A stretch of 60,609 nucleotides of DNA from a virus: IMG/VR virus record IMGVR_UViG_3300027749_000121, positions 1-60,609 of that record, one strand, 5' to 3'. Shown in pieces: positions 1 to 60,609 of the stretch (positions within the stretch are counted from its first letter, which is position 1; the number at the start of each line of letters is the position of its first letter). The translations under genes and the position numbers were made by a program. Below the pieces are notes generated by a model that was not told the DNA's origin, searched no databases, and saw only the letters and a list, made by a program, of their open reading frames with translations.

Positions 1-296
1 GAGCCTTCTTGTGCGCCTTTTTTCTTAGCCATCATTGCCATGAAGCCGGGATTCATTTTGGAAGCCATAGTATTACCACCTTCTTTAAAAAAAGCCATTT
101 TTCCGTGATCGGTTTTAGGCTTGTTGACACCTTGCACATCGGGACGGGTTTCACCACCCCTACCAAACTTCTTACCCTTATCCGCCTCGTTGAAATCTTT
201 TCCAACGCTTTGCGGTATTCCAACCTTCTTGGCAAACGCAGGGTTGTGCGCTATTGCTGCCATGAAGTTGTGTTGTTTTTTACTCGTCGACGGCAT
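1..296 (-). CDS. Partial small conserved phage protein, 3' end beyond the window
   Basis: The reading frame is open for 98 codons from an ATG at 296 and leaves the window at base 1, so the C-terminus is missing. It begins MPSTSKKQHNF and has a basic, Gly-rich segment with VGIPQSVGKDFNEADKGKKF, a pattern I associate with small proteins of aquatic phages of unknown function. The start overlaps the end of the preceding membrane protein gene by 17 bases, so it belongs to the same minus-strand operon. No enzymatic motif is visible. If the genome is circular its downstream neighbour would be the partial gene at 60427-60609, but the frames differ by one base across the junction. Confidence 0.6.
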   Translation of the reverse strand, partial: MPSTSKKQHNFMAAIAHNPAFAKKVGIPQSVGKDFNEADKGKKFGRGGETRPDVQGVNKPKTDHGKMAFFKEGGNTMASKMNPGFMAMMAKKKGAQEG

Positions 297-483
297 CGTC
301 TTTCTTTCGCTTAAAAAGCGTGCTGAATTCTTTGCCCGTGGCCATCTCATAGATGCGCATAAGGCCAACAACTGCACCAATAAATCCAAACACAGGTGAA
401 ATTACCTCAAAGAAAGTTCCAACAGTTGTGAATATTGCCACAACATCTAAAATATTTTTTACGTTGTCTGTATGTTCAGTCAT
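280..483 (-). CDS. Small membrane protein, holin-like candidate
   Basis: This 67-residue protein has a hydrophobic stretch from about residue 10 to 45 that could form one or two transmembrane helices, followed by a charged C-terminal tail containing KRKKDDAVDE. That layout fits a small holin or another inner-membrane protein. It is far from the lysozyme gene at 49.7-50.2 kb in the linear map, and a second holin-like pair lies next to that lysozyme, so the role is uncertain. It lies in a tightly packed minus-strand string, one base before the stop of the DUF6321-like gene. Confidence 0.6.
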   Translation of the reverse strand: MTEHTDNVKNILDVVAIFTTVGTFFEVISPVFGFIGAVVGLMRIYEMATGKEFSTLFKRKKDDAVDE

Positions 484-484
484 A

Positions 485-739
485 TCAGCATTTCCAAGCC
501 CGAAGGCTCTTGTTTATGCGGGAGTCCGGGTCTTTCTTGGCCTTCTCTCCGGTCAGCTTCTTCTTCATGCCTTCCATACGGGCGCAGAAAGAGTCGCGGC
601 GTTTGCCGCCCTCGGGTTGAGGTGCTTTCAATCCGGGTTTCCCGGGATTGGCTTTGTTGTACGAGGCCCGTCCCTTGGCGTTCAAGCCACCCTTTTCGGA
701 TTTGCCCTCTTTGCGTGTCCATGCTGGTGATTTAGCCAT
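485..739 (-). CDS. DUF6321-like small basic protein
   Basis: This 84-residue basic protein starts MAKSPAWTRKEGK and contains GGLNAKGRASYN, then a conserved end with SFCARMEGMKKKL and RINKSLRAWKC. I recognise the pattern from small proteins widespread in myoviruses and podoviruses of aquatic bacteria (DUF6321 type). Their function is unknown. The Cys and basic residues hint at nucleic-acid or metal binding, which is inference only. The start overlaps the end of the glycosyltransferase gene by 8 bases. Confidence 0.75.
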   Translation of the reverse strand: MAKSPAWTRKEGKSEKGGLNAKGRASYNKANPGKPGLKAPQPEGGKRRDSFCARMEGMKKKLTGEKAKKDPDSRINKSLRAWKC

Positions 740-1472
740 TGGCTACCTTCAATTTGGAATGATAAATATTTTCCAACATCGGCATGACAACTTCTTCACG
801 GAAGTTGCGCTCAAACGTTTCTTGCCCAACGTGGGGTAAGCTGATGTCTACATCTATGTATACGGTAAAACCCATCTGCGTTGCTCTGTCGCAGAACAAG
901 TAATCTTCACCAACATACTTGCCATTCACAATGGCAAAGTCAAACACTGCTGACATCTGTTCGCCGGGGCTTTTTTCATACATCCACTCTGGATGTGCTT
1001 CTACCAATTTCTCAATGACATGGCGCTGGATCAGCATAAACCCTGTAGGAGCACGTTTAACCCGCATCAGTGAGCCTTCAAACTCAAGGTCACCATTGTC
1101 ATCGTAGTACACATCTGCAAAGAACTTGGCATCTTTGGCTCTGCGTGGATATGCGCCCGTAGTAATGTCTCTACCACCGCTTTGAGCTACCAAACGCATG
1201 ATGTCATCAGGAGCAACAACCACATCAGCATCAATAAACAGAAGCTCTGTGCAATCTGTCTTTAAGAATTCGTGAACTAAAGCATTACGCGCCATCGTAA
1301 TGATAGAGCAGTTAGATAAATCAGACAACGTGACAGACACACCAAGACTCATCGCTTTGGGCATTAACTGCGCCAATGCAAATGCGGTCTTGATGTTCAG
1401 CTTGCCGTCATAAGCTGGAATGCCTATGAACAGCTTGCGTCCCGTCAATGTTGCCTGTTTTGTTTCAGCCAT
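732..1472 (-). CDS. Glycosyltransferase-like protein (GT-A fold)
   Basis: The 246-residue protein begins with a beta strand pattern (LFIGIPAYDGK) and has a DxD-type metal and nucleotide-sugar motif in LLFIDADVVV near residues 87-96. Both are typical of GT-A glycosyltransferases such as family 2. A later segment, GEDYLFCDRATQMGF, resembles the acceptor-side acidic motif of these enzymes. It would transfer a sugar from an activated donor. The acceptor is unknown and could be a virion protein, given that all neighbours are structural, or the host surface. The gene overlaps the upstream structural gene by 8 bases, so it is probably expressed late. Confidence 0.8.
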   Translation of the reverse strand: MAETKQATLTGRKLFIGIPAYDGKLNIKTAFALAQLMPKAMSLGVSVTLSDLSNCSIITMARNALVHEFLKTDCTELLFIDADVVVAPDDIMRLVAQSGGRDITTGAYPRRAKDAKFFADVYYDDNGDLEFEGSLMRVKRAPTGFMLIQRHVIEKLVEAHPEWMYEKSPGEQMSAVFDFAIVNGKYVGEDYLFCDRATQMGFTVYIDVDISLPHVGQETFERNFREEVVMPMLENIYHSKLKVANG

Positions 1473-1971
1473 AATAAATATTACAAGCCGCTACGTTGGA
1501 CAAATAAGCATAAATGCCATTTACTGCTAACACACCATCATCTGAAATAAAAGGTGAATTGTTAAAAGTATCAGACGCAGATACGTCATAACTTAACAGC
1601 CATTTACTTGAATAAACAAGGGTTGGTGAAGCTGAAATAGTTCCTGAATTAATATCAGTAACTGTAAATGTACTTGAGTTTGTAACGGTTACTACGTAGT
1701 TTCCATTAGTAGCAGTGCCGCCTGTACCCGCCGCAAAGTCAATACCTATAGTTTGACCCGTTGTAAAGCCGTGAGCAGTCTGCGTAATTGTTACGGTTGT
1801 GCCAGAACGACCATAAGTAGCAGTAGTAACTGGAGCCGTAGTTGTATCAAACAAAGCCACAAAACCAGCAGTTGATGTGCCTGTAAAAGAAATGCCTTTA
1901 ATGCGATTTCTTCCAAGAACCAAAAATCCACTACCGTTTAAATGTGCTTGTTGTACATTGGTCTGATTCAT
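1465..1971 (-). CDS. Putative virion structural protein
   Basis: The 168-residue protein is rich in Thr, Gly, Ser and Val and contains an alternating beta-strand segment (residues about 50-105, with TVTITQTAHGFTTGQ) that looks like a small Ig-like or surface beta module. A strong ribosome site, AAGGAG, precedes the ATG. It lies downstream of another Thr/Ala-rich structural gene, separated by a strong hairpin. A decoration or surface protein is the simplest reading. There is no enzymatic motif. Confidence 0.6.
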   Translation of the reverse strand: MNQTNVQQAHLNGSGFLVLGRNRIKGISFTGTSTAGFVALFDTTTAPVTTATYGRSGTTVTITQTAHGFTTGQTIGIDFAAGTGGTATNGNYVVTVTNSSTFTVTDINSGTISASPTLVYSSKWLLSYDVSASDTFNNSPFISDDGVLAVNGIYAYLSNVAACNIYYG

Positions 1972-1990
1972 AATTAATCTCCTTGTAAAC

Positions 1991-2006
1991 GGGGGCCGAA
2001 GCCCCC
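1991..2006 (-). promoter_or_regulatory. Intercistronic UUCG-tetraloop hairpin, copy 1
   Basis: On the minus strand the sequence reads GGGGGC-TTCG-GCCCCC, a 6-bp GC stem closed by a C(UUCG)G tetraloop. It lies between two structural genes, just before the ribosome site of the gene ending at 1465. No U-run follows on the minus strand, so it looks like an RNA-stabilising or partial-attenuation hairpin rather than a full terminator. An identical copy is at 3491-3506. Confidence 0.7.
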
Positions 2007-2014
2007 TAGATCAA

Positions 2015-2539
2015 TTAAGCAGAAGCTGGGAATTGATTGCCGTTTGAGTTGGCTACAGTGTAGATGATTGTGTACTGAACAGTACCAGCAGTCACTGCGG
2101 CAACAGTTGGAGTCAGTGTGGCAACAATTTTTACGTCAGTTGCGCCAATACCAGCACCATTAGGAGAAGCAGTAGTAGCCGCGCCAGCCCATGCACCCAA
2201 CTTTGTAGCAGCGTTGCTGATAGCAGCGCGACCTTGTGCCGTAATGTCTGTAGAAGCCCAATACAAAGCGGCTGTAGAGCCATCACCAATGGTCACGTTT
2301 GCGGCAGTTGAGCCTGTAAACGCAGTGATGGTGTCAATGTGAATAAGTTGAATTTGTGAACCGGCAGGTAACACGCAGATGGTGCTAGCAACTGCGGAAG
2401 CAGCTTGACCTGTGTAGTCTTTTTTGAATGTTTGAGAAACAACGGTTGCACCGCAGTTTTCAATAGTGCCAACAGTAGTGCCGGTTGTGTCTCTAACAGT
2501 ACCAAGCAACCAAGGGCCAAGGTGAGTAGCAAATCCCAT
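2015..2539 (-). CDS. Putative head decoration or virion structural protein
   Basis: The 174-residue protein has low-complexity Ala/Thr/Gly composition with beta-strand periodicity and starts MGFATHLGPWLLGTVRDTTG. It lies downstream of the capsid gene across the inserted plus-strand cassette. Composition and position suggest a decoration or minor structural protein; no family was recognised with confidence. A candidate promoter and a 9-bp inverted repeat lie upstream, so it may be the first gene of its own transcript. Confidence 0.6.
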   Translation of the reverse strand: MGFATHLGPWLLGTVRDTTGTTVGTIENCGATVVSQTFKKDYTGQAASAVASTICVLPAGSQIQLIHIDTITAFTGSTAANVTIGDGSTAALYWASTDITAQGRAAISNAATKLGAWAGAATTASPNGAGIGATDVKIVATLTPTVAAVTAGTVQYTIIYTVANSNGNQFPASA

Positions 2540-2562
2540 GATATTTCCTTCATGCAGTTAAA

Positions 2563-2608
2563 GGTGTATCAGTCTTGCATGATGTCTGCCGGGACAGTTT
2601 GATACACC
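2563..2608. repeat. Inverted repeat upstream of structural gene
   Basis: GGTGTATCA (2563-2571) is matched exactly by TGATACACC (2600-2608), with a 28-base spacer. It lies between the candidate minus-strand promoter and the start of the gene at 2539, so it would form a stem-loop in that 5' leader. It could also be an operator. Confidence 0.5.
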
Positions 2609-2628
2609 GGAAAGCCCGGATTACTGTG

Positions 2629-2657
2629 TTTATATCACGGTATTTTTAAGTGCGCAA
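2629..2657 (-). promoter_or_regulatory. Candidate sigma70-like promoter, minus strand
   Basis: On the minus strand TTGCGC and TATAAA are separated by exactly 17 bases. It lies upstream of the structural genes ending at 1465, and downstream of terminators at 3491-3506 and 3822-3841 that should stop capsid transcripts, so a fresh promoter is expected here. The match is moderate and is not supported by any expression data. Confidence 0.4.
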
Positions 2658-2698
2658 CAGTTATTTTTGTTGTCACAATCCGTAGGCATTATTGGGGC

Positions 2699-3139
2699 AT
2701 GAAATACCGCATTGTCCCTGTTGATACTCGTCAGCCAGAGGTGGTGCAGTTGTTGACGTTGCTTCAAAAAGCGTGTCTCCCCCACGATAAAATTTACCCA
2801 ATTACACAAGGATACTGGCATGTTGTTTACTCGCAAGATGGTGAAGCCGTTGGCTTTGGTGGTGTTGTCCCCTCTACTCGTTGGTCTGACACTATGTACC
2901 TATGTCGCGCAGGCATTACACGCGCTCATCAAGGACAGGGACTCCAGAAGCGGCTTATCCGACAGCGTATTAAAGTGGCCAAAAAACTAAGCATGAACTG
3001 GGTCATTACGGACACCAACGAAAATCCTGCGTCTGCCAATAGCTTAATAGCTACAGGTTTTAAAATGTTTGAGCCATCTCAACCTTGGGGTTTAAAAACG
3101 GCGTTGTACTGGCGGTATCGGATCAAGCATGCCGTATAA
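2699..3139 (+). CDS. GNAT-family N-acetyltransferase
   Basis: This 146-residue protein has the GNAT acetyl-CoA signature around residues 75-83 (RAHQGQGLQ), preceded by the strand pattern MYLCRAGIT and followed by a helix. The C-terminal segment ANSLIATGFKMFEPSQPW matches the usual end of the fold. It would transfer an acyl group from acetyl-CoA to an amine; the substrate is unknown. It lies on the plus strand among minus-strand structural genes and overlaps the HNH gene by 11 bases, so the two form a small inserted cassette. Possible roles include host modification or anti-defence, but nothing in the sequence decides between them. Confidence 0.8.
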   Translation: MKYRIVPVDTRQPEVVQLLTLLQKACLPHDKIYPITQGYWHVVYSQDGEAVGFGGVVPSTRWSDTMYLCRAGITRAHQGQGLQKRLIRQRIKVAKKLSMNWVITDTNENPASANSLIATGFKMFEPSQPWGLKTALYWRYRIKHAV

Positions 3140-3509
3140 AGATAAAATTGTTAAGCAAACTAAACAAAAAACGTACGCAAGTACGTACTACGCCAACAAT
3201 AAAGCCACTGTAATCGCCGCAAGTAAAGCCTCTGCCAAGGCGTATAAAGATCAATGGCGTAGCTTTAAAGCTACATTAGCGTGCGTAAAATGCGGGCAAA
3301 ACCATCCAGCTACCTTTGACTTCCATCACATAGACAGCAACACCAAAGAAGAATCAGTCAATAAGCTGATAAAAAACCGTGCGTTCAAACGGGCTATGGA
3401 AGAAGTCAAAAAATGTATTGTGCTCTGCGCCAACTGCCACCGCATACACCATCACGACGAACGTCTTGTTAAAAAAACCAAAAAGAAGAAGGGGGCCGAA
3501 GCCCCCTAG
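3129..3509 (+). CDS. HNH endonuclease
   Basis: The 126-residue protein has a zinc-supported HNH layout: C52-x2-C55, then the first catalytic HH at 66-67 (FDFHHID), then C100-x2-C103 with CHRIHHH. The N-terminus is Lys-rich and probably binds DNA. HNH genes of this size in phages are often homing endonucleases or packaging helpers; the location inside a head gene cluster on the opposite strand favours a mobile homing role. The last codons (GAEAP and stop) are written by the hairpin at 3491-3506, so the ORF end and a minus-strand terminator share the same bases. Confidence 0.82.
   Translation: MPYKDKIVKQTKQKTYASTYYANNKATVIAASKASAKAYKDQWRSFKATLACVKCGQNHPATFDFHHIDSNTKEESVNKLIKNRAFKRAMEEVKKCIVLCANCHRIHHHDERLVKKTKKKKGAEAP
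3471..3506 (-). terminator. Rho-independent terminator, UUCG hairpin copy 2
   Basis: The minus strand reads GGGGGC-TTCG-GCCCCC (3506 to 3491) and is followed by a T-rich stretch down to 3471. It follows the stop of the gene at 3512 by 5 bases, so it probably ends that transcript and insulates it from the convergent GNAT-HNH cassette. The 16-base hairpin is identical to the one at 1991-2006. Confidence 0.75.
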
Positions 3510-3511
3510 TA

Positions 3512-3751
3512 TCACTCTTTGTTAGCAGCTTCTGCGGCGGCTTCAGCCACAGCGCCGTCCAACTCTTCTTCTGTGTCGTCTTCGTCTTCAAACTCATCTT
3601 CATCATCAGGCACGGCAATGTACTCAACCGCCCAGCCGTAGTTTTCTTGAAACTGAACAAACTCTTGAAAAATCTGAATCATATCAAAATCAGTTGTTTC
3701 AATAGAAAGTTTGTTATTACCAAAGTACCCAAATTCCATTTCAAATTTCAT
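3512..3751 (-). CDS. Acidic small protein of unknown function
   Basis: The 79-residue protein has an ordered N-terminal half (MKFEMEFGYFGNNK) and an extremely acidic C-terminal half (DDEDEFEDEDDTEEELD) ending in an Ala-rich tail. It is isolated between two terminators on the minus strand downstream of the capsid gene. An acidic DNA-mimic or a small head-associated protein are both possible; no family was recognised. Confidence 0.6.
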   Translation of the reverse strand: MKFEMEFGYFGNNKLSIETTDFDMIQIFQEFVQFQENYGWAVEYIAVPDDEDEFEDEDDTEEELDGAVAEAAAEAANKE

Positions 3752-3820
3752 GATGTGCCCCTATGTTTATGCAACCACAGCGGCTGCAAATTGATCGTAG
3801 TTTAACTTTGTGACAACAAA

Positions 3821-3841
3821 AAGGCCACCCGCAGGTGGCCT
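3821..3841 (-). terminator. Rho-independent terminator after the capsid gene
   Basis: The minus strand has an 8-bp stem AGGCCACC/GGTGGCCT with a 4-base loop, followed directly by TTTTTGTTGTC. It lies 27 bases after the stop of the major capsid gene and should end most head-gene transcripts. Confidence 0.8.
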
Positions 3842-3868
3842 CAAACTTACCCTTGTGGGGCTGTTTTA

Positions 3869-4780
3869 TTAGGTTGAACCGGGTGAACCGAAGACGCCCA
3901 ATGGATCAGACCAGCCGAAGCTATAACGCTCACGGGCCTTGTAACGAACGTTACCTGTGTCAAAGTCACCATCCATAGATGTGGACAATGCCATACGCTC
4001 GAAGTGCTTCAAGCCGTTAGGTACGTCAGTTGTCAAGAACCAGCCGTTTGTGTCGGTCAGGTAGTGGTTGATTGTGTAGCCATCAGGGATTGAGCCGTTG
4101 TTCTTCAATGCGTTGATGTCGTTGTCTGTTGTACCAACGCGGAGGCTGGTTTCGAGCAAACGAGTAGCAACGAACTGAAGTGCCGCAGGCACAATCAATT
4201 TCTTAGGCTTAGCAGCGATCAACAAGCCGCGCTCATCAGTCCAAGCAGCGATCTGAATCACAGCGTTTTCCAACGATGTTTCATTCAAGTCAGCATTGGT
4301 TGAAGGACGGTTGCTGTTAGTGCCACCAGACACGAGGGGGTGCGCTGTAGAGAACAGAGCAACACCATCACCACCAGTATAGCTAGAGCTAAAACCGTTG
4401 TTCAAAACGGATGCAGCCTTAACTTGCTTGGTGTAAGCCATAGCACGAGCCAAGCCCTTGGTGTAGCGAGCAGACAAGCTGTCGTACAAGTTATCTTCAA
4501 CCGCTTCTTCAGTGATTGAGAAACCCAAGGCGATGGTTTCGTGGTTGTAGCGAGCCGTGAACGCTTCTTGCGCATTGTCATAAGCAATGGCTGAACCCTC
4601 GTTCTTGACTGGAGCAGCAGAGAAGCCAGACAGTTTGGTCTCTTCTTCAAAGCTACGCTCAGATTTCTCTGTTTCGTAGATTTCTTTGTGCTCTTCGCCG
4701 TAAGTAGCGTACTGCAGGCCGAACAAAGCGTTCAAACCGGGGAGCAGTTCTTTAAGTAGTTGTGCGCGTGAAATAGCCAT
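3869..4780 (-). CDS. Major capsid protein (HK97-like, Mu gpT-type)
   Basis: This 303-residue protein forms the capsid shell. It has the pattern of Mu gpT-like HK97-fold capsid proteins: an N-terminal helix (AQLLKELLPGLNALFG), a region with ALGFSITEEAVEDNLYD near residues 84-100, an E-loop-like stretch, and a C-terminal RYSFGWSDPLGVFGSPG. It follows scaffold and decoration-like genes in the usual order and is followed by a strong terminator, as expected for the most heavily expressed late gene. No long N-terminal delta domain is evident, consistent with a separate scaffold gene at 5880-6830. Confidence 0.85.
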   Translation of the reverse strand: MAISRAQLLKELLPGLNALFGLQYATYGEEHKEIYETEKSERSFEEETKLSGFSAAPVKNEGSAIAYDNAQEAFTARYNHETIALGFSITEEAVEDNLYDSLSARYTKGLARAMAYTKQVKAASVLNNGFSSSYTGGDGVALFSTAHPLVSGGTNSNRPSTNADLNETSLENAVIQIAAWTDERGLLIAAKPKKLIVPAALQFVATRLLETSLRVGTTDNDINALKNNGSIPDGYTINHYLTDTNGWFLTTDVPNGLKHFERMALSTSMDGDFDTGNVRYKARERYSFGWSDPLGVFGSPGST

Positions 4781-4793
4781 GGTAAGTTACTCC

Positions 4794-5408
4794 TTAAATG
4801 CCGGTAGTACTGTTGTACTGAGCCGTGTTGAATTTAACGAGGAACTCGTAATATGTCGTGGCAGCTACGGTGGCAACGCCAGTCGCAGTATCAGGCACAA
4901 CGTCAACAACACGTACGGGAAGCGTAAGAGTAGTGTTGGCGGAAGAACCGTCAATACCATAATACGAGTCACCTGTGGTGGTGGAACCCACGTTAGCAAC
5001 CAAAGCCACGTTAGAACCAACAATCGCACGGCTATAAGCTGTAGGAGTGGTGGAAGCAGCGACTGTAGCGCAGACACGGAACACAGCACTAGGATCATCC
5101 ACAACAAAGGCCATAGCCATAGCTGTTGAAGTTGAAACTGCGGCTGGGTACGCTTGTGAATACGTAGGTTGACTCAACGAGTTGATGTAAGAACATCCAA
5201 CTAACACACCAACAATATTACCTGAGTCAGTGGTATTAGCGGCAACAATGTAGCCACTAGTGTTCACTTGGACGGTATCACCGTTCAGGATTGCTGTTGC
5301 ATAAGCAGGCGCGATTGGGATTTGACGGATCGCTCCGGCGTAGGGTAAACCGTCCAGTCGATTGACCGGCTTGAAACCATACGTCTTGTCAATGGTAGGA
5401 TATGCCAT
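4794..5408 (-). CDS. Head decoration-like structural protein
   Basis: The 204-residue protein starts MAYPTIDKTYGFKPVNRLDG. It has a beta-rich composition with a segment about mid-protein on handling of time- or position-like values (NGDTVQVNTSGYIVAANT), typical of trimeric decoration or stabilisation proteins coded just upstream of capsid genes. It is separated from the capsid gene by 13 bases. The function is inferred from position and composition. Confidence 0.65.
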   Translation of the reverse strand: MAYPTIDKTYGFKPVNRLDGLPYAGAIRQIPIAPAYATAILNGDTVQVNTSGYIVAANTTDSGNIVGVLVGCSYINSLSQPTYSQAYPAAVSTSTAMAMAFVVDDPSAVFRVCATVAASTTPTAYSRAIVGSNVALVANVGSTTTGDSYYGIDGSSANTTLTLPVRVVDVVPDTATGVATVAATTYYEFLVKFNTAQYNSTTGI

Positions 5409-5419
5409 CTATAGACTCC

Positions 5420-5878
5420 TTATTTAGTACCAGAACCAAAACCTGTTCCGCGACTTGATGTTGACTTGCGGTCAGCAAACAAGGGCATCCGAGGGTCGTT
5501 ATTTCGCATGAAATGATTGTCAACTGAATCCATCTGGTTTTGGGATTGGTTGGCATAGTACTCAGCGCGGGCTTGGACGCGTTCTTTGGGAGCCTTGCAA
5601 AGCATCAGCCCACCAATTTCCACGTTGCCGTTTGCGTTGTTGCCAAACAAAGCCAATTCTGGATGATCCACTGCTTTCACCGGCTCATAACCATCGCGCA
5701 TCTGTAAAGACACGTTGTTGGCTAATGGCTGACCTAGCACATGTGTCGCTACCCAGCGAAACATGTAATCTGGATCAGGTGTCGGATCGGGCAGGTTGCT
5801 CGGCGGTACATATACCGTACGAGCAGATTTATCGCGTGACTTAGTGTCACGATTTGAGCGGTCAATAGTTTCAGCCAT
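5420..5878 (-). CDS. Unknown head-cluster protein
   Basis: The 152-residue protein is hydrophilic, with a Ser/Arg-rich start (ETIDRSNRDTKSRDKS) and a Gly/Ser-rich end. Its central PDYMFRWVATHVLG looks conserved. It lies between the scaffold and the decoration-like gene, one base from the scaffold start region, so a capsid-assembly role is likely. I do not recognise a family with defined function. Confidence 0.6.
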   Translation of the reverse strand: MAETIDRSNRDTKSRDKSARTVYVPPSNLPDPTPDPDYMFRWVATHVLGQPLANNVSLQMRDGYEPVKAVDHPELALFGNNANGNVEIGGLMLCKAPKERVQARAEYYANQSQNQMDSVDNHFMRNNDPRMPLFADRKSTSSRGTGFGSGTK

Positions 5879-5879
5879 T

Positions 5880-6830
5880 TTAATTCTCCAACTTTGCTAC
5901 TTGAGCAGCATATTGCTGCGGGGTTAAACCAAATTTTTTCGCCAACGCTACTTGCGTTTGAGTTAGCTTAATTTTTCCTGCGCTCGTAGAACGAGATACA
6001 GAGGCAACCACTGTCGTAGGTCGTTTTTGAACCTCACCAGACCTTGGCTTGTCATTTGCTTGACCGAATAAATCCGGAAAAGTTGACTTCATGCGACCAT
6101 CAATTTGGTCGAAATATTCAGCAGAGCGGGGATCCACTCCGTTTGTGACTAGTTTTTGGTGCAGCCCTAGTGCGTAGCTGGTGTATTCTTCAAACCCTTG
6201 TTGCCCGAACCACTGGTTTTTTGCCTGCCAGCGCAGAGTTTTTTCGTCGGGCTCAACCTTGGAGGGTTGGGCTTGTTGTGTTTGTACCTCAAAATTATCT
6301 TCCTGTAAAGGGGCAGGTCGATAATTTTTTACTTGTTCTGCACGAATTTTTGCATCCATTACTTCTTCTTGAGCGGCAATGATGGCATCCGTGTCAAACG
6401 ATTCTTGTGCAACTTTCAGTTTAGCGCGGGCATCCTTTAGCTCAGATTCAGCTTTGCCCTTAGCACCTTCAATGATGGCTTCTTGTCCTGTGTAGACGTT
6501 TTGCTTGAGGCGTTTGTTTTCCTCAATTAACTGCTGTGCAAGACGCTCAAGCTCTTGCTTCTCACGCATTGTGGCTTCTTTGACACGGCGCTCGTCGTGA
6601 CGGGCGTGGGTCAACTCTTTAATGCGCCCTTTGACTTTGTCAGAATAGGACTCGATTTCTTCCTCGGTCGGATCAAGCACTTCGCGGTCTAGGGGTTTGC
6701 GGCCTCTGTCACGCTCGGGTGTGTCGTCTTCGATTTCAATCTCTATTTCGCCTTCGCCTTCTATTTCAAACTCAACTTTATCTGTCATTTTGTCCTCGAC
6801 TTCGTCGGGGAACTTGTACGATTCAGCCAT
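5880..6830 (-). CDS. Capsid assembly scaffolding protein
   Basis: The 316-residue protein has an acidic N-terminal region (EFEIEGEGEIEIEIED), a long predicted coiled coil from about residue 60 to 190 rich in Glu, Lys, Arg, Gln and Ala, and a basic C-terminal part. That layout matches phage scaffolds, which bind coat protein through a basic helical C-terminus and leave or are cleaved during maturation. It sits between the portal module and the capsid gene. No protease gene is evident in the module, so exit without proteolysis is possible. Confidence 0.8.
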   Translation of the reverse strand: MAESYKFPDEVEDKMTDKVEFEIEGEGEIEIEIEDDTPERDRGRKPLDREVLDPTEEEIESYSDKVKGRIKELTHARHDERRVKEATMREKQELERLAQQLIEENKRLKQNVYTGQEAIIEGAKGKAESELKDARAKLKVAQESFDTDAIIAAQEEVMDAKIRAEQVKNYRPAPLQEDNFEVQTQQAQPSKVEPDEKTLRWQAKNQWFGQQGFEEYTSYALGLHQKLVTNGVDPRSAEYFDQIDGRMKSTFPDLFGQANDKPRSGEVQKRPTTVVASVSRSTSAGKIKLTQTQVALAKKFGLTPQQYAAQVAKLEN

Positions 6831-6840
6831 ATTCTTCCTT

Positions 6841-7278
6841 TCAAGCGCGGGTCAGGCCGCGAGGGTCTTGCACAACAGCATCAACTTGGTCGTCGTTGAT
6901 GAGACGGAACTCTTTGCCAAAGATTTTGAATCTTGTGCCGGAGTAAGTACGTACTAACACAAAGTCACCTTCTTTACACCATGCTCCGTTAGGAAACTTG
7001 GTGGTGTCGTTGTACGCATCGGGGCCAACTTTCAGAACAAACAACACAGTGGTTGCTGTTTCTTCTTGGCGCATGCTCTCAATAGGCCGGACTAAGTCCA
7101 GACTTGTACCATCCACTCGTTCAGAGATGTCGGGTACCGCGCAAAGAATCTTCCAACCTGTAGGCAGGGGAAGTTGCGTGGCCTTTAACTCGTCGTTAGC
7201 TTCGGCTTCAGGGGCATCCAAAGGTTGGATGGGTTCAGGCAGTGCAAAAGCACCGGGGGAGAGATCAAGATCACTCAT
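6841..7278 (-). CDS. GroES-like co-chaperonin
   Basis: The start chosen is the ATG at 7278, which overlaps the previous stop; an upstream in-frame ATG at 7326 is less likely. The 145-residue protein has a Cpn10-like core: GWKILCAVPDISERVDG, then VLFVLKVGPDAY, a turn KEGDFVLVR, and the end RLINDDQVDAVVQDP, which parallels the GroES ending with a regulatory strand. It would cap host GroEL during folding of phage proteins, like T4 gp31. The position between portal and scaffold supports a role in capsid folding. The N-terminal 40 residues are an extra Pro/Asp/Glu-rich segment. Confidence 0.75.
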   Translation of the reverse strand: MSDLDLSPGAFALPEPIQPLDAPEAEANDELKATQLPLPTGWKILCAVPDISERVDGTSLDLVRPIESMRQEETATTVLFVLKVGPDAYNDTTKFPNGAWCKEGDFVLVRTYSGTRFKIFGKEFRLINDDQVDAVVQDPRGLTRA

Positions 7279-7465
7279 TAGATTCTTCAACTTTCTGTGC
7301 AAGGTCAAGTAGATAACGCTCTGCAAGGGCTAGACCCTGAATAATCCCGCAGAGTTTTTGGTACTCTTCAAAAGTACGGCATGAACCACCCGCCAAGTCA
7401 TCGGCATAGTTGTTCATGTCAGTGCGTATTTTTTCACGTAAAACGCGTACGAAGTCTTGAATCAT
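7271..7465 (-). CDS. Small conserved head-module protein
   Basis: The 64-residue protein is mostly helical (DFVRVLREKIRTDMNNY, then FEEYQKLCGIIQGLALAERYLL). It overlaps the portal stop and the GroES-like start by a few bases each, so its translation is probably coupled. I have seen this pattern in phages between portal and scaffold genes, with no known function. Confidence 0.6.
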   Translation of the reverse strand: MIQDFVRVLREKIRTDMNNYADDLAGGSCRTFEEYQKLCGIIQGLALAERYLLDLAQKVEESNE

Positions 7466-9954
7466 TTTCCAGAACCTTGGTTCCTGCTATTTTGGAGCGC
7501 AGCAGTACGCGCTTGTAAATCCATCTGGGCTTTACTCTTTGCGATGTCGGAGCCCATCTGGACGCCGGCACGTTCTTGTTCGAACTGGGTCTTAGCTTGG
7601 GACTCTTTGATTTGTGCACCCACTTTGAGGGCGTCGAGTTCCAAGCGACCGCTGACTTCCTGTTCTCTTAACTGCTGTGCGTCTGCTTGAGCCGCGGCAT
7701 CCATCATGATCTTCTGTTTCTTCAGTTCTAGCTCTTGGCCTTTAAGCTGGAGTTCCTGCATCTGCATCTGCATGACGGGGTCTTGTGCTTGCTGCTGTGC
7801 TTGCATCTGAGCCGCCTGTGCTTGGTTCTGCATAAGAACCTGCTGAGCCGCTTGAGCCATCATGCCGGACAACGCAATCTCGATCTGCGGTGGCAATTTC
7901 TCGTCTTCGGGAGGCAGGGGCATACCCAACTGCTGCTCAATCTGCTGGCGCATTTTGTAGCCAACGTGCTCTGAAATGTGAGCCGTGATCGCCCCCATGA
8001 TCTTAGCGGCTTGTGGGTTTTGACCAATGAATTGCTGAATCATCGGGTCTTGGAGCAACATCATGTGTACTTGGATGTGCGCGGCGTGATCTTGGTGCAA
8101 GAACGCTTTGAGCGGTGTACCTTTAAGTGCATTTTGGTTTTCCTGCACGGGATCGATTGGCTTCTGATCGTCCTCAATTGGCACAAGTTTTTCAGCGTTC
8201 TTGATACCCAAGACGTTCAACATACCGCGGTGTAACTCTGGCAAGTTGTAAATGTCTGGAGCCATCTGCGCCATCTGGATCACAGCTTGATACTGGATCA
8301 CGCGCTGGCTCATGGTGGCCGCATTGGGGTCAGACACGGGGATGATGTCTACCAAATCATAGTCAGACTTCTTAGCTTTACGTGAGCCGTATTCAGGTGT
8401 GTATGTGTAATCTGGGTCGGTGTAGTCGCGGATGATGTTCTTCAAAAGTTTTAACTCTTGCTTCAGCGCAAAGTGCACACGAGCCTGCACCGCAGTCATT
8501 ACCTTTAACTGACGCTCCAGCAACGCCAGCGTTGTACCAACGGGAGCCTGCGCAGACATGTCAGACACCTTCATGTCAGCAGTTGCGGCAAAACGCCTGC
8601 CTTCATCCACGATGGTCTGCATCAAGTTAAACAGCGTCTGGCTTGGCTCCTTGTACGGCAGGGGCAGGATGTTGTCGCGGATCGTGCCCGAACCTACGTC
8701 TACGTCACGGAACTCTCCGGGTGCGATTGGGGTGTCGTCTCCTTTGATTCGCAGGCCCCGTGTCTTAAGTCCACCGGGCAAGTTGCTGAGTGTTCCTGCA
8801 TCGACAAGTTGTCGCATGAGGGATGTAGCGGATTTAGCAAAGCCTCCGATAAGGTGGAAAAGCCCGAAGCCGTAAGCTCCAAAACCCGGAATATATTGGT
8901 AGTGAACAAAGTGCTGGCGCTTGAGTCGGAGGTCATCTTCTTCCTTCCAGTTGCGGCGGATTGACAAGATGTCGTTTGTACCTTTAATCAACGTGACAAC
9001 GTACGGCAGCATGATGCCGGTCTCTTCGTCATCAACCATGTCTTCGTAGCCTTCAAGGTTCAAGTCCACGTGGCACTCATACAGGGTGTAGCGGTCGTCA
9101 TTCAAATCGCTAAAGCCAGTCTCTTTGTCCTTGGCTTTCTGAATGTCTGTCAACTCTTTGGGGGCGTCAGTCAGCTCAATGTCAATGTAAAAGCCCGCTT
9201 GCTGAAGCTTGAGAATCTCGTTCTTGGTCTTGCGCATGACGTGCGTGATGCGGTAGCAAGTATCCAAATCTGTTGTGCCATACGGCAGATACATATCTTC
9301 CGCAGGAATAAACATCGACACTTGACGTCCCAAATTGGGATCGTAGTACACCTTCTTGAAAGCTGAGCCTGTGGCCGGCAGTGACCAGAGCATGCGCTCG
9401 TGTTCAGCGCGGTATTCTGTCATGACTTCCGTCAACTCGTGGTTCATGTCCTCTTCAATGTTGGCCGCGATCTCTTTCATCTCTGGCGTGTCTTTACCCA
9501 GAATCTTAGAACGCACAGGGCCGGAAGCAGGGAACGTCTCAGTAATCGTCTCAGCTTGGAAGCGCACAACGGCTTCGGTAATCATGGGGTGGAACACACC
9601 GCATGCGCCGTTCCAAGGTTCTGTGCGTTCTTCAATCTGCAAGCCCAAAAGCTTCAAACCATCAACGTACGTCTTCTCCCAATCCTTGCGGCCATTCTTG
9701 TCATTGTCAATGTCAGACACCAACTCACTGGCCAGCGACTGCAAGGCACCGCTACTTATGTACTCGGCCAAGTTATCGTCAAAGCCTTCTTCATCGTCAC
9801 CCTCTCCGGGCTTGAGGGTAATCTCCATCCCGTCCATGCCGATGGTGACTTCTTCGGGATCAACGATCTCGATCTCAAGGGGGGATTCTTGCTCGCCCAG
9901 CGCGTCAATGCCCATAGGTTGTTGGTACAGCGCTTTGTCGATGTTGGTAGCCAT
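7462..9954 (-). CDS. Portal protein
   Basis: The 830-residue protein fits podovirus portals, which form the dodecameric ring through which DNA enters and leaves the capsid. It has a conserved N-terminal PWNGACGVFHPMITEAVVRFQAE region near residue 120, followed by the alpha/beta wing (FIPAEDMYLPYGTTDLDTC), and a long helical Gln/Ala/Met-rich C-terminus (residues about 670-830) that would form the barrel. It lies directly downstream of the terminase, separated by a single small gene. Its length is at the upper end for portals. Confidence 0.85.
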   Translation of the reverse strand: MATNIDKALYQQPMGIDALGEQESPLEIEIVDPEEVTIGMDGMEITLKPGEGDDEEGFDDNLAEYISSGALQSLASELVSDIDNDKNGRKDWEKTYVDGLKLLGLQIEERTEPWNGACGVFHPMITEAVVRFQAETITETFPASGPVRSKILGKDTPEMKEIAANIEEDMNHELTEVMTEYRAEHERMLWSLPATGSAFKKVYYDPNLGRQVSMFIPAEDMYLPYGTTDLDTCYRITHVMRKTKNEILKLQQAGFYIDIELTDAPKELTDIQKAKDKETGFSDLNDDRYTLYECHVDLNLEGYEDMVDDEETGIMLPYVVTLIKGTNDILSIRRNWKEEDDLRLKRQHFVHYQYIPGFGAYGFGLFHLIGGFAKSATSLMRQLVDAGTLSNLPGGLKTRGLRIKGDDTPIAPGEFRDVDVGSGTIRDNILPLPYKEPSQTLFNLMQTIVDEGRRFAATADMKVSDMSAQAPVGTTLALLERQLKVMTAVQARVHFALKQELKLLKNIIRDYTDPDYTYTPEYGSRKAKKSDYDLVDIIPVSDPNAATMSQRVIQYQAVIQMAQMAPDIYNLPELHRGMLNVLGIKNAEKLVPIEDDQKPIDPVQENQNALKGTPLKAFLHQDHAAHIQVHMMLLQDPMIQQFIGQNPQAAKIMGAITAHISEHVGYKMRQQIEQQLGMPLPPEDEKLPPQIEIALSGMMAQAAQQVLMQNQAQAAQMQAQQQAQDPVMQMQMQELQLKGQELELKKQKIMMDAAAQADAQQLREQEVSGRLELDALKVGAQIKESQAKTQFEQERAGVQMGSDIAKSKAQMDLQARTAALQNSRNQGSGK

Positions 9955-9955
9955 G

Positions 9956-10225
9956 TCAGAATTTCTTTCTCAAAGTTGCACGGTTTGTGCTGGGGTCGTA
10001 TTTAAAGGCCGACGGTTTCTTACCTGTGCGTTGGCTTGCTCTGTCAAGAGCGCGTTCTTCAGCCGTCATAGCATCGCGCTTTTTACCGGCGTCTGTCAAA
10101 TTTCCCTGCGCGTCTACATGCCCACGCTGGCGCAGCACATCCAAAGCTCCTTCACGCGAACCCATCTGCGCGGCCAATCGGTCGATCAGTTGGTTCTTAC
10201 CCATGAACTTTTGTGTTGTCATCAA
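9956..10225 (-). CDS. Small basic protein between terminase and portal
   Basis: The 89-residue protein has a helical segment GKNQLIDRLAAQMGSREGAL followed by a basic C-terminus. Its start overlaps the terminase stop and its stop abuts the portal start. Similar small genes occupy this position in related phages; a packaging-related role is inferred from position alone. Confidence 0.6.
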   Translation of the reverse strand: MMTTQKFMGKNQLIDRLAAQMGSREGALDVLRQRGHVDAQGNLTDAGKKRDAMTAEERALDRASQRTGKKPSAFKYDPSTNRATLRKKF

Positions 10226-11763
10226 TAGTATTCGTATCTTCTGCGGCGAAAAAGCTCAAGCTCATCTTTCTCATCCGTGTCCAAACTGATAAAGCCGCCT
10301 TGCCTAAAGCGTAGCAGCGCCTGTGTTGTTGTATCCACGTAGTCGTCGTGCTCCCCAACAGGGAACGCGGCCATCTCTTCAATCACTTCCCGTGCCCAGC
10401 GTGTGTCGGGTGCCCAGACTTTACCACTGCTGAATAAATCCGCAACTGCGTTCACCCGCACCATCTTGTCGTTGCCCCTTGACGGACTGAACTCTTGGAC
10501 TGGGATCCCTAACGCCCTGAGTTCTTGGATCAGTGGTGCGCCAGCCGCCTTTTTCTCCACAATGAACGCGTCAGGCTCCCATTCTTTATACTGTTTGAGC
10601 GCAACGACCTTGAGTTCTGGAAAAGCCATCCGGTCTTTAAGAGCGTCGAGCAAGATAACTTGAGGCGTGTCATTTTCTTCCTCGTTGTAGAAGATTCCCC
10701 ACGTTGTGCAGGCTGAATAGTCCGAGTTGTTCTTGGTTTCAAAGGCCGTATCCCAAGACTGAATGATATATTCGCACTTCGGCGGGTCATCGTGCTCCCA
10801 AATACGCCACATCTTACGGCTGACGATGGCAGAGTTCTCAGAAGTTGGTTGCTGCATGTACTGCGCGTTCCAATACCGTGGGTCAATCGACGCTTTTGTT
10901 GATTTCAACGCTTCAAGCGACCACTGCTCTGGCCAAAGAGACTTCTCGTCGTCTTCGTTCTCGTTCAGAATGGCCGGTAACTCCACGATCTCCCATGGAA
11001 TAGCCTCTGGGTTCTTGGTCTGGTAGTCAATCAGGCGCCCAGTCAGGTCTAGGAGCGACCAACGGGTCATCACAATGATAATCCCCCCGCCCGGCATCAG
11101 ACGTTGCAAGGGGCCTGTCTGGAACCAAGACCATGCCGTATCAAACGCAAGTCTACTGTTGGACTTTACGTCTTGCTCAGAATGAGGGTCGTCAATAACA
11201 AATAAATCGGCGCCACGACCAGCCAGTGCTCCACCGACACCAGCAGCATAGTACTGACCCCCAGCGCTAGTAGACCATTTGCCAGCAGCCTTTTGGTCGT
11301 CTGCAACAAGAGTTTGAGGAAAGACATCACGGTACTCCTCCGAATCAATCAAGTTACGTATGCGCCTACCAAAGTCTTCAGACAGACCCGCAGTGTGCGT
11401 GCCCATGATGATCTTCTTCTCAGGATATTTACCTAGAAAGTACGCAGGAAACAAGTAAGATGAGAACTCAGACTTACCCATACGAGGCGCAATGTTGATA
11501 ATCACGCGCTTCTTGCGTCCCTCGACCACGTCCGTAAAGATTTTAGCTAGCTTCTTGTGATGGGGGCCAATCTTAAAGCCGGGGTACACGGCCGTAGCGA
11601 ACCCAAGCATGTTTGTTTTGGCCGCCTGTAGTTTGGCGCGGGACTCACGAAGCTCCAAGTCGTCAAACAACTCCATCTTTTCCTGTACGTTCATGTAAGG
11701 CAAAGCTTTGGCCATGGCTTCTAGCTCAAGCTTACTTAAGGTGGTGAAGTTCTCAGGCTTCAT
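10222..11763 (-). CDS. terL: Terminase large subunit
   Basis: The 513-residue protein is the packaging motor. It has a Walker A variant APRMGKS at 92-98, a Walker B LFVIDD at 187-192 followed by PHSEQD, and a C-terminal RNase H-fold nuclease beginning with the SWDTAFETKNNSDYS motif around 335-350. These are the standard ATPase and nuclease parts of phage terminases. It overlaps the small-subunit candidate upstream by 11 bases and is followed by the portal module. Headful packaging would fit the lack of terminal repeats visible here, but that is inference. Confidence 0.93.
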   Translation of the reverse strand: MKPENFTTLSKLELEAMAKALPYMNVQEKMELFDDLELRESRAKLQAAKTNMLGFATAVYPGFKIGPHHKKLAKIFTDVVEGRKKRVIINIAPRMGKSEFSSYLFPAYFLGKYPEKKIIMGTHTAGLSEDFGRRIRNLIDSEEYRDVFPQTLVADDQKAAGKWSTSAGGQYYAAGVGGALAGRGADLFVIDDPHSEQDVKSNSRLAFDTAWSWFQTGPLQRLMPGGGIIIVMTRWSLLDLTGRLIDYQTKNPEAIPWEIVELPAILNENEDDEKSLWPEQWSLEALKSTKASIDPRYWNAQYMQQPTSENSAIVSRKMWRIWEHDDPPKCEYIIQSWDTAFETKNNSDYSACTTWGIFYNEEENDTPQVILLDALKDRMAFPELKVVALKQYKEWEPDAFIVEKKAAGAPLIQELRALGIPVQEFSPSRGNDKMVRVNAVADLFSSGKVWAPDTRWAREVIEEMAAFPVGEHDDYVDTTTQALLRFRQGGFISLDTDEKDELELFRRRRYEYY

Positions 11764-12328
11764 CTTTATCTTCTGTTACATCAACTACGTCGATCACACC
11801 CATGAACCTGTTGAGCTTTTCTTTAATACGCATCTCTAGCTCTGTGTCAGACATCTGGGTCTTCTTGACCTCAACCCGTTCGGTAAACAGTGCCACTTCT
11901 GTGACTTTGCCTAGCATGTCTAGCGCTTTAAGCCTGACGCGTGCGTCTGGGTGTTCAACTTCTTTTAGGATCTGAGCGACTGCGTAACCCCTGAGTTCCT
12001 TGGCCTGCTCAACAAAAGCCCAATCGTAGGCAGTCAGCATCCCAACTAAATGCTGCACTGCAGCAGGCGTCTTTAAATTAGCTAGTGCTTGTTGTGTATT
12101 CCCAACAGGCTGGCCTGTCACGAGAGAAGCAAAAGATTTACGGGCTGATTCTTGCTCTGCCTTAGACTCAATCTCTTCATCTTCCAACTCTAGGTTCTTC
12201 AACCATTCAGCGGTCTTGACTTTGGCGTCGATGGTCGTGGTTGGATCTGCCTTTTCAAAAGACAGCACTGCAGCAGTGGCGTCTACCACCTCTGGATGAA
12301 ACTCGCCGTTAATCAGATGTTCAAGCAT
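11753..12328 (-). CDS. Terminase small subunit candidate
   Basis: The 191-residue helical protein lies immediately upstream of terL, where the DNA-recognition subunit is usual. It contains HEAT-like helices (VEHPDARVRLKALDMLGKV near residues 130-150) and a C-terminal charged tail. No clear helix-turn-helix was seen, so the assignment rests on position, size and helical content. The ATG at 12328 lacks a ribosome site; the same frame continues upstream past one TAA into a 23-codon ORF that has a strong one, so the translation start is odd. Confidence 0.65.
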   Translation of the reverse strand: MLEHLINGEFHPEVVDATAAVLSFEKADPTTTIDAKVKTAEWLKNLELEDEEIESKAEQESARKSFASLVTGQPVGNTQQALANLKTPAAVQHLVGMLTAYDWAFVEQAKELRGYAVAQILKEVEHPDARVRLKALDMLGKVTEVALFTERVEVKKTQMSDTELEMRIKEKLNRFMGVIDVVDVTEDKDEA

Positions 12329-12337
12329 TGCGTAGGG

Positions 12338-12409
12338 TTAGTGCTGGCGTCGCACTTGTTGCCTCGTTGCAGTTAGTGTACACTTATTTCCGGTGATGGC
12401 GCAAGTCAT
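12338..12409 (-). CDS. 23-codon leader ORF in frame with the terminase small subunit
   Basis: This ORF starts at ATG 12409, preceded by a strong AAGGAG, and ends with TAA at 12338. It would code a basic 23-residue peptide with two Cys and many Gln/Arg. After the TAA the same frame continues for three codons to the ATG of the terminase small subunit candidate, which has no ribosome site. A leader peptide for translational coupling, or one protein interrupted by a stop, are the two readings. Confidence 0.4.
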   Translation of the reverse strand: MTCAITGNKCTLTATRQQVRRQH

Positions 12410-12442
12410 TGCTTCTCCTTGATGGTTTCAGTTGCCATCTTC

Positions 12443-12474
12443 AGCCCCGGACATAAGCACCCGGGGCTTTTTTT
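12443..12474 (+). terminator. Rho-independent terminator upstream of the early promoter
   Basis: The 8-bp stem AGCCCCGG/CCGGGGCT with a 10-base loop is followed by seven T on the plus strand. There is no plus-strand gene upstream until the inserted cassette at 2.7-3.5 kb, so it either blocks antisense read-through into the early region or ends a short plus-strand RNA. A weak promoter-like pair (TTGTTG at 12356, TACACT at 12379) lies about 60 bases upstream. Confidence 0.75.
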
Positions 12475-12483
12475 ATATGGTAT

Positions 12484-12499
12484 TGTCCAACGTTTGACA
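12484..12499. promoter_or_regulatory. Operator-like dyad TGTC-N8-GACA, copy 1
   Basis: TGTCCAACGTTTGACA is palindromic except at one position pair. Its last six bases are the -35 hexamer of the early promoter, so a protein bound here would block RNA polymerase. Two related dyads lie at 19352-19367 and 28018-28033. Confidence 0.5.
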
Positions 12500-12524
12500 T
12501 GGTACCTTGGAAATTTTTTATAAT
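12494..12524 (+). promoter_or_regulatory. Early promoter, sigma70-like
   Basis: A perfect TTGACA (12494-12499) is followed by TTTATA with 17-base spacing, overlapping TATAAT with 19-base spacing (12519-12524). It is the best promoter match seen in the window and points at the plus-strand gene set starting at 12768. The transcript would start near 12530 and carry a leader of about 240 bases. Confidence 0.7.
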
Positions 12525-12528
12525 TTTT

Positions 12529-12727
12529 GGGGGGTGGGGTGTTTGGGTCTTGTTTTTTGAAAAATGTGATTTGCGGGTGTGGAACAGTGTTCATGCGCGC
12601 GGTGGGACTCCGACTATACAGCTGGGGGTGGGGGATGGGTGGGGTTTAGGGATAGCCAAAATGACCTTTGCCAAACCCCCCATATGGATACTGAAAGTGT
12701 TGATTAGCAATAGTGCTGAGCAACAAC
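12529..12727 (+). promoter_or_regulatory. G-rich early leader, G-quadruplex-prone, no gene
   Basis: The gene-free stretch 12410-12767 holds the terminator, dyad and promoter listed separately, and this leader. The plus strand has three G-tracts at 12529-12547 and five tracts of three or more G at 12624-12651 with loops of one to four bases, a classical quadruplex pattern. GGGGTTT at 12641-12647 can alternatively pair with AAACCCC at 12673-12679. An ORF across the leader was rejected. Confidence 0.55.
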
Positions 12728-12743
12728 GGGGAAAGGTTTCCCC
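12728..12743 (+). repeat. GGGGAAA-NN-TTTCCCC palindrome, copy 1
   Basis: The copy reads GGGGAAAGGTTTCCCC and lies 25 bases before the ATG at 12768, upstream of that gene's ribosome site. It is the only copy with no gene before it. Confidence 0.85.
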
Positions 12744-12767
12744 ATTCAATCCACTTAGGAGATAGTC

Positions 12768-13190
12768 ATGTCAGTTAAAACAAATGTAGCTCTGTTCTGC
12801 AAAGCAGGTGTAACCAAAGCCGAAGCCATCGATGCGCTCAAGCGTGACCCGAGCCTCAAGCGCAAAGCCAAGGACACATTGCGTGTGTTGCTGTTGCCGT
12901 TCGTGGCAGAGTTCTGGAAGAAGGATGGCGGCTCGTTGCTCAAGGATGGCGAGGGCAAAGCCAAGGGCACACAGGTCTTGGATAGTAGCCACAAGAACTA
13001 TGAGAACGCTAAGCGTGATCTGTACGATATCGTCAAGGCGATATCAAGCGGATCAAGTGGCAAGAAGGAAGCCATCGAGATACCTGCCGAGTTAATTGCC
13101 GCCGCCGAGAAGCTAGCTAAGCTATCCAAGAAGTATGAGCAATCTCGCAGTCTTGCTAACAAAGCTGTGGCTGAAGCGTTTGCTCAATAA
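12768..13190 (+). CDS. Unknown early protein, first gene of the plus-strand set
   Basis: The 140-residue protein is basic and helical, with a start pattern VTKAEAIDALKRDPSLKRKAK and a C-terminal helix rich in Ala, Lys and Glu. AGGAG precedes the ATG at suitable spacing. Being the first gene after the early promoter, it could be a host-takeover or regulatory protein. No family was recognised. Its TAA stop lies inside a TCAATAATC motif at 13184-13192. Confidence 0.65.
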   Translation: MSVKTNVALFCKAGVTKAEAIDALKRDPSLKRKAKDTLRVLLLPFVAEFWKKDGGSLLKDGEGKAKGTQVLDSSHKNYENAKRDLYDIVKAISSGSSGKKEAIEIPAELIAAAEKLAKLSKKYEQSRSLANKAVAEAFAQ

Positions 13191-13192
13191 TC
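13184..13192. repeat. TCAATAATC motif at a stop codon
   Basis: This single copy overlaps the stop codon of the gene 12768-13190. It belongs to the repeat family whose centre is the 20-bp palindrome at 13775-13794. Confidence 0.5.
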
Positions 13193-13197
13193 ACAAT

Positions 13198-13213
13198 GGG
13201 GAAAAGTTTCCCC
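13198..13213 (+). repeat. GGGGAAA-NN-TTTCCCC palindrome, copy 2
   Basis: The copy reads GGGGAAAAGTTTCCCC and starts 8 bases after the stop of the preceding gene. It is followed by GTTCTTCC rather than the commoner ATTCTTTT. Confidence 0.85.
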
Positions 13214-13283
13214 GTTCTTCCATGGCGGTGCAAGCATGAGGCTTGCCCGCTGTTTCATTTCTTGTCCAATCCAAACTCGGGAG

Positions 13284-13292
13284 TCAATAATC
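13284..13292. repeat. TCAATAATC motif abutting a start codon
   Basis: The nine bases directly precede the ATG at 13293 and form the whole spacer after the ribosome site. The same arrangement recurs before the ATG at 14147. Confidence 0.5.
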
Positions 13293-13451
13293 ATGTTCAC
13301 AATTATCGTTCGCAACAACGGCATCACCCACGAATACAAAACCGAATCACAAAGCGATGCTCGTGTTTTGTTCCACGCCTTGACTGTAACCTTCCTCCAT
13401 GTAGAAGCGTGGCTTGGCTCAGAGCTAGTTCAAGAATACAAGAACTGCTAA
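13293..13451 (+). CDS. Small unknown early protein
   Basis: The 52-residue protein starts MFTIIVRNNGITHEYKTESQ and looks like a small alpha/beta fold. I chose the ATG at 13293, with GGGAG nine bases ahead, over an upstream ATG at 13236 that lacks a ribosome site. The spacer between GGGAG and ATG is exactly the repeat TCAATAATC. Confidence 0.5.
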   Translation: MFTIIVRNNGITHEYKTESQSDARVLFHALTVTFLHVEAWLGSELVQEYKNC

Positions 13452-13526
13452 TCCGCAGGGATTTCTACAAGCATAGCGTGCTGTGCTTGTGGGGCTATCC
13501 TGCCCAATACGATCAAGGAGATCACC

Positions 13527-13748
13527 ATGTACCAACTATTCAACCAATACCGCACCAAAGAAGTAGGCATCGTGCAAATCGGCGCTCGTGAGTATCACTT
13601 GCAATACCACTACCCCAATGGCGGTAGCAACTACGTTGTCTACGTCTTCAGCACGAACCTAGCGGAACGTGGGCGTGTGTTCAGCACCGATGAAGCAGCA
13701 CTCGAATGGATAGGCAAACAACCCACACAACTGCCCCTGTTCTCTTGA
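13527..13748 (+). CDS. Small unknown early protein
   Basis: The 73-residue protein begins MYQLFNQYRTKEVGIVQIG and ends with a Pro-rich QLPLFS. AAGGAG lies at good spacing before the ATG. The pattern with an aromatic-rich strand pair (YHLQYHYPNGGSNYVVYVF) suggests a small beta-rich fold. The stop is three bases from palindrome copy 3. Confidence 0.6.
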   Translation: MYQLFNQYRTKEVGIVQIGAREYHLQYHYPNGGSNYVVYVFSTNLAERGRVFSTDEAALEWIGKQPTQLPLFS

Positions 13749-13750
13749 AT

Positions 13751-13766
13751 GGGGAAAGGTTTCCCC
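13751..13766 (+). repeat. GGGGAAA-NN-TTTCCCC palindrome, copy 3
   Basis: The copy reads GGGGAAAGGTTTCCCC and lies two bases after a stop codon, at the left edge of the gene-free stretch to 14146. It is followed by ATCACT, so it has no T-run. Confidence 0.85.
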
Positions 13767-13774
13767 ATCACTAT

Positions 13775-13794
13775 GATTATTGACGTCAATAATC
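13775..13794. repeat. Perfect 20-bp palindrome, GATTATTGAC and its mirror
   Basis: The sequence is GATTATTGAC joined to its exact reverse complement. It is made of two head-to-head TCAATAATC motifs, the same nine bases found singly at 13184, 13284, 14138, 14193, 14664 and 14773 (and eight of nine at 14460). A dimeric DNA-binding protein is the expected partner. Confidence 0.75.
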
Positions 13795-13908
13795 TTGTTT
13801 TTTCACGATATCCATGTGTATTGCGTACTGGACGATCAGGTAGACACCTCGCAAGCCGCATGAATGCTAGCGTGGCTCAAAAAAGTGTCATCTTATCTAT
13901 CTTTTTAA

Positions 13909-13926
13909 TATATATATATATATATA
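13909..13926. repeat. (TA)9 dinucleotide run
   Basis: Nine consecutive TA units in a gene-free region. Such runs melt easily and can form cruciforms, which fits an origin unwinding element. Confidence 0.7.
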
Positions 13927-14069
13927 GAAGTATATTTATGGGGGGTAGCTCTTTTTCTTTTGCTTGGACTTCTTTTAAAAGACAAGCCCAAGTGCTCTCC
14001 CCAAAAAAGGTAGATAGCTTGCCACATTTATCAAGCAAGCCAGTATTCATGCGGTCTAGCGGGTGTCTA

Positions 14070-14107
14070 CCGAATTGTCCGCTACTATATACACAGGACA
14101 GATTCGG
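14070..14107. repeat. Inverted repeat upstream of the gene at 14147
   Basis: CCGAATTGTCC (14070-14080) faces GGACAGATTCGG (14096-14107), complementary apart from one inserted base. The 15-base loop is AT-rich (ACTATATACA). The inner half-sites TGTCC/GGACA resemble those of the TGTC-N8-GACA dyads. It may be an operator or a stem-loop. Confidence 0.5.
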
Positions 14108-14137
14108 GGTAAAATGTCCACTTGTACTTTGAAAGGA

Positions 14138-14146
14138 TCAATAATC
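14138..14146. repeat. TCAATAATC motif abutting the start codon at 14147
   Basis: The nine bases fill the gap between AAGGA and ATG, as at 13284-13292. They could position the ribosome or bind a regulator of translation or transcription. Confidence 0.5.
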
Positions 14147-14842
14147 ATGTACGAAACATACCTCAACCTCACGCCAAACGAGCTTCATCAAAGATTATTG
14201 AAGCGCAACCGACACCCATCCGAGATCACGCAGATCAAAGACACAGTCGCTCAGATGAAGGAAAAGATGCGTGTCGACAAGATCACACGCCATCAGCGCA
14301 AGCTTGCATGGGACAACGTACTCAAACCGCTACGCTACGAACTCAACAGTGCCAAGGTTGGGCGTGCCTACGATCTCGATGATGAAGATCGTGTTGAGGT
14401 GTTCGATGCGTACATCGCTGTGATGGAGAAGCTATTAAACCGCTTTGCACACCCATCAAGATTATTGGAGCAAACGCCCATGCAACTGGGCAAGGACAAG
14501 AACTTACCTAACGATGGTGAGCATTGGACTGACTGGATACCGCACCGAATCAAGACGCCCATAGCCGAGGCGTTCTACGCCCTACCGCATAAGGCGAAGG
14601 CTAAGCGCAAACTACCCTTCCAACGCACGATGCTGCTCGATCAGCACGCCAAGGCAAAGCTAAGATTATTGAAGTCTACAAACAAAGAACTAGACACGCT
14701 CGAACGCAGACAGGCGGTCGCACCAACCGATGAGCGCACAGATAAGCTGGGGCGTATACGCAAAGCCATCAAGATTATTGACGCTATGCAACCACATGAT
14801 GTAGTACCCGCAACATGGAACACCTTAGATTTGGGAGAGTGA
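14147..14842 (+). CDS. Unknown basic protein carrying internal TCAATAATC-type repeats
   Basis: I use the ATG at 14147, preceded by AAGGA at nine-base spacing; an in-frame ATG at 14063 has no ribosome site. The 231-residue protein is Lys/Arg/His-rich and helical, with a distinctive WTDWIPHRIKTPIAEAFYALP in the middle. No known domain was recognised. Three copies of the nine-base repeat and one eight-base copy lie inside the gene, in two different frames (coding RLLK-like and KIID), which suggests selection on the DNA. A replication or DNA-binding role is plausible by position only. Confidence 0.6.
   Translation: MYETYLNLTPNELHQRLLKRNRHPSEITQIKDTVAQMKEKMRVDKITRHQRKLAWDNVLKPLRYELNSAKVGRAYDLDDEDRVEVFDAYIAVMEKLLNRFAHPSRLLEQTPMQLGKDKNLPNDGEHWTDWIPHRIKTPIAEAFYALPHKAKAKRKLPFQRTMLLDQHAKAKLRLLKSTNKELDTLERRQAVAPTDERTDKLGRIRKAIKIIDAMQPHDVVPATWNTLDLGE
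14193..14781. repeat. GATTATTGA motifs inside a coding region
   Basis: Reverse-oriented copies are at 14193-14201, 14664-14672 and 14773-14781, with an eight-base copy at 14460-14467. All are preceded by AA or AAA. The copy at 14773 is in a different codon frame from the other three, so codon use alone does not explain the repeat. Confidence 0.5.
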
Positions 14843-14868
14843 GCACGACCAATGTCTGCTCTCACAAC

Positions 14869-14884
14869 GGGGAAAACTTTCCCC
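14869..14884 (+). repeat. GGGGAAA-NN-TTTCCCC palindrome, copy 4
   Basis: The copy reads GGGGAAAACTTTCCCC, lies 27 bases after a stop codon and is followed by ATTCCCTTTTTA. It precedes the ribosome site of the gene at 14962. Confidence 0.85.
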
Positions 14885-14961
14885 ATTCCCTTTTTACCCC
14901 TCGGTCTCGGCGCTTGGGCAATGCCGATGACCATCCTCAAACTGCCTACAAGGAGAAGGCT

Positions 14962-15252
14962 ATGACTTATGAAAACGCAGCAAAAGAGTGGATAGAAAGT
15001 TCGCCATATGTGGACATCCCTGTTGGGCGGTTCACGCTCAGATTCAAATTGACCATCGACAGAGATTGGGGCTGGGTTTGGGAACACATGACGTGGATCC
15101 TCGCAGGAAAAGAATACTGGGAATCGCCAGAGGAAACGTACTTCGATGGTATTTACGACGAAATGAACGCAGACCTACACGATATGTCGTTCATAGATGA
15201 GTTGTTAGAGGCAATGCAGAAGAAACCATTTAACCAAGGAGAAAGCAAATGA
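14962..15252 (+). CDS. Unknown acidic early protein
   Basis: The start chosen is the ATG at 14962 with AAGGAG at good spacing, rather than the longer ORF from 14815. The 96-residue protein is acidic and Trp-rich (DRDWGWVWEHMTWILAGKEYWE). The stop overlaps the next start by four bases, so it starts a three-gene operon after palindrome copy 4. No family was recognised. Confidence 0.6.
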   Translation: MTYENAAKEWIESSPYVDIPVGRFTLRFKLTIDRDWGWVWEHMTWILAGKEYWESPEETYFDGIYDEMNADLHDMSFIDELLEAMQKKPFNQGESK

Positions 15253-15473
15253 CCAAAGTCAAACACAAGACAAACGTGCAACTTATCAACGGACTCATGA
15301 CGCACTCACAAAAAGGCGTGCTCATGCAGGCATTCATCATCGAGGCTATCGCCAAGTACGCAGAGCAGACCAAAGTGTCCCCTGCTTGGGCGAATGAGGG
15401 CTTCATAAGCGAAGCCGCATGGCGTGCGTGTGCTGACGAGGCGCTGGATGCAATCAACAACAGGAGTTTGTAA
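15249..15473 (+). CDS. Small conserved early protein of unknown function
   Basis: The 74-residue helical protein contains MTHSQKGVLMQAFIIEAIAKY and a C-terminal SEAAWRACADEALDAINNRS. I associate this pattern with small proteins of aquatic phages, without known function. Both ends overlap neighbouring genes by one to four bases, indicating translational coupling. Confidence 0.6.
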   Translation: MTKVKHKTNVQLINGLMTHSQKGVLMQAFIIEAIAKYAEQTKVSPAWANEGFISEAAWRACADEALDAINNRSL

Positions 15474-15712
15474 TGAGAGTAATACGTATCCGTATACACG
15501 GGAGATACACAGCCCCGTTCAATAACCCGTTCACGGCTAACGCCCTTGTCATGCCAGTTGAGTTATCCGACTCGATGCGTGACGATGTGCTGAAGAAGTA
15601 CCACGACACGTTCTACGTGTTCAATGCGGGTGACCCAATCGTAGGTGAGCATCGCACCTTCGAGGTGTATTCGTTCGATGTAATAGATGACATGGAGGTA
15701 GCCCTAGCCTGA
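15473..15712 (+). CDS. Small unknown early protein
   Basis: The 79-residue protein starts MRVIRIRIHGRYTAPFNNPF and ends in an acidic DVIDDMEVALA. The start overlaps the preceding stop by one base. It is the last gene before palindrome copy 5 and the amidoligase gene. No family was recognised. Confidence 0.55.
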   Translation: MRVIRIRIHGRYTAPFNNPFTANALVMPVELSDSMRDDVLKKYHDTFYVFNAGDPIVGEHRTFEVYSFDVIDDMEVALA

Positions 15713-15740
15713 GCAACAGGCGCTGTTAGTTTGTTAGTTC

Positions 15741-15756
15741 GGGGAAAGCTTTCCCC
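15741..15756 (+). repeat. GGGGAAA-NN-TTTCCCC palindrome, copy 5
   Basis: The copy reads GGGGAAAGCTTTCCCC, a perfect 16-bp palindrome, followed by ATTCTTTTTATA. It lies between the stop at 15712 and the ribosome site of the amidoligase gene. Confidence 0.88.
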
Positions 15757-15784
15757 ATTCTTTTTATACATCAAGGAGAAACGT

Positions 15785-17875
15785 ATGTTTCAAATAACTA
15801 GATTCGTGATGGAAGATTTCATTGACTCACTTGAGCAGACGATCTACATCGTATCCCTCAACAAGCGGTACATGGTGTACAACGCATCTCGTAGGCGTCT
15901 CGTCTGCTCAGATGTGCTGCACATGGATGCGGGTCTTGCACCTCTCGATCTGATTACGACAGGCAACCTGTGCGTGTGGACTCGTACCTCACGCTATCGT
16001 GTCAAGGGTGAGGGTGCTTTTGCGCCATCGCACATCACGTACAGATTAGCTGTTGTCGAGAGCCGTGATCGCTACGATATGCATCAGATGATGCGCAGGT
16101 TGTTGACACCCGCAAGCATTGCAGATATGCCGCGGTTTGATCGTAACCTGTTGTCTACTCGTGTCGATGCAGTCGTTGAGTCGTATGCCAAGAAGCACGA
16201 CCCCAGTGTAAACCAGTCACCGCCTATCCCAAGCGCTAAGTTCAAGGACTTCTGGTACTACGATCACAGCCGTGACTACTTCAAGATTGCTCGCAAGCAC
16301 TACTTAGACTTCGGACGGCTTGTTGCTCGTGCCAAGGCAGGCGATGAGTCCATCACCAACGATGAGCTTCGCACTGCGTTCTTTGAATTGTCTGGTCGTT
16401 ACAGCGATGCCTCTGACCATATCGAGAATGCGTTCAATGCTATCGAGGGCATGGGTGACATGGGCATTGTGCACTGCGACTGCGGTCACTACGAGGACGA
16501 GGGCAACACACACGAGGTGCGTAACGATACATGGTGCGACTCGTGCTACGACGATGACGCTGTGTATGTCGAGGATCTGGATGAGTACTGGCCTCGTGAC
16601 GATGCGTACTACTGCGATGGCGATGACTGCTACTACTCGTATGAGCGCAACGATGATGACGATGATGACGATGAAGACCCCGATGACACACCCATCATGT
16701 CGTACTCTACCAACGTGCTTCATGTGCTTGACTATCCATCGGGCATCACGTCTTCGCACTTCGGTGAGTTCACGATGGGCATCGAGCTTGAGATGACGTC
16801 TGGCGACAACGACTCTCAATCGTCTGCTGAGTCTGTGCGTAGCCGTTTGGGTTCCACATACTGCATCATCAAGAGTGACGGCTCGCTTCCATACAATGGC
16901 TTCGAGGTTGTGACTACACCGCAAGGTCTAGCCAAGCACATCGAGGTGTTCAAAGCGTGGGAGATTGACCCAGCCTATCGTGCATGGAACACAGGCAAGT
17001 GCGGTATGCACGTACACATTGACTCTCGTGCCTTCACGCAGTTGACTGTTGGCAAGTTCCTCATGTTCATCAACAGCAGTGGCAACGTCGACTTCATTCG
17101 CAAGATTGCAGGTCGCCATCCATCTGTCGATGACCAAGCCCGTAGCTACTGCGCCGCTGAGCATCAGTCCATACTTGCCAACCCCAAGACTGCGGTCAAG
17201 GGTAAGTCTGGTGAGCGCTATCGCATGGTCAATATGTGCAACCTCGGCAGTCGTGAGGCTAGGCGTCTGGGTCTTAGCATGGACAACAGCTACAACGGCA
17301 AGTACAACACTGTCGAGCTTCGCATCTTCCGTGCTTCGCTCAAGAAGGAACGTCTGCTTGCACAGATCGAGTTCACCCATGCCGCTGTCATGTTCTGCCG
17401 TGTCGCATCGTGGCGTGATCTCAACGGCACATCTTTCGTCAAGTGGCTCAAGACTGTGGCGGGTCAGTACCCTGCGCTGACTAAGTGGTATGGCGTGCGC
17501 AATGTACACACATCCACACCGACAGTCATAGCGCCAGCTATGGACACTTGCACTGACGCTGTGCCCCCTGCGCCTTGGCAACCCCACCATACGGAAGACA
17601 GGCATGACCGCGAGTACCCAGTGCACATACCCTACGACAACGAGGCTGAGACCTTGAGATCGTGGGTACGGCGTAACGATCTGTACTTCCGCTTCGCTAC
17701 CTACGCAGGCTCTGAGTATGCGTACTTCCCCTACGGGGGCGGTGACTTAGATCGCATCAGTGAGGATGATGTTGTCTATATGCGTGTCGGTGAACTGTGG
17801 GTTCTTATGAATGAGTCCTTCGCCGCCACGATGGCGCAGTGCTCGTACACAGTGTCTGAAGAGCAACCTGTTTAA
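15785..17875 (+). CDS. Amidoligase-like protein (COOH-NH2 ligase family)
   Basis: The ATG at 15785 follows AAGGAG; an upstream in-frame ATG reads through the palindrome and was rejected. The 696-residue protein has an unknown N-terminal region (1-220), a Cys/Asp-rich metal-binding segment around 230-310 (HCDCGHYED, WCDSCYDDD and an Asp run), and from about 331 an Amidoligase_2-like core: GIELEMTS, then KSDGSL, GFEVVTTPQ and CGMHVHID near 405-412. Such enzymes use ATP to join a carboxylate to an amine. The class II amidotransferase coded next door could supply ammonia or remodel the amide. The substrate is unknown; candidates are peptides, cell-wall precursors or a protein tail. Confidence 0.75.
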   Translation: MFQITRFVMEDFIDSLEQTIYIVSLNKRYMVYNASRRRLVCSDVLHMDAGLAPLDLITTGNLCVWTRTSRYRVKGEGAFAPSHITYRLAVVESRDRYDMHQMMRRLLTPASIADMPRFDRNLLSTRVDAVVESYAKKHDPSVNQSPPIPSAKFKDFWYYDHSRDYFKIARKHYLDFGRLVARAKAGDESITNDELRTAFFELSGRYSDASDHIENAFNAIEGMGDMGIVHCDCGHYEDEGNTHEVRNDTWCDSCYDDDAVYVEDLDEYWPRDDAYYCDGDDCYYSYERNDDDDDDDEDPDDTPIMSYSTNVLHVLDYPSGITSSHFGEFTMGIELEMTSGDNDSQSSAESVRSRLGSTYCIIKSDGSLPYNGFEVVTTPQGLAKHIEVFKAWEIDPAYRAWNTGKCGMHVHIDSRAFTQLTVGKFLMFINSSGNVDFIRKIAGRHPSVDDQARSYCAAEHQSILANPKTAVKGKSGERYRMVNMCNLGSREARRLGLSMDNSYNGKYNTVELRIFRASLKKERLLAQIEFTHAAVMFCRVASWRDLNGTSFVKWLKTVAGQYPALTKWYGVRNVHTSTPTVIAPAMDTCTDAVPPAPWQPHHTEDRHDREYPVHIPYDNEAETLRSWVRRNDLYFRFATYAGSEYAYFPYGGGDLDRISEDDVVYMRVGELWVLMNESFAATMAQCSYTVSEEQPV

Positions 17876-17891
17876 TTCAACAACAACCAAC

Positions 17892-17907
17892 GGGGAAAAC
17901 TTTCCCC
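17892..17907 (+). repeat. GGGGAAA-NN-TTTCCCC palindrome, copy 6
   Basis: The copy reads GGGGAAAACTTTCCCC and is followed by ATTCTTTTAC. It separates the amidoligase and amidotransferase genes. Confidence 0.88.
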
Positions 17908-17933
17908 ATTCTTTTACATCAAGGAGTTTTATT

Positions 17934-19040
17934 ATGTGTCTAATTATTACTGGCAAGTCTTCCACAGTTCGTTCAACCCTGCTCAACACACACGGGCTAC
18001 TGAGCGACATCTTCACAGCCAACCCTGACGGCATTGGGTTCATGTATGGTTCAGCCAAGGGACTCAAGGTCACTAAGAACCTGCCCAAGAATCTTGGCGA
18101 TGCTACTGCATTCATTCAGCGTCTGCCGCAAGACGATCGTGAGATTGCCATCCACTTCCGCTGGACTACACACGGCAAGACTGACATGGTTAACTGCCAT
18201 CCGTATGATGTGATTCCTGGCTTCATCGCCATGATGCACAACGGCATCCTGCATACAGGCAATGCTGCTGACAAAGACAAGTCAGATACATGGCACTTCA
18301 TCAATGACTACTTGCACAGCGCTGTGTCTGCTTCACCAGACCTTGTGTATGACGCAGGCTTCGTTGCTATGCTGGAGGAGTTCATCGGCAACAATCGCTT
18401 CGTGTTCATGAATGGCGAGGGTCGTATGCAACACGTCAACTTCGATCAGGGTATCGAGCATGATGATATGTGGTTCAGCAATACCTATGCTTGGACTCCA
18501 TCACGCCTGATCCCTAGCTACAAGAGTGCGACACTCAAGTCGTACAAGTATGCCAGTAGCTATGGTAGCTACATGGACGACGAGTACGACGAGATGTATG
18601 ACTACAACGCAAGCTTCGGTATCAAGCCTCGCTTGGTCAGCGCACACAGCGCCAACTACGACGAGACAGCGTATGACTTTCCAGATGACGAGGATGGCTT
18701 CGTGCAGCCTACCCCTGACGACATTGCCGTTGCGCTGACTGAGGCTGACGTAGAGACTGTTGAAGTATGGCTTGACCAGATGCCTGCGTACACAATCACT
18801 ACGCTACTGCACTGCTACACGCCTTCGCCTCTTAGCTACACACATCGTGACGACTTGTGTTTTGCCGAGCAGGGTATCTACGATATGTTGATGGAGGGTG
18901 ATGCGTCTGGTCTTATCAGTTCAGTGACCAAGTCGTATGGCACAGTCGGCATCGTTGCCGAGGTGATGTGCTACTACCTGCAATGGGATGTGCGCACACC
19001 TGTGACATTCAAGCCAACCTTGCCTGCACTGTTGACTTGA
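17934..19040 (+). CDS. Class II glutamine amidotransferase-like protein
   Basis: The ATG at 17934 follows AAGGAG, and the resulting N-terminus MCLIITG puts the catalytic Cys at position 2, as required for Ntn hydrolases that expose it by Met removal. Further matches are the HFRWTTHG block at 74-81, NCHP at 87-90 and the HNG at 102-104, all standard for GATase II domains. The fold covers about residues 1-200. The C-terminal 170 residues are acidic and Tyr-rich and not recognised. The domain would hydrolyse glutamine or a related amide. The pairing with the amidoligase suggests a shared pathway. Confidence 0.8.
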   Translation: MCLIITGKSSTVRSTLLNTHGLLSDIFTANPDGIGFMYGSAKGLKVTKNLPKNLGDATAFIQRLPQDDREIAIHFRWTTHGKTDMVNCHPYDVIPGFIAMMHNGILHTGNAADKDKSDTWHFINDYLHSAVSASPDLVYDAGFVAMLEEFIGNNRFVFMNGEGRMQHVNFDQGIEHDDMWFSNTYAWTPSRLIPSYKSATLKSYKYASSYGSYMDDEYDEMYDYNASFGIKPRLVSAHSANYDETAYDFPDDEDGFVQPTPDDIAVALTEADVETVEVWLDQMPAYTITTLLHCYTPSPLSYTHRDDLCFAEQGIYDMLMEGDASGLISSVTKSYGTVGIVAEVMCYYLQWDVRTPVTFKPTLPALLT

Positions 19041-19046
19041 TTCGTA

Positions 19047-19070
19047 GTGGGGGCTTGCCCCCACATTTTT
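19047..19070 (+). terminator. Rho-independent terminator after the amidotransferase gene
   Basis: GTGGGGG-CTTG-CCCCCAC is a 7-bp stem with a 4-base loop, followed by ATTTTTAAA. It holds the same place between genes as the GGGGAAA palindromes and has a similar T-run, which supports an RNA hairpin role for those as well. Confidence 0.75.
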
Positions 19071-19087
19071 AAACCAAGGAGAAGTAA

Positions 19088-19258
19088 ATGAAATACCGCG
19101 TACAAGTAGTTATGTCCTACTGGCAGACAGTAGAGGTCGAAGCCGACAACAGTACCGATGCTGCAAACAAGGCGTTCGATGAGTTTGATATTAAGAAAGC
19201 CCACGTTGGGGAAGGCGAGACTCACGCTATTGAGTTAATAGAAGGAGAATCAGAATGA
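19088..19258 (+). CDS. Small unknown early protein
   Basis: The 56-residue protein begins MKYRVQVVMSYWQTVEVEAD and looks like a small alpha/beta fold with a repeat-like Ala-rich helix (DAANKAFDEF). AAGGAG lies before the ATG. The stop overlaps the next start (ATGA), so the tiny membrane protein that follows is probably coupled to it. No family was recognised. Confidence 0.6.
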   Translation: MKYRVQVVMSYWQTVEVEADNSTDAANKAFDEFDIKKAHVGEGETHAIELIEGESE

Positions 19259-19347
19259 TGACACCATGGGAAAAACTAGAAAGAGTAGTACTTTTGTTAT
19301 CCGTGATTGTACTAATACTGGATCTTTTATACTGGAGACCCTATTGA
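19255..19347 (+). CDS. 30-residue single-pass membrane peptide
   Basis: The ORF starts in the preceding stop (ATGATG) and codes a 30-residue peptide with one hydrophobic helix, VVLLLSVIVLILDLLYW, flanked by a charged N-terminal part. AGGAG lies at suitable spacing. Such peptides can regulate membrane proteins or act in host takeover. The role is unknown. Confidence 0.5.
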   Translation: MMTPWEKLERVVLLLSVIVLILDLLYWRPY

Positions 19348-19351
19348 CTTC

Positions 19352-19367
19352 TGTCTACTCTTGGACA
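19352..19367. promoter_or_regulatory. Operator-like dyad TGTC-N8-GACA, copy 2
   Basis: TGTCTACTCTTGGACA, followed by AATAAT, matches 19 of 23 bases of the region around copy 3 (28018-28033). It lies between a stop codon and the next ribosome site. Confidence 0.4.
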
Positions 19368-19393
19368 AATAATATCAACTCAAGGAGAAAATA

Positions 19394-19612
19394 ATGAACA
19401 GCCCACCCTACGATACAGGTAAGGTCAAGATAGGCTTGACTTACGCACCCCCACCCCCTGAATCTACGCCTGAATCCGACTGGATACAGGGCATATTGCT
19501 TGGCGACAAGCAGGGGATGGATGATCTACTACTCACCACAATACAGTCCCTCGGACTTATCGCTTTCATCGTTATCGTCATGCTACTAACAGGAGGAACC
19601 TCAAATGCCTGA
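19394..19612 (+). CDS. Small membrane protein, C-terminal anchor
   Basis: The 72-residue protein has a Pro-rich N-terminus (YAPPPPESTPESDW) and a C-terminal hydrophobic segment SLGLIAFIVIVMLLT, so the N-terminal part would face one side of the inner membrane. AAGGAG precedes the ATG. The stop overlaps the next start by eight bases. Together with the 30-residue membrane peptide upstream it forms a small membrane pair. No function is known. Confidence 0.6.
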   Translation: MNSPPYDTGKVKIGLTYAPPPPESTPESDWIQGILLGDKQGMDDLLLTTIQSLGLIAFIVIVMLLTGGTSNA

Positions 19613-20276
19613 CATGCAAACCGCCCTCAAGACCGCACTTAGCACAACCTTACAGGAATGGGATGACGATGGGGAAAGTTTTCCCCATTCTCCTTCTGTT
19701 CAACCAGTGTCATCTTCTTTATCGCCACCAACTCAAGGAATTCCCATGACCAAGCAGCTCTTTCCAATTAAAAATAACATCACTCGCGTCACGTTTAACT
19801 ACATCCGAGACAACCCCGGATCCACACGCAAAGAGATCATCACTGCGCTTGAGCATCAGGACTACAACAGCGGATCAACTTCGTCGCTAATTTCGCAACT
19901 GCGTAAGAATGGTCTGGTGCACATGACCAACGATCTGTACTATGCGGATGCAGATGAGTACGCGCCACTCAAGAAAGTGAAACCTCTGAAAAGCAACGGA
20001 CTCAAACCCGCACGAGAGCCTTTTGCTAAGCGTAAGTACGAGAAGAAAGCCGTGACAGGCATCGGTGCGTTACTACGCGAGAAGCTGCAAGCCATGCCAG
20101 AGCCTAGCAAAGAAGCGCTGGATGCAGCTATGAGAGCGATGGAACCTGCGCATATACCCAACAGACGCTACACATCCCTCGTACGCACCAAGACGCCACA
20201 CGATATATTGCAGGACATGACTGTGTATCAGGCGCATGAGTTGTACGTTCACTTGAAACAGATGTTCGGGGGCTGA
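19605..20276 (+). CDS. Winged-helix-like DNA-binding protein
   Basis: Two starts are credible. ATG 19605 has a strong AGGAGG and gives 223 residues. ATG 19746 has AAGGA and gives 176 residues, and it begins just before the conserved part. The region from residue 55 (counting from 19605) reads as a winged helix: TFNYIRDNPGSTRKEIITAL, then SLISQLRKNGLVH. The C-terminal half is basic and unknown. Palindrome copy 7 lies inside the first 30 codons of the long form, which favours 19746 as the start of the ancestral gene. A transcription regulator is the likely role. Confidence 0.6.
   Translation: MPDMQTALKTALSTTLQEWDDDGESFPHSPSVQPVSSSLSPPTQGIPMTKQLFPIKNNITRVTFNYIRDNPGSTRKEIITALEHQDYNSGSTSSLISQLRKNGLVHMTNDLYYADADEYAPLKKVKPLKSNGLKPAREPFAKRKYEKKAVTGIGALLREKLQAMPEPSKEALDAAMRAMEPAHIPNRRYTSLVRTKTPHDILQDMTVYQAHELYVHLKQMFGG
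19671..19686 (+). repeat. GGGGAAA-NN-TTTCCCC palindrome, copy 7
   Basis: The copy reads GGGGAAAGTTTTCCCC and is followed by ATTCTCCTTC. It is the only copy within a longer open frame, where it would code GESFPH. Confidence 0.85.
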
Positions 20277-20277
20277 C

Positions 20278-20460
20278 ATGGATGAAGAAACAAGAGAGAT
20301 GGACTTGCAGTTGGCCGAGCTTGATGTAGAAGTCAAACGGCTACGCAGGATTGAGCAAGCCGCCCATGCTGTGATGAAAGCGTTTGGCAACAGCATTGAC
20401 TACAACACATGGGACAAGGCGCTTGATGCGCTTGAAACTGTACTCAAGGAGAAACCATGA
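20278..20460 (+). CDS. Small coiled-coil protein
   Basis: The 60-residue acidic protein is almost wholly helical (LQLAELDVEVKRLRRIEQAA). It begins one base after the preceding stop and overlaps the next ORF by four bases. No family was recognised. Confidence 0.55.
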   Translation: MDEETREMDLQLAELDVEVKRLRRIEQAAHAVMKAFGNSIDYNTWDKALDALETVLKEKP

Positions 20461-20612
20461 TCGAGTTAACTTGGGATGCTGAAAGCGGCGAAGGCGCTGT
20501 ACACATCAACAAAGACTTTGTGCTTGCGCACCGCATAGTTCAGTTGGATGCACTGACTGACTGGATCGCAGAACTTCAAGAACTTTATAACGCAATGCTG
20601 GAGAAGCCATGA
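20457..20612 (+). CDS. Small unknown protein
   Basis: This 51-residue ORF starts and ends in four-base ATGA overlaps with its neighbours, a strong sign of a real coupled gene despite its size. It begins MIELTWDAESGEGAVHIN and has a C-terminal helix. No family was recognised. Confidence 0.55.
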   Translation: MIELTWDAESGEGAVHINKDFVLAHRIVQLDALTDWIAELQELYNAMLEKP

Positions 20613-20812
20613 CAGAAGCACAACTAAATGTATGGGAGAAAGCCTTGGGCTGGCGCAAGCGTCAGATGATTAAGGGGCAGATCACCAATGAAGTCACGCG
20701 CAAGATTCGCAACGATGCGCTTGAGGAAGTGGCGCGTGAGTTCGATGATATGAAAAACTCTGGTGACACCGCCCCAAGCTTCGCGGCATACGTGCGGGGC
20801 ATGAAAACATGA
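20609..20812 (+). CDS. Small unknown helical protein
   Basis: The 67-residue protein is helical and basic in its first half (WEKALGWRKRQMIKGQ) and overlaps both neighbours by four bases. The pattern with EEVAREFDDMKNSGD is reminiscent of small phage proteins of unknown function. Confidence 0.55.
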   Translation: MTEAQLNVWEKALGWRKRQMIKGQITNEVTRKIRNDALEEVAREFDDMKNSGDTAPSFAAYVRGMKT

Positions 20813-21039
20813 AAGGGAATTATGTTAAAGAGAACCTTGCTGCTTATTCGGTCACACGCGCACTTAACAAGTACCGTGCAACCCGAAAGAAGTTGTGTTG
20901 GAAATGCCAAAAAGACAAACCGCAATTCGGTGGTTGTGCCCAAGTGATGGATGGTTTTGGCGGTAACGTTCACAAGTTTATATGCGGAGACTGTATAGCT
21001 GCCAAAGAGAAAGAAAGGAGTCTGAAACTTGAAAAGTAA
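20809..21039 (+). CDS. Zinc-ribbon-like small protein
   Basis: The 76-residue protein has a C-x2-C pair (LCWKCQKDKP) and a second C-x2-C pair (FICGDCIAAKEKE) with an extra Cys between them, a layout typical of small zinc-binding domains. It probably binds nucleic acid or protein. It overlaps the neighbours on both sides. Confidence 0.6.
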   Translation: MKGNYVKENLAAYSVTRALNKYRATRKKLCWKCQKDKPQFGGCAQVMDGFGGNVHKFICGDCIAAKEKERSLKLEK

Positions 21040-21340
21040 TCACAACATCATTCGTGAGCTACTCAAACGACACCCCGATGGTTTGAAGTCAAGCGATATA
21101 GCTAAGTTTACTGGCATAGACGTTCGCTCTGTCAACAAATCATTGGAGGGTGTGTTTGGTGTGTACGTTGATCGGTGGGAGTTAGCAACCCACCGCAATA
21201 CATTAGCCGCCGTTTGGGTTGTGGTCGATGTACCTGTAAACTGCCCAAAACCAGAAAACACAGGAAGAAGATCGCGTGAGCGAATACGCAACCCTGATGA
21301 CGCTATATTTTTAAACAAAAGGAGAGAGATCAATGACTAA
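21029..21340 (+). CDS. Winged-helix-like protein, TTG start
   Basis: The 103-residue protein starts at TTG 21029, eight bases after AAGGAG. The N-terminal 40 residues look like a small helix-turn-helix or winged helix (IIRELLKRHPDGLKSSDIA, then GIDVRSVNKSLEG). The C-terminal third is basic. It may regulate phage or host transcription. No close family was recognised. Confidence 0.55.
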   Translation: MKSNHNIIRELLKRHPDGLKSSDIAKFTGIDVRSVNKSLEGVFGVYVDRWELATHRNTLAAVWVVVDVPVNCPKPENTGRRSRERIRNPDDAIFLNKRREIND

Positions 21341-21575
21341 AGACATAGAAGAAACACGCGCAATGCAACAACGAATGGAGCAAGTTGAATTGACGGCAAA
21401 CAAACTACAAACCGTGTTGGTAGGCACAGAAAGTTATATAGGTATTGGCGCGTTGATTAGTTATTTAGGTCAAGTTGCGTACGACGCAAAAATGCCGCTT
21501 GACATGGTAGTAGCAGGGCTTATAACTGTTTTTGACGCGTGTGAAAAGAAAGATAAAGATGGCAGAAACACCTGA
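21333..21575 (+). CDS. Small unknown helical protein
   Basis: The 80-residue protein starts MTKDIEETRAMQQRMEQVEL and is mostly helical, with a hydrophobic middle (GIGALISYLGQVAYDA) that is too short and polar to be a clear membrane segment. It overlaps the previous gene by eight bases and the following nuclease gene by 17. Function unknown. Confidence 0.55.
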   Translation: MTKDIEETRAMQQRMEQVELTANKLQTVLVGTESYIGIGALISYLGQVAYDAKMPLDMVVAGLITVFDACEKKDKDGRNT

Positions 21576-21870
21576 ATGGAAAGTAAAGAAGGCGGTACGG
21601 CTGTTGCTTGACAGGCTAGGCGTGTACCACTTCATGCCCCCTGCTAACGGCTTTGGCCGCGCAGGGATACCCGACATCATTGGCTGTATGGATGGGCATT
21701 TCATCGCCATCGAGTGCAAAGCAGGCAAAAACAACACAACGCCACTGCAAGACAGGGAACTTAACATGATCCTCAACGCAGGCGGTACTGTGTTCATTGC
21801 CCGTGAGCACAACATACCAGACCTAGAACTATTACTGAAGGAGAAACAAAATGAACTACGTGGAACCTGA
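21559..21870 (+). CDS. VRR-NUC domain nuclease
   Basis: I use ATG 21559; a TTG at 21532 would add nine residues. The 103-residue protein has the compact PD-(D/E)XK fold of VRR-NUC proteins: an N-terminal helix (WKVKKAVRLLLDRLG), GRAGIPDIIGCMDGHFIAIECKAG with the catalytic D and E-x-K, then a helix with QDRELNMILNAGG and VFIAR. Stand-alone phage versions are thought to act as DNA repair or Holliday junction nucleases. It lies upstream of the polymerase and helps define the replication-recombination module. Confidence 0.87.
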   Translation: MAETPEWKVKKAVRLLLDRLGVYHFMPPANGFGRAGIPDIIGCMDGHFIAIECKAGKNNTTPLQDRELNMILNAGGTVFIAREHNIPDLELLLKEKQNELRGT

Positions 21871-22147
21871 CTTCGCAATGACAGACGAAGAGCTACACCG
21901 CAGAGTCGAGGCCATGTCAGACGATGAGCAAGAGCACTTCAGACTACTGATCCACAAGTTGGTGATGTGCTACGGCCAAGGCAAGGCGCAGGGCATTGTC
22001 ATCATTGGACGCGCTGAAGATCAATTAGCAGGAGTCGTCACCCTAAACTGTGACGAGATGGAGGCGTCGCAACTCATGTTGGCGGCAAACGATTTTTTCG
22101 GCTTTCTAAACGTCCTCGACGCACCACCCAAGGAGAATTTTAATTGA
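21851..22147 (+). CDS. Unknown acidic protein
   Basis: The 98-residue protein starts MNYVEPDFAMTDEELHRRVE and has a strand pattern GIVIIGRAEDQLAGVVTLNC. Both ends overlap neighbours, so it is translated in the same string. No family was recognised. Confidence 0.55.
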   Translation: MNYVEPDFAMTDEELHRRVEAMSDDEQEHFRLLIHKLVMCYGQGKAQGIVIIGRAEDQLAGVVTLNCDEMEASQLMLAANDFFGFLNVLDAPPKENFN

Positions 22148-22413
22148 CACAAGATGAAATCATTAAGATGGCTAGACAGGCGGGCTTTATTGACGCTGAT
22201 TGGAACATGTGGATGGTTCTTCCGCACCTTGAAGACTTTGCCAAGCTAGTAGCACAGCATGAGCGTGAGGCGTGTGCAGTGGCGGCGGAGAAAGAATCAC
22301 TGCGTGGGTTACCTGAAGAACAACCCGAGGGCGAAGCATTACTACGCGCCTGTGCGCAGATTGCGGGTGGGGTTCTTATTGCCGACGCCATCCGAGCAAG
22401 GGGACAAGCATGA
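22144..22413 (+). CDS. Small unknown protein, TTG start
   Basis: The 89-residue protein starts at TTG 22144, eight bases after AAGGAG. It contains MARQAGFIDADWNMWMVLPH and LEDFAKLVAQHEREACAVAA, a pattern common in small phage proteins of the EAC type with unknown function. It overlaps the next start by four bases. Confidence 0.6.
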   Translation: MTQDEIIKMARQAGFIDADWNMWMVLPHLEDFAKLVAQHEREACAVAAEKESLRGLPEEQPEGEALLRACAQIAGGVLIADAIRARGQA

Positions 22414-22637
22414 CTGACTGTCCAAACTGTGAGTACCACAGGAAACGAGCACAACTGTGGCGTGAGGAAGCCTACAAGCAAGCAGGGCATCCGTTGCCTG
22501 AGCGTGGTTGGGTAGGGCTGACGGATGGAGATATTGCCGAAATATATAACCAAAAAGATTGGGACATTCACACCAATTGGGATTATGAAAGAGCCATTGA
22601 AGCCAAACTCAAGGAGAAGAACCATGCTAGTCCGTAA
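22410..22637 (+). CDS. Small Cys-containing unknown protein
   Basis: The 75-residue protein begins MTDCPNCEYHRKRAQLWREE, with a single C-x2-C pair near its start, and has a middle part PLPERGWVGLTDGDIAEIYN. It overlaps both neighbours by a few bases. Function unknown. Confidence 0.6.
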   Translation: MTDCPNCEYHRKRAQLWREEAYKQAGHPLPERGWVGLTDGDIAEIYNQKDWDIHTNWDYERAIEAKLKEKNHASP

Positions 22638-22905
22638 GGTCAGAGGCGAAGACAAGGTGGGCAAGATTACTTTGCTTGCGTCTGAAGTGGCAATGGTTCG
22701 AAAGATAGGCATACCGATCGAGAAGTATGTAACGGCAAGGCTTGTACAGATTGCCAAAGAACGCAGATGGAAGTGGTATTTCAACAAGAGAGAAGTTGTG
22801 CTTGGCTCTTATGGCGGGCATCACGATCGTGTTGGGTTTGTGTACAAAGACACAGGACTACCGCCTACACAGGCAGAGATAGATAACAAGGAGAAGAACA
22901 GTTGA
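22624..22905 (+). CDS. Small unknown basic protein before the polymerase
   Basis: I use ATG 22624, which follows AAGGAG, rather than the longer frame from 22525. The 93-residue protein is basic and begins MLVRKVRGEDKVGKITLLAS. The pattern LASEVAMVRKIGIPIEKYV suggests an alpha/beta fold. It overlaps the polymerase start by four bases. Confidence 0.55.
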   Translation: MLVRKVRGEDKVGKITLLASEVAMVRKIGIPIEKYVTARLVQIAKERRWKWYFNKREVVLGSYGGHHDRVGFVYKDTGLPPTQAEIDNKEKNS

Positions 22906-24887
22906 CCAAACCGTTTGACAAAATAATAACCATCGACTTCGAAACCTACTGGGACACCAAGGAAGGTTACACACTGAGCAAGATGACAACTGAGGAGTAC
23001 ATACGCCATGATAAATTTAGAGCGTTCGGAGCTTGCGTCCATGTATACGGAAGCGATGAACCAATTAGATGGTTTGGAGATGCAGAGCTACGTGAGTACC
23101 TTGATGGGGTCGACTGGGGACGAACCGCAGTGCTTGCCCATAACGCACAGTTCGATGTATCCATTATGGAGTGGGTCTACGCTGTACATCCAGCCTTCAT
23201 CTTCGACACGTTATCAATGGCGCGAGCTCTCAGAGGCGTTGAGGTTGGCAACAGTCTCGCCAAACTTGCAATCGATTTTGATCTTCCCGCCAAAGGGACA
23301 GCCGTACACAGCACCAATGGTGTGGCCGAGTTGGACGAGGTCTTGGAATCTGAGCTTGCAGACTATTGCAAACACGACGTATATCTATGCGAACGAATCT
23401 TTGAGCGCTTGGTCAATGGATACCCGTCCAAGGAACTTCGGCTCATAGATATGACGCTGAAGATGTACACCCGTGCGTGCCTTGAGCTTGACCCCAACAT
23501 GCTGACTGACGCCATACTAGATGAAAAGGAAAAACGTGAAGCACTATTACAGAAGCTCGGCGTGGACGAAACTGCACTTGCGTCGAACCCACAGTTTGCA
23601 GCACTACTTGAAACCCTCAGTGTGGCTCCCCCAAAGAAAGTCAGTAAAACTACCGGGAAAGAAACACTTGCATTGGCTAAGAATGATGCCCTCTTTCAGG
23701 CGTTGCTCAACGGTGAACGTGAGGACGTTGCCCTTCTTTGTGAAGCGCGTCTTAGGGTTAAGTCGACCACTGAGCGTACCCGTGCTCAGCGGTTCCTCGA
23801 CATTAGTAAACGTGGCGCCTTACCAGTACCTCTCTCCTACTACGGTGCGCAGACTGGCCGGTGGACAGCAAGCAAGGGTTCGGCCATCAACATGCAGAAC
23901 CTCAAGCGAGGCTCGTTCCTACGCAAAGCGATTATGGCTCCCGCTGGTCATCAATTGGTCGTGGGGGACTTATCACAGATTGAACCGCGAGTGCTCGCGT
24001 GGCTTTCGGATTACACAGACATGCTCGACATCTTCCGCTCAGGTGGTGACCCTTACGCCGCTTTCGGCGCTCAGATGTTCAACATCCCAAATCTCACCAA
24101 AGAAACTCACCCAGATCTTCGACAGTCTGCGAAGTCTGCGCTCCTTGGGTGCGGGTACGGCCTCGGTTGGGCAGCGTTTGCATCGCAACTTCTCACAGGG
24201 TTCCTCGGGGCACCGCCTCAGCGTTACGACCTTGCTTTCGCAAAGAAGTTGGGCGTTACGCAACAAGCCGCGGAGAAGTTCCTAGACTGGGAAGTCAACG
24301 TCGAGAAGCTCAACGCTATCCCGCACACCTGTACCACCAGAGAACTAGTCATCCACTGCCTAGCATCCAAGGCGATCATTGATAAGTACAGGGCTACAGC
24401 CACCCCCGTAGTTGAGTTTTGGGACTTGCAAACCCAGCTTATCAACGAGTCCCTTTACAAAGGGAAGGAGTACAAGCACAAGTGTTTGACGTACCGCAAG
24501 GGGGAGATCGTGCTACCTTCTGGCATGAAGCTGTTGTACCCTGACCTCAACATCAGGCGCTACACGGACGAGAAAACAAATAAAGAGCAGGTCGAGTGGA
24601 CATACGGCCAAGATCGTACTAAGATATATGCAGGCAAGATAACCAACAATGTCACGCAGGGCGTAGCGAGATGCGTAATGACAGATGGTATGGTGCGTAC
24701 TGCCAAGAGATACTTTGTAGCGGGAACAGTGCATGACGAGCAGATCGTCGTGGTTCCTGATGCAGAGGTGTCTGAGGCTAAGACTTGGGTCTTAGCGCAG
24801 ATGACTATGGAGCCGCCCTATATGCAGGGCATTCCATTGGACGCTGACGGTGGCGCGCACCGTAGGTATGGGTTAGCCAAGAGTTAA
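22902..24887 (+). CDS. DNA polymerase, family A, with 3'-5' exonuclease
   Basis: Replicative polymerase candidate of 661 residues, started by TTG 22902 with AAGGAG eight bases ahead. The exonuclease domain has IDFET (D12, E14), a second motif with NAQFD around 87 and YCKHDV near 160. The polymerase part has YYGAQTGRWTASKG, motif A VVGDLSQIEPRVLAW around 353, motif B QSAKSALLGCGYGLGW around 413 and motif C VHDEQIVVV around 610. All catalytic positions expected are present. The sizes of the domains match podovirus and siphovirus PolA enzymes without a 5' nuclease domain. Confidence 0.94.
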   Translation: MTKPFDKIITIDFETYWDTKEGYTLSKMTTEEYIRHDKFRAFGACVHVYGSDEPIRWFGDAELREYLDGVDWGRTAVLAHNAQFDVSIMEWVYAVHPAFIFDTLSMARALRGVEVGNSLAKLAIDFDLPAKGTAVHSTNGVAELDEVLESELADYCKHDVYLCERIFERLVNGYPSKELRLIDMTLKMYTRACLELDPNMLTDAILDEKEKREALLQKLGVDETALASNPQFAALLETLSVAPPKKVSKTTGKETLALAKNDALFQALLNGEREDVALLCEARLRVKSTTERTRAQRFLDISKRGALPVPLSYYGAQTGRWTASKGSAINMQNLKRGSFLRKAIMAPAGHQLVVGDLSQIEPRVLAWLSDYTDMLDIFRSGGDPYAAFGAQMFNIPNLTKETHPDLRQSAKSALLGCGYGLGWAAFASQLLTGFLGAPPQRYDLAFAKKLGVTQQAAEKFLDWEVNVEKLNAIPHTCTTRELVIHCLASKAIIDKYRATATPVVEFWDLQTQLINESLYKGKEYKHKCLTYRKGEIVLPSGMKLLYPDLNIRRYTDEKTNKEQVEWTYGQDRTKIYAGKITNNVTQGVARCVMTDGMVRTAKRYFVAGTVHDEQIVVVPDAEVSEAKTWVLAQMTMEPPYMQGIPLDADGGAHRRYGLAKS

Positions 24888-24902
24888 CAAGGAGAAGCGG
24901 TA

Positions 24903-25208
24903 TTGAAATTACCAACAAAAATAAGAGTAGGTAGGCGGTGGTACTCAGTCGAAGTAGTTGAAGCCATGCTTGATAAGCGTGACATGGGGCGTGTTCATTA
25001 CGATGAGCAACGCATCCGACTAGGACGAACGAGTAACATCACAGGCAAGCCATTCAAGCCAGAGCAAATTACAGACACGTTCTGGCACGAGGTAGTACAC
25101 ACAATTCTTAAAGACATGGGCGAACACAGGCTCAACTCTAACGAAGTGTTTGTTACCAAGTTTGCTAACCGATTAACAGAAGCCATTAACACAGCGAAGT
25201 TCGAATGA
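24903..25208 (+). CDS. Small HExxH metallopeptidase-like protein, TTG start
   Basis: The 101-residue protein starts at TTG 24903, eight bases after AAGGAG. It has the zinc protease signature H62-E63-V-V-H66 (FWHEVVHTIL) and a following helix NEVFVTKFANRL that could supply the third ligand. The form is like short phage metallopeptidase domains near ImmA or SprT types. Its target is unknown. It overlaps the nuclease gene by four bases. Confidence 0.7.
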   Translation: MKLPTKIRVGRRWYSVEVVEAMLDKRDMGRVHYDEQRIRLGRTSNITGKPFKPEQITDTFWHEVVHTILKDMGEHRLNSNEVFVTKFANRLTEAINTAKFE

Positions 25209-25870
25209 AAAAACCAGCATGGTCACACAGCAGCCTAAAAGATTTCGAGGGCTGCCAACGCAGGTATCACGAGGTCAAGGTCTTGAAGAAGTACCCCTTC
25301 CAAGAGACCGAAGCTACGCGTTACGGCAATCAGGTACACAAGGCTATCGAAGACTACATCAGGGACAAGACGCCAATACCACCTGAGTATGCGCAGTTCC
25401 TGCCTGTAGTGAACGCCATGCTGAGTAAATCAGGCCGAGTGCTTGCTGAGCATGAGATGGCGTTAACTGTAGACCTACAGCCTACGGGCTGGAAGTCTCC
25501 TGACGTTTGGGTTCGAGGCATAGCCGACATCCTGATCGTTAACGATGAGAACCTTACGGCGTGGGTGGGAGATTGGAAGACCGGCAACAACAAGTACCCC
25601 GACAGGGATCAGCTTGTGCTTATGTCGCTTATGGTCTTCGCACACTTCCCCCACATCCGCAAGGTTAACTCAGCGTTGCTGTTCATTGTCAAAGATGATA
25701 TGGTCAAGATGCAGATGACACGCGATCAATCTGAAGCCTTCTGGTGGAAGTATCGTGAGCGTACTGCGCGTCTTGAATCATGCTTTGAGACAGACGTATG
25801 GAACCCCAATCAAACCCCACTATGCGGATGGTGTCAGGTCACCGGATGCGAGTTCAATCCCAAACACTAA
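25205..25870 (+). CDS. Cas4/RecB-like exonuclease with Fe-S cysteines
   Basis: The 221-residue protein matches the PD-(D/E)XK superfamily: GNQVHKAIEDYI with H45, GIADILI with D108, GDWKTG with D123 and K125, and a following QLVLMSLM helix. One Cys near the N-terminus (C17) and three near the C-terminus (C207, C210, C215) are placed like the Fe-S cluster ligands of Cas4 and AddB nucleases. It probably resects DNA ends during phage recombination. It stands between the polymerase and helicase genes. Confidence 0.88.
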   Translation: MKKPAWSHSSLKDFEGCQRRYHEVKVLKKYPFQETEATRYGNQVHKAIEDYIRDKTPIPPEYAQFLPVVNAMLSKSGRVLAEHEMALTVDLQPTGWKSPDVWVRGIADILIVNDENLTAWVGDWKTGNNKYPDRDQLVLMSLMVFAHFPHIRKVNSALLFIVKDDMVKMQMTRDQSEAFWWKYRERTARLESCFETDVWNPNQTPLCGWCQVTGCEFNPKH

Positions 25871-25878
25871 GGATTTTT

Positions 25879-26166
25879 ATGTCACTTTTACAAGAACAAA
25901 CTACTCACCCTTCATACCCAAGCATGTGCCATGTTTGCAGCAAACCTCTACGCGCCTGCGACAGCGCTATCGTGCACGATGGGCGGGTGCACACTAATGC
26001 AGATAATGGTACTGATTACGGATCAATCGGTCTGCACATAGAGTGCGCTACGATCTTGTCAATGCGCCTGATTGCAGACGTAATGAAGCACAAAGGTAGC
26101 GCGCACGAACCTCGTGTGGTGCGTAGCCTGCGCAACGCGTGTGAAGCAAAGCTAAAGGAGTTCTAA
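25879..26166 (+). CDS. Small zinc-binding-like protein
   Basis: I use ATG 25879, which begins after the nuclease stop with AAGGA upstream, rather than an overlapping longer frame. The 95-residue protein has C-x2-C (CHVCSKPLRACD), a His-rich middle and a later H-x2-C (LHIECATILS), a possible zinc site. No family was recognised. Confidence 0.55.
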   Translation: MSLLQEQTTHPSYPSMCHVCSKPLRACDSAIVHDGRVHTNADNGTDYGSIGLHIECATILSMRLIADVMKHKGSAHEPRVVRSLRNACEAKLKEF

Positions 26167-26168
26167 CC

Positions 26169-26408
26169 ATGACACAGACCAATGGCAAGCGTGACTACAA
26201 ACACGCATACAAACTGCAAAAGAAAACAGGCGAGACAGCCGATCAGATTGAACGGCAGAAGGCTCGTAGAACCTACGATAAGAAAGGTGTTGATCGTGCA
26301 GGTAAAGACATTGACCACATCAAACCTCTGCGTGCAGGGGGCAAGTCAACAACAGGCAACACCCGCCTTCGTAGCAAGAGCGCCAATCAGAGCGACAACG
26401 GAAAATAA
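26169..26408 (+). CDS. Small HNH-like nuclease
   Basis: The 79-residue protein ends with the HNH-type motif KDIDHIKPLRAGGKSTTGN followed by TRLRSKSANQSDNG. That gives the DH, the Asn and a final N of the fold, but the usual last His is replaced. The N-terminus is Lys-rich. It is shorter than most HNH enzymes and may be an active nicking protein or a relic. Confidence 0.65.
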   Translation: MTQTNGKRDYKHAYKLQKKTGETADQIERQKARRTYDKKGVDRAGKDIDHIKPLRAGGKSTTGNTRLRSKSANQSDNGK

Positions 26409-26423
26409 TAGCTTGGAGAAGCA

Positions 26424-27983
26424 ATGGAAATCATCGAAGACAAAGCACTAGTCTTACGCACAAGGAACCCGAACAAGTACAAAGTCATACCCAAACACAA
26501 GATCGTCGAGCGCATGGATGGTGGCTACGACGTGGCTGTGTATTGGGGGCTTGACGAAGCGCGGGTCTTGCGTAACCTAGGTGTTAAAAATGTGCCATCG
26601 CCTATCACTAGGCGCTACGACTGGCCGGGGCGTTACAAGCCCATGGCGCATCAGATCGAGACGGCAGCGTTCCTCACGCTGTACAGGAGAGCCTTTGTGT
26701 TCTCTGAGCCGGGCACGGGCAAGACACTCTCAGCTTTGTGGGCGGCTGACTACCTGATGAAGCTTGGCAAGGTGCGCAGGGTTCTTGTCCTGTGCCCTCT
26801 GTCGATCATGCACAGCGCATGGATGGGCGACATCAACAACAGTGTGATACATCGCTCTGCCGTTATCGCGCACCATGCTCAGGCTAGTCGGCGCATCGAG
26901 ATGATCCAGCGTGACTACGAGATTGTGATTGCCAACTACGAGGGCTTGAACCTTATCGCTGATGAGGTGCGTAACGATGGCCGGTTTGATCTTGTGATTG
27001 TTGATGAGGCCAACGCATACAAGACGATCACCACACGCAGATGGAAAGCGCTCAACTCCATCCTGACTCCCAACACCTACCTGTGGATGATGACAGGAAC
27101 GCCGGCATCTCAGTCACCTGTAGATGCGTATGGCTTGGCTAAGCTAGTCAATCCAGAAGGTGTGCCCAAGTTCTTTACAGCATGGCGCGATCAGGTCATG
27201 AACAAGGTAACGATGTTCAAATGGGCGCCCAAGCTTGATGCCAAGGACAAGGTGTATGAAGCGCTACAGCCAGCAATACGCTTCACAAAAGAAGCGTGTT
27301 TAGATTTACCTCCAGTAATAACCATGACGCGAGAGGTAGCTTTAACACCGCAGCAGGCCAAGTACTACAACCTTTTGAAAGAGCGCATGCTTGTGCAGAC
27401 CGCAGGGGAAACCATAACGGCAGTCAATGCCGCCGCTGGCGTATCCAAGCTATTGCAGATTAGTTGTGGTGCGGCATACACAGACGACAAGGAAGTTGTG
27501 GAGTTTGATTCTGCGCCTAGGCTTGCGGTACTGGAGGAGATACTGGACGAGACAGATCGCAAGGTCATCATCTTCGCCTTGTTCCGTAGCACCATCGACA
27601 CCATCAGCACATACCTCACGAAGAAGGGTATTGTCAATGAGTGCATCCACGGAGACATAAGTCCCCCTAAGCGTGGGCAAACTATCAATCGTTTTCAGAC
27701 TGAGGCTAACCCTAGGGTGTTGGTCATGCAACCTGCGGCGTCTGCTCACGGCATCACGCTGACTGCCGCTGACACTGTGGTGTTCTATGGGCCACTCATG
27801 AGCGTAGAGCAGTACATCCAGTGTTGTGCCCGTGCTGACCGCAAGGGGCAGGACTCAGACAAAGTTACCGTGATTCACATTCAGGGTAGCGCGATTGAGA
27901 AGAAGATGTTTAATGCGTTGGCAGGGAAAGTTAGTGATAACTTACTACTGACCGACATGTTCGAAACTGAAATTAAATCTTGA
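26424..27983 (+). CDS. SF2 (SNF2-type) DNA helicase
   Basis: The 519-residue protein has helicase superfamily 2 motifs: Q-like MAHQIETAAFL around 75, Walker A SEPGTGKT around 94-101, DEAN box VIVDEANAYK around 190, motif III MTGTPA around 220, and in the second half motif V-VI elements (QPAASAHGITLT and ARADRKGQDSD). The SNF2-like C-terminal domain would translocate on duplex DNA, in replication, recombination or removal of bound proteins. It starts after a short AT-rich gap with GGAG. Confidence 0.9.
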   Translation: MEIIEDKALVLRTRNPNKYKVIPKHKIVERMDGGYDVAVYWGLDEARVLRNLGVKNVPSPITRRYDWPGRYKPMAHQIETAAFLTLYRRAFVFSEPGTGKTLSALWAADYLMKLGKVRRVLVLCPLSIMHSAWMGDINNSVIHRSAVIAHHAQASRRIEMIQRDYEIVIANYEGLNLIADEVRNDGRFDLVIVDEANAYKTITTRRWKALNSILTPNTYLWMMTGTPASQSPVDAYGLAKLVNPEGVPKFFTAWRDQVMNKVTMFKWAPKLDAKDKVYEALQPAIRFTKEACLDLPPVITMTREVALTPQQAKYYNLLKERMLVQTAGETITAVNAAAGVSKLLQISCGAAYTDDKEVVEFDSAPRLAVLEEILDETDRKVIIFALFRSTIDTISTYLTKKGIVNECIHGDISPPKRGQTINRFQTEANPRVLVMQPAASAHGITLTAADTVVFYGPLMSVEQYIQCCARADRKGQDSDKVTVIHIQGSAIEKKMFNALAGKVSDNLLLTDMFETEIKS

Positions 27984-28017
27984 AAGGGGCTTGCAACGCT
28001 AGAAATTACATGTAAAC

Positions 28018-28033
28018 TGTCCAACCTTAGACA
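28018..28033. promoter_or_regulatory. Operator-like dyad TGTC-N8-GACA, copy 3
   Basis: TGTCCAACCTTAGACA lies in the 70-base gap before the gene at 28054 and is followed by AATAAT, like copy 2. It shares 14 of 16 bases with copy 1, which overlaps the early promoter. Confidence 0.45.
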
Positions 28034-28053
28034 AATAATTAACAGGAGAAGCA

Positions 28054-28455
28054 ATGGAAGAAGAAGCAGTACCGTTAGACAAGCTGGTAAAAATTTACCG
28101 CAAGCTACGTACACGTATGACCGAACTGACCCAAGCGTACGACACACAAGCTGAAGTACTCAAGGCGCAACAGGACGAGATCAAGAACGCGATCAAGGAA
28201 CAGATGAAGGCGATGGGCGTCACATCAGTTCGCACTACCGAGGGCACGGCAGTCATGTCCGTGAAGACTCGCTACTACACACAGGACTGGGACTCGTTCA
28301 AACAGTTTGTGATTGACAACCACGCCCTAGAGCTTTTTGAGAAGCGTATTGCGCAGTCCAACATGGCTCAGTTCTTGGAAGAAAACCCCGGGGTCGTACC
28401 GCCCGGTCTGAACTCAACATCTGAGTTCGACATCTCTGTACGCAAACCAACTTAA
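28054..28455 (+). CDS. Unknown protein with N-terminal coiled coil
   Basis: The 133-residue protein has an N-terminal helix (DKLVKIYRKLRTRMTELTQAY) running to about residue 55, then a strand-rich part with MGVTSVRTTEGTAVMSVK. I associate this shape with proteins coded beside phage SSB-like genes in aquatic phages, of unknown function. AGGAG precedes the start. Confidence 0.6.
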   Translation: MEEEAVPLDKLVKIYRKLRTRMTELTQAYDTQAEVLKAQQDEIKNAIKEQMKAMGVTSVRTTEGTAVMSVKTRYYTQDWDSFKQFVIDNHALELFEKRIAQSNMAQFLEENPGVVPPGLNSTSEFDISVRKPT

Positions 28456-28467
28456 TCGGAAATCAAA

Positions 28468-29451
28468 ATGAGCAATATTGCAATGTTCAACCCCTCAAAC
28501 GTGCCAGCTTTCGCTAAGAACGCTGAGCTTTCCGCAACTACCTTGGCTTTGGCCGGTGGCGTTAACACCAGCAGTGGCATGAAGCGCGTCTCCATCAAGG
28601 GTGGCGTGTTTCGTCTGCTTGCAGGCGGCAAGGAAGTGGCATCCATCGAAGACCGCCACTTGGATGTGATCGTGGTTAAAGCTGCCCCCAAGGTCAGCCG
28701 TATTTTTTACGCAGGATCGTATGACAAAGACGCGGCTGCAGCCGCCCCTGACTGCACATCTGCTGATGGTGACAAGCCCGATGCAGGCGTACGTAACAAG
28801 CAAGCGTCAAGCTGCGCCGCTTGCCCACAGAACATCGCTGGGTCAGGCAATGGTCAAAGCCGTGCGTGCCGTTACCAACAGCGTTTGGCTGTGGTCTTGG
28901 CTAACAACCCTGAAGGCGACGTGTTGCAAGTGACTCTGCCTGCCACATCTATCTTTGGCAAGGAAGAAGGCGAGAAGCGCCCACTGCAAGCATACGCTCG
29001 CTACATGGCGGCTCAAACTCCACCAGTTAACTTGGACGCTATCGTGACGCGCATGAAGTTCGACACCAAGGCTGAGTCTCCCAAGCTGATCTTCGCCCCT
29101 GTGCGTTGGTTGACTGACTCAGAGTATCTGATTGCCCAAGAGCAAGCTCTGTCCAAGGATGCTGAGAAGGCTGTGTCTGTTACTCCTGCCGCCGCTGATG
29201 GCGTGGTAGCCCCTGCACCGTTGGCTATTGAAGGTAAGCGCCCTGCGGCTAAGACTCTTGGTGACTTGCTTGATGAAGACGAAGCCGAAGCTATGGCCGA
29301 AGTCAAAGCGGCTAAGCCCAAGAAAGCCAAGGCTGTTGAAGCCGAAGCTGAAGAAGAACCAGAAGTGCGTAAAACCGCACCCAAGGTTGAATCCGTTCCA
29401 GCTAAGAAGGGCAAGCTGGCCGACATCGTTGCTGATTGGGACGATGAGTAA
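28468..29451 (+). CDS. SSB-like DNA-binding protein
   Basis: The 327-residue protein has a mixed N-terminal domain, a Cys cluster (SCAACPQN and ACRYQ) about residue 113-131 that may bind zinc, a long low-complexity Ala/Lys/Glu linker, and an acidic end with IVADWDDE. That acidic tail after a flexible linker is the hallmark of single-strand binding proteins that recruit partner enzymes. The position between the helicase and primase genes supports it. The core fold was not identified with certainty. Confidence 0.6.
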   Translation: MSNIAMFNPSNVPAFAKNAELSATTLALAGGVNTSSGMKRVSIKGGVFRLLAGGKEVASIEDRHLDVIVVKAAPKVSRIFYAGSYDKDAAAAAPDCTSADGDKPDAGVRNKQASSCAACPQNIAGSGNGQSRACRYQQRLAVVLANNPEGDVLQVTLPATSIFGKEEGEKRPLQAYARYMAAQTPPVNLDAIVTRMKFDTKAESPKLIFAPVRWLTDSEYLIAQEQALSKDAEKAVSVTPAAADGVVAPAPLAIEGKRPAAKTLGDLLDEDEAEAMAEVKAAKPKKAKAVEAEAEEEPEVRKTAPKVESVPAKKGKLADIVADWDDE

Positions 29452-29458
29452 CTGAATC

Positions 29459-29514
29459 GGGGGGAACGCTGTGCAAAGGCTTTTTTAGCTTGCGGACGAG
29501 CAGTTAGTACCCCC
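29459..29514 (+). promoter_or_regulatory. Structured gap before a helix-turn-helix gene
   Basis: In the 73-base gap, GGGGGAAC (29460-29467) can pair with GTACCCCC (29507-29514) apart from one position, enclosing a smaller stem GCAAAGGCT/AGCTTGC around six T. It could be a leader structure controlling the regulator gene at 29525. Confidence 0.4.
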
Positions 29515-29524
29515 ACCTATATAC

Positions 29525-29818
29525 ATGGCCTACTCACAAAAAATCATTGACGAAGTAGCAAAGACACCCAAGTCTCTGGGCAACCAGCTTGGGCGTTGGG
29601 CGATACATCTTGACTTTCCGGTCACGAAGATTGCCTATGCGCTTGGCGTCTCTCGACAGACTGTTTACAACTGGTTTACAGGCACGGAAGTGTTTGTGGC
29701 CTATCGTAATCGCGTCGAATTCTTAACTCACATAATGAAGACCTCACGCACGGCAGATGAGGCATGGAGAAAAATATGCACGGAATACAACCTAGATCCC
29801 TCACCACGCAAGAACTGA
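29525..29818 (+). CDS. Helix-turn-helix regulator
   Basis: The 97-residue protein contains a clear helix-turn-helix, PVTKIAYALGVSRQTVYNWF, around residues 32-51. The N-terminal and C-terminal helices are of the sort found in phage XRE-like regulators. It is a candidate for binding one of the dyads in this region, but no pairing can be shown. The preceding gap may form a hairpin. Confidence 0.75.
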   Translation: MAYSQKIIDEVAKTPKSLGNQLGRWAIHLDFPVTKIAYALGVSRQTVYNWFTGTEVFVAYRNRVEFLTHIMKTSRTADEAWRKICTEYNLDPSPRKN

Positions 29819-29958
29819 TTCGGTTTGCTGAAGACTTTGTACACAAGCCCGAAGGCTTGCCAAAGAACTGGCAAATGGAACTGCTCAGTCGAATTGCGGG
29901 TTACCCAATCATGGAGCGCCCAGTAAGCACAGACCCACGCCAACTCGACCTTTTCTAA
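29776..29958 (+). CDS. Small unknown protein overlapping the regulator gene
   Basis: I use ATG 29776 with GGAG upstream; ATG 29764 is an alternative. The 60-residue protein overlaps the regulator by 43 bases and ends QLDLF. It contains GLPKNWQMELLSRIAG. A short LF-type end like QLDLF is a common sliding-clamp-binding form, but that is speculative. Confidence 0.5.
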   Translation: MHGIQPRSLTTQELIRFAEDFVHKPEGLPKNWQMELLSRIAGYPIMERPVSTDPRQLDLF

Positions 29959-29973
29959 ACCGCAAGGAACTCA

Positions 29974-32868
29974 ATGACTCCGCTTGAGTTTTTAGCGGTC
30001 GTTCTGCCGCCGCCAGAATTTGGTCGGTATTGCGTAGCAGAACTTACAAAGAAGGAGCATGCCTTCGTGCATACTCTGGAAGAGACCACCGCGCCAATCA
30101 AACGTTGGCATGACAGCAAGTTCGACATTTACTTTGCCTTGGCTACATTCGGCGACGAGGACAATCGTCTGGCCGTAAACGCTAGGTACGTGAAGTCCCT
30201 GTTCATCGACATGGATGGCTACGTTTCAAAGAAAGATGCCGCGCTTGCACTTCACGCGTTCTTGGAGAATACAGGACTTCATGCTTTTGGTACGCCCTAT
30301 GTCGTAGCGTCTGGTGGTGGTTTGCACTGCTACTGGCCTTTGACCGAGGCTGTGCCTATCGACGCATGGAAACCTGTTGCTGAGAACTTCAAGCGCCTGT
30401 GCAAACAGGAAGGCTTAGCTATCGACATGACTGTGACGGCTGATGCCGCCCGAGTACTGCGTGTGCCTGACACCACCAACTTCAAGAAGAAATACGCGAC
30501 ACCGCGCCCCGTGCGCATACTGTCTGACGGTGACACCTTTGAGTTTGACATGCTTGCCGAGCACATCAGGAACAAGTTGGTGGGGTCTGTGTATGAGACG
30601 CAAGCTGCGCCCAAGCTAGACTTGGCTGGAACCCGTCCGTCTGGGGCTTCTGCTCCATCCGCGACCAGTGTCAAACTCTTTGAAAACAGCATCACCAAGT
30701 TCAAACCAATTTGGTTGGCTACGCAAAATTCAAGGGGGTGCGGCCAGCTTGCGCACTACGTTGAACACGCAACCGAAGAAGGCATGGAGCCGATCTGGCG
30801 CGGCTTGTTGTCATGGACTAAGGTCTGTGAGGACGGCAACAAGGCGGCGGTGTGGCTGAGCAAGATGCACCCATATGAGCCTGAGCGCATGAACCAAAAG
30901 CTTCAGAGTATCAAAGGCCCCTATCCCTGTATCAAGATGGATAGCGAGAACCCCGGCGTGTGCCCAACATGCGCGCATTGGGGCAAGATCACCAACCCAC
31001 TGATCCTAGGTCGTGAGTTGGCGGTTGAGGTCGAGGAGAAAGAAATCGAGGTGAAGCTTTCGAGTGACAGTCCCGTCACGGAGAAAGAAGTCATCAAGGT
31101 CATGCGCCCAACACCGCCACGCGGCTACTCCTATGGAGCCAACGGCGGCACGTTCATGGAGCGCACAGTAGAAGACGATGATGGCGCCAAGTCCAAGAAG
31201 CAGGTCATGTTGCTACCTTACGAACTGTTTGTTGTTGACATCCTCAACAGCAACGGGGATCACACAGTACACCTGATAGCGCTCAAGCCTGATGGTGCAG
31301 TGAACATAACCATGCCTCAAAGGGCGGTGGTTAGCAAAGACGAAACAGTAAAAGCTTTGGCTAGCCAAAACATTGTGGCGGCCTTCGGTCAAGGCAACGA
31401 TAAAAACCTATCTGAATATATAAGGGCATGTGTGGAAGAAGCTAGCACAAACAAACCAGCGATCAAGGTTCCCGACAGCTACGGATGGCAGGCCGACAAC
31501 ACGTACGTGTACGCGGGTCGTATCTTTAGCAAGGGCAAACCTCCAGTCAAAGTCCCGATGCCGGGGCTTGAGAACATCACAGTAAACACCGAACCCAAGG
31601 GAACCATAGAGGCTTGGCGCGACTTCATGAATATGTTGATCGCCAAGAAGATGTGGGGGCACATAGCCGTAATCCTTGCCGGTGCTGGCGCACCATTCAT
31701 GCGCTTTACAGGCATCTACGGGATGACATACCACTGCGCTAGTACCGAATCTGGTACGGGCAAGACGTTGGCTCTCGAAGCTGCCGCTTCAGTATGGGGA
31801 CACCCAACGCACTACCGCACAGGCAAGAGCACTTCTCCTGTCGCTATGCAGCAACGCCTAGGCTTGCTCAACAGCCATCCGCTTATCACGGATGAGATCA
31901 CCGCCAAGAACAGAGCCGCCCCCGAATGGTTGCCTGAGTTTCTCTTGGACATGACCGAGGGTAGGGGCAAGGAGCGTATGGAGTCTGGCTCCAACAAGGA
32001 ACGCTTGAACCTCTCTACATGGATGACTGCATGTTTGATGTCATCTAACACGCACGTTGTGGACTACCTAACTGGTGGACGCGACCACTCATCTGAAGGC
32101 GAGCTTCGCCGTCTGCTTGAGTTCACCTTCGAAGAAGAACTGTCATGGGCTCCCCATGAGATTGAGATCATCAAGTCTTTGCAACACAACTATGGCGTGG
32201 CTGGCTACAAGCAGGTCGAGTACATGGTGGAGCATGCTGATGAGTTCCCTACATCTGTGCGTGAGTCGGTTGCCGCCATGTACACAGAGTTCAACGCTAC
32301 CAACGATGAGCGCTTCTGGATGGCAGGCATCGGAACCGCAGTGCAGGCACGCAATGTTTTCAAAGCGGCTGGCATTGTGGAGATCCCCCTGCGCCCTGTC
32401 TTAAACGCTTTTAAGAAGGTAGTGCAGACCATGCGTGCCAGTATGAAGAACAGTGTCCGCACTGCTGAAGACATACTTAACGCGTACACCCGTGAGAGTT
32501 ATGGCAGCTTTGTCGTTGTGCGTCCTAGCACTGGCGGCTTGATGGCAGAACTCGGTAGCGGCCAAGTCATTGACCAGACCATCACACGCAACAAGATTCT
32601 TGGACGTGTGGAGCATGGCATCACTGCCGGTTATGTTGACTACTTCATTGAGGAACAACTGCTCAAATCGTATTGCGCTTCGACAAGTTTCGGTTACGCT
32701 TCATTCAAGCGCCAGCTTGAGGATCAATTCCCAATCGAGTACTTAAAGAAGAACATGACCGCCAAGACCAAGGGGCCACCAATGCGTGTTACTGTGATGC
32801 GTGTTAGACGTAAGATGGACGAAGTCGATGAAACTCTCCTTAATCCGGTTCCCTTGGGAGACGACTGA
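29974..32868 (+). CDS. Primase-polymerase and helicase fusion
   Basis: The 964-residue protein is the likely replication primase and helicase. The N-terminal archaeo-eukaryotic primase (PrimPol) domain has LFIDMDGY around 77, SGGGLHCYW around 111 and RVLRVPDTTNFKKK around 160. A zinc-like knuckle (CPTCAHW) follows around 330. The C-terminal half is an AAA-type ATPase of DUF927 kind, with Walker A STESGTGKT around 590 and a Walker B-like LITDEIT around 636. Such fusions make primers and unwind the fork. It is the last large plus-strand gene. Confidence 0.85.
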   Translation: MTPLEFLAVVLPPPEFGRYCVAELTKKEHAFVHTLEETTAPIKRWHDSKFDIYFALATFGDEDNRLAVNARYVKSLFIDMDGYVSKKDAALALHAFLENTGLHAFGTPYVVASGGGLHCYWPLTEAVPIDAWKPVAENFKRLCKQEGLAIDMTVTADAARVLRVPDTTNFKKKYATPRPVRILSDGDTFEFDMLAEHIRNKLVGSVYETQAAPKLDLAGTRPSGASAPSATSVKLFENSITKFKPIWLATQNSRGCGQLAHYVEHATEEGMEPIWRGLLSWTKVCEDGNKAAVWLSKMHPYEPERMNQKLQSIKGPYPCIKMDSENPGVCPTCAHWGKITNPLILGRELAVEVEEKEIEVKLSSDSPVTEKEVIKVMRPTPPRGYSYGANGGTFMERTVEDDDGAKSKKQVMLLPYELFVVDILNSNGDHTVHLIALKPDGAVNITMPQRAVVSKDETVKALASQNIVAAFGQGNDKNLSEYIRACVEEASTNKPAIKVPDSYGWQADNTYVYAGRIFSKGKPPVKVPMPGLENITVNTEPKGTIEAWRDFMNMLIAKKMWGHIAVILAGAGAPFMRFTGIYGMTYHCASTESGTGKTLALEAAASVWGHPTHYRTGKSTSPVAMQQRLGLLNSHPLITDEITAKNRAAPEWLPEFLLDMTEGRGKERMESGSNKERLNLSTWMTACLMSSNTHVVDYLTGGRDHSSEGELRRLLEFTFEEELSWAPHEIEIIKSLQHNYGVAGYKQVEYMVEHADEFPTSVRESVAAMYTEFNATNDERFWMAGIGTAVQARNVFKAAGIVEIPLRPVLNAFKKVVQTMRASMKNSVRTAEDILNAYTRESYGSFVVVRPSTGGLMAELGSGQVIDQTITRNKILGRVEHGITAGYVDYFIEEQLLKSYCASTSFGYASFKRQLEDQFPIEYLKKNMTAKTKGPPMRVTVMRVRRKMDEVDETLLNPVPLGDD

Positions 32869-33058
32869 AAGAGGTCAGGGGTTCTTCATCCCCTGCCTCG
32901 ATCCTGATAGTGTTCGTGAACTAGGGCTGCGCAAGGCAGTCCTTTGCCGCGTACTAGATGCCCGTGCTAAGACGGGCATCTACGAAGGCTTTACTGGGGT
33001 CTTTTTCTTTCGGTTGCCCGATAGAAAGCCTCGGCCTCTCGATTCTGCGCCGCCTTGA
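32828..33058 (+). CDS. Small conserved protein at the convergent junction
   Basis: I use ATG 32828, inside the primase end in another frame, in preference to 32801. The 76-residue protein starts MKLSLIRFPWETTERGQGFF and continues with PCLDPDSVRELGLRKA, which I recognise as a phage small-protein pattern of unknown function. The end overlaps the stop region of the convergent giant gene by 68 bases, so the same DNA codes on both strands. Confidence 0.6.
   Translation: MKLSLIRFPWETTERGQGFFIPCLDPDSVRELGLRKAVLCRVLDARAKTGIYEGFTGVFFFRLPDRKPRPLDSAPP
32955..32982. terminator. Strong hairpin at the convergent gene junction
   Basis: An 11-bp perfect stem (TAGATGCCCGT with its mirror) and a 6-base loop lie within the coding sequence of the small protein 32828-33058, just after the end of the minus-strand giant gene. 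There is no T-run directly after it on either strand, so it may slow or process convergent transcripts rather than terminate fully. Confidence 0.5.
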
Positions 33059-36000
33059 TGCGTGCGATCAGCTCATCTTTACGCTCTGTTGAGAGCCTAG
33101 AGTCAGCGCGTATCGTACGTTCATCGGTGAACATCTCCCCCATAGACTTCTTGAAGCCTCCAGCCATATCAGCTTGAGCCAACAACGCCGCATACTCCTG
33201 CGCCCATGCCTTGGCTTCAGCTTTCTTACCTCGGCTTGCCAAATCCTCATAGCCCTTTTGCGCTTGCACCACTTCGTCCATGCGGTTGTATGCGCGGTCG
33301 ACTATGAAGCGGCCATCGGCTGACTGGAACAACCCTCCGAAGAACGGCGTCTTGCTAGCTGACGAAGAGGCTTTCGCGCCTTCTGTCGACGAGCGCAGGG
33401 CTGGGTCTAGCATGTGCAACGCTGACAGTCCCAAGGAGCTTGTGTAGCTACGCACAAAGTGCTCGATCATCAGAGGCGACACGCCAACGGCTCCGGTTAA
33501 CGATCCCAAAGTTTTGGCCGCCTCGGTCGTTTCTTCGCGGTAGCGCATAGCCGCTGGCAACTCTTTCTCCCTTGCCGATTCGATCGGGCCATATGGTGTA
33601 GCGCCAATAGAAGCTTCGATGAACGGCTTGCCGGCCACAGGCACAACTCCGGGTGCGGACTGCCAGAGCAACATGCCCAAACCTTTGATAGCTTCTTTGG
33701 CCTTGGTATCGCGCCTCGCCACATCAAGGATAGCTTCGGGCAACGCTTTGAACAAGATACCTACCTCATACGGAATCGGTATTTTGAGAGGGTCTTTGAC
33801 GCCCGGAATGTGCACAAACCAATTGCCGTACTTAACTTCGGGCGGCATTTTGCGGTAGTCCTCGTCGTCTTCCATCATCAGAGCGTACGACAGCGTTCCA
33901 GCCATCAACAAAATGCCACGCATTTTAATCTTGCGCTGGATTTCCAAACGCTCTGAGAAAGGCATATCGCCCTTGAATGAACGATACAGCACGTCCAAGC
34001 CTTGAATCTGCGCATTGAAGAACGGAATCAGCGTGTTCATTACTTGAATGCTTGGCGACAGTCCACGGCGGCCAAAGTTTTGAGACTCCATCGCACGAAA
34101 CTGAGAGCGTGCTTCTGACAAACCTTTTTTTATGGAATCTTCATATATAGTTACGCGGGTAGCCGCGTCAGACTGAAGCGCAAAAGTATCTAGCATGCCA
34201 AGCATCTTGTCCCACTTACCGCGACCTGTGCTGATGTCTTGCAAAAACTTTTGCATATCTTTTTCGTCGCCTGTGTACACGTTGCTACTGACAACAAGCC
34301 CACGCATTAACGCTTCTTCCGAAGGGCTACGGCCAACCCGCATTTTAATCAGGGCTGTTAGCGCGTTAAGCACAGGCACGCCATCCACACCGCCTACGAT
34401 AGCCGCATTAAGCGGGTCACGAATTAGCTGACGAACAGGATACGCTGGGCCACGGGTCACAAATTTACGAACCCAGTTTGCTGGAATGCCCATCATGCGT
34501 ACGATCTCTGGGATGGTAGTCTTGATACCTTCCATGCCTTTGACAATTAGGTGGGCAGGAATACCAAAGGTATCAGAGTCAATCACAGCAAAGTGGTCAT
34601 CACCATCAACCTTGTAGCGCACTACGTCAGCGCCTGCTGGGCCGCTTCCTTTGCCGATCTTGGATGCAAAACCTGCCTTGTACATTGCGTCAGAAGTACT
34701 GTGCGTAGCTTGATTCTTTAAACCGGCACGGGACAGCATGAACGTGTTTTGAACAGCACTGGTCAAAATTGGCAATATGGTTTTTTCGTCGCCCAACATG
34801 CGTTGCAAGTCTGGGTTTTCTTTAATGTTGCCAATACGAATGCTGTGTTCTTTGTCAGTAAACAGCTTGACTTCGTTGTTCTCAATACGATAGAACGGAA
34901 TAAACGGCGTCTTTTTCAGCCGCTCGCCCTCTTGTTTAGATATAAATCCGCACTGAACAATAAAGTCTATAAGGCCATTGTTGTACTGTTTGTACACCGC
35001 CTTGGCCGCATCAATGTGTTTCTTAGCTTCAGGGTTTGCCGCCAATGTGGCTTTGTCTTTAAGGTACTCAGCTTTAGCCGCCGCAGGATCAGAAGACAAC
35101 AAGCGTGACCAGCCGTTGGGCGTAGCTTCCGCACGCTCACCAGCAACTTGAACTGTCAGGATGCGCTCAGCATCGGCACCTAATCCGGCTTTAGAAGCGT
35201 CTTCTATATGCTTGGACATATCCACAAGGTTAGGGCCAGTAGATGCTTGGTAACGGTACTCTTTACCAAACGCAGTATTTTCAGATACGATTGATATCGG
35301 GCCACTGTTAATAAATTGCCCCGCGGCTTGCGTAGTCTTATCAGCTAAACGCAGGAAATACTGCGTTTGGAAAGCCTCTGTAGAAGACAACTTACCAGCG
35401 CCTTCACCAGCCACAATAGCCGCATCTGCTGCAGCTAAGCTATCAATTAACTGTACGCGTCCACCAAGGCCAAACAAGTTTGCTTTGAGCGAATCTAATT
35501 TGTTGGCTTCTTGGCCAACAATAACTGAGCTAACTGCTGGCGCTTTGGTGCGGAAGACGGATGCCGTGTTGAGCTTGTCCACCATCTCAAACTTCTGTGC
35601 AGGCATGTACAGCGCTTCAATGTTCTTGGTAGCTACATCAGTAGTCAACTGACCTGTCTTGAAGCCAATTAAACGCAAGACGGCTTTGAAGAAGCGTGTC
35701 AACATGTTGCCGCCAAACCAAGGCTTTTCATTGATGCGGTCACGGAAGTCTTTATTAGACTGCACCTCAGACGCAAACTCAGCTACGTTGGTCAGGCCGT
35801 ACTCATTAACCAACGCCTTGTCTTTTTTCAGTTGGTTGAACATGGCGTTCAACTCATTACGCGCCGCAAGCTGGTCTTTAGTTAGATCGGTTGCAGGCAT
35901 TACCAAACCGCGCAGTGATGCGGCGTGGGTCACTTCGTGGATCAGGTTTTCTTCTGTCAACTCTCCGGGTCTAAACGACACAGTGTTGGTCACGTTGTTG

Positions 36001-39000
36001 TAGAACGCAGGCACGGGAACGCCATTAGCATCAACCAAATTAGGATCAATGACTACCTTGGTGCGAAGCAACATGTCAACCACGTTTTTGGCGTTCTGGC
36101 GAATGAACTCGGTCTGTCCGTTCTCAGCCACATCATTGACAGCATCAAGTAAGCGCCCATCTGCAATGGCTTCTTTAGCCGTGTCAGATAACTGAGCCTG
36201 CTCCATCTCCGTGTACTGCGTTGCAGCACCTTGGATTGGGCCTTCTTCGTCAATCTCTGGCAGTGTGGCGGCTTCTTGCTTGGCAGTAGCGGCATCGATT
36301 GCCGCTTCGACTTCTGCTTGCGATCCGCCTTTGAGGGCTTTAGATGCACGAATATCACGCGCATTTTTGTATACTTCTTCTGCCGCATCGCTACGCTGGT
36401 TAGCAAGGTCAAGGGCGTCTTGTGCCAACTCCTTGGTTGCAGGGGTCTTGGCTTCGTCAAAATCTTTCTGAGCTTTTTCAAGATCAATCACTGACTGACG
36501 ATAGCGCTCACGGGCCGCAATAATTTCAATCGTTGGGCCTTGACCCAACAGGCGCTTGCCTTCAGCCAACTGCTTGGCAACTTGGTCTTCAGTCAAACCT
36601 TCGGTGGCCTCTGCGTAAGCAGTCTCCAACTTAGCGCGGCTGGCATCAGTAGCGCCATCTAAACGAGCTTTCGCTGTAAACAAATGAACTGCGTTGGCAG
36701 CTTCTTGTGACAAGCCGTCGGCTCTAAGTTTAATAACCCCGGCTTGGCGTACACGTTTAGCGCCAGCCAAGTTACGAACCACGGGGCCTTCTTTACGGGC
36801 AGGTAACCGCATACCTTCCGCAGCCGCTGGTTGTGGTGCATTAGGCTGTTCTACATCACGTTCCACAATAGGCGCTGATGCGTAAATGGTGTCGATATTG
36901 GACTCAATCTGGTTGTACTCGGTTTGATACTTTTCAATATCCGCTGTGTTGTTTGTCAACCTAGCCTTACCCAAGTTAGTATCTGCGGCAGCTAAATTTT
37001 TCTTAAGCTTGTTAAGTTCTGCCGTCATTGCTGGGCCAGAAGTGTCTCTTGTAAAGCGACGTACGTCATAGCCTGTGCCAGACATGGCTTTTTCAAGGCG
37101 ATCTTTTTCTACCTTGGCAGCGTCCAGTGCTTTGCGTTGTTCTCCAGCGCCAGCATTTCTTTCGGCCTGCAACTTGCGTTCTTCTTCACGCGCTTTGGTT
37201 TCTGCTTCTGCACGCGCTTTTTCAGCTTTAGCGGCTGTAGCTTTGGCTTCTTCAATTTGTTTGACCAAAGGAGACTCTTGGTTCAAAGCTTTAGCCAAAC
37301 GAGCGCTGGTGTTTACAAACGCTTCACGCAAATCCTCACCCATCAACTTGTTTAAAGTCAAATTATCTCGACGTGCGGCCAAGTAAACCAGTTCAGCAGC
37401 CTGTGTCTTAGGTAGAAGTTTGTCAGTCGCACTAGAGGCGCGAGTCATAGCACTGTCTAAGCGGCCAAACTCAAGACCAGAAGCCATAGAAGGCAGGTTA
37501 TCTATTCCTCTGCGAGCCGCCTCATATGCTTCCTGTGACGCATCGCTAACTTTCTTAGCTGCGTTGTATTCACTACGAGCGTCTTTTTCGGCAAAATCAA
37601 CAGTAGCCGCGTAGTCTCTTGGCAACGGCCCTTTCATTTTGGCTATTACAGGAGACAGCGCTTTCTGCTTATCAGACCCGCGCTCTTGCAGCACTGCGTC
37701 AATTTTTGCCAACTCATCGTCAATTGCTTTAACGTTTTCTTCAGAAAACGCGCCTTTAACAAGAGGCTCAAGCTCCTGTATGACTAGTTGTTGTTGTCTA
37801 ATTTCTTGTGTAACACCCGACTCGGATAACTTGCCACGAGCAGATGTAAGCTCTCTGCCAGACATACGCGCAATTTCAGTTGCCCTTGACAGCGCCTTCT
37901 GCGCTTTAACGACTTCTGGCACTTTGGCCACAGGTGCAACGGATTGCTTTTTGATATCCCAGCTTTCAGCTTTCTTAGGCTTGGTAAGAATTCTGTCCTT
38001 AACATTCTTAAACTCACGAGTTTCACCGGCTTTTAAACGCTCGGCTTCAGTTTGGCCGGCAGGAGCTTTTGTAACAGCGCCTTGTTGCTGTTCCTGCATA
38101 CGCTGGCGGCGTTCTAAATCAATCAGTGCAGCTTCAGCTTTGGGCACCGCACGTTGGGCTTGCTCCAATTCTTTTTGAATTGCTTTTAGATCGGCTTGAC
38201 CTTGTTCAGTCAAATCTGCCAGCATGTCAAAGTAGCGTGAGTTTTGTTCGCGTGCTGCGTAATCTGCTACAGCTCTATCTAATAAAAAGCTGTTAGGAAA
38301 ATCTCTACGCTCTGCCTGATATTGTTTGACTTCATTCCGTAACCTAGTGGCCAGTTCACGGAAGTATTGAGGGTTGTCTTGCAACGCCTCTGTGTTGCGC
38401 ATAGCTTTCTTTAGTTCTTCAACCCTAGTCTCTGCCGCCACAAACGCAGTGCGCGCATCTGTCAGTTCTTCGGGCGTAATCTCACGCAGTGTAGGCGCAA
38501 GGCGCTGTGGCTGAATGCCGGGCAACTCTCGTTGACCTGTAACTGCGGTTGTTTCTTCTTCAGTTCCAGCGGCAATCTTTGCCTTCAAGTCATCACGAGC
38601 TTTCTGCAACTGTGCGCGGATGTTGCCTCTCTCGGACTCAACAGTCAGACCTTTAAGCTGGCGCTCAATGTTGCCAAGCTGCTGTTGCATCTCAGCCATC
38701 TCTGGCGTAACTTCTTGGGCTTGTTTGTTAGCTTCTGCAATAGCGGGACGTGCAGTACGCAACTTTCTTAACTCATCGCCGAGGTCTTTACGGCGGTCTT
38801 TAAGTTCTGCCAACGCAGCCATCTTGGCTTCGTCTGTGGGCCGGCCAGCTTTTTGGACACGCTCATTTACAAGACGCAACTCACGCGTAACTTCATCAAT
38901 ACGGTTAGCCGCACCCTCTACACGTTCAATAGGAAGCTGACGGCCTGCTTTAGATACTTCACGCTCTTCTGCGATGACTTGGCTGTAACGATCAATTACG

Positions 39001-41633
39001 GCATCAGCGCGTTCTTCCAAACCTTTCTCTAGCGGCCTGTCAGCAATAGTCAGTAGTTGTTCACGCAAACCTTGATTAGCTTCGCGTTCTAGTGCTTTGC
39101 CGTTTGCCAAGAGGCGGTTAATGTTTACAAGGCGGGTTGCATCAAAGATAAACTGGCTTGTAGCTTTACGCACCTCATTAAAGTTTTTTCCTTTGGCCGC
39201 GTCATACAGGTCAATCAAGTCGTCGTGTACTTTGGCGCGCAATTCTTGCGTCTGCTGGCGCATTTTTGCTCGGTCGTTCTGTACGTCAAACCCTTCTTGC
39301 GCAGGCTTTAACTTGGGCAAGTAGTAGTCAAGCAACGACGCCACGTTCTCGTCTGTGCGCTCACCAATAATGTTCTGAGCAAACGGGGTTGTGTCTTTAT
39401 AACGGTCAGCCGTCTCCATACGGCGGTTCAGGTTATCCAAAGCTTTGCGCTTTACGTTCAACTCAAACGTTTGGCGGCTAGGCAGCATCTTGCCCGCTTC
39501 GTCCTCACTCTTAGACAGTTCTTTAACGTCTTTCTCAAGCGTCTCTTTGAGCTTGTCGCGGTCATCGCGGAACTCTGTGTTAGCAGGGTCTTGCTTTAAC
39601 TTGTTCCAGTCTTGCTCACCATCTTTAAACAAAGCCAACAAAGAACGTGCGTCTTCCAAGTCCTTGTCATAAATTGCTTGCTCTACAGGAGAGCGGCCTT
39701 TGTTTTTCTCCGCTATGGTTTGCAGCTTTTCAATTTCAGCTTCAACGCTTTCCCGTGTCTCGCGGGCTTCTTGCGCGCCTTTGTCAATCTCAGCGGCAAA
39801 CAAATCATCTGTGGGCGTACCGCGGAACTGATCGCCTTCCATCAATGTGGGTACGGCTTCGAGTTCTTTTAGGCGTGGTAGTAATTTAGCAATCGCCTCA
39901 TCGTCACCAAGGTCTTGGTAACGGGCAACTTTCTTTCGCAGGTCTTTAATCTCAACATCACGAGACGCAACGTCTGTTTGCTTGGGCGCTTCTGCAACAA
40001 AAGGTTTTAATTGTTCAAGCTCGGCTAGTGCTTCTTTATTCTGTTTGATACTACCGACAAGGCGCTCCATGTCGTCCGTGCTGGTAGCTGTCTGCAGTTT
40101 GGTGCGCAGGTTCTCAATCTGTTTATTGACTGTAGTCTGCATAGCCGTATACGCTGTCGGCGTTGGAGCCATAGACTGAAACTGCTTTTGCAAGTCAAAC
40201 TGCTGGTTGGTAAGCGCTTGGATCTGCGTTTGATCGCCTGTCTTTGTAGCTTCGGCAAGCTGTGCGTCAAGCTCTTTGATCTGAGAGTCAAGTGTGCGTA
40301 GCTGGCCAACAGGGGATGTGTCCTTAGCTTGCGGCAATTCACCAAACAAATCTTGTTGGGCCCCGGGGACTTTGTTAGCTTCTGCAAATGCGGTTTTGCG
40401 TGTAGCTTCTTGATTGCGTTCTTCAATCGCTTTTCTAGCGGATCGGTACTCTTCAATAGTGCCTGTGTACTCGTCAGACTTACGTAACTCTTTAATTTGC
40501 GAACGAGCTTCGGCCTTGTCGGCAACAGCGGCCAAATCACCTTCTGCGGGTTTACCCTTAATGCGTGCAAGCAGATCAGCTTCTTGCTTTTGCACGTCAG
40601 CGTAACGTGTTTGTATCTCGTCCAAGTACTCATGGGTCTGACGGTATGCGGCTTTCTCTGCTTCTAAACGCTGCTTCTCAGCTTCTTGAGCTTGCACTTG
40701 TTTGGCCTGCTCTGCACGGGCTTCTTCTGCTTGACGGGTTTTAATGCTACCACGCTCAACATAACGACCGGCAGGGGCAAGAGTGCCGCCTAATACAGCA
40801 CCACCAATAAAGTTGTCAAAATATTCCGAACGGGCTTCTGCATCAGTGATGTTCAGACCGGCTTGCAAACGCTCAAGTACTTGCTGCGCGGCTTCGGTAA
40901 AGCCCTCAGCGCCCATAGTCTTTAGCGTGTTTACACTGTAGTCTTTCAGGACATCTTTCATGCCCTGTTCAGCAATCTTCTTAGCCGCTTGCTCTGATAC
41001 TTCTTTGCCGCCCATAGCCAAAATCTGGCGGACCCCGGGGATCATCTTCATCCCGTAAACATCAAACGCGGCTTGGAATGGTGCTGCGGCTAAAGCTGCG
41101 CCAAGGTTTGTTTCGCCAAGCCTCTTGCCTGTTTCTAGTTGTTTAGATAAGTTTGAACCGCCAAACTGCGCAGCAGAAGTAAGACCTGCTACTGCACCGG
41201 GCGCAGTCAATGCAAGAGCACCGGAACCAATAGTAGCGCCAGCAATGGCTTCTGGAAGTAAAGCGGTTAAGCCAGCAGCGGCAACGGGAGCGGCCATGTA
41301 AGGCAACGACCCACCAGCAAGTTCGCCAAGCTTGGTAAGAGGTGCTTCTGTCCAGCCTTTTTCAGTTGGCTTGAAAGCTTTTCTTTTTTCTTCTTCTTTT
41401 TCTTTGATGTACTTTTCGGCAGCGGCTTCATCCATCAAGCCAGTACGTCCAGCAAGCGCAGCAATGTCTCCTTTGAGAGACGCTACGCTTCCTTTAAACG
41501 CCGCACCAAAACCTTCTTCTGGGGCGCCGCCTATACCAAGTTGTTCTCGAAGAATCTCCGCTGCTTTTTCTTTGGATACGCTGTCTGGAAACTCAACGGT
41601 TCGTCCATCAGGCAAAGCAACGGTATAGCTCAT
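32991..41633 (-). CDS. Giant polyvalent internal virion protein with metallopeptidase motif
   Basis: At 2880 residues this is the largest gene. The N-terminus has DGRTVEFPDSVSKEKAAEILR, a short virion-associated motif, then hydrophobic helices to about 250. Residues about 300-1750 are mostly Glu/Lys/Gln/Ala-rich coiled coil. A zinc peptidase signature H1899-E-V-T-H1903 (LIHEVTHAASL) lies in a compact domain. The C-terminal 500 residues, with VSNVYTGDEKDMQKFL and FFNAQIQGLDVLYRSF, match the LPD38-type domain of phage polyvalent proteins. Such proteins are packaged and injected with the DNA. Its stop marks the end of the late operon. Confidence 0.75.
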   Translation of the reverse strand: MSYTVALPDGRTVEFPDSVSKEKAAEILREQLGIGGAPEEGFGAAFKGSVASLKGDIAALAGRTGLMDEAAAEKYIKEKEEEKRKAFKPTEKGWTEAPLTKLGELAGGSLPYMAAPVAAAGLTALLPEAIAGATIGSGALALTAPGAVAGLTSAAQFGGSNLSKQLETGKRLGETNLGAALAAAPFQAAFDVYGMKMIPGVRQILAMGGKEVSEQAAKKIAEQGMKDVLKDYSVNTLKTMGAEGFTEAAQQVLERLQAGLNITDAEARSEYFDNFIGGAVLGGTLAPAGRYVERGSIKTRQAEEARAEQAKQVQAQEAEKQRLEAEKAAYRQTHEYLDEIQTRYADVQKQEADLLARIKGKPAEGDLAAVADKAEARSQIKELRKSDEYTGTIEEYRSARKAIEERNQEATRKTAFAEANKVPGAQQDLFGELPQAKDTSPVGQLRTLDSQIKELDAQLAEATKTGDQTQIQALTNQQFDLQKQFQSMAPTPTAYTAMQTTVNKQIENLRTKLQTATSTDDMERLVGSIKQNKEALAELEQLKPFVAEAPKQTDVASRDVEIKDLRKKVARYQDLGDDEAIAKLLPRLKELEAVPTLMEGDQFRGTPTDDLFAAEIDKGAQEARETRESVEAEIEKLQTIAEKNKGRSPVEQAIYDKDLEDARSLLALFKDGEQDWNKLKQDPANTEFRDDRDKLKETLEKDVKELSKSEDEAGKMLPSRQTFELNVKRKALDNLNRRMETADRYKDTTPFAQNIIGERTDENVASLLDYYLPKLKPAQEGFDVQNDRAKMRQQTQELRAKVHDDLIDLYDAAKGKNFNEVRKATSQFIFDATRLVNINRLLANGKALEREANQGLREQLLTIADRPLEKGLEERADAVIDRYSQVIAEEREVSKAGRQLPIERVEGAANRIDEVTRELRLVNERVQKAGRPTDEAKMAALAELKDRRKDLGDELRKLRTARPAIAEANKQAQEVTPEMAEMQQQLGNIERQLKGLTVESERGNIRAQLQKARDDLKAKIAAGTEEETTAVTGQRELPGIQPQRLAPTLREITPEELTDARTAFVAAETRVEELKKAMRNTEALQDNPQYFRELATRLRNEVKQYQAERRDFPNSFLLDRAVADYAAREQNSRYFDMLADLTEQGQADLKAIQKELEQAQRAVPKAEAALIDLERRQRMQEQQQGAVTKAPAGQTEAERLKAGETREFKNVKDRILTKPKKAESWDIKKQSVAPVAKVPEVVKAQKALSRATEIARMSGRELTSARGKLSESGVTQEIRQQQLVIQELEPLVKGAFSEENVKAIDDELAKIDAVLQERGSDKQKALSPVIAKMKGPLPRDYAATVDFAEKDARSEYNAAKKVSDASQEAYEAARRGIDNLPSMASGLEFGRLDSAMTRASSATDKLLPKTQAAELVYLAARRDNLTLNKLMGEDLREAFVNTSARLAKALNQESPLVKQIEEAKATAAKAEKARAEAETKAREEERKLQAERNAGAGEQRKALDAAKVEKDRLEKAMSGTGYDVRRFTRDTSGPAMTAELNKLKKNLAAADTNLGKARLTNNTADIEKYQTEYNQIESNIDTIYASAPIVERDVEQPNAPQPAAAEGMRLPARKEGPVVRNLAGAKRVRQAGVIKLRADGLSQEAANAVHLFTAKARLDGATDASRAKLETAYAEATEGLTEDQVAKQLAEGKRLLGQGPTIEIIAARERYRQSVIDLEKAQKDFDEAKTPATKELAQDALDLANQRSDAAEEVYKNARDIRASKALKGGSQAEVEAAIDAATAKQEAATLPEIDEEGPIQGAATQYTEMEQAQLSDTAKEAIADGRLLDAVNDVAENGQTEFIRQNAKNVVDMLLRTKVVIDPNLVDANGVPVPAFYNNVTNTVSFRPGELTEENLIHEVTHAASLRGLVMPATDLTKDQLAARNELNAMFNQLKKDKALVNEYGLTNVAEFASEVQSNKDFRDRINEKPWFGGNMLTRFFKAVLRLIGFKTGQLTTDVATKNIEALYMPAQKFEMVDKLNTASVFRTKAPAVSSVIVGQEANKLDSLKANLFGLGGRVQLIDSLAAADAAIVAGEGAGKLSSTEAFQTQYFLRLADKTTQAAGQFINSGPISIVSENTAFGKEYRYQASTGPNLVDMSKHIEDASKAGLGADAERILTVQVAGERAEATPNGWSRLLSSDPAAAKAEYLKDKATLAANPEAKKHIDAAKAVYKQYNNGLIDFIVQCGFISKQEGERLKKTPFIPFYRIENNEVKLFTDKEHSIRIGNIKENPDLQRMLGDEKTILPILTSAVQNTFMLSRAGLKNQATHSTSDAMYKAGFASKIGKGSGPAGADVVRYKVDGDDHFAVIDSDTFGIPAHLIVKGMEGIKTTIPEIVRMMGIPANWVRKFVTRGPAYPVRQLIRDPLNAAIVGGVDGVPVLNALTALIKMRVGRSPSEEALMRGLVVSSNVYTGDEKDMQKFLQDISTGRGKWDKMLGMLDTFALQSDAATRVTIYEDSIKKGLSEARSQFRAMESQNFGRRGLSPSIQVMNTLIPFFNAQIQGLDVLYRSFKGDMPFSERLEIQRKIKMRGILLMAGTLSYALMMEDDEDYRKMPPEVKYGNWFVHIPGVKDPLKIPIPYEVGILFKALPEAILDVARRDTKAKEAIKGLGMLLWQSAPGVVPVAGKPFIEASIGATPYGPIESAREKELPAAMRYREETTEAAKTLGSLTGAVGVSPLMIEHFVRSYTSSLGLSALHMLDPALRSSTEGAKASSSASKTPFFGGLFQSADGRFIVDRAYNRMDEVVQAQKGYEDLASRGKKAEAKAWAQEYAALLAQADMAGGFKKSMGEMFTDERTIRADSRLSTERKDELIARIKAAQNREAEAFYRATERKRPQ

Positions 41634-41636
41634 AGA

Positions 41637-43424
41637 TCACTTTCTTGGTTCAAGTTGTCCTGTCTTGGCGTTTAGAACAAAATCTGCGCCGCCAACAGGT
41701 GCACCGCCGCCCCCGGAAGTGCCTGCTAATTTTGCCAGAGCTGGATTTAATTGCAAGGTTTTTTCCCATTCTTTTTCAAATGCCGCTGGAATTTCTTCAG
41801 GCGTGTACTTGTTTGACTTTATGACTTGATCCATCACGTTCTTGCGTGCCTGCTCAATAGCATTAGACCCTTTAAAAGCGTTAATGTAATCTTTGTTATC
41901 CTGTGAACGGATTTGCGCTGCGCCCAACGTAGCTTCTTTACCAATATTGGCCACACGTTCTTGCATAGCGCCAGTAAACATTGTCTTGGCATCTTCGCGG
42001 TTCAGGCCGTAACGGGTAACCGCAAAGTCCGTTAGGCTCTTAAGTCCTGCATTGGCAGCTTTGTCTACATCGGCAGTGGCTTTTCTAATCTCTGAGTTGT
42101 TCATGCTCTTCTGGTTAAAGCGCACATCTTCCAAACGTCCATAGGCGTCGTCCAGCTTATCCCTAGCGTCAGCAATCTTGTCCATACTTTTACGATAAGC
42201 GGCAGTGCCAACCATAGCGCCCTGACCAATGTTGGCAAAAGCGTGCTGAGACGTGCCGGACATCATCGCCAAACCAGCTTCGAGCAAAGCCAAACCACCG
42301 GCTTGACCTTCTTCTTTACCAATGCGCTCTTCTTTACCTTTGAGCTTGGCTTCACGGTCTTTGCCATACTCGCCTTGCGCCGCAAGATCAGTTTTAAGTT
42401 GATCCAGTTGTCTTTGAGCGGCGGATGTTTCTGCTTCGCCTTGCTGACGCACACGCTCTTGAATCTGGTTTAGCTCAGTCTCACGTACATTCGCAGGGCC
42501 AGCAAACTGCTCGTACATAGCTTTAATACCCTGCGCTCCACCCATGCTAGTTTGAGGACGTGGTGCGTCAGGCGCGGCACCGGAAGGTGGTGGAAGAGCT
42601 TTGTCTGTAGGAGCCGCCGCAGACACGTTCTCATATCCGGCTTTTACACCGGGGAAGTCTTTTGCCCTTGTAGCCGTGTTTGACGGATACTTAGCTTCGG
42701 TCGCGGCTTTATCCCCCGCTTTAATTCTTTCAGAGTTATACAGTGCAATCTCTTCAGGTCTTGCAATACCTTGGTTGATACGCGCCGCAATCTCGGCTAA
42801 CAAGGCTTGCTTTTTCTTGTCCCCCATGTAGTCTGTAAACCTCTCCCATGGAGTTTGGTTTTCTGGGGAACCCGGTTGCGTAAACTCGGCGCGGGGTTGT
42901 ACTGCTTGGAAACCGGGGATGCCGCCAACAACACTACCGTCCATAGTATTGCCTTGATAACGGGGGATGTGACCACCGCCAGCCATACGCATCACACCGC
43001 CACCATCATGGGCGTAGTTGAACATGCCATCAGTGTTGCCCATACCTTCTAAGTTGCTACGAGACATGGGTGAGTTGGAGCTTTCATCAAACCCTGCAAT
43101 ACCACCATCAGCCATGCGCTGCATATTGGGTGCGGGTATTTGCGCTATGCCTTGATTTTCAGGAAGCTGTGCAACCGTGCGTGAGGGAGCCATGCCTGCA
43201 ATGTCTTGGTCTACAACAGTAGGCATAGGGCCGGCTGCTTGCATCGCTTTAGATCGCTCGGCCGCCTTTACAATATTGTTGACATTCACTGCAGTTGCAA
43301 CAACTGCGGGGTCATTCCTGTGCTGTGTGGCATAGGCTTGCCGTCCTCGGGCATCCATACCCGCCAGCATAGTGGTCAAAGCATCAATGCGTTCAGGGCT
43401 GTAGGGGTTTTGTGATTGAAGCAT
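41637..43424 (-). CDS. Internal virion or ejection protein candidate
   Basis: The 595-residue protein has a Gly/Met-rich N-terminal third (ADGGIAGFDESSNSP), then Gln/Glu/Lys coiled coil about 330-420, a short hydrophobic helix (GGLALLEAGLAMMSGTS) and another helical part. It is coded directly upstream of the giant ejection protein, in an ordered set of three large internal-type genes. Function is inferred from position and shape. Confidence 0.6.
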   Translation of the reverse strand: MLQSQNPYSPERIDALTTMLAGMDARGRQAYATQHRNDPAVVATAVNVNNIVKAAERSKAMQAAGPMPTVVDQDIAGMAPSRTVAQLPENQGIAQIPAPNMQRMADGGIAGFDESSNSPMSRSNLEGMGNTDGMFNYAHDGGGVMRMAGGGHIPRYQGNTMDGSVVGGIPGFQAVQPRAEFTQPGSPENQTPWERFTDYMGDKKKQALLAEIAARINQGIARPEEIALYNSERIKAGDKAATEAKYPSNTATRAKDFPGVKAGYENVSAAAPTDKALPPPSGAAPDAPRPQTSMGGAQGIKAMYEQFAGPANVRETELNQIQERVRQQGEAETSAAQRQLDQLKTDLAAQGEYGKDREAKLKGKEERIGKEEGQAGGLALLEAGLAMMSGTSQHAFANIGQGAMVGTAAYRKSMDKIADARDKLDDAYGRLEDVRFNQKSMNNSEIRKATADVDKAANAGLKSLTDFAVTRYGLNREDAKTMFTGAMQERVANIGKEATLGAAQIRSQDNKDYINAFKGSNAIEQARKNVMDQVIKSNKYTPEEIPAAFEKEWEKTLQLNPALAKLAGTSGGGGAPVGGADFVLNAKTGQLEPRK

Positions 43425-43433
43425 GCTTACCTC

Positions 43434-44663
43434 TTATGCCATGTTATAAATAGCCAAGTCTGCCAGACCAGCAGGGCGCTCATCAACCGAGCCGCCTTTA
43501 GCAAATAGTTTACTAGCGCCCAAAGCCGCTGTTCCTAAACCGGCTACTTGCGACACCATAGAAGGCGCTGCTTGATAAATCGTACTGGACTGTTGAGTCA
43601 ATGGCAAACCACGGAGCATGTCAGACATGAAACCTAACTGCTTGTATGGGTAGTTCTGGTAGTTTTGGAAGTCCTGCATCTGCTGATTCAGGATGTTTTG
43701 CGTTTGCTGCTGTTGCATGCCGCCATACTGACCTTGCAGTTGGTTGATGCCCATCATCTGGTTATAGGACGTGTTACCCAAATTACTCAGTTGACCCGCA
43801 CCTGTCAGTGCTGTCTGCAAGCCTTGAAGCCCTAAACCTGCACCGTATTGGCGCGACTGCTCGGCAAGTTGCTGCGCTGTCATGTTTTGCTGTTGGTTGG
43901 CTAATTGGGCTTGCATGTTCTGCCCAGCGCCTAATTGTTGTACACCTAGTTTGGCTTGTAAGTTTTGGCCGCCCGTGGTGATACCAGCTTGTTGATTAGC
44001 CAGTTGAGCCTGTAAGCGTGCGGCTTGCTCAGCATTAAATTGCTGTTGGCCTTGGCTGTATGCGGCTTGCTGACCTTGCGCAAAGATGTCGCCTTGTTGA
44101 CGAGCCAGATTGTTACGCGCTTGACCACGCATGAGGTAGTCGCCACTGCCACCAAACGCACCACTGCGGGCGGCTTGGGCTTGCTGAGTTTGTCCTGCAA
44201 TAGCCGCTTGACGCGCAGCGTCTTGCTGTTGACGTTGAACCACATTGGACATGTACGGCGACATGTAGGCTTCGGCCATTCCGGGACGCGTATAAGACTG
44301 AGTGCCCACACGTTCCGCGTCACCCATCTGGTAGTACTGCAAGTCAGGGCTATTGATGTTATATGCAGAGAAAGCGGCAGGGTTGTAGTTGCCGTAATTC
44401 ATGGCGGCTTGTGAGGCCAAACCAGTCAGATCAGACGCTTGCTGAATCTGCGGAGACACTTGCATGTTCTGCGCACCCGTAAAGGCTTGCTGCTGCAAAG
44501 GTGTAAATTGCGCAACTTTGTCCCCCATGTACTGCATGTAGGGATTGCTATTGACATCGGTAACCGCTGCGGCTTGACCTAGCAGATCCTGAACGTACGG
44601 CTTAGCGTAGTCAGGAAGGGAGGTCTGCGATATGTTCGTTTGTGTTGGTACTATGTCAGCCAT
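43434..44663 (-). CDS. Gln-rich internal virion protein candidate
   Basis: The 409-residue protein is extremely Gln/Ala-rich, for example around LARQQGDIFAQGQQAAYSQG, and contains tandem helical Gln patterns. The C-terminus carries SKLFAKGGSVDERPAGL, a KGG-type end found in several proteins here. It lies between two other internal-type proteins and may be part of the ejected core. No enzymatic motif is present. Confidence 0.6.
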   Translation of the reverse strand: MADIVPTQTNISQTSLPDYAKPYVQDLLGQAAAVTDVNSNPYMQYMGDKVAQFTPLQQQAFTGAQNMQVSPQIQQASDLTGLASQAAMNYGNYNPAAFSAYNINSPDLQYYQMGDAERVGTQSYTRPGMAEAYMSPYMSNVVQRQQQDAARQAAIAGQTQQAQAARSGAFGGSGDYLMRGQARNNLARQQGDIFAQGQQAAYSQGQQQFNAEQAARLQAQLANQQAGITTGGQNLQAKLGVQQLGAGQNMQAQLANQQQNMTAQQLAEQSRQYGAGLGLQGLQTALTGAGQLSNLGNTSYNQMMGINQLQGQYGGMQQQQTQNILNQQMQDFQNYQNYPYKQLGFMSDMLRGLPLTQQSSTIYQAAPSMVSQVAGLGTAALGASKLFAKGGSVDERPAGLADLAIYNMA

Positions 44664-44673
44664 GATCTAATCC

Positions 44674-47394
44674 TTACGCGGGAAGGTATTTGTCAGCACG
44701 GCTGTTAGCCGCTACTTTGTTTTTGCCTGTGGTCTTGCCGCGCGCACGTTGCACACGATCCATCATGGCGTAGAGCTTCTTGGCTCCAGCATCTGTTGAG
44801 CCGTTACCCAGTTCAGACACAATGCGTGCAGGCACTACAAACTCACCATCGGCAAGGCGTGCGGGCTGTTGCTTCTGGCCAATCGTTGCGGGGATGCTGT
44901 CAGACACGCCATCACCGGGGCCTTTGAGCAAACGGCCACCATCAGAGTAGCTACCCAAAGAACCGAGGCCGCCACCTACGGCGTACATAGGCATACCGCC
45001 AGCCGCAAACCCGCCCGTGCTGGAAGAGTCTTGTTGTGTACTTGCGGCTTTATCGGCGGCGGCTTTATCTGCTACAGCTTTATCTGCTGCGGCAGTAGCC
45101 TGTTTAGCCTTGGCTGCGCGCCATTTTGCTGCTACCTGAGAAAGCGATACGCCAGTAGCCGCCGCAATTTCTTGCGGGGTTAGGTTGTTTTCAACTGCCC
45201 ATGCGTAGGTGGTTGCGTCATCTTGACCTTGGTTCTTTTTAAAGTATTGGAAGATTTCCGATGGCGACATCAAGTAGTTCACACCGCCTGATGGGTCTTT
45301 GTACTCGGCCACGTAGTCAGGGTTGCGAATATATTTGCCCGTAGCTTGATCGTACGTGTACTGTCTATTGGTACTGGCTGGGTAGCCAAGCGTGGCTTCT
45401 GCGTAAGGACGAGCGATCTCGCCCACACCAGACTTGGTCGGGTATGCGCCCTTACCCATAAGGTAGTTGTACGCTGCCATGGAATCACCAGTTTGCTGGT
45501 TGAATTTAGCGTTGTAGTATTTGTCTTTGGCTTGGTCTGGGCTAATGTTAAGAAGCTGCGCTGCTGTCTCTGGGGGCAGACCAATTTTGTCAAGGAAGTT
45601 AACGTGATCCAATTCTGTAGCTGTTGGGTTTTGAATACCAAACTGGCTGTACAGATCAAGCTTGGCTTTGTCTGCGGCTGTCTTAGCAGCGGCTTTGTCT
45701 GCAATTTGCTGTTTGGCTAACGTCAGCGGGTTCGATGTAAACGCCGTCTTACCTGTAAAGTCTACAATCGGGCCTTGTGTGCCAGTCGACGCCATTGTGC
45801 CTGTGCCTTGGTATGTACCTTGGCCAACTGCGGTGCCAACAGCGGGGGCAACAGACGTATCACCAGCCACACCTTTGTATGTGCCGCTGGATGTGACTGA
45901 CACAGGTTTGACTGTGGAAGTGCCGTCGCCTGTGTAGTTCAGCGTTGTGTCAGCGCCAGCATCAACGCGAGGAAGTGTGGCTAAGCCAGCAGCAGCCGCG
46001 TCTTTAGCGGCTTGCTCAGCTTGCAATCGTTTTTCCAAAGCAATAGATTCAGCAGTGCTCATGCGTGGGATAACTTTGTATCCCATTTTCTTTTCATACT
46101 CTGTTTGCCACTCAGGGGTAGCCTCAAAACCTGAAGTTTCGGCCAGCTTTTTAGCAGTTGCGTACCCACCCAAAGTATCAAAAGCCGCTGTTGGCGCGCC
46201 TTGTGTAGAAGAACGATACAGCAACTCCAATGCTTCGTCTTGGGGTGTCTTAAACTTTTTAGCCAAATCAGACGTGTACCCACCAATATAGTCAGACATG
46301 GCTTTTTGTTGGCCAGCAGCAGTTGTCAAATCAGGAGCTACATACGCAGGGGCAGCGGCAGCAGTAACAACAGGAGCAGCGGCAGCAGTAACAACAGGAG
46401 CAGCGGCAGCGGGGGCTGTTGCGTATTTAGACATGATAGAAGCTAGACCAGCTTCATCACCGCCAGCTTTCATGTAGTTGGATGCAATCGTGTCGTAGAC
46501 TTGCTTACCACCAAGGTTAGCGTAGATGTTATTAAGATCCCCGCCTCCAGCCAAAGCCACAATACCGCCTTCATTGAAAGGCTTGTACGCAGGGGTGCCG
46601 TAATTGGCAGCAGGCACGGGGTTCAAACGGCGATATTGCCCATTTTGACCGTAAATGAATTGGTTGATGGTGTCTGTATTTTGTCCAATTTCAGGCATCT
46701 TTGTGGTTGTAGGAACCATAGCGCCAGCCATAATTGGTGCGGCAGCAGCGCCCAAATATTTAAAGTTATCTTTGGCAAAACTTAATGGGTCGTTTGCAAC
46801 AGAACCAAGTCCAGCAGACATTTTTGCCGCTGTGGACGCGTTTGTGCCTTGCGAGACAGCGTTTGACACGGCTTTATTTGCTTCAGTAACATATTCAGGA
46901 TTTACCGCACCGCCTTCTAACGTAGGAAGTATCCCACGCTCGGCCAAAGTGTCAGACATCATTTGACCAGAAGCCACGCCAGTAGCGTCAGCCGCAAGCG
47001 CGCCTGTTCCAGCGTTCATTAGTCCTTCACCCAACCCCGCGCCACCATAAGCGCCCAGTCCGGCCATGAGACCGCGGGACAAGCTGCCAGTAGCCAAGGT
47101 GGTAATGCCGCCAACAGTGGCTGCAGCCATACCCGCAGACATTAAACCACCACCAAAAGCCGCACCAGCAGGGCCTAAGAACGCGCCAAGGGCAATAGGG
47201 GCTACAGCCTTAAACAAGTCCGAAAGGAAGCCCGCTTCGGGTAAACCCGTATGCGGATTGATGGTCATTGTCGTGCCGTTAGCTTCGGCAAAAGCTTGTA
47301 GGCGCTGGACTTCGTCCGGCGTCATGTGTACAAGTAAAGAGTCGTCACCGCGACCGTGTGCGGCTACCTGTTCGGCAAACTTATGCAGGCTCAT
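44674..47394 (-). CDS. Large virion protein with membrane-like N-terminal segment
   Basis: The 906-residue protein has a Gly/Ala-rich hydrophobic zone about residues 60-130 (IALGAFLGPAGAAFGGGLMS) of the type seen in ejected pore-forming proteins. Long Ala/Lys/Thr linkers follow, including short tandem repeats near PVVTAAAAP. The C-terminus has the conserved DSIPATIGQKQQPARLADGE block, which I associate with virion proteins of aquatic phages. A cell-envelope-spanning ejection role is inferred. Confidence 0.6.
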   Translation of the reverse strand: MSLHKFAEQVAAHGRGDDSLLVHMTPDEVQRLQAFAEANGTTMTINPHTGLPEAGFLSDLFKAVAPIALGAFLGPAGAAFGGGLMSAGMAAATVGGITTLATGSLSRGLMAGLGAYGGAGLGEGLMNAGTGALAADATGVASGQMMSDTLAERGILPTLEGGAVNPEYVTEANKAVSNAVSQGTNASTAAKMSAGLGSVANDPLSFAKDNFKYLGAAAAPIMAGAMVPTTTKMPEIGQNTDTINQFIYGQNGQYRRLNPVPAANYGTPAYKPFNEGGIVALAGGGDLNNIYANLGGKQVYDTIASNYMKAGGDEAGLASIMSKYATAPAAAAPVVTAAAAPVVTAAAAPAYVAPDLTTAAGQQKAMSDYIGGYTSDLAKKFKTPQDEALELLYRSSTQGAPTAAFDTLGGYATAKKLAETSGFEATPEWQTEYEKKMGYKVIPRMSTAESIALEKRLQAEQAAKDAAAAGLATLPRVDAGADTTLNYTGDGTSTVKPVSVTSSGTYKGVAGDTSVAPAVGTAVGQGTYQGTGTMASTGTQGPIVDFTGKTAFTSNPLTLAKQQIADKAAAKTAADKAKLDLYSQFGIQNPTATELDHVNFLDKIGLPPETAAQLLNISPDQAKDKYYNAKFNQQTGDSMAAYNYLMGKGAYPTKSGVGEIARPYAEATLGYPASTNRQYTYDQATGKYIRNPDYVAEYKDPSGGVNYLMSPSEIFQYFKKNQGQDDATTYAWAVENNLTPQEIAAATGVSLSQVAAKWRAAKAKQATAAADKAVADKAAADKAASTQQDSSSTGGFAAGGMPMYAVGGGLGSLGSYSDGGRLLKGPGDGVSDSIPATIGQKQQPARLADGEFVVPARIVSELGNGSTDAGAKKLYAMMDRVQRARGKTTGKNKVAANSRADKYLPA

Positions 47395-47395
47395 G

Positions 47396-47644
47396 TCAGA
47401 CCTTTATTTTTAAAGCATTCGATGTTGTGTCACGGTAAACATCTCCTACTCGGAGGTTAGCTAAATTAACCTGAGTTGGCAAGGTGTTTATGTTCAAGTT
47501 AATGCTTGCTCCCGCCAAAGGGCCGGGGGTATCTAGTTGGTTAAAGTACAGACGCAACACATTAACAAGCTTATCCATGTACTGTTGGTCATATTCTACC
47601 GGAGCAAGGGGTAAACTGGGTGCAACTACATTAGTTTGTGACAT
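47396..47644 (-). CDS. Small virion-cluster protein
   Basis: The 82-residue protein contains QYMDKLVNVLRLYFNQLDTP and ends with a strand pair LRVGDVYRDTTSNALKIKV. It lies between the tail hub-like gene and the ejection set, with only a base or two of gap. The role is unknown; a small tail or fibre connector is possible. Confidence 0.6.
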   Translation of the reverse strand: MSQTNVVAPSLPLAPVEYDQQYMDKLVNVLRLYFNQLDTPGPLAGASINLNINTLPTQVNLANLRVGDVYRDTTSNALKIKV

Positions 47645-47646
47645 CT

Positions 47647-49728
47647 TTATCTCCTACCATCAGGACGAATATCTATACGCGGTGCGCCAAGCTGCCAAGC
47701 CGTGTTAATTTGGTTTGACTCAACTTTGAAAATCATTTGGCGCCCGCGCATACGGGTAAAGATTTGCCCTGTGAATTCTTCGGTAATGTCGTATGCACTG
47801 CTGCTAGTTACCGGCTGGCTTGCACTGCTTGTTCTGCCAGAGCCTGAATTTGTCAAACCGTACAAAGTCATTGTGACTTTAGGCGCAGCGTTTGTTGGCG
47901 AGTTAGTAGAGTCACCAAAAGTCAAGTCTGGCAGTACGCGCCAGACAAAACCAAAGTTATGGCCGTCACCAATATCAAACTCAGACGAACTGATATATGC
48001 ACTGATCGCAGCATCCGTACCCGCAGTGTTATCATTTATGCCATCTTCATGGTAAACAATATTACCGGTAGTGGTGGAACTTGTATAAACAGCGGCAATC
48101 GGAAAAGACAAAAGGCCAGAGTCCAACCACGCTGTTCGTGACATCGTGCCGTAGTACCAAACTTTTTCAAGGTAGTTGTAAATAACGTACTTGTCAATAG
48201 CACTGCTACCAGCAGAGCAGTAGAACCACCAGACTTCATTAAAGCCTTCATTGGTACCGGAGAAGACTTGCAGTGACTGCTCTTGGTTCAAGTCTTGGAA
48301 CACGTAGCGGCGCAGGTCACAGTTAAGCGTCTGCACGCGGCCATCATAGGCATAGAACTTGTCCACGCCCATCCAGTACACAACACCCGAAGCAATCACA
48401 GCAGCGTTAGGACTCATGATGGAGATGTTGTCACCAAGGAGTTGCGGTGCCCACACATAAGGAGGGCCAAGATACTGAAGCGAGTACACGCTGGAATCCG
48501 TAATCACCACAATCTCTTGGCGAGTCTGAACCGTGGTTATGATCTGTGAGCCGTGAGAAAGCCGCACATACCCTGCTTGGTTTGTAGGATCGGGTGTCCA
48601 GTTATAAACGTCATTTTGTGCTGACCAACGAATCAACATTGGGTCAAGTACAGCGGAGTTATAGTCATTGCAGCCAAACACAATTACAAAACGTGAAGTG
48701 TCTGACACCGTGAGATTATTCTGTACTGTCGGCACGTCAACAATTAAAGACACAGAGCCCGAACCTGTAGATGTTGTGTTTACCACCGCACCTGCAGCAT
48801 TTAGTAAATTAAAAGTTAAACCGTTAACTTGATACACATAATATGTGGTTGCCGCAGACACGCCTGTAGGTAGTGAGCCGCCAGAAAATTGAAGGGCTGC
48901 GCCTTCTGTATACAGTACAGTTGAAGTTACAAGCGTTGGGGATGCGTTGGTAAACGTGACTGTACCGCCAAGAGAATTAAGCAAAACACCACGTGTGCTT
49001 ACGCTGTTTGATGCAGACCAGTAGTAAAGCCCGTATCCACGGGGGCCATAGACCAAATCTTGGCCATAATTCATTTGGTTCCACAAACGCAACTGACTTG
49101 TTGACGTACCACCATTACCCCATGTAGTACCTGTCTGCCCCCAAGTACCTGCGCCCCAACCAAGCAACGGAACAGGCGTTGCAGGGCCAACACCAATTTG
49201 ATATGCAGCCGAAACAGCCGCGCCGCCATAAGAGCCAGCAGTCAGTGCGGAAGCCACAGTAATCGTAAACGTTGTAGAACCTATTGTCTGAATTTGATAC
49301 TCGGCATTGAACGTGGAAGCATAAGTGCCAGTAGCCCCAGAAAACGTAACAAAACTACCCACAACAAGACCCGTAACAGAGGCAGTCACTGTGACTGTTG
49401 TTGTACCATTAGCAGTAAATGGGTTTGCGCCAAGCGTAACTGTGGATGCAATCGGGGTGATGTTGTAATACGCGCCGCCTTGGTTGAGGTAAAACTTAAG
49501 GTTTGTACCAACACCAATTAAATTTTGGCCAGCCAACGTTACCCAATTCCACAATGAACGGCAAACGCCTTGATAAGTACCACCTGAAATGGGTTGCCAG
49601 CCGCCAATAACTTCTGGAGTGCCTTGACGGAAACGAACTTTGTCGCACTCATACCATCCACCTTCGTTGGTATAGCGAGTATTCTCCCGGTTGACGCCCG
49701 GCTTAAACAGAACTTTTTGTAATGGCAT
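47647..49728 (-). CDS. Tail hub or stabilisation-like protein
   Basis: The 693-residue protein begins with the motif FKPGVNRENTRYTNEGGWYE around residues 8-27, followed by DKVRFRQGTPEVIGGW, known to me from podovirus tail hub and stabilisation proteins. The body is beta-rich and contains two Thr/Val/Gly inserts (about 95-170 and 255-330) that look like added surface modules. A conserved Trp-rich part (WYYGTMSRTAWLDSG) lies in the C-terminal half. It precedes the ejection protein set in the usual podovirus order. Confidence 0.7.
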   Translation of the reverse strand: MPLQKVLFKPGVNRENTRYTNEGGWYECDKVRFRQGTPEVIGGWQPISGGTYQGVCRSLWNWVTLAGQNLIGVGTNLKFYLNQGGAYYNITPIASTVTLGANPFTANGTTTVTVTASVTGLVVGSFVTFSGATGTYASTFNAEYQIQTIGSTTFTITVASALTAGSYGGAAVSAAYQIGVGPATPVPLLGWGAGTWGQTGTTWGNGGTSTSQLRLWNQMNYGQDLVYGPRGYGLYYWSASNSVSTRGVLLNSLGGTVTFTNASPTLVTSTVLYTEGAALQFSGGSLPTGVSAATTYYVYQVNGLTFNLLNAAGAVVNTTSTGSGSVSLIVDVPTVQNNLTVSDTSRFVIVFGCNDYNSAVLDPMLIRWSAQNDVYNWTPDPTNQAGYVRLSHGSQIITTVQTRQEIVVITDSSVYSLQYLGPPYVWAPQLLGDNISIMSPNAAVIASGVVYWMGVDKFYAYDGRVQTLNCDLRRYVFQDLNQEQSLQVFSGTNEGFNEVWWFYCSAGSSAIDKYVIYNYLEKVWYYGTMSRTAWLDSGLLSFPIAAVYTSSTTTGNIVYHEDGINDNTAGTDAAISAYISSSEFDIGDGHNFGFVWRVLPDLTFGDSTNSPTNAAPKVTMTLYGLTNSGSGRTSSASQPVTSSSAYDITEEFTGQIFTRMRGRQMIFKVESNQINTAWQLGAPRIDIRPDGRR

Positions 49729-49731
49729 CGG

Positions 49732-50175
49732 TCAATCCAGTAAGGCGCACTCAGCAGTGCGGCGTTTTAACAAGCCCGGCAGTACTTTGCCGCCACCTTT
49801 AGTCCAGAGCATCAGTTGTTCCTTGGCCCCGTCCCAATCATTGGCATTGATTTTCCTCTTTAACGTGCTTGTTTGCAAGCGTCCAGTGCCTAAGTTATAG
49901 CAAAAATCCACGATGGCATTGCACTTACGTACGTCTGTAATCAGGCCGGGACAGTTACGTAAAACACCGGGTAAGTACGTATGCTCAAGTTCAATCATTA
50001 AAAGCGCCCTAGCCGTGGGTTCATCCATCGGTGTATCTTCTAGCGTTACCTTGCGTTTGTCTGCGTAGTAGGTAGAGCCATAGCCAATCGTAGCTACGCC
50101 AGCCGGACAAAGGTAGGGCTTGGCCCGATACCCTTCATACCGGCGGCACAGTTCTGCGGCTAGTTCTAGGTTCAT
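49732..50175 (-). CDS. GH24 lysozyme (endolysin)
   Basis: The 147-residue protein degrades peptidoglycan to release phage. The catalytic Glu is E14 in RRYEGYRAKPYLCPAGVATI, and T29 matches the Thr of the E-D-T triad. The middle Asp position holds C23 instead; T4 lysozyme is reported to tolerate Cys there, so activity is still likely. No signal peptide is present, so export depends on a holin. It overlaps the tiny gene upstream by four bases, near the holin-like genes. Confidence 0.9.
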   Translation of the reverse strand: MNLELAAELCRRYEGYRAKPYLCPAGVATIGYGSTYYADKRKVTLEDTPMDEPTARALLMIELEHTYLPGVLRNCPGLITDVRKCNAIVDFCYNLGTGRLQTSTLKRKINANDWDGAKEQLMLWTKGGGKVLPGLLKRRTAECALLD

Positions 50176-50288
50176 TCTTGTTCAAAATGCTCTTGTTCGG
50201 CTTCTCTTGCCTCGTCTTCAAGAATCTCTTCAAACCCACAGGTGCATGGGCCGTCTTCGTGAACTAAACAATTGTTTGCGTGTGCCAT
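50172..50288 (-). CDS. 38-residue Cys/Glu-rich protein
   Basis: The ORF lies exactly between the holin-like gene stop and the lysozyme start and overlaps the latter by four bases (ATGA). It starts MAHANNCLVHEDGPCTCGFE and ends in an acidic helix. Three Cys and two His near the N-terminus could bind a metal. The role is unknown; a lysis regulator is possible by position. Confidence 0.5.
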   Translation of the reverse strand: MAHANNCLVHEDGPCTCGFEEILEDEAREAEQEHFEQE

Positions 50289-50783
50289 TTAAATACCCCT
50301 TTGCTTTAAAGTACGATCAAGAAACCAATAGTTAATTGTCCCAGACAACAGGGCTGAGAAGTCAGGTGTCATCATGGTCTTGAACACCTCTACGGCTGGA
50401 GCACCGCCAAGCCATGCGTTCCATGCAAACCATACGTGGATAAACGACCAGACAAATAGCACCCAGTATGTAACCACTGGACGGACAGATGCTGACAAAC
50501 TAGCCACCCAACCGCCTGCGGCCTTGACCATTTCGGCTTGCTGAGTGATGGCGTTGTTGAAGGCATCCATGACTCCTACGTCCATAGCGGCTTCTCTTTG
50601 AGCGCCGATCTCAGCCAACTTCTGCTGGCCACGCAGCGTTTCCAGTTCGCACTGACGGGCAAACATGTTGAGTTCATGCTCACGCTCGTTCTTCTTGTCA
50701 AAGAACTTCAGCACCTCGGGGGCCATACGAAAGATGCCGCCAAAGATGGAACCTAGCAAGCCCCCAGATAAAATATCAAGCAT
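50289..50783 (-). CDS. Holin-like protein (GTA 3TM holin type)
   Basis: The 164-residue protein begins with a Gly-rich hydrophobic segment LLGSIFGGIFRMAPEVLKFF, has a charged helical middle and a C-terminal membrane region around residues 102-125 (VVTYWVLFVWSFIHVWFAW). It resembles the gene-transfer-agent 3TM holin family. It would open the inner membrane for the lysozyme coded next. The short hydrophobic stretches make the exact topology uncertain. Confidence 0.72.
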   Translation of the reverse strand: MLDILSGGLLGSIFGGIFRMAPEVLKFFDKKNEREHELNMFARQCELETLRGQQKLAEIGAQREAAMDVGVMDAFNNAITQQAEMVKAAGGWVASLSASVRPVVTYWVLFVWSFIHVWFAWNAWLGGAPAVEVFKTMMTPDFSALLSGTINYWFLDRTLKQRGI

Positions 50784-50785
50784 GG

Positions 50786-51046
50786 TTATTCCCCACAGTG
50801 TTTACATTTGTGATGGCTGTCCCCATGCGAGAGCTTGACCCCCGCTAAGAGGCCAATAAAGCCACCGATGATGGTTTGGAAAGCTGGGTGGAGCATACTG
50901 AAGATTTCTGCATTGTCCACTTCCTTGGCCCATAGACCGAGCAGGAAGGCAGCAACCATACCAAGCACCGACAGGCAAAGCGTAGACGCTACCATCAAGG
51001 TTACAGAATAGGTTAATTTACCCACGACATCTTGGTTATGTTCCAT
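50786..51046 (-). CDS. Two-helix membrane protein with C-terminal Cys pair
   Basis: The 86-residue protein has two hydrophobic segments, about 15-38 (LMVASTLCLSVLGMVAAFLL) and 55-72, and ends with HHKCKHCGE. This fits a small holin or antiholin in the lysis cluster. The C-x2-C tail may bind a metal. The gene lies two bases upstream of the GTA-type holin. Confidence 0.65.
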   Translation of the reverse strand: MEHNQDVVGKLTYSVTLMVASTLCLSVLGMVAAFLLGLWAKEVDNAEIFSMLHPAFQTIIGGFIGLLAGVKLSHGDSHHKCKHCGE

Positions 51047-51054
51047 TTCAACCT

Positions 51055-51294
51055 CTATACGTACACGTCCAGTTTGCGGTTTGTAAAAATCTCAAGGCTA
51101 AGTTGATTGCGTTCGGCTTTCTTTACGTACAACTCAAACTCAAGATCATCAATTTTATCCTTCACCTTCTTCATCTTTAAAGCTTGCGCGTATTCTTCTT
51201 GCATACGTTCAGCCCTACGTTCAAGTGCGTCCGTTTTAGTCGGCTCGCCTCCCGGTTGTACCATGGGATACCACTTGTGAATTGGCGGAATCAT
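51055..51294 (-). CDS. Small coiled-coil protein in the lysis cluster
   Basis: The 79-residue protein has a Pro-rich start (MIPPIHKWYPMVQPGG) and then a charged helix (ERRAERMQEEYAQALKMKKV) to its end. No transmembrane segment or lipobox is seen, so it is not a classical spanin. It overlaps the upstream secreted protein by four bases. Confidence 0.55.
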   Translation of the reverse strand: MIPPIHKWYPMVQPGGEPTKTDALERRAERMQEEYAQALKMKKVKDKIDDLEFELYVKKAERNQLSLEIFTNRKLDVYV

Positions 51295-51578
51295 TTCTTT
51301 TCACGCTCAAGTGCATCCTTATATCCATGTACTACCTTGTTTCTAAGCCATGTGGAGTCGGCTGTACCCGCCCACTCGGACAGGTTGTTCCAAATAACCA
51401 AGTAATCCGTTGATTTGCAATAGGCTGCGTTCTGATCTAGCCACGCCATCATCTCTTTGTGGCGCTCTGTAGGATCGTGCGTTGTGTAGCCAATTCCGTA
51501 AAATTCCCGGACATGACAGCCATTCTTGGCTACGGCTCCAACCAGCCCCAACAGCAGTAACAGAAGGAGCCAACGCAT
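51291..51578 (-). CDS. Secreted small protein with signal peptide
   Basis: The 95-residue protein starts with a typical signal peptide, RWLLLLLLLGLVGAVAKNG, and has two Cys in the mature part, which could form a disulphide in the periplasm. The rest is polar with a Trp-rich turn (WNNLSEWAGTADSTW). It lies in the lysis cluster and may act at the outer envelope. No spanin-like partner was recognised. Confidence 0.6.
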   Translation of the reverse strand: MRWLLLLLLLGLVGAVAKNGCHVREFYGIGYTTHDPTERHKEMMAWLDQNAAYCKSTDYLVIWNNLSEWAGTADSTWLRNKVVHGYKDALEREKK

Positions 51579-51581
51579 ATA

Positions 51582-51842
51582 TCATGCTAACTCTGGTATT
51601 TTCTTCTTGACCTTGGCGGTTATGAATGCTGTCGATGTGTCTCGATCAATTGTCATGTAGCCTTGGCAAGTGATGTTGTAGTCTACCCCGTTAGCGTCTT
51701 TCTCACTTTTGATTGGGGTCGTGATGTCAAGGTTCTTAAACAGAAACTCTTTACCGTTTTCAAATACGCGCCACACATGATCCGCTGTCCCACGACCTTC
51801 TTGCCCACGAGTTTTGTTAAACCTAATTTGGTACGTGTTCAT
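51582..51842 (-). CDS. Small unknown protein
   Basis: The 86-residue protein has alternating beta pattern with HVWRVFENGKEFLFKNLDIT and GYMTIDRDTSTAFITAKVKK. Its start overlaps the oxygenase stop by four bases. No family was recognised. Confidence 0.55.
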   Translation of the reverse strand: MNTYQIRFNKTRGQEGRGTADHVWRVFENGKEFLFKNLDITTPIKSEKDANGVDYNITCQGYMTIDRDTSTAFITAKVKKKIPELA

Positions 51843-52549
51843 ATAACTTCAGCAGGCGCTGGGCAAGTCTGCGGTTGTTGAACCACTGTCAAGTTAAAGT
51901 GAACAAATTTAATTGGTAAGTCAGCGGCGTGGCGTGTAAAAGAATGTGCCAACCATGAATTAGCAAAGATCATCATGCCCGACTTTGGCGTAAAGTTAAT
52001 CATTTTGCTTGCGGGTGTTGCCATATTTGTATTTTGTTCTGGCAAATCAATTTGTAATTTTCCTGCGCGTGGATCATGGAATACAGCCCGTGAGCAATTT
52101 TCAGGGGTTTCAAGAAAATAAAAACCAACAATTTGCGACCCATTAGCATGGATGTGAACATCCATTGCCGAGTGCTTGTGGTGTTCTTGCGTCCACATCT
52201 CAATAAAAGACACCGCCTTATCCTGCATGGCGTAGCCCTGCTCATTGAGAATGTTCCAAGCAGTAGCGCCTATAAACTCAGAAAAACCTGCTATACGAGG
52301 GTCAGCATAATAGTTACCGCTCATGCACACAGGGTACATTTCATCCAACTTACGTTCTTTACGCTGCACTGCGAGGCTTTCTTCAGACACCTCTTTAACT
52401 GCATTTAAAAAATCAGGACGCTCAACAAAGTAGATTGGGCAAGGAAAGAGATGCGCAACTTCAATCTGTGTGTTCTGAATAACTTCTGCTACAGATTCAG
52501 CCGCTTTACAGACTTTTACTTTAGTTTTTTTGGTGGCTGTTTTAGACAT
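51839..52549 (-). CDS. 2-oxoglutarate/Fe(II) oxygenase-like protein
   Basis: The 236-residue protein resembles 2OG-FeII_Oxy_5-type oxygenases: SFIEMWTQEHHKHSAMDVH, a H132-x-H134 pair in the strand core, GFYFLETPENCSRAVFHDPR, and a distal His (H202) in FANSWLAHSF. These give a plausible metal site. Such enzymes hydroxylate proteins, nucleotides or small molecules; in phages they sometimes modify virion proteins or DNA. It is coded next to fibre genes, so fibre modification is one guess. Confidence 0.75.
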   Translation of the reverse strand: MSKTATKKTKVKVCKAAESVAEVIQNTQIEVAHLFPCPIYFVERPDFLNAVKEVSEESLAVQRKERKLDEMYPVCMSGNYYADPRIAGFSEFIGATAWNILNEQGYAMQDKAVSFIEMWTQEHHKHSAMDVHIHANGSQIVGFYFLETPENCSRAVFHDPRAGKLQIDLPEQNTNMATPASKMINFTPKSGMMIFANSWLAHSFTRHAADLPIKFVHFNLTVVQQPQTCPAPAEVI

Positions 52550-52559
52550 TATGTATTCC

Positions 52560-53048
52560 TTAAGGCTGTATTACTTCCACCCAAGTAGCAGAAGCAATGT
52601 CAAGTCTATACGCTTTACCATCATCTGGACGTTGCGGACGCTCAACCCATGACGAAGTAGTTCCTTGCCAAAAATAATCTCCCGTTTCTGGGCGAGGTAC
52701 TGGTGGTTGGTATTTACACGTAGCTTCGTCAAACACCCAAGCAACATAGTTTTCTAGGTTGCCTCTTAAAGACCACACATCTTTAACAGATTGCTGTGTT
52801 ACCGTTTTTTCTTCAACCGTCATTTCACGCACAGTCCAAACATCCTTTACAACTCCGTCAACCCATTGGTATGAAACTTCATCAACTTGGTATGTGCCGG
52901 CAACCCTCGGATTTTCTACCCGTTCAAATGGCGCAAACTCTGGTGGTAGATTATCAGGGTCGATATGAGGAAACGCCTGTATAAAATTATCTTCAAAGAT
53001 TGGATGCTCAAATGGCTGACCATCGCGTATTTGTATAAAAAGTCTCAT
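52560..53048 (-). CDS. Tail fibre-associated or assembly-type protein
   Basis: The 162-residue protein begins with MRLFIQIRDGQPFEHPIFED, a pattern common downstream of phage adhesins, and has a Trp-rich C-terminal half (YQWVDGVVKDVWTV and SSWVERPQRP). It directly follows the Gly-rich adhesin gene (one-base overlap), where a chaperone or adhesin-modifying protein is usual. The precise role is inferred. Confidence 0.6.
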   Translation of the reverse strand: MRLFIQIRDGQPFEHPIFEDNFIQAFPHIDPDNLPPEFAPFERVENPRVAGTYQVDEVSYQWVDGVVKDVWTVREMTVEEKTVTQQSVKDVWSLRGNLENYVAWVFDEATCKYQPPVPRPETGDYFWQGTTSSWVERPQRPDDGKAYRLDIASATWVEVIQP

Positions 53049-54472
53049 TACAAATTACCTGTGTTTGTTGATGGGTAAGAACGTGTACAACCGGGGTAAA
53101 TAATTCGCACAAAGCCTACAGCACCATCACCGCCGGAAATGCCAAGGCCACCACCACCACCACCAGCACCACCGTAGAGCCCACCTGCTCCGCCGGTACG
53201 ATTTGTAGGAGCAGAACCATCAGCGCCACCTGATCCAAGTTTACCGCTGGCCGGTGGTGAACCCGCCGCCCCTCCAAGACCCGGAGAACCTACTCCCAAA
53301 AACCCAACGCCTCCGCCACCTGCGCCACCATAAGTGTTTGAGGGGGCACTGCTACCACCACCTCCCCCTGCCGCACCACCTCCCCCTGCCGCACCTGCTT
53401 GTCGAGCATCGCCCCCCTTCCCTCCATTACCCGCAGCTCCCATTGCCGCGCCACCACCACCACCAGCTTGAAAATTGCAACCGCAACCGCCGCCGCCGCT
53501 ACCACCACTACCGCCAGCGCATGCGGTTCGTCCACCCCCACTTCCGTTAGTCGGGCCATTTGCGTTTCCGCCAGAACACGCCCTTAAAACGGCCTCGGAT
53601 ACAAAAAAGCTACTGTTGCAACTAGTACCGCCGTTTGCAGCGCCAACTCTAAGGGAAATACTAGCTCCGGGGGTAACTGTGTAATTGTTTGTCCAACCCG
53701 ACCCGCCTGCGCCACCACCGCCTCCGGCTTTGCTGTTGCCATCACAACAAACACCAGTTCCACCTTTCCCTCCAGCCCCAACAGCCAACACAGAAACTCG
53801 TGTAACCCCAGCAGGAACAACAAACGTGTATGACCCCGCAGAAGTGTAAGTTGTTTGACCTGTAACAATTGTAGGAGTTACGCTGTTACTTGCCGCACTT
53901 GCCGCACTTTGCCCAACAGAGTTGGTAGCTTTAACAGTGAACGTATACGCTGTTCCTGTGGTCAAACCAGAAACAGTAATGGTTCCTGACCCTGCTGTAG
54001 CCAAAGTTCCCGTCAAACCGCCGGGTGATGAAGTGGCTGTGTAAAGCGTAATAGCGGAACCACCGTCACTTGCAGGCGCTGTGTATGTAACTGTTGCTGT
54101 TGTTGGCCCAGTGGCTGTTGCCGTTCCAATCGTTGGTGCTCCGGGAACTGAAGCCGCCACAGAAGCTGTTGAGTTGGAATTAGCCGTAACGCCCGCAGGT
54201 GCAAGGGTGTTGGTAGCTTTTACAACGCAACGGATTGTGTTAGCCACATCAGCGGCAACCAGCACGTATGTACTAGAAGTTGCGCCACTAATATCAGTTG
54301 TAACCCGTTGCCATTGATATGTGAATGTAGGTGCTGGTGCGCCTGTCCACGTACCGTTGGTTGTTGAAAGCGTTTGTCCAACGGTAGCCGTGCCTGAAAC
54401 TACCGGAGCCACGGTGTTGACTGGAGCAGCGCCGTAGCTACCACCAGCAAAGGCCAGCATCATTCCACTCAT
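53048..54472 (-). CDS. Gly-rich tail fibre adhesin with Ig-like and FN3-like domains
   Basis: I use ATG 54472, which overlaps the previous stop; the frame extends upstream but without support. The 474-residue protein has an Ig-like domain (about 12-105, with NGTWTGAPAPTFTYQWQR), an FN3-like domain (about 107-200, GAPTIGTATATGPTTATVTY), a short beta strap, and from about 260 a very Gly-rich domain with poly-Gly runs. Such poly-Gly regions can pack as polyglycine helices in receptor-binding fibre tips. The protein is the likely host-recognition tip. The Gly-rich end has several Cys. Confidence 0.7.
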   Translation of the reverse strand: MSGMMLAFAGGSYGAAPVNTVAPVVSGTATVGQTLSTTNGTWTGAPAPTFTYQWQRVTTDISGATSSTYVLVAADVANTIRCVVKATNTLAPAGVTANSNSTASVAASVPGAPTIGTATATGPTTATVTYTAPASDGGSAITLYTATSSPGGLTGTLATAGSGTITVSGLTTGTAYTFTVKATNSVGQSAASAASNSVTPTIVTGQTTYTSAGSYTFVVPAGVTRVSVLAVGAGGKGGTGVCCDGNSKAGGGGGAGGSGWTNNYTVTPGASISLRVGAANGGTSCNSSFFVSEAVLRACSGGNANGPTNGSGGGRTACAGGSGGSGGGGCGCNFQAGGGGGAAMGAAGNGGKGGDARQAGAAGGGGAAGGGGGSSAPSNTYGGAGGGGVGFLGVGSPGLGGAAGSPPASGKLGSGGADGSAPTNRTGGAGGLYGGAGGGGGGLGISGGDGAVGFVRIIYPGCTRSYPSTNTGNL

Positions 54473-55587
54473 GACACGTTTCCTGTAATAAAGACAACAG
54501 AAGCGGTCACATAAAGAATAGTGCAAACACCCCTTGATGCTAATGAAAAAGAAGTTACTACTGTGTTCGTACCACCAAGATAAGCCGTAACTGCTGATGA
54601 AGTACAAGTAATAGCCGCAGCCGTATTGTTAGCAACAGAAATTGCATCGCCTACAGCAAAAATACTTGCTGGAACTACGACCAGACCCGACGTACCAAGA
54701 ACAACAAACTTACCCACATCACCCACAACAAGCGTATAAGAAGCTACTTTAGCTGATCCACTTTGCGGAATGTTGAGATAGCCAACTTTGTTTGTGCCGT
54801 CAACGGTGCAAGAAGAAAGTGTGCCACTGGACGGCGTACCGAGGACAGGCGTTGTCAGCGTTGGTGAAGTCAGTGTCTTGTTGGTCAGGGTGTCCGTTGT
54901 TGCTCTACCAACTAATGTGTCTGTGCTTGTTGGTAGCGTTAATGTGCCGGTGTTGCTAATGCTTGAGATTATCGGCGTTGTCAGCGTCTTATTGGTAAAG
55001 GTTTCTGTACCTGCCAAAGTTGCCAAAGTTCCCGTTGTAGGAAGTGTTACGCCCGTAGTACCAGAAACAGTCAGCGTAGTTGCAAAAGCCCCTGAGATAG
55101 CTAGCGTACTTGCCGCATTGTTTGCAATACCTGTGCCGCCACCAGCAGGGCTAAGAATACCCGTTGAGCCAATACTAGAAACTTTGACGTAATCTGTACC
55201 GTTGTAATACACAAATGCTTTTTCACCCACTGCGATTGACACACCTGTCTGACCGGAAGCTTTGAATGTTACTGCGCTGGTAGCGCCTGCGTGATCCACC
55301 ATGTACAGCTTGCTATAACTTGGGCCTGTGATGACCTTGGTAACAGTTTGTGTGCCGGTAATGCGAATCACCATGTACTGGGCTGTGGTGGAAACTATGG
55401 CGTTGCCTGATGCGCTACCTGTAGTGTTAGCTAAAGTAATAGCGCCATCACCTGCAAAAGATAATGTGCCTGCAATGGCAATGTCCACGTAGTCAGAGAT
55501 ACCGTAGTTAACCGTATCGCCCCATGTACCAGAGAGCGTTCCCTGTGTGGGGGTAACTAAGCCCAAAAGCGTTGTCGTTGCTGCCAT
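54469..55587 (-). CDS. Tail fibre protein with repeat-like shaft
   Basis: The 372-residue protein begins TLLGLVTPTQGTLSGTWGDT, the usual base-binding motif of phage fibres. A GGGTGIAN turn near residue 150 is followed by repeats such as TNKTLTTPIISS and TNKTLTSPTLTT, typical of fibre shafts. The stop overlaps the adhesin start (ATGA), so the two are a likely base and tip pair. Confidence 0.7.
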   Translation of the reverse strand: MAATTTLLGLVTPTQGTLSGTWGDTVNYGISDYVDIAIAGTLSFAGDGAITLANTTGSASGNAIVSTTAQYMVIRITGTQTVTKVITGPSYSKLYMVDHAGATSAVTFKASGQTGVSIAVGEKAFVYYNGTDYVKVSSIGSTGILSPAGGGTGIANNAASTLAISGAFATTLTVSGTTGVTLPTTGTLATLAGTETFTNKTLTTPIISSISNTGTLTLPTSTDTLVGRATTDTLTNKTLTSPTLTTPVLGTPSSGTLSSCTVDGTNKVGYLNIPQSGSAKVASYTLVVGDVGKFVVLGTSGLVVVPASIFAVGDAISVANNTAAAITCTSSAVTAYLGGTNTVVTSFSLASRGVCTILYVTASVVFITGNVS

Positions 55588-55597
55588 TTAAATGCTC

Positions 55598-56476
55598 CTA
55601 ATTCGTTGAAACAGCAGCCCAGCTTGCCGTTTGCGTGTTACCGATATTTTGCCAGTTTGCGGTCTGCGTGTCATCTATTACGCTCCAAGCAAATGCTTGT
55701 GAGATTGATCCAACCGATCCTGTTGACGATACACCTGTAAGTCCTACTGCAATTCCAAAAGTTCCTACCGATCCAGTAGCTGAAACACCTGTCAAAGCTG
55801 CTATGGTTGAACCGCTTGTAGAACCGGGGGAACCTGTAGCAAATACCCCTGTTAAGGCTATACCAACTCCTACTGATCCCACTGACCCAGTTGCCGATAC
55901 GCTTGTAACCCCGTGCCCATGAACCACCGTCCCAACTGAACCCGTAGCGCTTATTCCTGTAAGTGCTCTACCAACCCCAACTGAACCCACACTGCCTGTT
56001 ACGCTTATCCCCGTCAGATTAGCGCTTATAGAAGTAAAAGCTGTAAGGGTTCCAACACTGCCTGTGGCACTTACCCCTGTAACTTCTCTACCAACGTTAA
56101 CCGACCCCACACTGCCTGTTACGCTTATTCCTGCAAGTGCCCTACCAACCCCAACTGAACCCGCACTGCCTGTGGCACTCACTCCTGTAAGCGATATACC
56201 AACCCCAACTGAACCCGCGCTACCTGTAGCTTCTATCCCTGTGATTGCTCTACCAACTCCAAGCGACCCAACACTACCGGTTGCACTTACTCCTGTGAGT
56301 GCTACACCAATATTAAGTTGTCCAACACTGCCTGTTGCACTAACTCCAGAGAGCGCTGCGGTTAAACTTCCGGTAATTGTTCCAACTGCGCCCGTGGCTG
56401 AAACACCTGTGAGCGCCGCTTGTTGACCGCCCCAAGTATTATCACCCCAAGCGCCTGCGCCCCATGCTGTGGACAT
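55598..56476 (-). CDS. Virion protein with 13 tandem 18-residue repeats
   Basis: The 292-residue protein starts MSTAWGAGAWGDNTWGG and then has 13 tandem units from residues 22 to 263. Most are exactly 18 residues of the type LTGVSATGSVGSVGVGRA; three are longer (20, 22 and 20). The C-terminus has two copies of a DTQTANW-like block. The regular period suggests a beta-solenoid or stacked shaft protein. It is coded between structural and fibre genes. Confidence 0.65.
   Translation of the reverse strand: MSTAWGAGAWGDNTWGGQQAALTGVSATGAVGTITGSLTAALSGVSATGSVGQLNIGVALTGVSATGSVGSLGVGRAITGIEATGSAGSVGVGISLTGVSATGSAGSVGVGRALAGISVTGSVGSVNVGREVTGVSATGSVGTLTAFTSISANLTGISVTGSVGSVGVGRALTGISATGSVGTVVHGHGVTSVSATGSVGSVGVGIALTGVFATGSPGSTSGSTIAALTGVSATGSVGTFGIAVGLTGVSSTGSVGSISQAFAWSVIDDTQTANWQNIGNTQTASWAAVSTN
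55688..56413 (-). repeat. Tandem 54-base repeats inside a virion gene
   Basis: Thirteen repeats, mostly 54 bases each (two of 60 and one of 66), code the 18-residue units. Copies differ at many third positions, so they are not fresh duplications, but several neighbouring copies are close enough for slippage or recombination to change the length. Confidence 0.7.
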
Positions 56477-56486
56477 GACTTACCAA

Positions 56487-56954
56487 TTACGCAATCCGCA
56501 ACAATCCAGTAGTCGCATCATTAGTGGGCATAGTCAGTGAAAACGTACCAGCAGTCACCGTCTGCGCTGTAAAAGTAAATACAGCCACAGCGTTCTTACC
56601 TGAGTTTGTATTGTTATACAAAAGCATGGCATCAAAAGAAGTTGATAAAGTAACTGTTGTATACGTAATACTTGCCGAAGGTGTTAAGTAAGATGTAGTT
56701 GTGGTATTGGCTGGAGCCGTACCAAACGTAACTGTAACACCGCCAGCGGTATATCCTGTACCAGACACTTCAGTTACTGCGCCCGTGTAAGACGTTGTAG
56801 TGGTTCCCAGTGAACTTGCCGCCGTATACAAAGCCGCTTTAAACACATCAGCCGTAGCCGCAGTGTGTGCTGGTATGCCTGTAGCGTTAAAAGCGTGAAC
56901 CGCATTGAACAAGTCAACCTTGAACGAGTTGGTCATACATTGTGTATTTGCCAT
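56487..56954 (-). CDS. Virion protein, paralogue of the gene at 57146
   Basis: The 155-residue protein has the same architecture as the product of 57146-57565: TNSFKVDLFNAVHAFN, a VFKAALYTAAS motif, a Thr/Gly-rich body and a final ALYNN- or SLTMPTNDATT-type strand. It probably arose by duplication with one small gene between. The beta-rich composition suggests a structural role. Confidence 0.6.
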   Translation of the reverse strand: MANTQCMTNSFKVDLFNAVHAFNATGIPAHTAATADVFKAALYTAASSLGTTTTSYTGAVTEVSGTGYTAGGVTVTFGTAPANTTTTSYLTPSASITYTTVTLSTSFDAMLLYNNTNSGKNAVAVFTFTAQTVTAGTFSLTMPTNDATTGLLRIA

Positions 56955-56963
56955 GATTTTTCC

Positions 56964-57149
56964 TTAAAATTTAGCAGTTTCACCAAAACTTACAACCGCA
57001 CGTTTTAATTGTACGTGCGCCGAACGGTGAACTAGTTCACCCTCTAACCAATACTCCACCCATGTGGTAGTTTCGTTATCATTATCAATGGTTCCCTCAC
57101 GCTTTTCAAGCAATGATTCGTCCATATCACCTTTGGTTGTGGTAATCAA
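56964..57149 (-). CDS. Small unknown protein between two paralogues
   Basis: The 61-residue protein is acidic and polar (MDESLLEKREGTIDNDNETT) with a strand segment WVEYWLEGELVHRSAH. Its start overlaps the stop of the paralogue gene by four bases. Function unknown. Confidence 0.55.
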   Translation of the reverse strand: MITTTKGDMDESLLEKREGTIDNDNETTTWVEYWLEGELVHRSAHVQLKRAVVSFGETAKF

Positions 57150-57565
57150 TTTGAACTCCTGATAAGAGCCGCCGTAGCGGTGTTTGCGGGCATGGTAATT
57201 GTAAATGTAACGGTAGATGTTTTGTCAGAACCAAAGTCCAGAACAGCTATGGATTTGTTGCCTTGGCTAGAGTTGTAAATCAACGCACACCTTGCTGTTA
57301 ATGCGGCAGTCCAAGCTATATCTGGGAAACCCACATAAGCTGTGTAATCAGAGGATGCCACTGTAATAGGCGTCAATGTCGCCCCACCAGCAGAGTAAGT
57401 GCCTGTATTAGCTACTTCGTTTGTAGCTGAATACGCCGTGGTTGTTTCATTTAAATCCGCGCTGGCTGTGTACAGAGCAATCTTGATAACGTCAGTCGTT
57501 AAGTCGTGTATACCTTGATAAAGCTCTGCCTTAAAACTGGTAGTCTGGGTCTGAATAATCGACAT
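57146..57565 (-). CDS. Virion protein, paralogue of the gene at 56487
   Basis: The 139-residue protein begins with TTSFKAELYQGIHDL and VIKIALYTASADLNE, then a beta-rich body (YSAGGATLTPITVASSDYTA) and ends TITMPANTATAALIR. These match the paralogue at 56487. It directly follows the adaptor-like gene by one base, so a tail or head-completion role is possible. Confidence 0.6.
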   Translation of the reverse strand: MSIIQTQTTSFKAELYQGIHDLTTDVIKIALYTASADLNETTTAYSATNEVANTGTYSAGGATLTPITVASSDYTAYVGFPDIAWTAALTARCALIYNSSQGNKSIAVLDFGSDKTSTVTFTITMPANTATAALIRSSN

Positions 57566-57566
57566 A

Positions 57567-58481
57567 TCAAGTTACCTTCTGACGGAACTGACCAGAACGG
57601 TAAGCGTCTTGACGCTCCATACCATCACCCAAACGCTTAGCCAATGCAAGAGCTTCCATGAATTTCTGGTTATACAAGCCCATCATGTCTTGCTCACCCT
57701 TCATGTAGGTGTAAGCCTCAACCAAAGATGCGTACAAGAGCACGGGGTCAAAGTTATCACCTAGCCAAGACGTACCGCCTGAGTTAGTTACAGAAGCAAC
57801 AGGAACGGAAAAACCAGAACCTGTCCCGCCAATATTGGTTGCAGCAGCAGATAACGTATTTGCAACACTGTACTGCGCACCGCCGTCTGTAATGGTTACG
57901 GCTGTTACTACGCCGCCAGCAACGGTAATTGTCGCCAACGCACCACTGCCAGAACCGCCCGTTAAAGGTATATCAAAGTATGTACCGGCTGTGTATGCGC
58001 TTCCGCCAGTAACAGCTCCTAATGTAGCCACAGGACTTTGCACAATTGAAGGCGGGTAGAAGAAATAATGAAGCTCGGAACTGTATCCCGCATCTGGCGT
58101 AGGGCCGAGAATAAAAGTCAACTCGGCTGCGTTATCTGAACGGGGGCCAAACAGTGCGTAGTACTTAGGGATCCCTGTGTCTGTGGGCTGTGGATACGCC
58201 TGCCGGATGAAGTTAACATCTTTGTTCAACAGATACTCGTACTCACCACTGGCGTTAATAACCGCCAATGAATACACCGCTAAGAAGTCCGTAGGACACT
58301 GCAAGTACTTGTTGTTTGTAGTCATTACCCCTGTCACGTTACTGCGCAAAGACGGAAACTGCACTGAGTTGTAAATGCGCTGCTCAGCCTGCGTAACAAA
58401 CACAGGAATATTAGCCACGAAATCTGCTTCCGTGTTCTCCGTGTACGCTTGGATCGCGTTGCTGAGTTGCGTGTAATTCAT
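57567..58481 (-). CDS. Head-to-tail adaptor-like virion protein
   Basis: The 304-residue protein has a helical N-terminus (YTQLSNAIQAYTENTEADFV) and a conserved QAEQRIYNSVQFPSLRSNV, resembling phage head-tail adaptor or tail tube-like proteins. Residues about 155-235 are a Gly/Thr-rich beta insert (GGSAYTAGTYFDIPLTGGSG). The C-terminal helix includes LYASLVEAYTYMKGEQDMM. It lies among other head-tail candidates at the start of the tail gene set. Confidence 0.65.
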   Translation of the reverse strand: MNYTQLSNAIQAYTENTEADFVANIPVFVTQAEQRIYNSVQFPSLRSNVTGVMTTNNKYLQCPTDFLAVYSLAVINASGEYEYLLNKDVNFIRQAYPQPTDTGIPKYYALFGPRSDNAAELTFILGPTPDAGYSSELHYFFYPPSIVQSPVATLGAVTGGSAYTAGTYFDIPLTGGSGSGALATITVAGGVVTAVTITDGGAQYSVANTLSAAATNIGGTGSGFSVPVASVTNSGGTSWLGDNFDPVLLYASLVEAYTYMKGEQDMMGLYNQKFMEALALAKRLGDGMERQDAYRSGQFRQKVT

Positions 58482-58723
58482 GCCATCGGGCCTCGGGCTG
58501 TAATGCCTTTGGTTGCCGCGCCGTTACCACGGGTGACGATGCCAGATGTCTTAGTAGGCTCGTTACCAGCGGATTTGCTGATATTGCCAACGCTTACATC
58601 GTAGTTTTCAAGTTTACTACGGTTTGGGGGAATGCCGGGGTTTTCAGATATGCCCACAGGCTTGCCATCCATTGTGTGTGGCTTGGCGTAAGCAGAAGCT
58701 GGGAGGTTGTTAATTTTGGCCAT
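58478..58723 (-). CDS. Small unknown virion-cluster protein
   Basis: I use ATG 58723, not the longer frame from 58771. The 81-residue protein is hydrophilic and ends with a Gly-rich GNGAATKGITARGPM. It resembles other small Lys/Gly-rich proteins in this region and overlaps the next gene by four bases. Function unknown. Confidence 0.55.
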   Translation of the reverse strand: MAKINNLPASAYAKPHTMDGKPVGISENPGIPPNRSKLENYDVSVGNISKSAGNEPTKTSGIVTRGNGAATKGITARGPMA

Positions 58724-58727
58724 GATA

Positions 58728-58925
58728 TTAACCTGTGGTTTGATTTTTAGCGCGAGCCAAGTTACGGCCATACTGCATGGCTTGATCGGTTGTTACGCCG
58801 CCTTTAGCTAGCTTTAAGGATGTGCCCTTGCCGCCCTTGTGCTCTTGCTTGTCATGCTGTTTGAACGCTTTTTTAATCAAAGCAACGTCTTGCTTCTTGT
58901 CTGACTTCATGTCTTCTTTTGCCAT
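58728..58925 (-). CDS. Small Lys-rich unknown protein
   Basis: The 65-residue protein is Lys/Gln-rich (MAKEDMKSDKKQDVALIKKA) with HKGGKGTSLKLAKGG. I associate this pattern with small proteins coded near tail adaptor genes in aquatic phages. A structural or DNA-associated role is unknown. Confidence 0.6.
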   Translation of the reverse strand: MAKEDMKSDKKQDVALIKKAFKQHDKQEHKGGKGTSLKLAKGGVTTDQAMQYGRNLARAKNQTTG

Positions 58926-58934
58926 ATTAAGCTC

Positions 58935-59324
58935 CTATGAAACTGTTACCGTAACTGTACCAACATATGTCGTTGCCACCAAGTAGTTTGGTGTCAAAAA
59001 TGTATCAAAATTAGTTGCCCCACCTACTGGGTTCCAACCCCACTGAACATCCCGCGAACCGCCAGTCAGACTGCCAGTGGCGCTTACCCCTGCCGTAACG
59101 TATGTTGTGTCCTTACGGGGATTACGCACCGCCTGTGGATCATCTACTGGGTACATACCCAACTGCAACTGCGGCTGATCTGGATCCCAGCACGTAGGGC
59201 ACACCATCAAATTGTAAAGCTTTGTCTTGATAACTTCTTTTCTCAAAGCCGTTAATTTAAACTGTTGACCACACCTATCGCACATGGCGATACTGTTTTT
59301 ACCAGAAGCAAAGCGATTGCCCAT
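58935..59324 (-). CDS. Zinc-ribbon-like virion protein
   Basis: The 129-residue protein has two C-x2-C pairs (CDRCGQQFKLTAL and CPTCWDPD), a common zinc ribbon layout, followed by a C-terminal beta-rich tail with AGVSATGSLTGGS, related to the repeat unit of the gene at 55598. It lies next to the adaptor-like gene and may be a minor head or tail protein. Confidence 0.6.
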   Translation of the reverse strand: MGNRFASGKNSIAMCDRCGQQFKLTALRKEVIKTKLYNLMVCPTCWDPDQPQLQLGMYPVDDPQAVRNPRKDTTYVTAGVSATGSLTGGSRDVQWGWNPVGGATNFDTFLTPNYLVATTYVGTVTVTVS

Positions 59325-60254
59325 TTACGTGCCACTACCAATAAACATTTGCCTCGGAACAAAACGAACCGAAGCCTTCTCACGATCTTCATCAGCGGCC
59401 AACTGCCAAGCTTCATCGTACTGTTGTTTCAGGACGTCCAGACGCTGCGCCCCTTCTGGGATTTTTAACGCCAAATAGTAGGCCAAGCCTGCCACCATAC
59501 AGGGCAGGAAACGGAAAGGTACATCCAGCGTACGTACGCCCCCGCCAGCATCATCAATACGGCGCATGCGCCAGTAAACAAACTGATACGTTGTACTATT
59601 GTCTGGGGTTGGCCAGACGGTCACAGAGGGCAGATTCTGCATGTACGCAGACACGCCTGTTGAGTGTGCTGCTGCGGTTGTGCCGTTCTGTCCACGGAAG
59701 CAGTTGTAAAGCACGTTGCCAGAAATGTAGCCGTACTGAATAGTCTCAGACTCAATTAGTAAAAACCCTGTAGCTGAAAGTCCAGACGCTGAAGTCAATG
59801 TGATTGTGGTGGCTGTGGCACTAATACCGCCGTTAAGCGTTGTGCCAATCGAAGAAGTCTGGCCATCCAAACGCTGATACCACACCTGAATCGGGCGGGC
59901 TTGTTGCAGTTTGTTGGGGATCGTGGCATAGGTAGAAACACTGATACGTGTGATGGTCAGGTCAGCTTGCGTAGATGCGCTACCCGCGCCCGTGCGAATG
60001 ACATGCTCAAGTAGATCCACCGTATCTACGGGTAACGCGTAGTTGTTCAGACCCGGAGTCAGGTTAATTGTCCCCTGCTCAAACGTCCACATGTTGACAC
60101 CGCGGTTTGCCCAATCAGCAAACATCAAATTCAATGAACGACGTGCTGTACGTAAATCGTAGCCCGTACGCAACTCCGAACCGGCGCGTTCAAACGCTTC
60201 CTCAACTAATTCAGTGAGGTCAAGGTTAAACGCTGCGGTTCCTGAAGTGGTCAT
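59325..60254 (-). CDS. Head-tail adaptor-like protein (P22 gp4 type)
   Basis: The 309-residue protein starts FNLDLTELVEEAFERAGSEL and continues with LRTARRSLNLMFADWANRGV and NMWTFEQGTINLTPGLNNYA, a pattern I know from podovirus adaptor proteins that extend the portal. A beta insert of about residues 135-200 (GGISATATTITLTSASGLSA) and a C-terminal helix (EGAQRLDVLKQQYDEAWQLA) follow. Both ends overlap or abut neighbours. Confidence 0.75.
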   Translation of the reverse strand: MTTSGTAAFNLDLTELVEEAFERAGSELRTGYDLRTARRSLNLMFADWANRGVNMWTFEQGTINLTPGLNNYALPVDTVDLLEHVIRTGAGSASTQADLTITRISVSTYATIPNKLQQARPIQVWYQRLDGQTSSIGTTLNGGISATATTITLTSASGLSATGFLLIESETIQYGYISGNVLYNCFRGQNGTTAAAHSTGVSAYMQNLPSVTVWPTPDNSTTYQFVYWRMRRIDDAGGGVRTLDVPFRFLPCMVAGLAYYLALKIPEGAQRLDVLKQQYDEAWQLAADEDREKASVRFVPRQMFIGSGT

Positions 60255-60427
60255 TTAAAGCTCTTAAGAGTTTTAGCCAAACGCGCACGCTGCCCCATTT
60301 TACCGGGTTGTTTTGCAGCGGCGTTTAGCTTCTTTGCAGAAATCTTTTCACCAGCTTTTACGCCCAAAGATGCACGCAGTGCACCGGGCTTTTTGATTGC
60401 GTCTTGAATAAAGTTCTTAGTAGCCAT
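60251..60427 (-). CDS. 58-residue basic protein
   Basis: The ORF starts at ATG 60427 and stops at 60251, overlapping the adaptor-like gene by four bases (ATGA). The product is very basic, with MATKNFIQDAIKKPGALRAS and AKKLNAAAKQPGKMG, like small Lys-rich virion or DNA-associated phage proteins. It also overlaps the partial gene upstream by one base (TAATG). Confidence 0.6.
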   Translation of the reverse strand: MATKNFIQDAIKKPGALRASLGVKAGEKISAKKLNAAAKQPGKMGQRARLAKTLKSFK

Positions 60428-60609
60428 TATCTAAATCCTGCCGTTTTCTTTGCAATAGTCTTAGGTTGCGCTACGAATTGTTTGCCGGCGGCTTTTCCGG
60501 CTCGCTTGGCTTTGGTCGTCGCAGCGTACTCACTAGGGCTGAGACTTTTGATCGCAGCGCTTGGAAGGTATCTTTCACCAGTGTCAGAAGATTTTTTACC
60601 ACTTTTGGT
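60427..60609 (-). CDS. Partial small basic protein, 5' end beyond the window
   Basis: Sixty codons ending with TAA at 60427 are visible; the start is outside the window. The peptide has SGKKSSDTGERYLPSAAIKS and SPSEYAATTKAKRAGKAAGK, a pattern I recognise from small aquatic-phage proteins usually 60-70 residues long, so only a few residues are probably missing. It could join the partial gene at 1-296 in a circular genome, but the frames then differ by one base. Confidence 0.6.
   Translation of the reverse strand, partial: TKSGKKSSDTGERYLPSAAIKSLSPSEYAATTKAKRAGKAAGKQFVAQPKTIAKKTAGFR

What the first reader, a model, noticed from the sequence alone, without database searches (positions are those of the whole stretch)
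13184..14781. TCAATAATC repeat array with a perfect 20-bp palindrome at its centre
The nine-base motif occurs at 13184, 13284, 13786, 14138 and, in reverse, at 13775, 14193, 14664 and 14773, plus an eight-base copy at 14460. Such a 9-mer should appear far less than once by chance in 1.6 kb. Two copies face each other as a 20-bp palindrome, two directly abut start codons, and the copies inside the gene 14147-14842 occur in two codon frames, so the DNA itself seems to be selected. With the (TA)9 run and inverted repeat nearby, an iteron-like origin or a partition/operator array is plausible.
Basis: partly seen in the sequence, partly recalled or inferred. Interest (0 to 1): 0.74.

Follow-up and report, generated by a model that had tools for sequence, protein, structure and literature searches.

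The report
Nine-base site array around phage origin-like hairpin
A nine-letter DNA word repeated eight times in one 1.6-kb stretch of an uncultured phage is a truly conserved set of binding sites surrounding what looks like the phage's replication start point, and sister phages keep the same layout with a different nine-letter word.

Summary
TCAATAATC occurs 8 times, all within 13184-14781 (0.16 expected in the whole window); two copies form the perfect palindrome 13775-13794. A sister clade (19 loci) has another 9-mer, GCGAAAATC, in the same layout but often on the opposite strand. That points to orientation-indifferent double-stranded DNA sites read by a factor whose specificity has changed. 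The sites flank a ~350-bp intergenic element: a long imperfect inverted repeat around the least stable DNA in the genome (5 of 5 records tested). The element is older than the 9-mer and is usually followed by a homolog of gene 14147, an all-helical protein without known relatives. Best reading: initiator/autoregulator boxes of the phage replication origin (inferred, ~0.5). Rivals: an early-gene operator array; RNA-level control, since the hairpin folds better as minus-strand RNA or ssDNA. Partition and stoperator readings are disfavoured. No binding or replication test was possible.

The parts
13184..13192 (+). TCAATAATC site overlapping the stop codon of gene 12768-13190
   Evidence: context
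13284..13292 (+). TCAATAATC site directly before ATG of ORF 13293-13451
13527..13748 (+). upstream neighbour gene (73 aa); homolog in 80 of 80 motif-bearing loci with enough upstream sequence
13775..13794 (.). perfect 20-bp palindrome of two sites (13775-13783 minus, 13786-13794 plus), left flank of the dyad element; the left site is kept in most relatives at -346 to -389
13815..13906 (.). left arm of the long imperfect inverted repeat
13853..13873 (+). conserved core (AAGCCGCATGAATGCTAGCGT here; AACCCGCNNNNANNCTAGCGT in at least 120 viral stretches)
13890..13940 (.). AT-rich segment, least stable duplex of the genome (DUE-like)
14004..14095 (.). right arm of the inverted repeat
14088..14115 (+). 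weak sigma-70-like promoter for gene 14147 (consensus match only)
   Evidence: TATAAT/TAAAAT kept in part of clade 1
14138..14146 (+). TCAATAATC site between Shine-Dalgarno and ATG of gene 14147
14147..14842 (+). gene 14147, 231 aa, basic (pI 9.6), all-helical, no known family; homologs follow the core element in other phages
14193..14201 (-). in-gene site, offset +46
14460..14468 (-). one-mismatch copy CCAATAATC in the gene; not widely conserved
14664..14672 (-). in-gene site, offset +517; codons 173-175 AGA TTA TTG kept in 26-28 of 31 representatives
14773..14781 (-). in-gene site, offset +626; codons 209-211 AAG ATT ATT kept in 31 of 31 representatives

Best explanation
The copies are asymmetric 9-bp double-stranded DNA binding sites (shown indirectly by comparison) placed around the phage's probable replication origin (inferred). 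The origin core would be the intergenic element 13785-14137, with its long dyad and a TA-rich segment that should melt first. The sites would load a sequence-specific protein at both flanks of the element and in the neighbouring genes. That protein is most likely the product of gene 14147 or another phage protein evolving with it (inferred). Bound copies would help assemble an initiation complex and melt the TA segment, and the copy covering the ribosome-binding site of gene 14147 would let the protein limit its own expression. Shown: the array, its conservation, the concerted motif switch, the conserved dyad, the instability minimum, the co-inheritance with gene 14147. Not shown: the binding protein, origin activity, autoregulation.
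For: (1) Clustered, single locus per genome. (2) Retained in all 65 relatives of 42% identity or more: left flank of the element, just before the ATG in most, and in-gene. (3) Codon-level conservation of in-gene copies: TTA 28/31 where 8% elsewhere, ATT 31/31 twice where 13% elsewhere. (4) Sister clade uses GCGAAAATC at -340, -9, about +468 and in the upstream gene, with orientation flipped at the left flank and in the genes, so DNA is read regardless of strand and the recognised word has changed in concert. (5) The element has the least stable 50 bp of the genome in 5 of 5 records, 5.6-6.5 sd. (6) Long inverted repeat conserved in structure, not in sequence, also in phages without TCAATAATC. 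(7) Element and gene 14147 are co-inherited in 52 of 76 core-bearing loci, several of the rest being truncated or chance matches. (8) The phage encodes polymerase, helicase and primase-like proteins but no recognisable initiator. (9) Precedent: lambdoid origins with initiator boxes inside the initiator gene next to an AT-rich tract (PMC7466680).
Against: Sites are not tandem or helically phased. No skew signal at the locus. The fold of protein 14147 matches no initiator or other solved structure. Distant homologs (L074, L075) keep the element but show no comparable 9-mer array, so the boxes are not universal to it. In-gene positions differ between clades. Nothing identifies the binder.
Confidence: 0.5

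Rival explanations
1. Pure regulatory operator array: a phage or host DNA-binding protein binds the sites to control early genes (roadblock at the start codons of 13293 and 14147), with no role in replication.
For: Sites cover ribosome-binding sites or start codons and gene ends; a promoter-like sequence lies 23 bases upstream of the 14138 site; repressor-site sets that differ between phages exist (stoperators, PMC6550527).
Against: Sites deep inside gene 14147 (+517, +626) and in the 3' part of the upstream gene are unusual for operators; all sites hug one dyad/AT-rich element; no repressor or integrase recognised among scanned ORFs.
Confidence: 0.28
2. RNA-level system: the dyad is a structured non-coding RNA read from the minus strand, or a single-stranded DNA hairpin used for priming, and the 9-mer acts by base pairing or as part of that RNA.
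For: Two-sided covariation. A.C mismatches exceed G.T on the + strand in 27 of 30 diverse sequences with a difference, i.e. G.U on the minus strand. Minus-strand folding better in 27 of 31, RNAalifold -124 vs -115. A weak leftward promoter-like match at 14113-14084.
Against: No Rfam match. Orientation of the 9-mer flips between clades at corresponding places, which pairing would not tolerate. The promoter-like match is near chance level. A biased mutation spectrum could give the same mismatch asymmetry.
Confidence: 0.12
3. Sites for a host protein (transcription factor or nucleoid protein) hijacked by phages of one host group.
For: The 9-mer is identical across clades whose 14147 proteins differ by almost half.
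Against: The sister clade has a different 9-mer in the same layout; the 9-mer matches no binding site known to me (own knowledge, not tested).
Confidence: 0.06
4. Partition (parS-like) centromere of a plasmid-like prophage.
For: Clustered conserved sites in one region.
Against: No ParA/ParB, integrase or telomerase among the scanned ORFs; virion and lysis genes of a virulent-looking phage. Not every small ORF was scanned.
Confidence: 0.02
5. Chance or by-product of conserved amino acids.
For: In-gene copies encode conserved R-L-L and K-I-I.
Against: Rare codons are fixed at these places; non-coding copies are equally conserved; 0 of 100 shuffles reach 8 copies.
Confidence: 0.01

Closest known systems
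Lambdoid phage origin (ori-lambda inside gene O; O-protein iterons plus AT-rich tract)
   Same: Repeated protein-binding words, some inside the coding sequence of the adjacent candidate initiator gene; AT-rich melting segment (PMC7466680).
   Different: Here the words are single 9-mers, dispersed over 1.6 kb in both orientations; the AT-rich part lies in an intergenic long dyad, not in the gene; protein 14147 shows no detectable relation to any known family.
Bacterial oriC with DnaA boxes
   Same: Asymmetric 9-mers in both orientations around an unwinding element.
   Different: TCAATAATC is not a DnaA box (TTWTNCACA, own knowledge).
Stoperators of Cluster A mycobacteriophages
   Same: Asymmetric sites, alike within a genome, differing between phage groups with their cognate protein (PMC6550527).
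   Different: Stoperators are spread over the genome and mostly follow the direction of transcription; here one 1.6-kb cluster, mixed orientation, and no repressor recognised.
Start-associated sequences (SAS/ESAS) of Cluster K mycobacteriophages
   Same: Short conserved words directly before start codons; ESAS inverted repeats differ between subclusters, like the phage-specific palindromes here (PMC3203893).
   Different: SAS lie upstream of many genes, almost all in one orientation; TCAATAATC also lies inside genes, in both orientations, at one locus.
Phage and plasmid origins built on long hairpins (single-strand origins, phage c2 ori; own knowledge)
   Same: Long imperfect hairpin in a non-coding region.
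   Different: No rolling-circle Rep recognised; flanked here by a dedicated 9-mer array.

Membership tests
Iteron-type replication origin | multiple near-identical copies of a specific word at one locus | tested here: met
Iteron-type replication origin | tandem, same orientation, helically phased repeats | tested here: not met
   spacing 11 to 491 bp, 4 forward and 4 reverse
Iteron-type replication origin | adjacent AT-rich unwinding region | tested here: met
   least stable 50 bp of genome in 5 of 5 records
Iteron-type replication origin | initiator gene next to or overlapping the sites | tested here: inconclusive
   gene 14147 co-inherited with the element but of unknown function and fold
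Iteron-type replication origin | initiator binding and autonomous replication | not testable with these tools
   needs EMSA/footprint and plasmid replication assay
DnaA-box oriC | TTWTNCACA boxes | tested here: not met
   the repeated word TCAATAATC differs by inspection
Stoperator system | sites throughout genome, mostly one orientation relative to transcription | tested here: not met
   all sites in 1.6 kb, mixed orientation
SAS | word upstream of the start codons of many genes | tested here: not met
   only 2 of 8 abut a start codon; others palindromic, in-gene or at a stop
ParABS partition | parA/parB genes | tested here: not met
   none among about 50 ORFs scanned against PHROGs; small ORFs not all scanned
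Structured non-coding RNA | conserved fold with compensatory changes | tested here: met
Structured non-coding RNA | member of a known RNA family | tested here: not met
   no Rfam hit at gathering score, none credible at E up to 5
Structured non-coding RNA | transcription of that strand | not testable with these tools
   needs RNA-seq of infected cells; promoter-like match near chance

The most novel reading that the evidence does not exclude
A previously undescribed replicon type of a large group of uncultured ~60-kb phages: a long dyad whose minus strand folds as RNA or ssDNA, wrapped around an extreme melting segment, served by a new all-helical initiator family (gene 14147) and by lineage-specific 9-mer boxes that switch sequence in concert while keeping their places.
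Probability: 0.3. Interest if true: 0.78.

Novelty: new variant of a known kind. Interest (0 to 1): 0.62.

Why it matters
It gives a concrete candidate for the replication origin and initiator of a phage group known only from metagenomes. It also offers a natural experiment in co-evolution: corresponding site positions carry TCAATAATC in one clade and GCGAAAATC in another, so comparing the phage proteins of the two clades could reveal which one reads the sites.

Tried and rejected
Chance (shuffles) and amino-acid constraint (codon analysis) rejected. Plus-strand structured RNA disfavoured. GC-skew test for an origin gave only coding-strand signal. Pfam, PHROGs, NCBIfam, PDB sequence and PDB fold searches with protein 14147 gave nothing; the viral fold library gave only two uncharacterised phage proteins. 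No homolog of protein 14147 in cultured phages or bacterial genomes; no credible DNA match of the element in cultured phages. The upstream gene (12768-type) as sole binder considered unlikely: its family varies between clades that share the motif. The -10 promoter reading of AATAAT in the motif rejected: -35 spacing is not kept and the start would fall inside the gene. A resemblance of CTAGCGT to the CS-6 word (TAGCGT, own knowledge) of rolling-circle single-strand origins was noted and not pursued: the word lies in a stem here, and the search for it gave only plasmid papers.

Full report
OBSERVATION. Every coordinate in the finding checks out. TCAATAATC has 8 exact copies in 60,609 bases, all between 13184 and 14781, against 0.16 expected. 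It is the most over-represented non-trivial 9-mer of the record. Two copies form the perfect palindrome 13775-13794, two end directly before ATG, and the in-gene copies occupy two codon frames.

WHAT THE RECORD IS. The window is a whole IMG/VR virus record. It carries terminase, portal, capsid, ejection and lysis-type genes on the minus strand, and an early block on the plus strand with a DNA polymerase, helicase, exonuclease and a primase/helicase-like protein. The polymerase resembles that of Rhizobium phages of the RHph_TM group and Pseudomonas phage KPP25 only at about 30% identity. No integrase, ParA/B or recognised repressor was found among the ORFs scanned; not all small ORFs were scanned.

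CONSERVATION OF THE ARRAY. Gene 14147 has 68 relatives in viral contigs. All 65 of at least 42% identity carry the 9-mer in the same region: in most, a reverse copy at the left flank of the intergenic element (-346 to -389), usually a forward copy at -9 or -11 before the ATG, and reverse copies inside the gene at about +520 and +630, exactly 109 bp apart where both occur. A further clade (L093-L119) keeps the left flank, the -11 copy and mostly +46, lacks the +520/+630 pair, and has additional copies in the loop or upstream. Of 16 related records searched whole, 15 have the 9-mer. In the 14 that carry gene 14147 relatives of this group, nearly all copies fall in this one locus, with at most one or two elsewhere.

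SELECTION ON THE DNA. Among 31 representatives less than 90% identical, codons 173-175 are AGA-TTA-TTG in 28, 28 and 26, and codons 210-211 are ATT-ATT in all 31. TTA makes up 8% and ATT 13% of the codons for those amino acids elsewhere in the gene. These five codons rank between 2nd and 8th of 105 evaluated columns for conserved unusual codons. Relatedness of the sequences inflates such counts, but other columns share the same tree.

A CONCERTED SWITCH. In a clade about 36% identical in protein 14147 (L255-L273, 19 loci), TCAATAATC is absent and GCGAAAATC occupies the same layout: 3' part of the upstream gene, left flank (-340), RBS (-9), and inside the gene (about +468, sometimes +411); single sites are missing in some members. 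In the upstream gene the two words overlap at the same K-I-I-E codons in L019 and L255. The left-flank and in-gene copies lie on the opposite strand from those of the window. That argues against RNA pairing and for double-stranded DNA sites. A change at all places together is what a trans-acting reader with altered specificity would leave.

THE ELEMENT BETWEEN THE SITES. The 350 bp between the left-flank site and the -9 site form a long imperfect inverted repeat: about 80 Watson-Crick pairs, folding z about -9. Stem pairs change on both sides between clades, for example A-U in 25 and U-A in 24 sequences. The structure persists in most phages examined that lack TCAATAATC. Its centre holds the least stable 50 bp of the whole genome: 6.2 sd in the window and 5.6-6.5 sd in four other records. 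In 52 of the 76 loci inspected a homolog of protein 14147 was detected near it, mostly starting 150-330 bp downstream; the weakest matches are near the E = 0.01 limit. Several loci without a hit end soon after the core. Element and gene are thus an inherited module that is more widespread than the 9-mer.

DNA OR RNA. On the + strand A.C mismatches in the stem outnumber G.T in 27 diverse sequences against 3 with the reverse (227 against 105 mismatches in all), and the minus strand folds better in 27 of 31. The stem may therefore act as minus-strand RNA or as single-stranded DNA, but strand-biased mutation could mimic this. Promoter-like matches are near chance and no Rfam family fits.

PROTEIN 14147. 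It is basic and predicted all-helical with good confidence (pLDDT 88.5). No solved fold matches; the viral library returns two uncharacterised uncultured-phage proteins, and no family library recognises it. No homolog was found in cultured phages or bacterial genomes.

INTERPRETATION. A melting-prone segment in a conserved dyad, a co-inherited gene of unknown function, and a dedicated box array that also covers that gene's ribosome-binding site fit a replication origin with initiator boxes and autoregulation, as in lambdoid phages (PMC7466680). This remains an inference. The arrangement is not a classical iteron array, skew gives no support, and a pure operator array cannot be excluded. Stoperators (PMC6550527) and SAS (PMC3203893) resemble it in single respects but fail on distribution and orientation.

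Noticed in passing
window 12728, 13198, 13751, 14869, 15741, 17892, 19671: Seven perfect palindromes GGGGAAANNTTTCCCC, most just after or between early genes. Related phages have other palindrome families at the same places (e.g. L143 TTGGGGGTA..TACCCCCAA, L182 CCGTGAGACA, L216 CTGGGAACAC, L172 ACTTGCAGAC), similar within a genome and different between genomes. Terminators, operators or ESAS-like elements.
   Followed up: partly
upstream gene, L012 -1155..-742, L036 -1255..-707, L115 -1535..-1125 relative to the ATG of the 14147 homolog: A C-terminal module (about ..EIIDAGLTxAQFNxLLAQLRxxVxFQ) that carries 9-mer sites (two of them 72 bp apart in several phages) is attached to N-terminal parts that look unrelated in different phages.
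   Followed up: partly
arms of the dyad element, L093-L119 versus L018-L071: Repeated GTCC/GGAC boxes in the arms of most clades appear as GCCA/TGGC boxes in one clade, possibly a second co-evolving site set.
   Followed up: no
window 3915-47280: CCGAAGCTA occurs 8 times (0.34 expected), spread over the late genes.
   Followed up: no
window 12413-24888: CAAGGAGAA occurs 11 times, apparently the standard Shine-Dalgarno stretch of the early genes.
   Followed up: no
window 32991-41633: A single 2880-aa ORF on the minus strand, near a gene with a weak DNA-ejection-protein match (43434-44663); not annotated.
   Followed up: no
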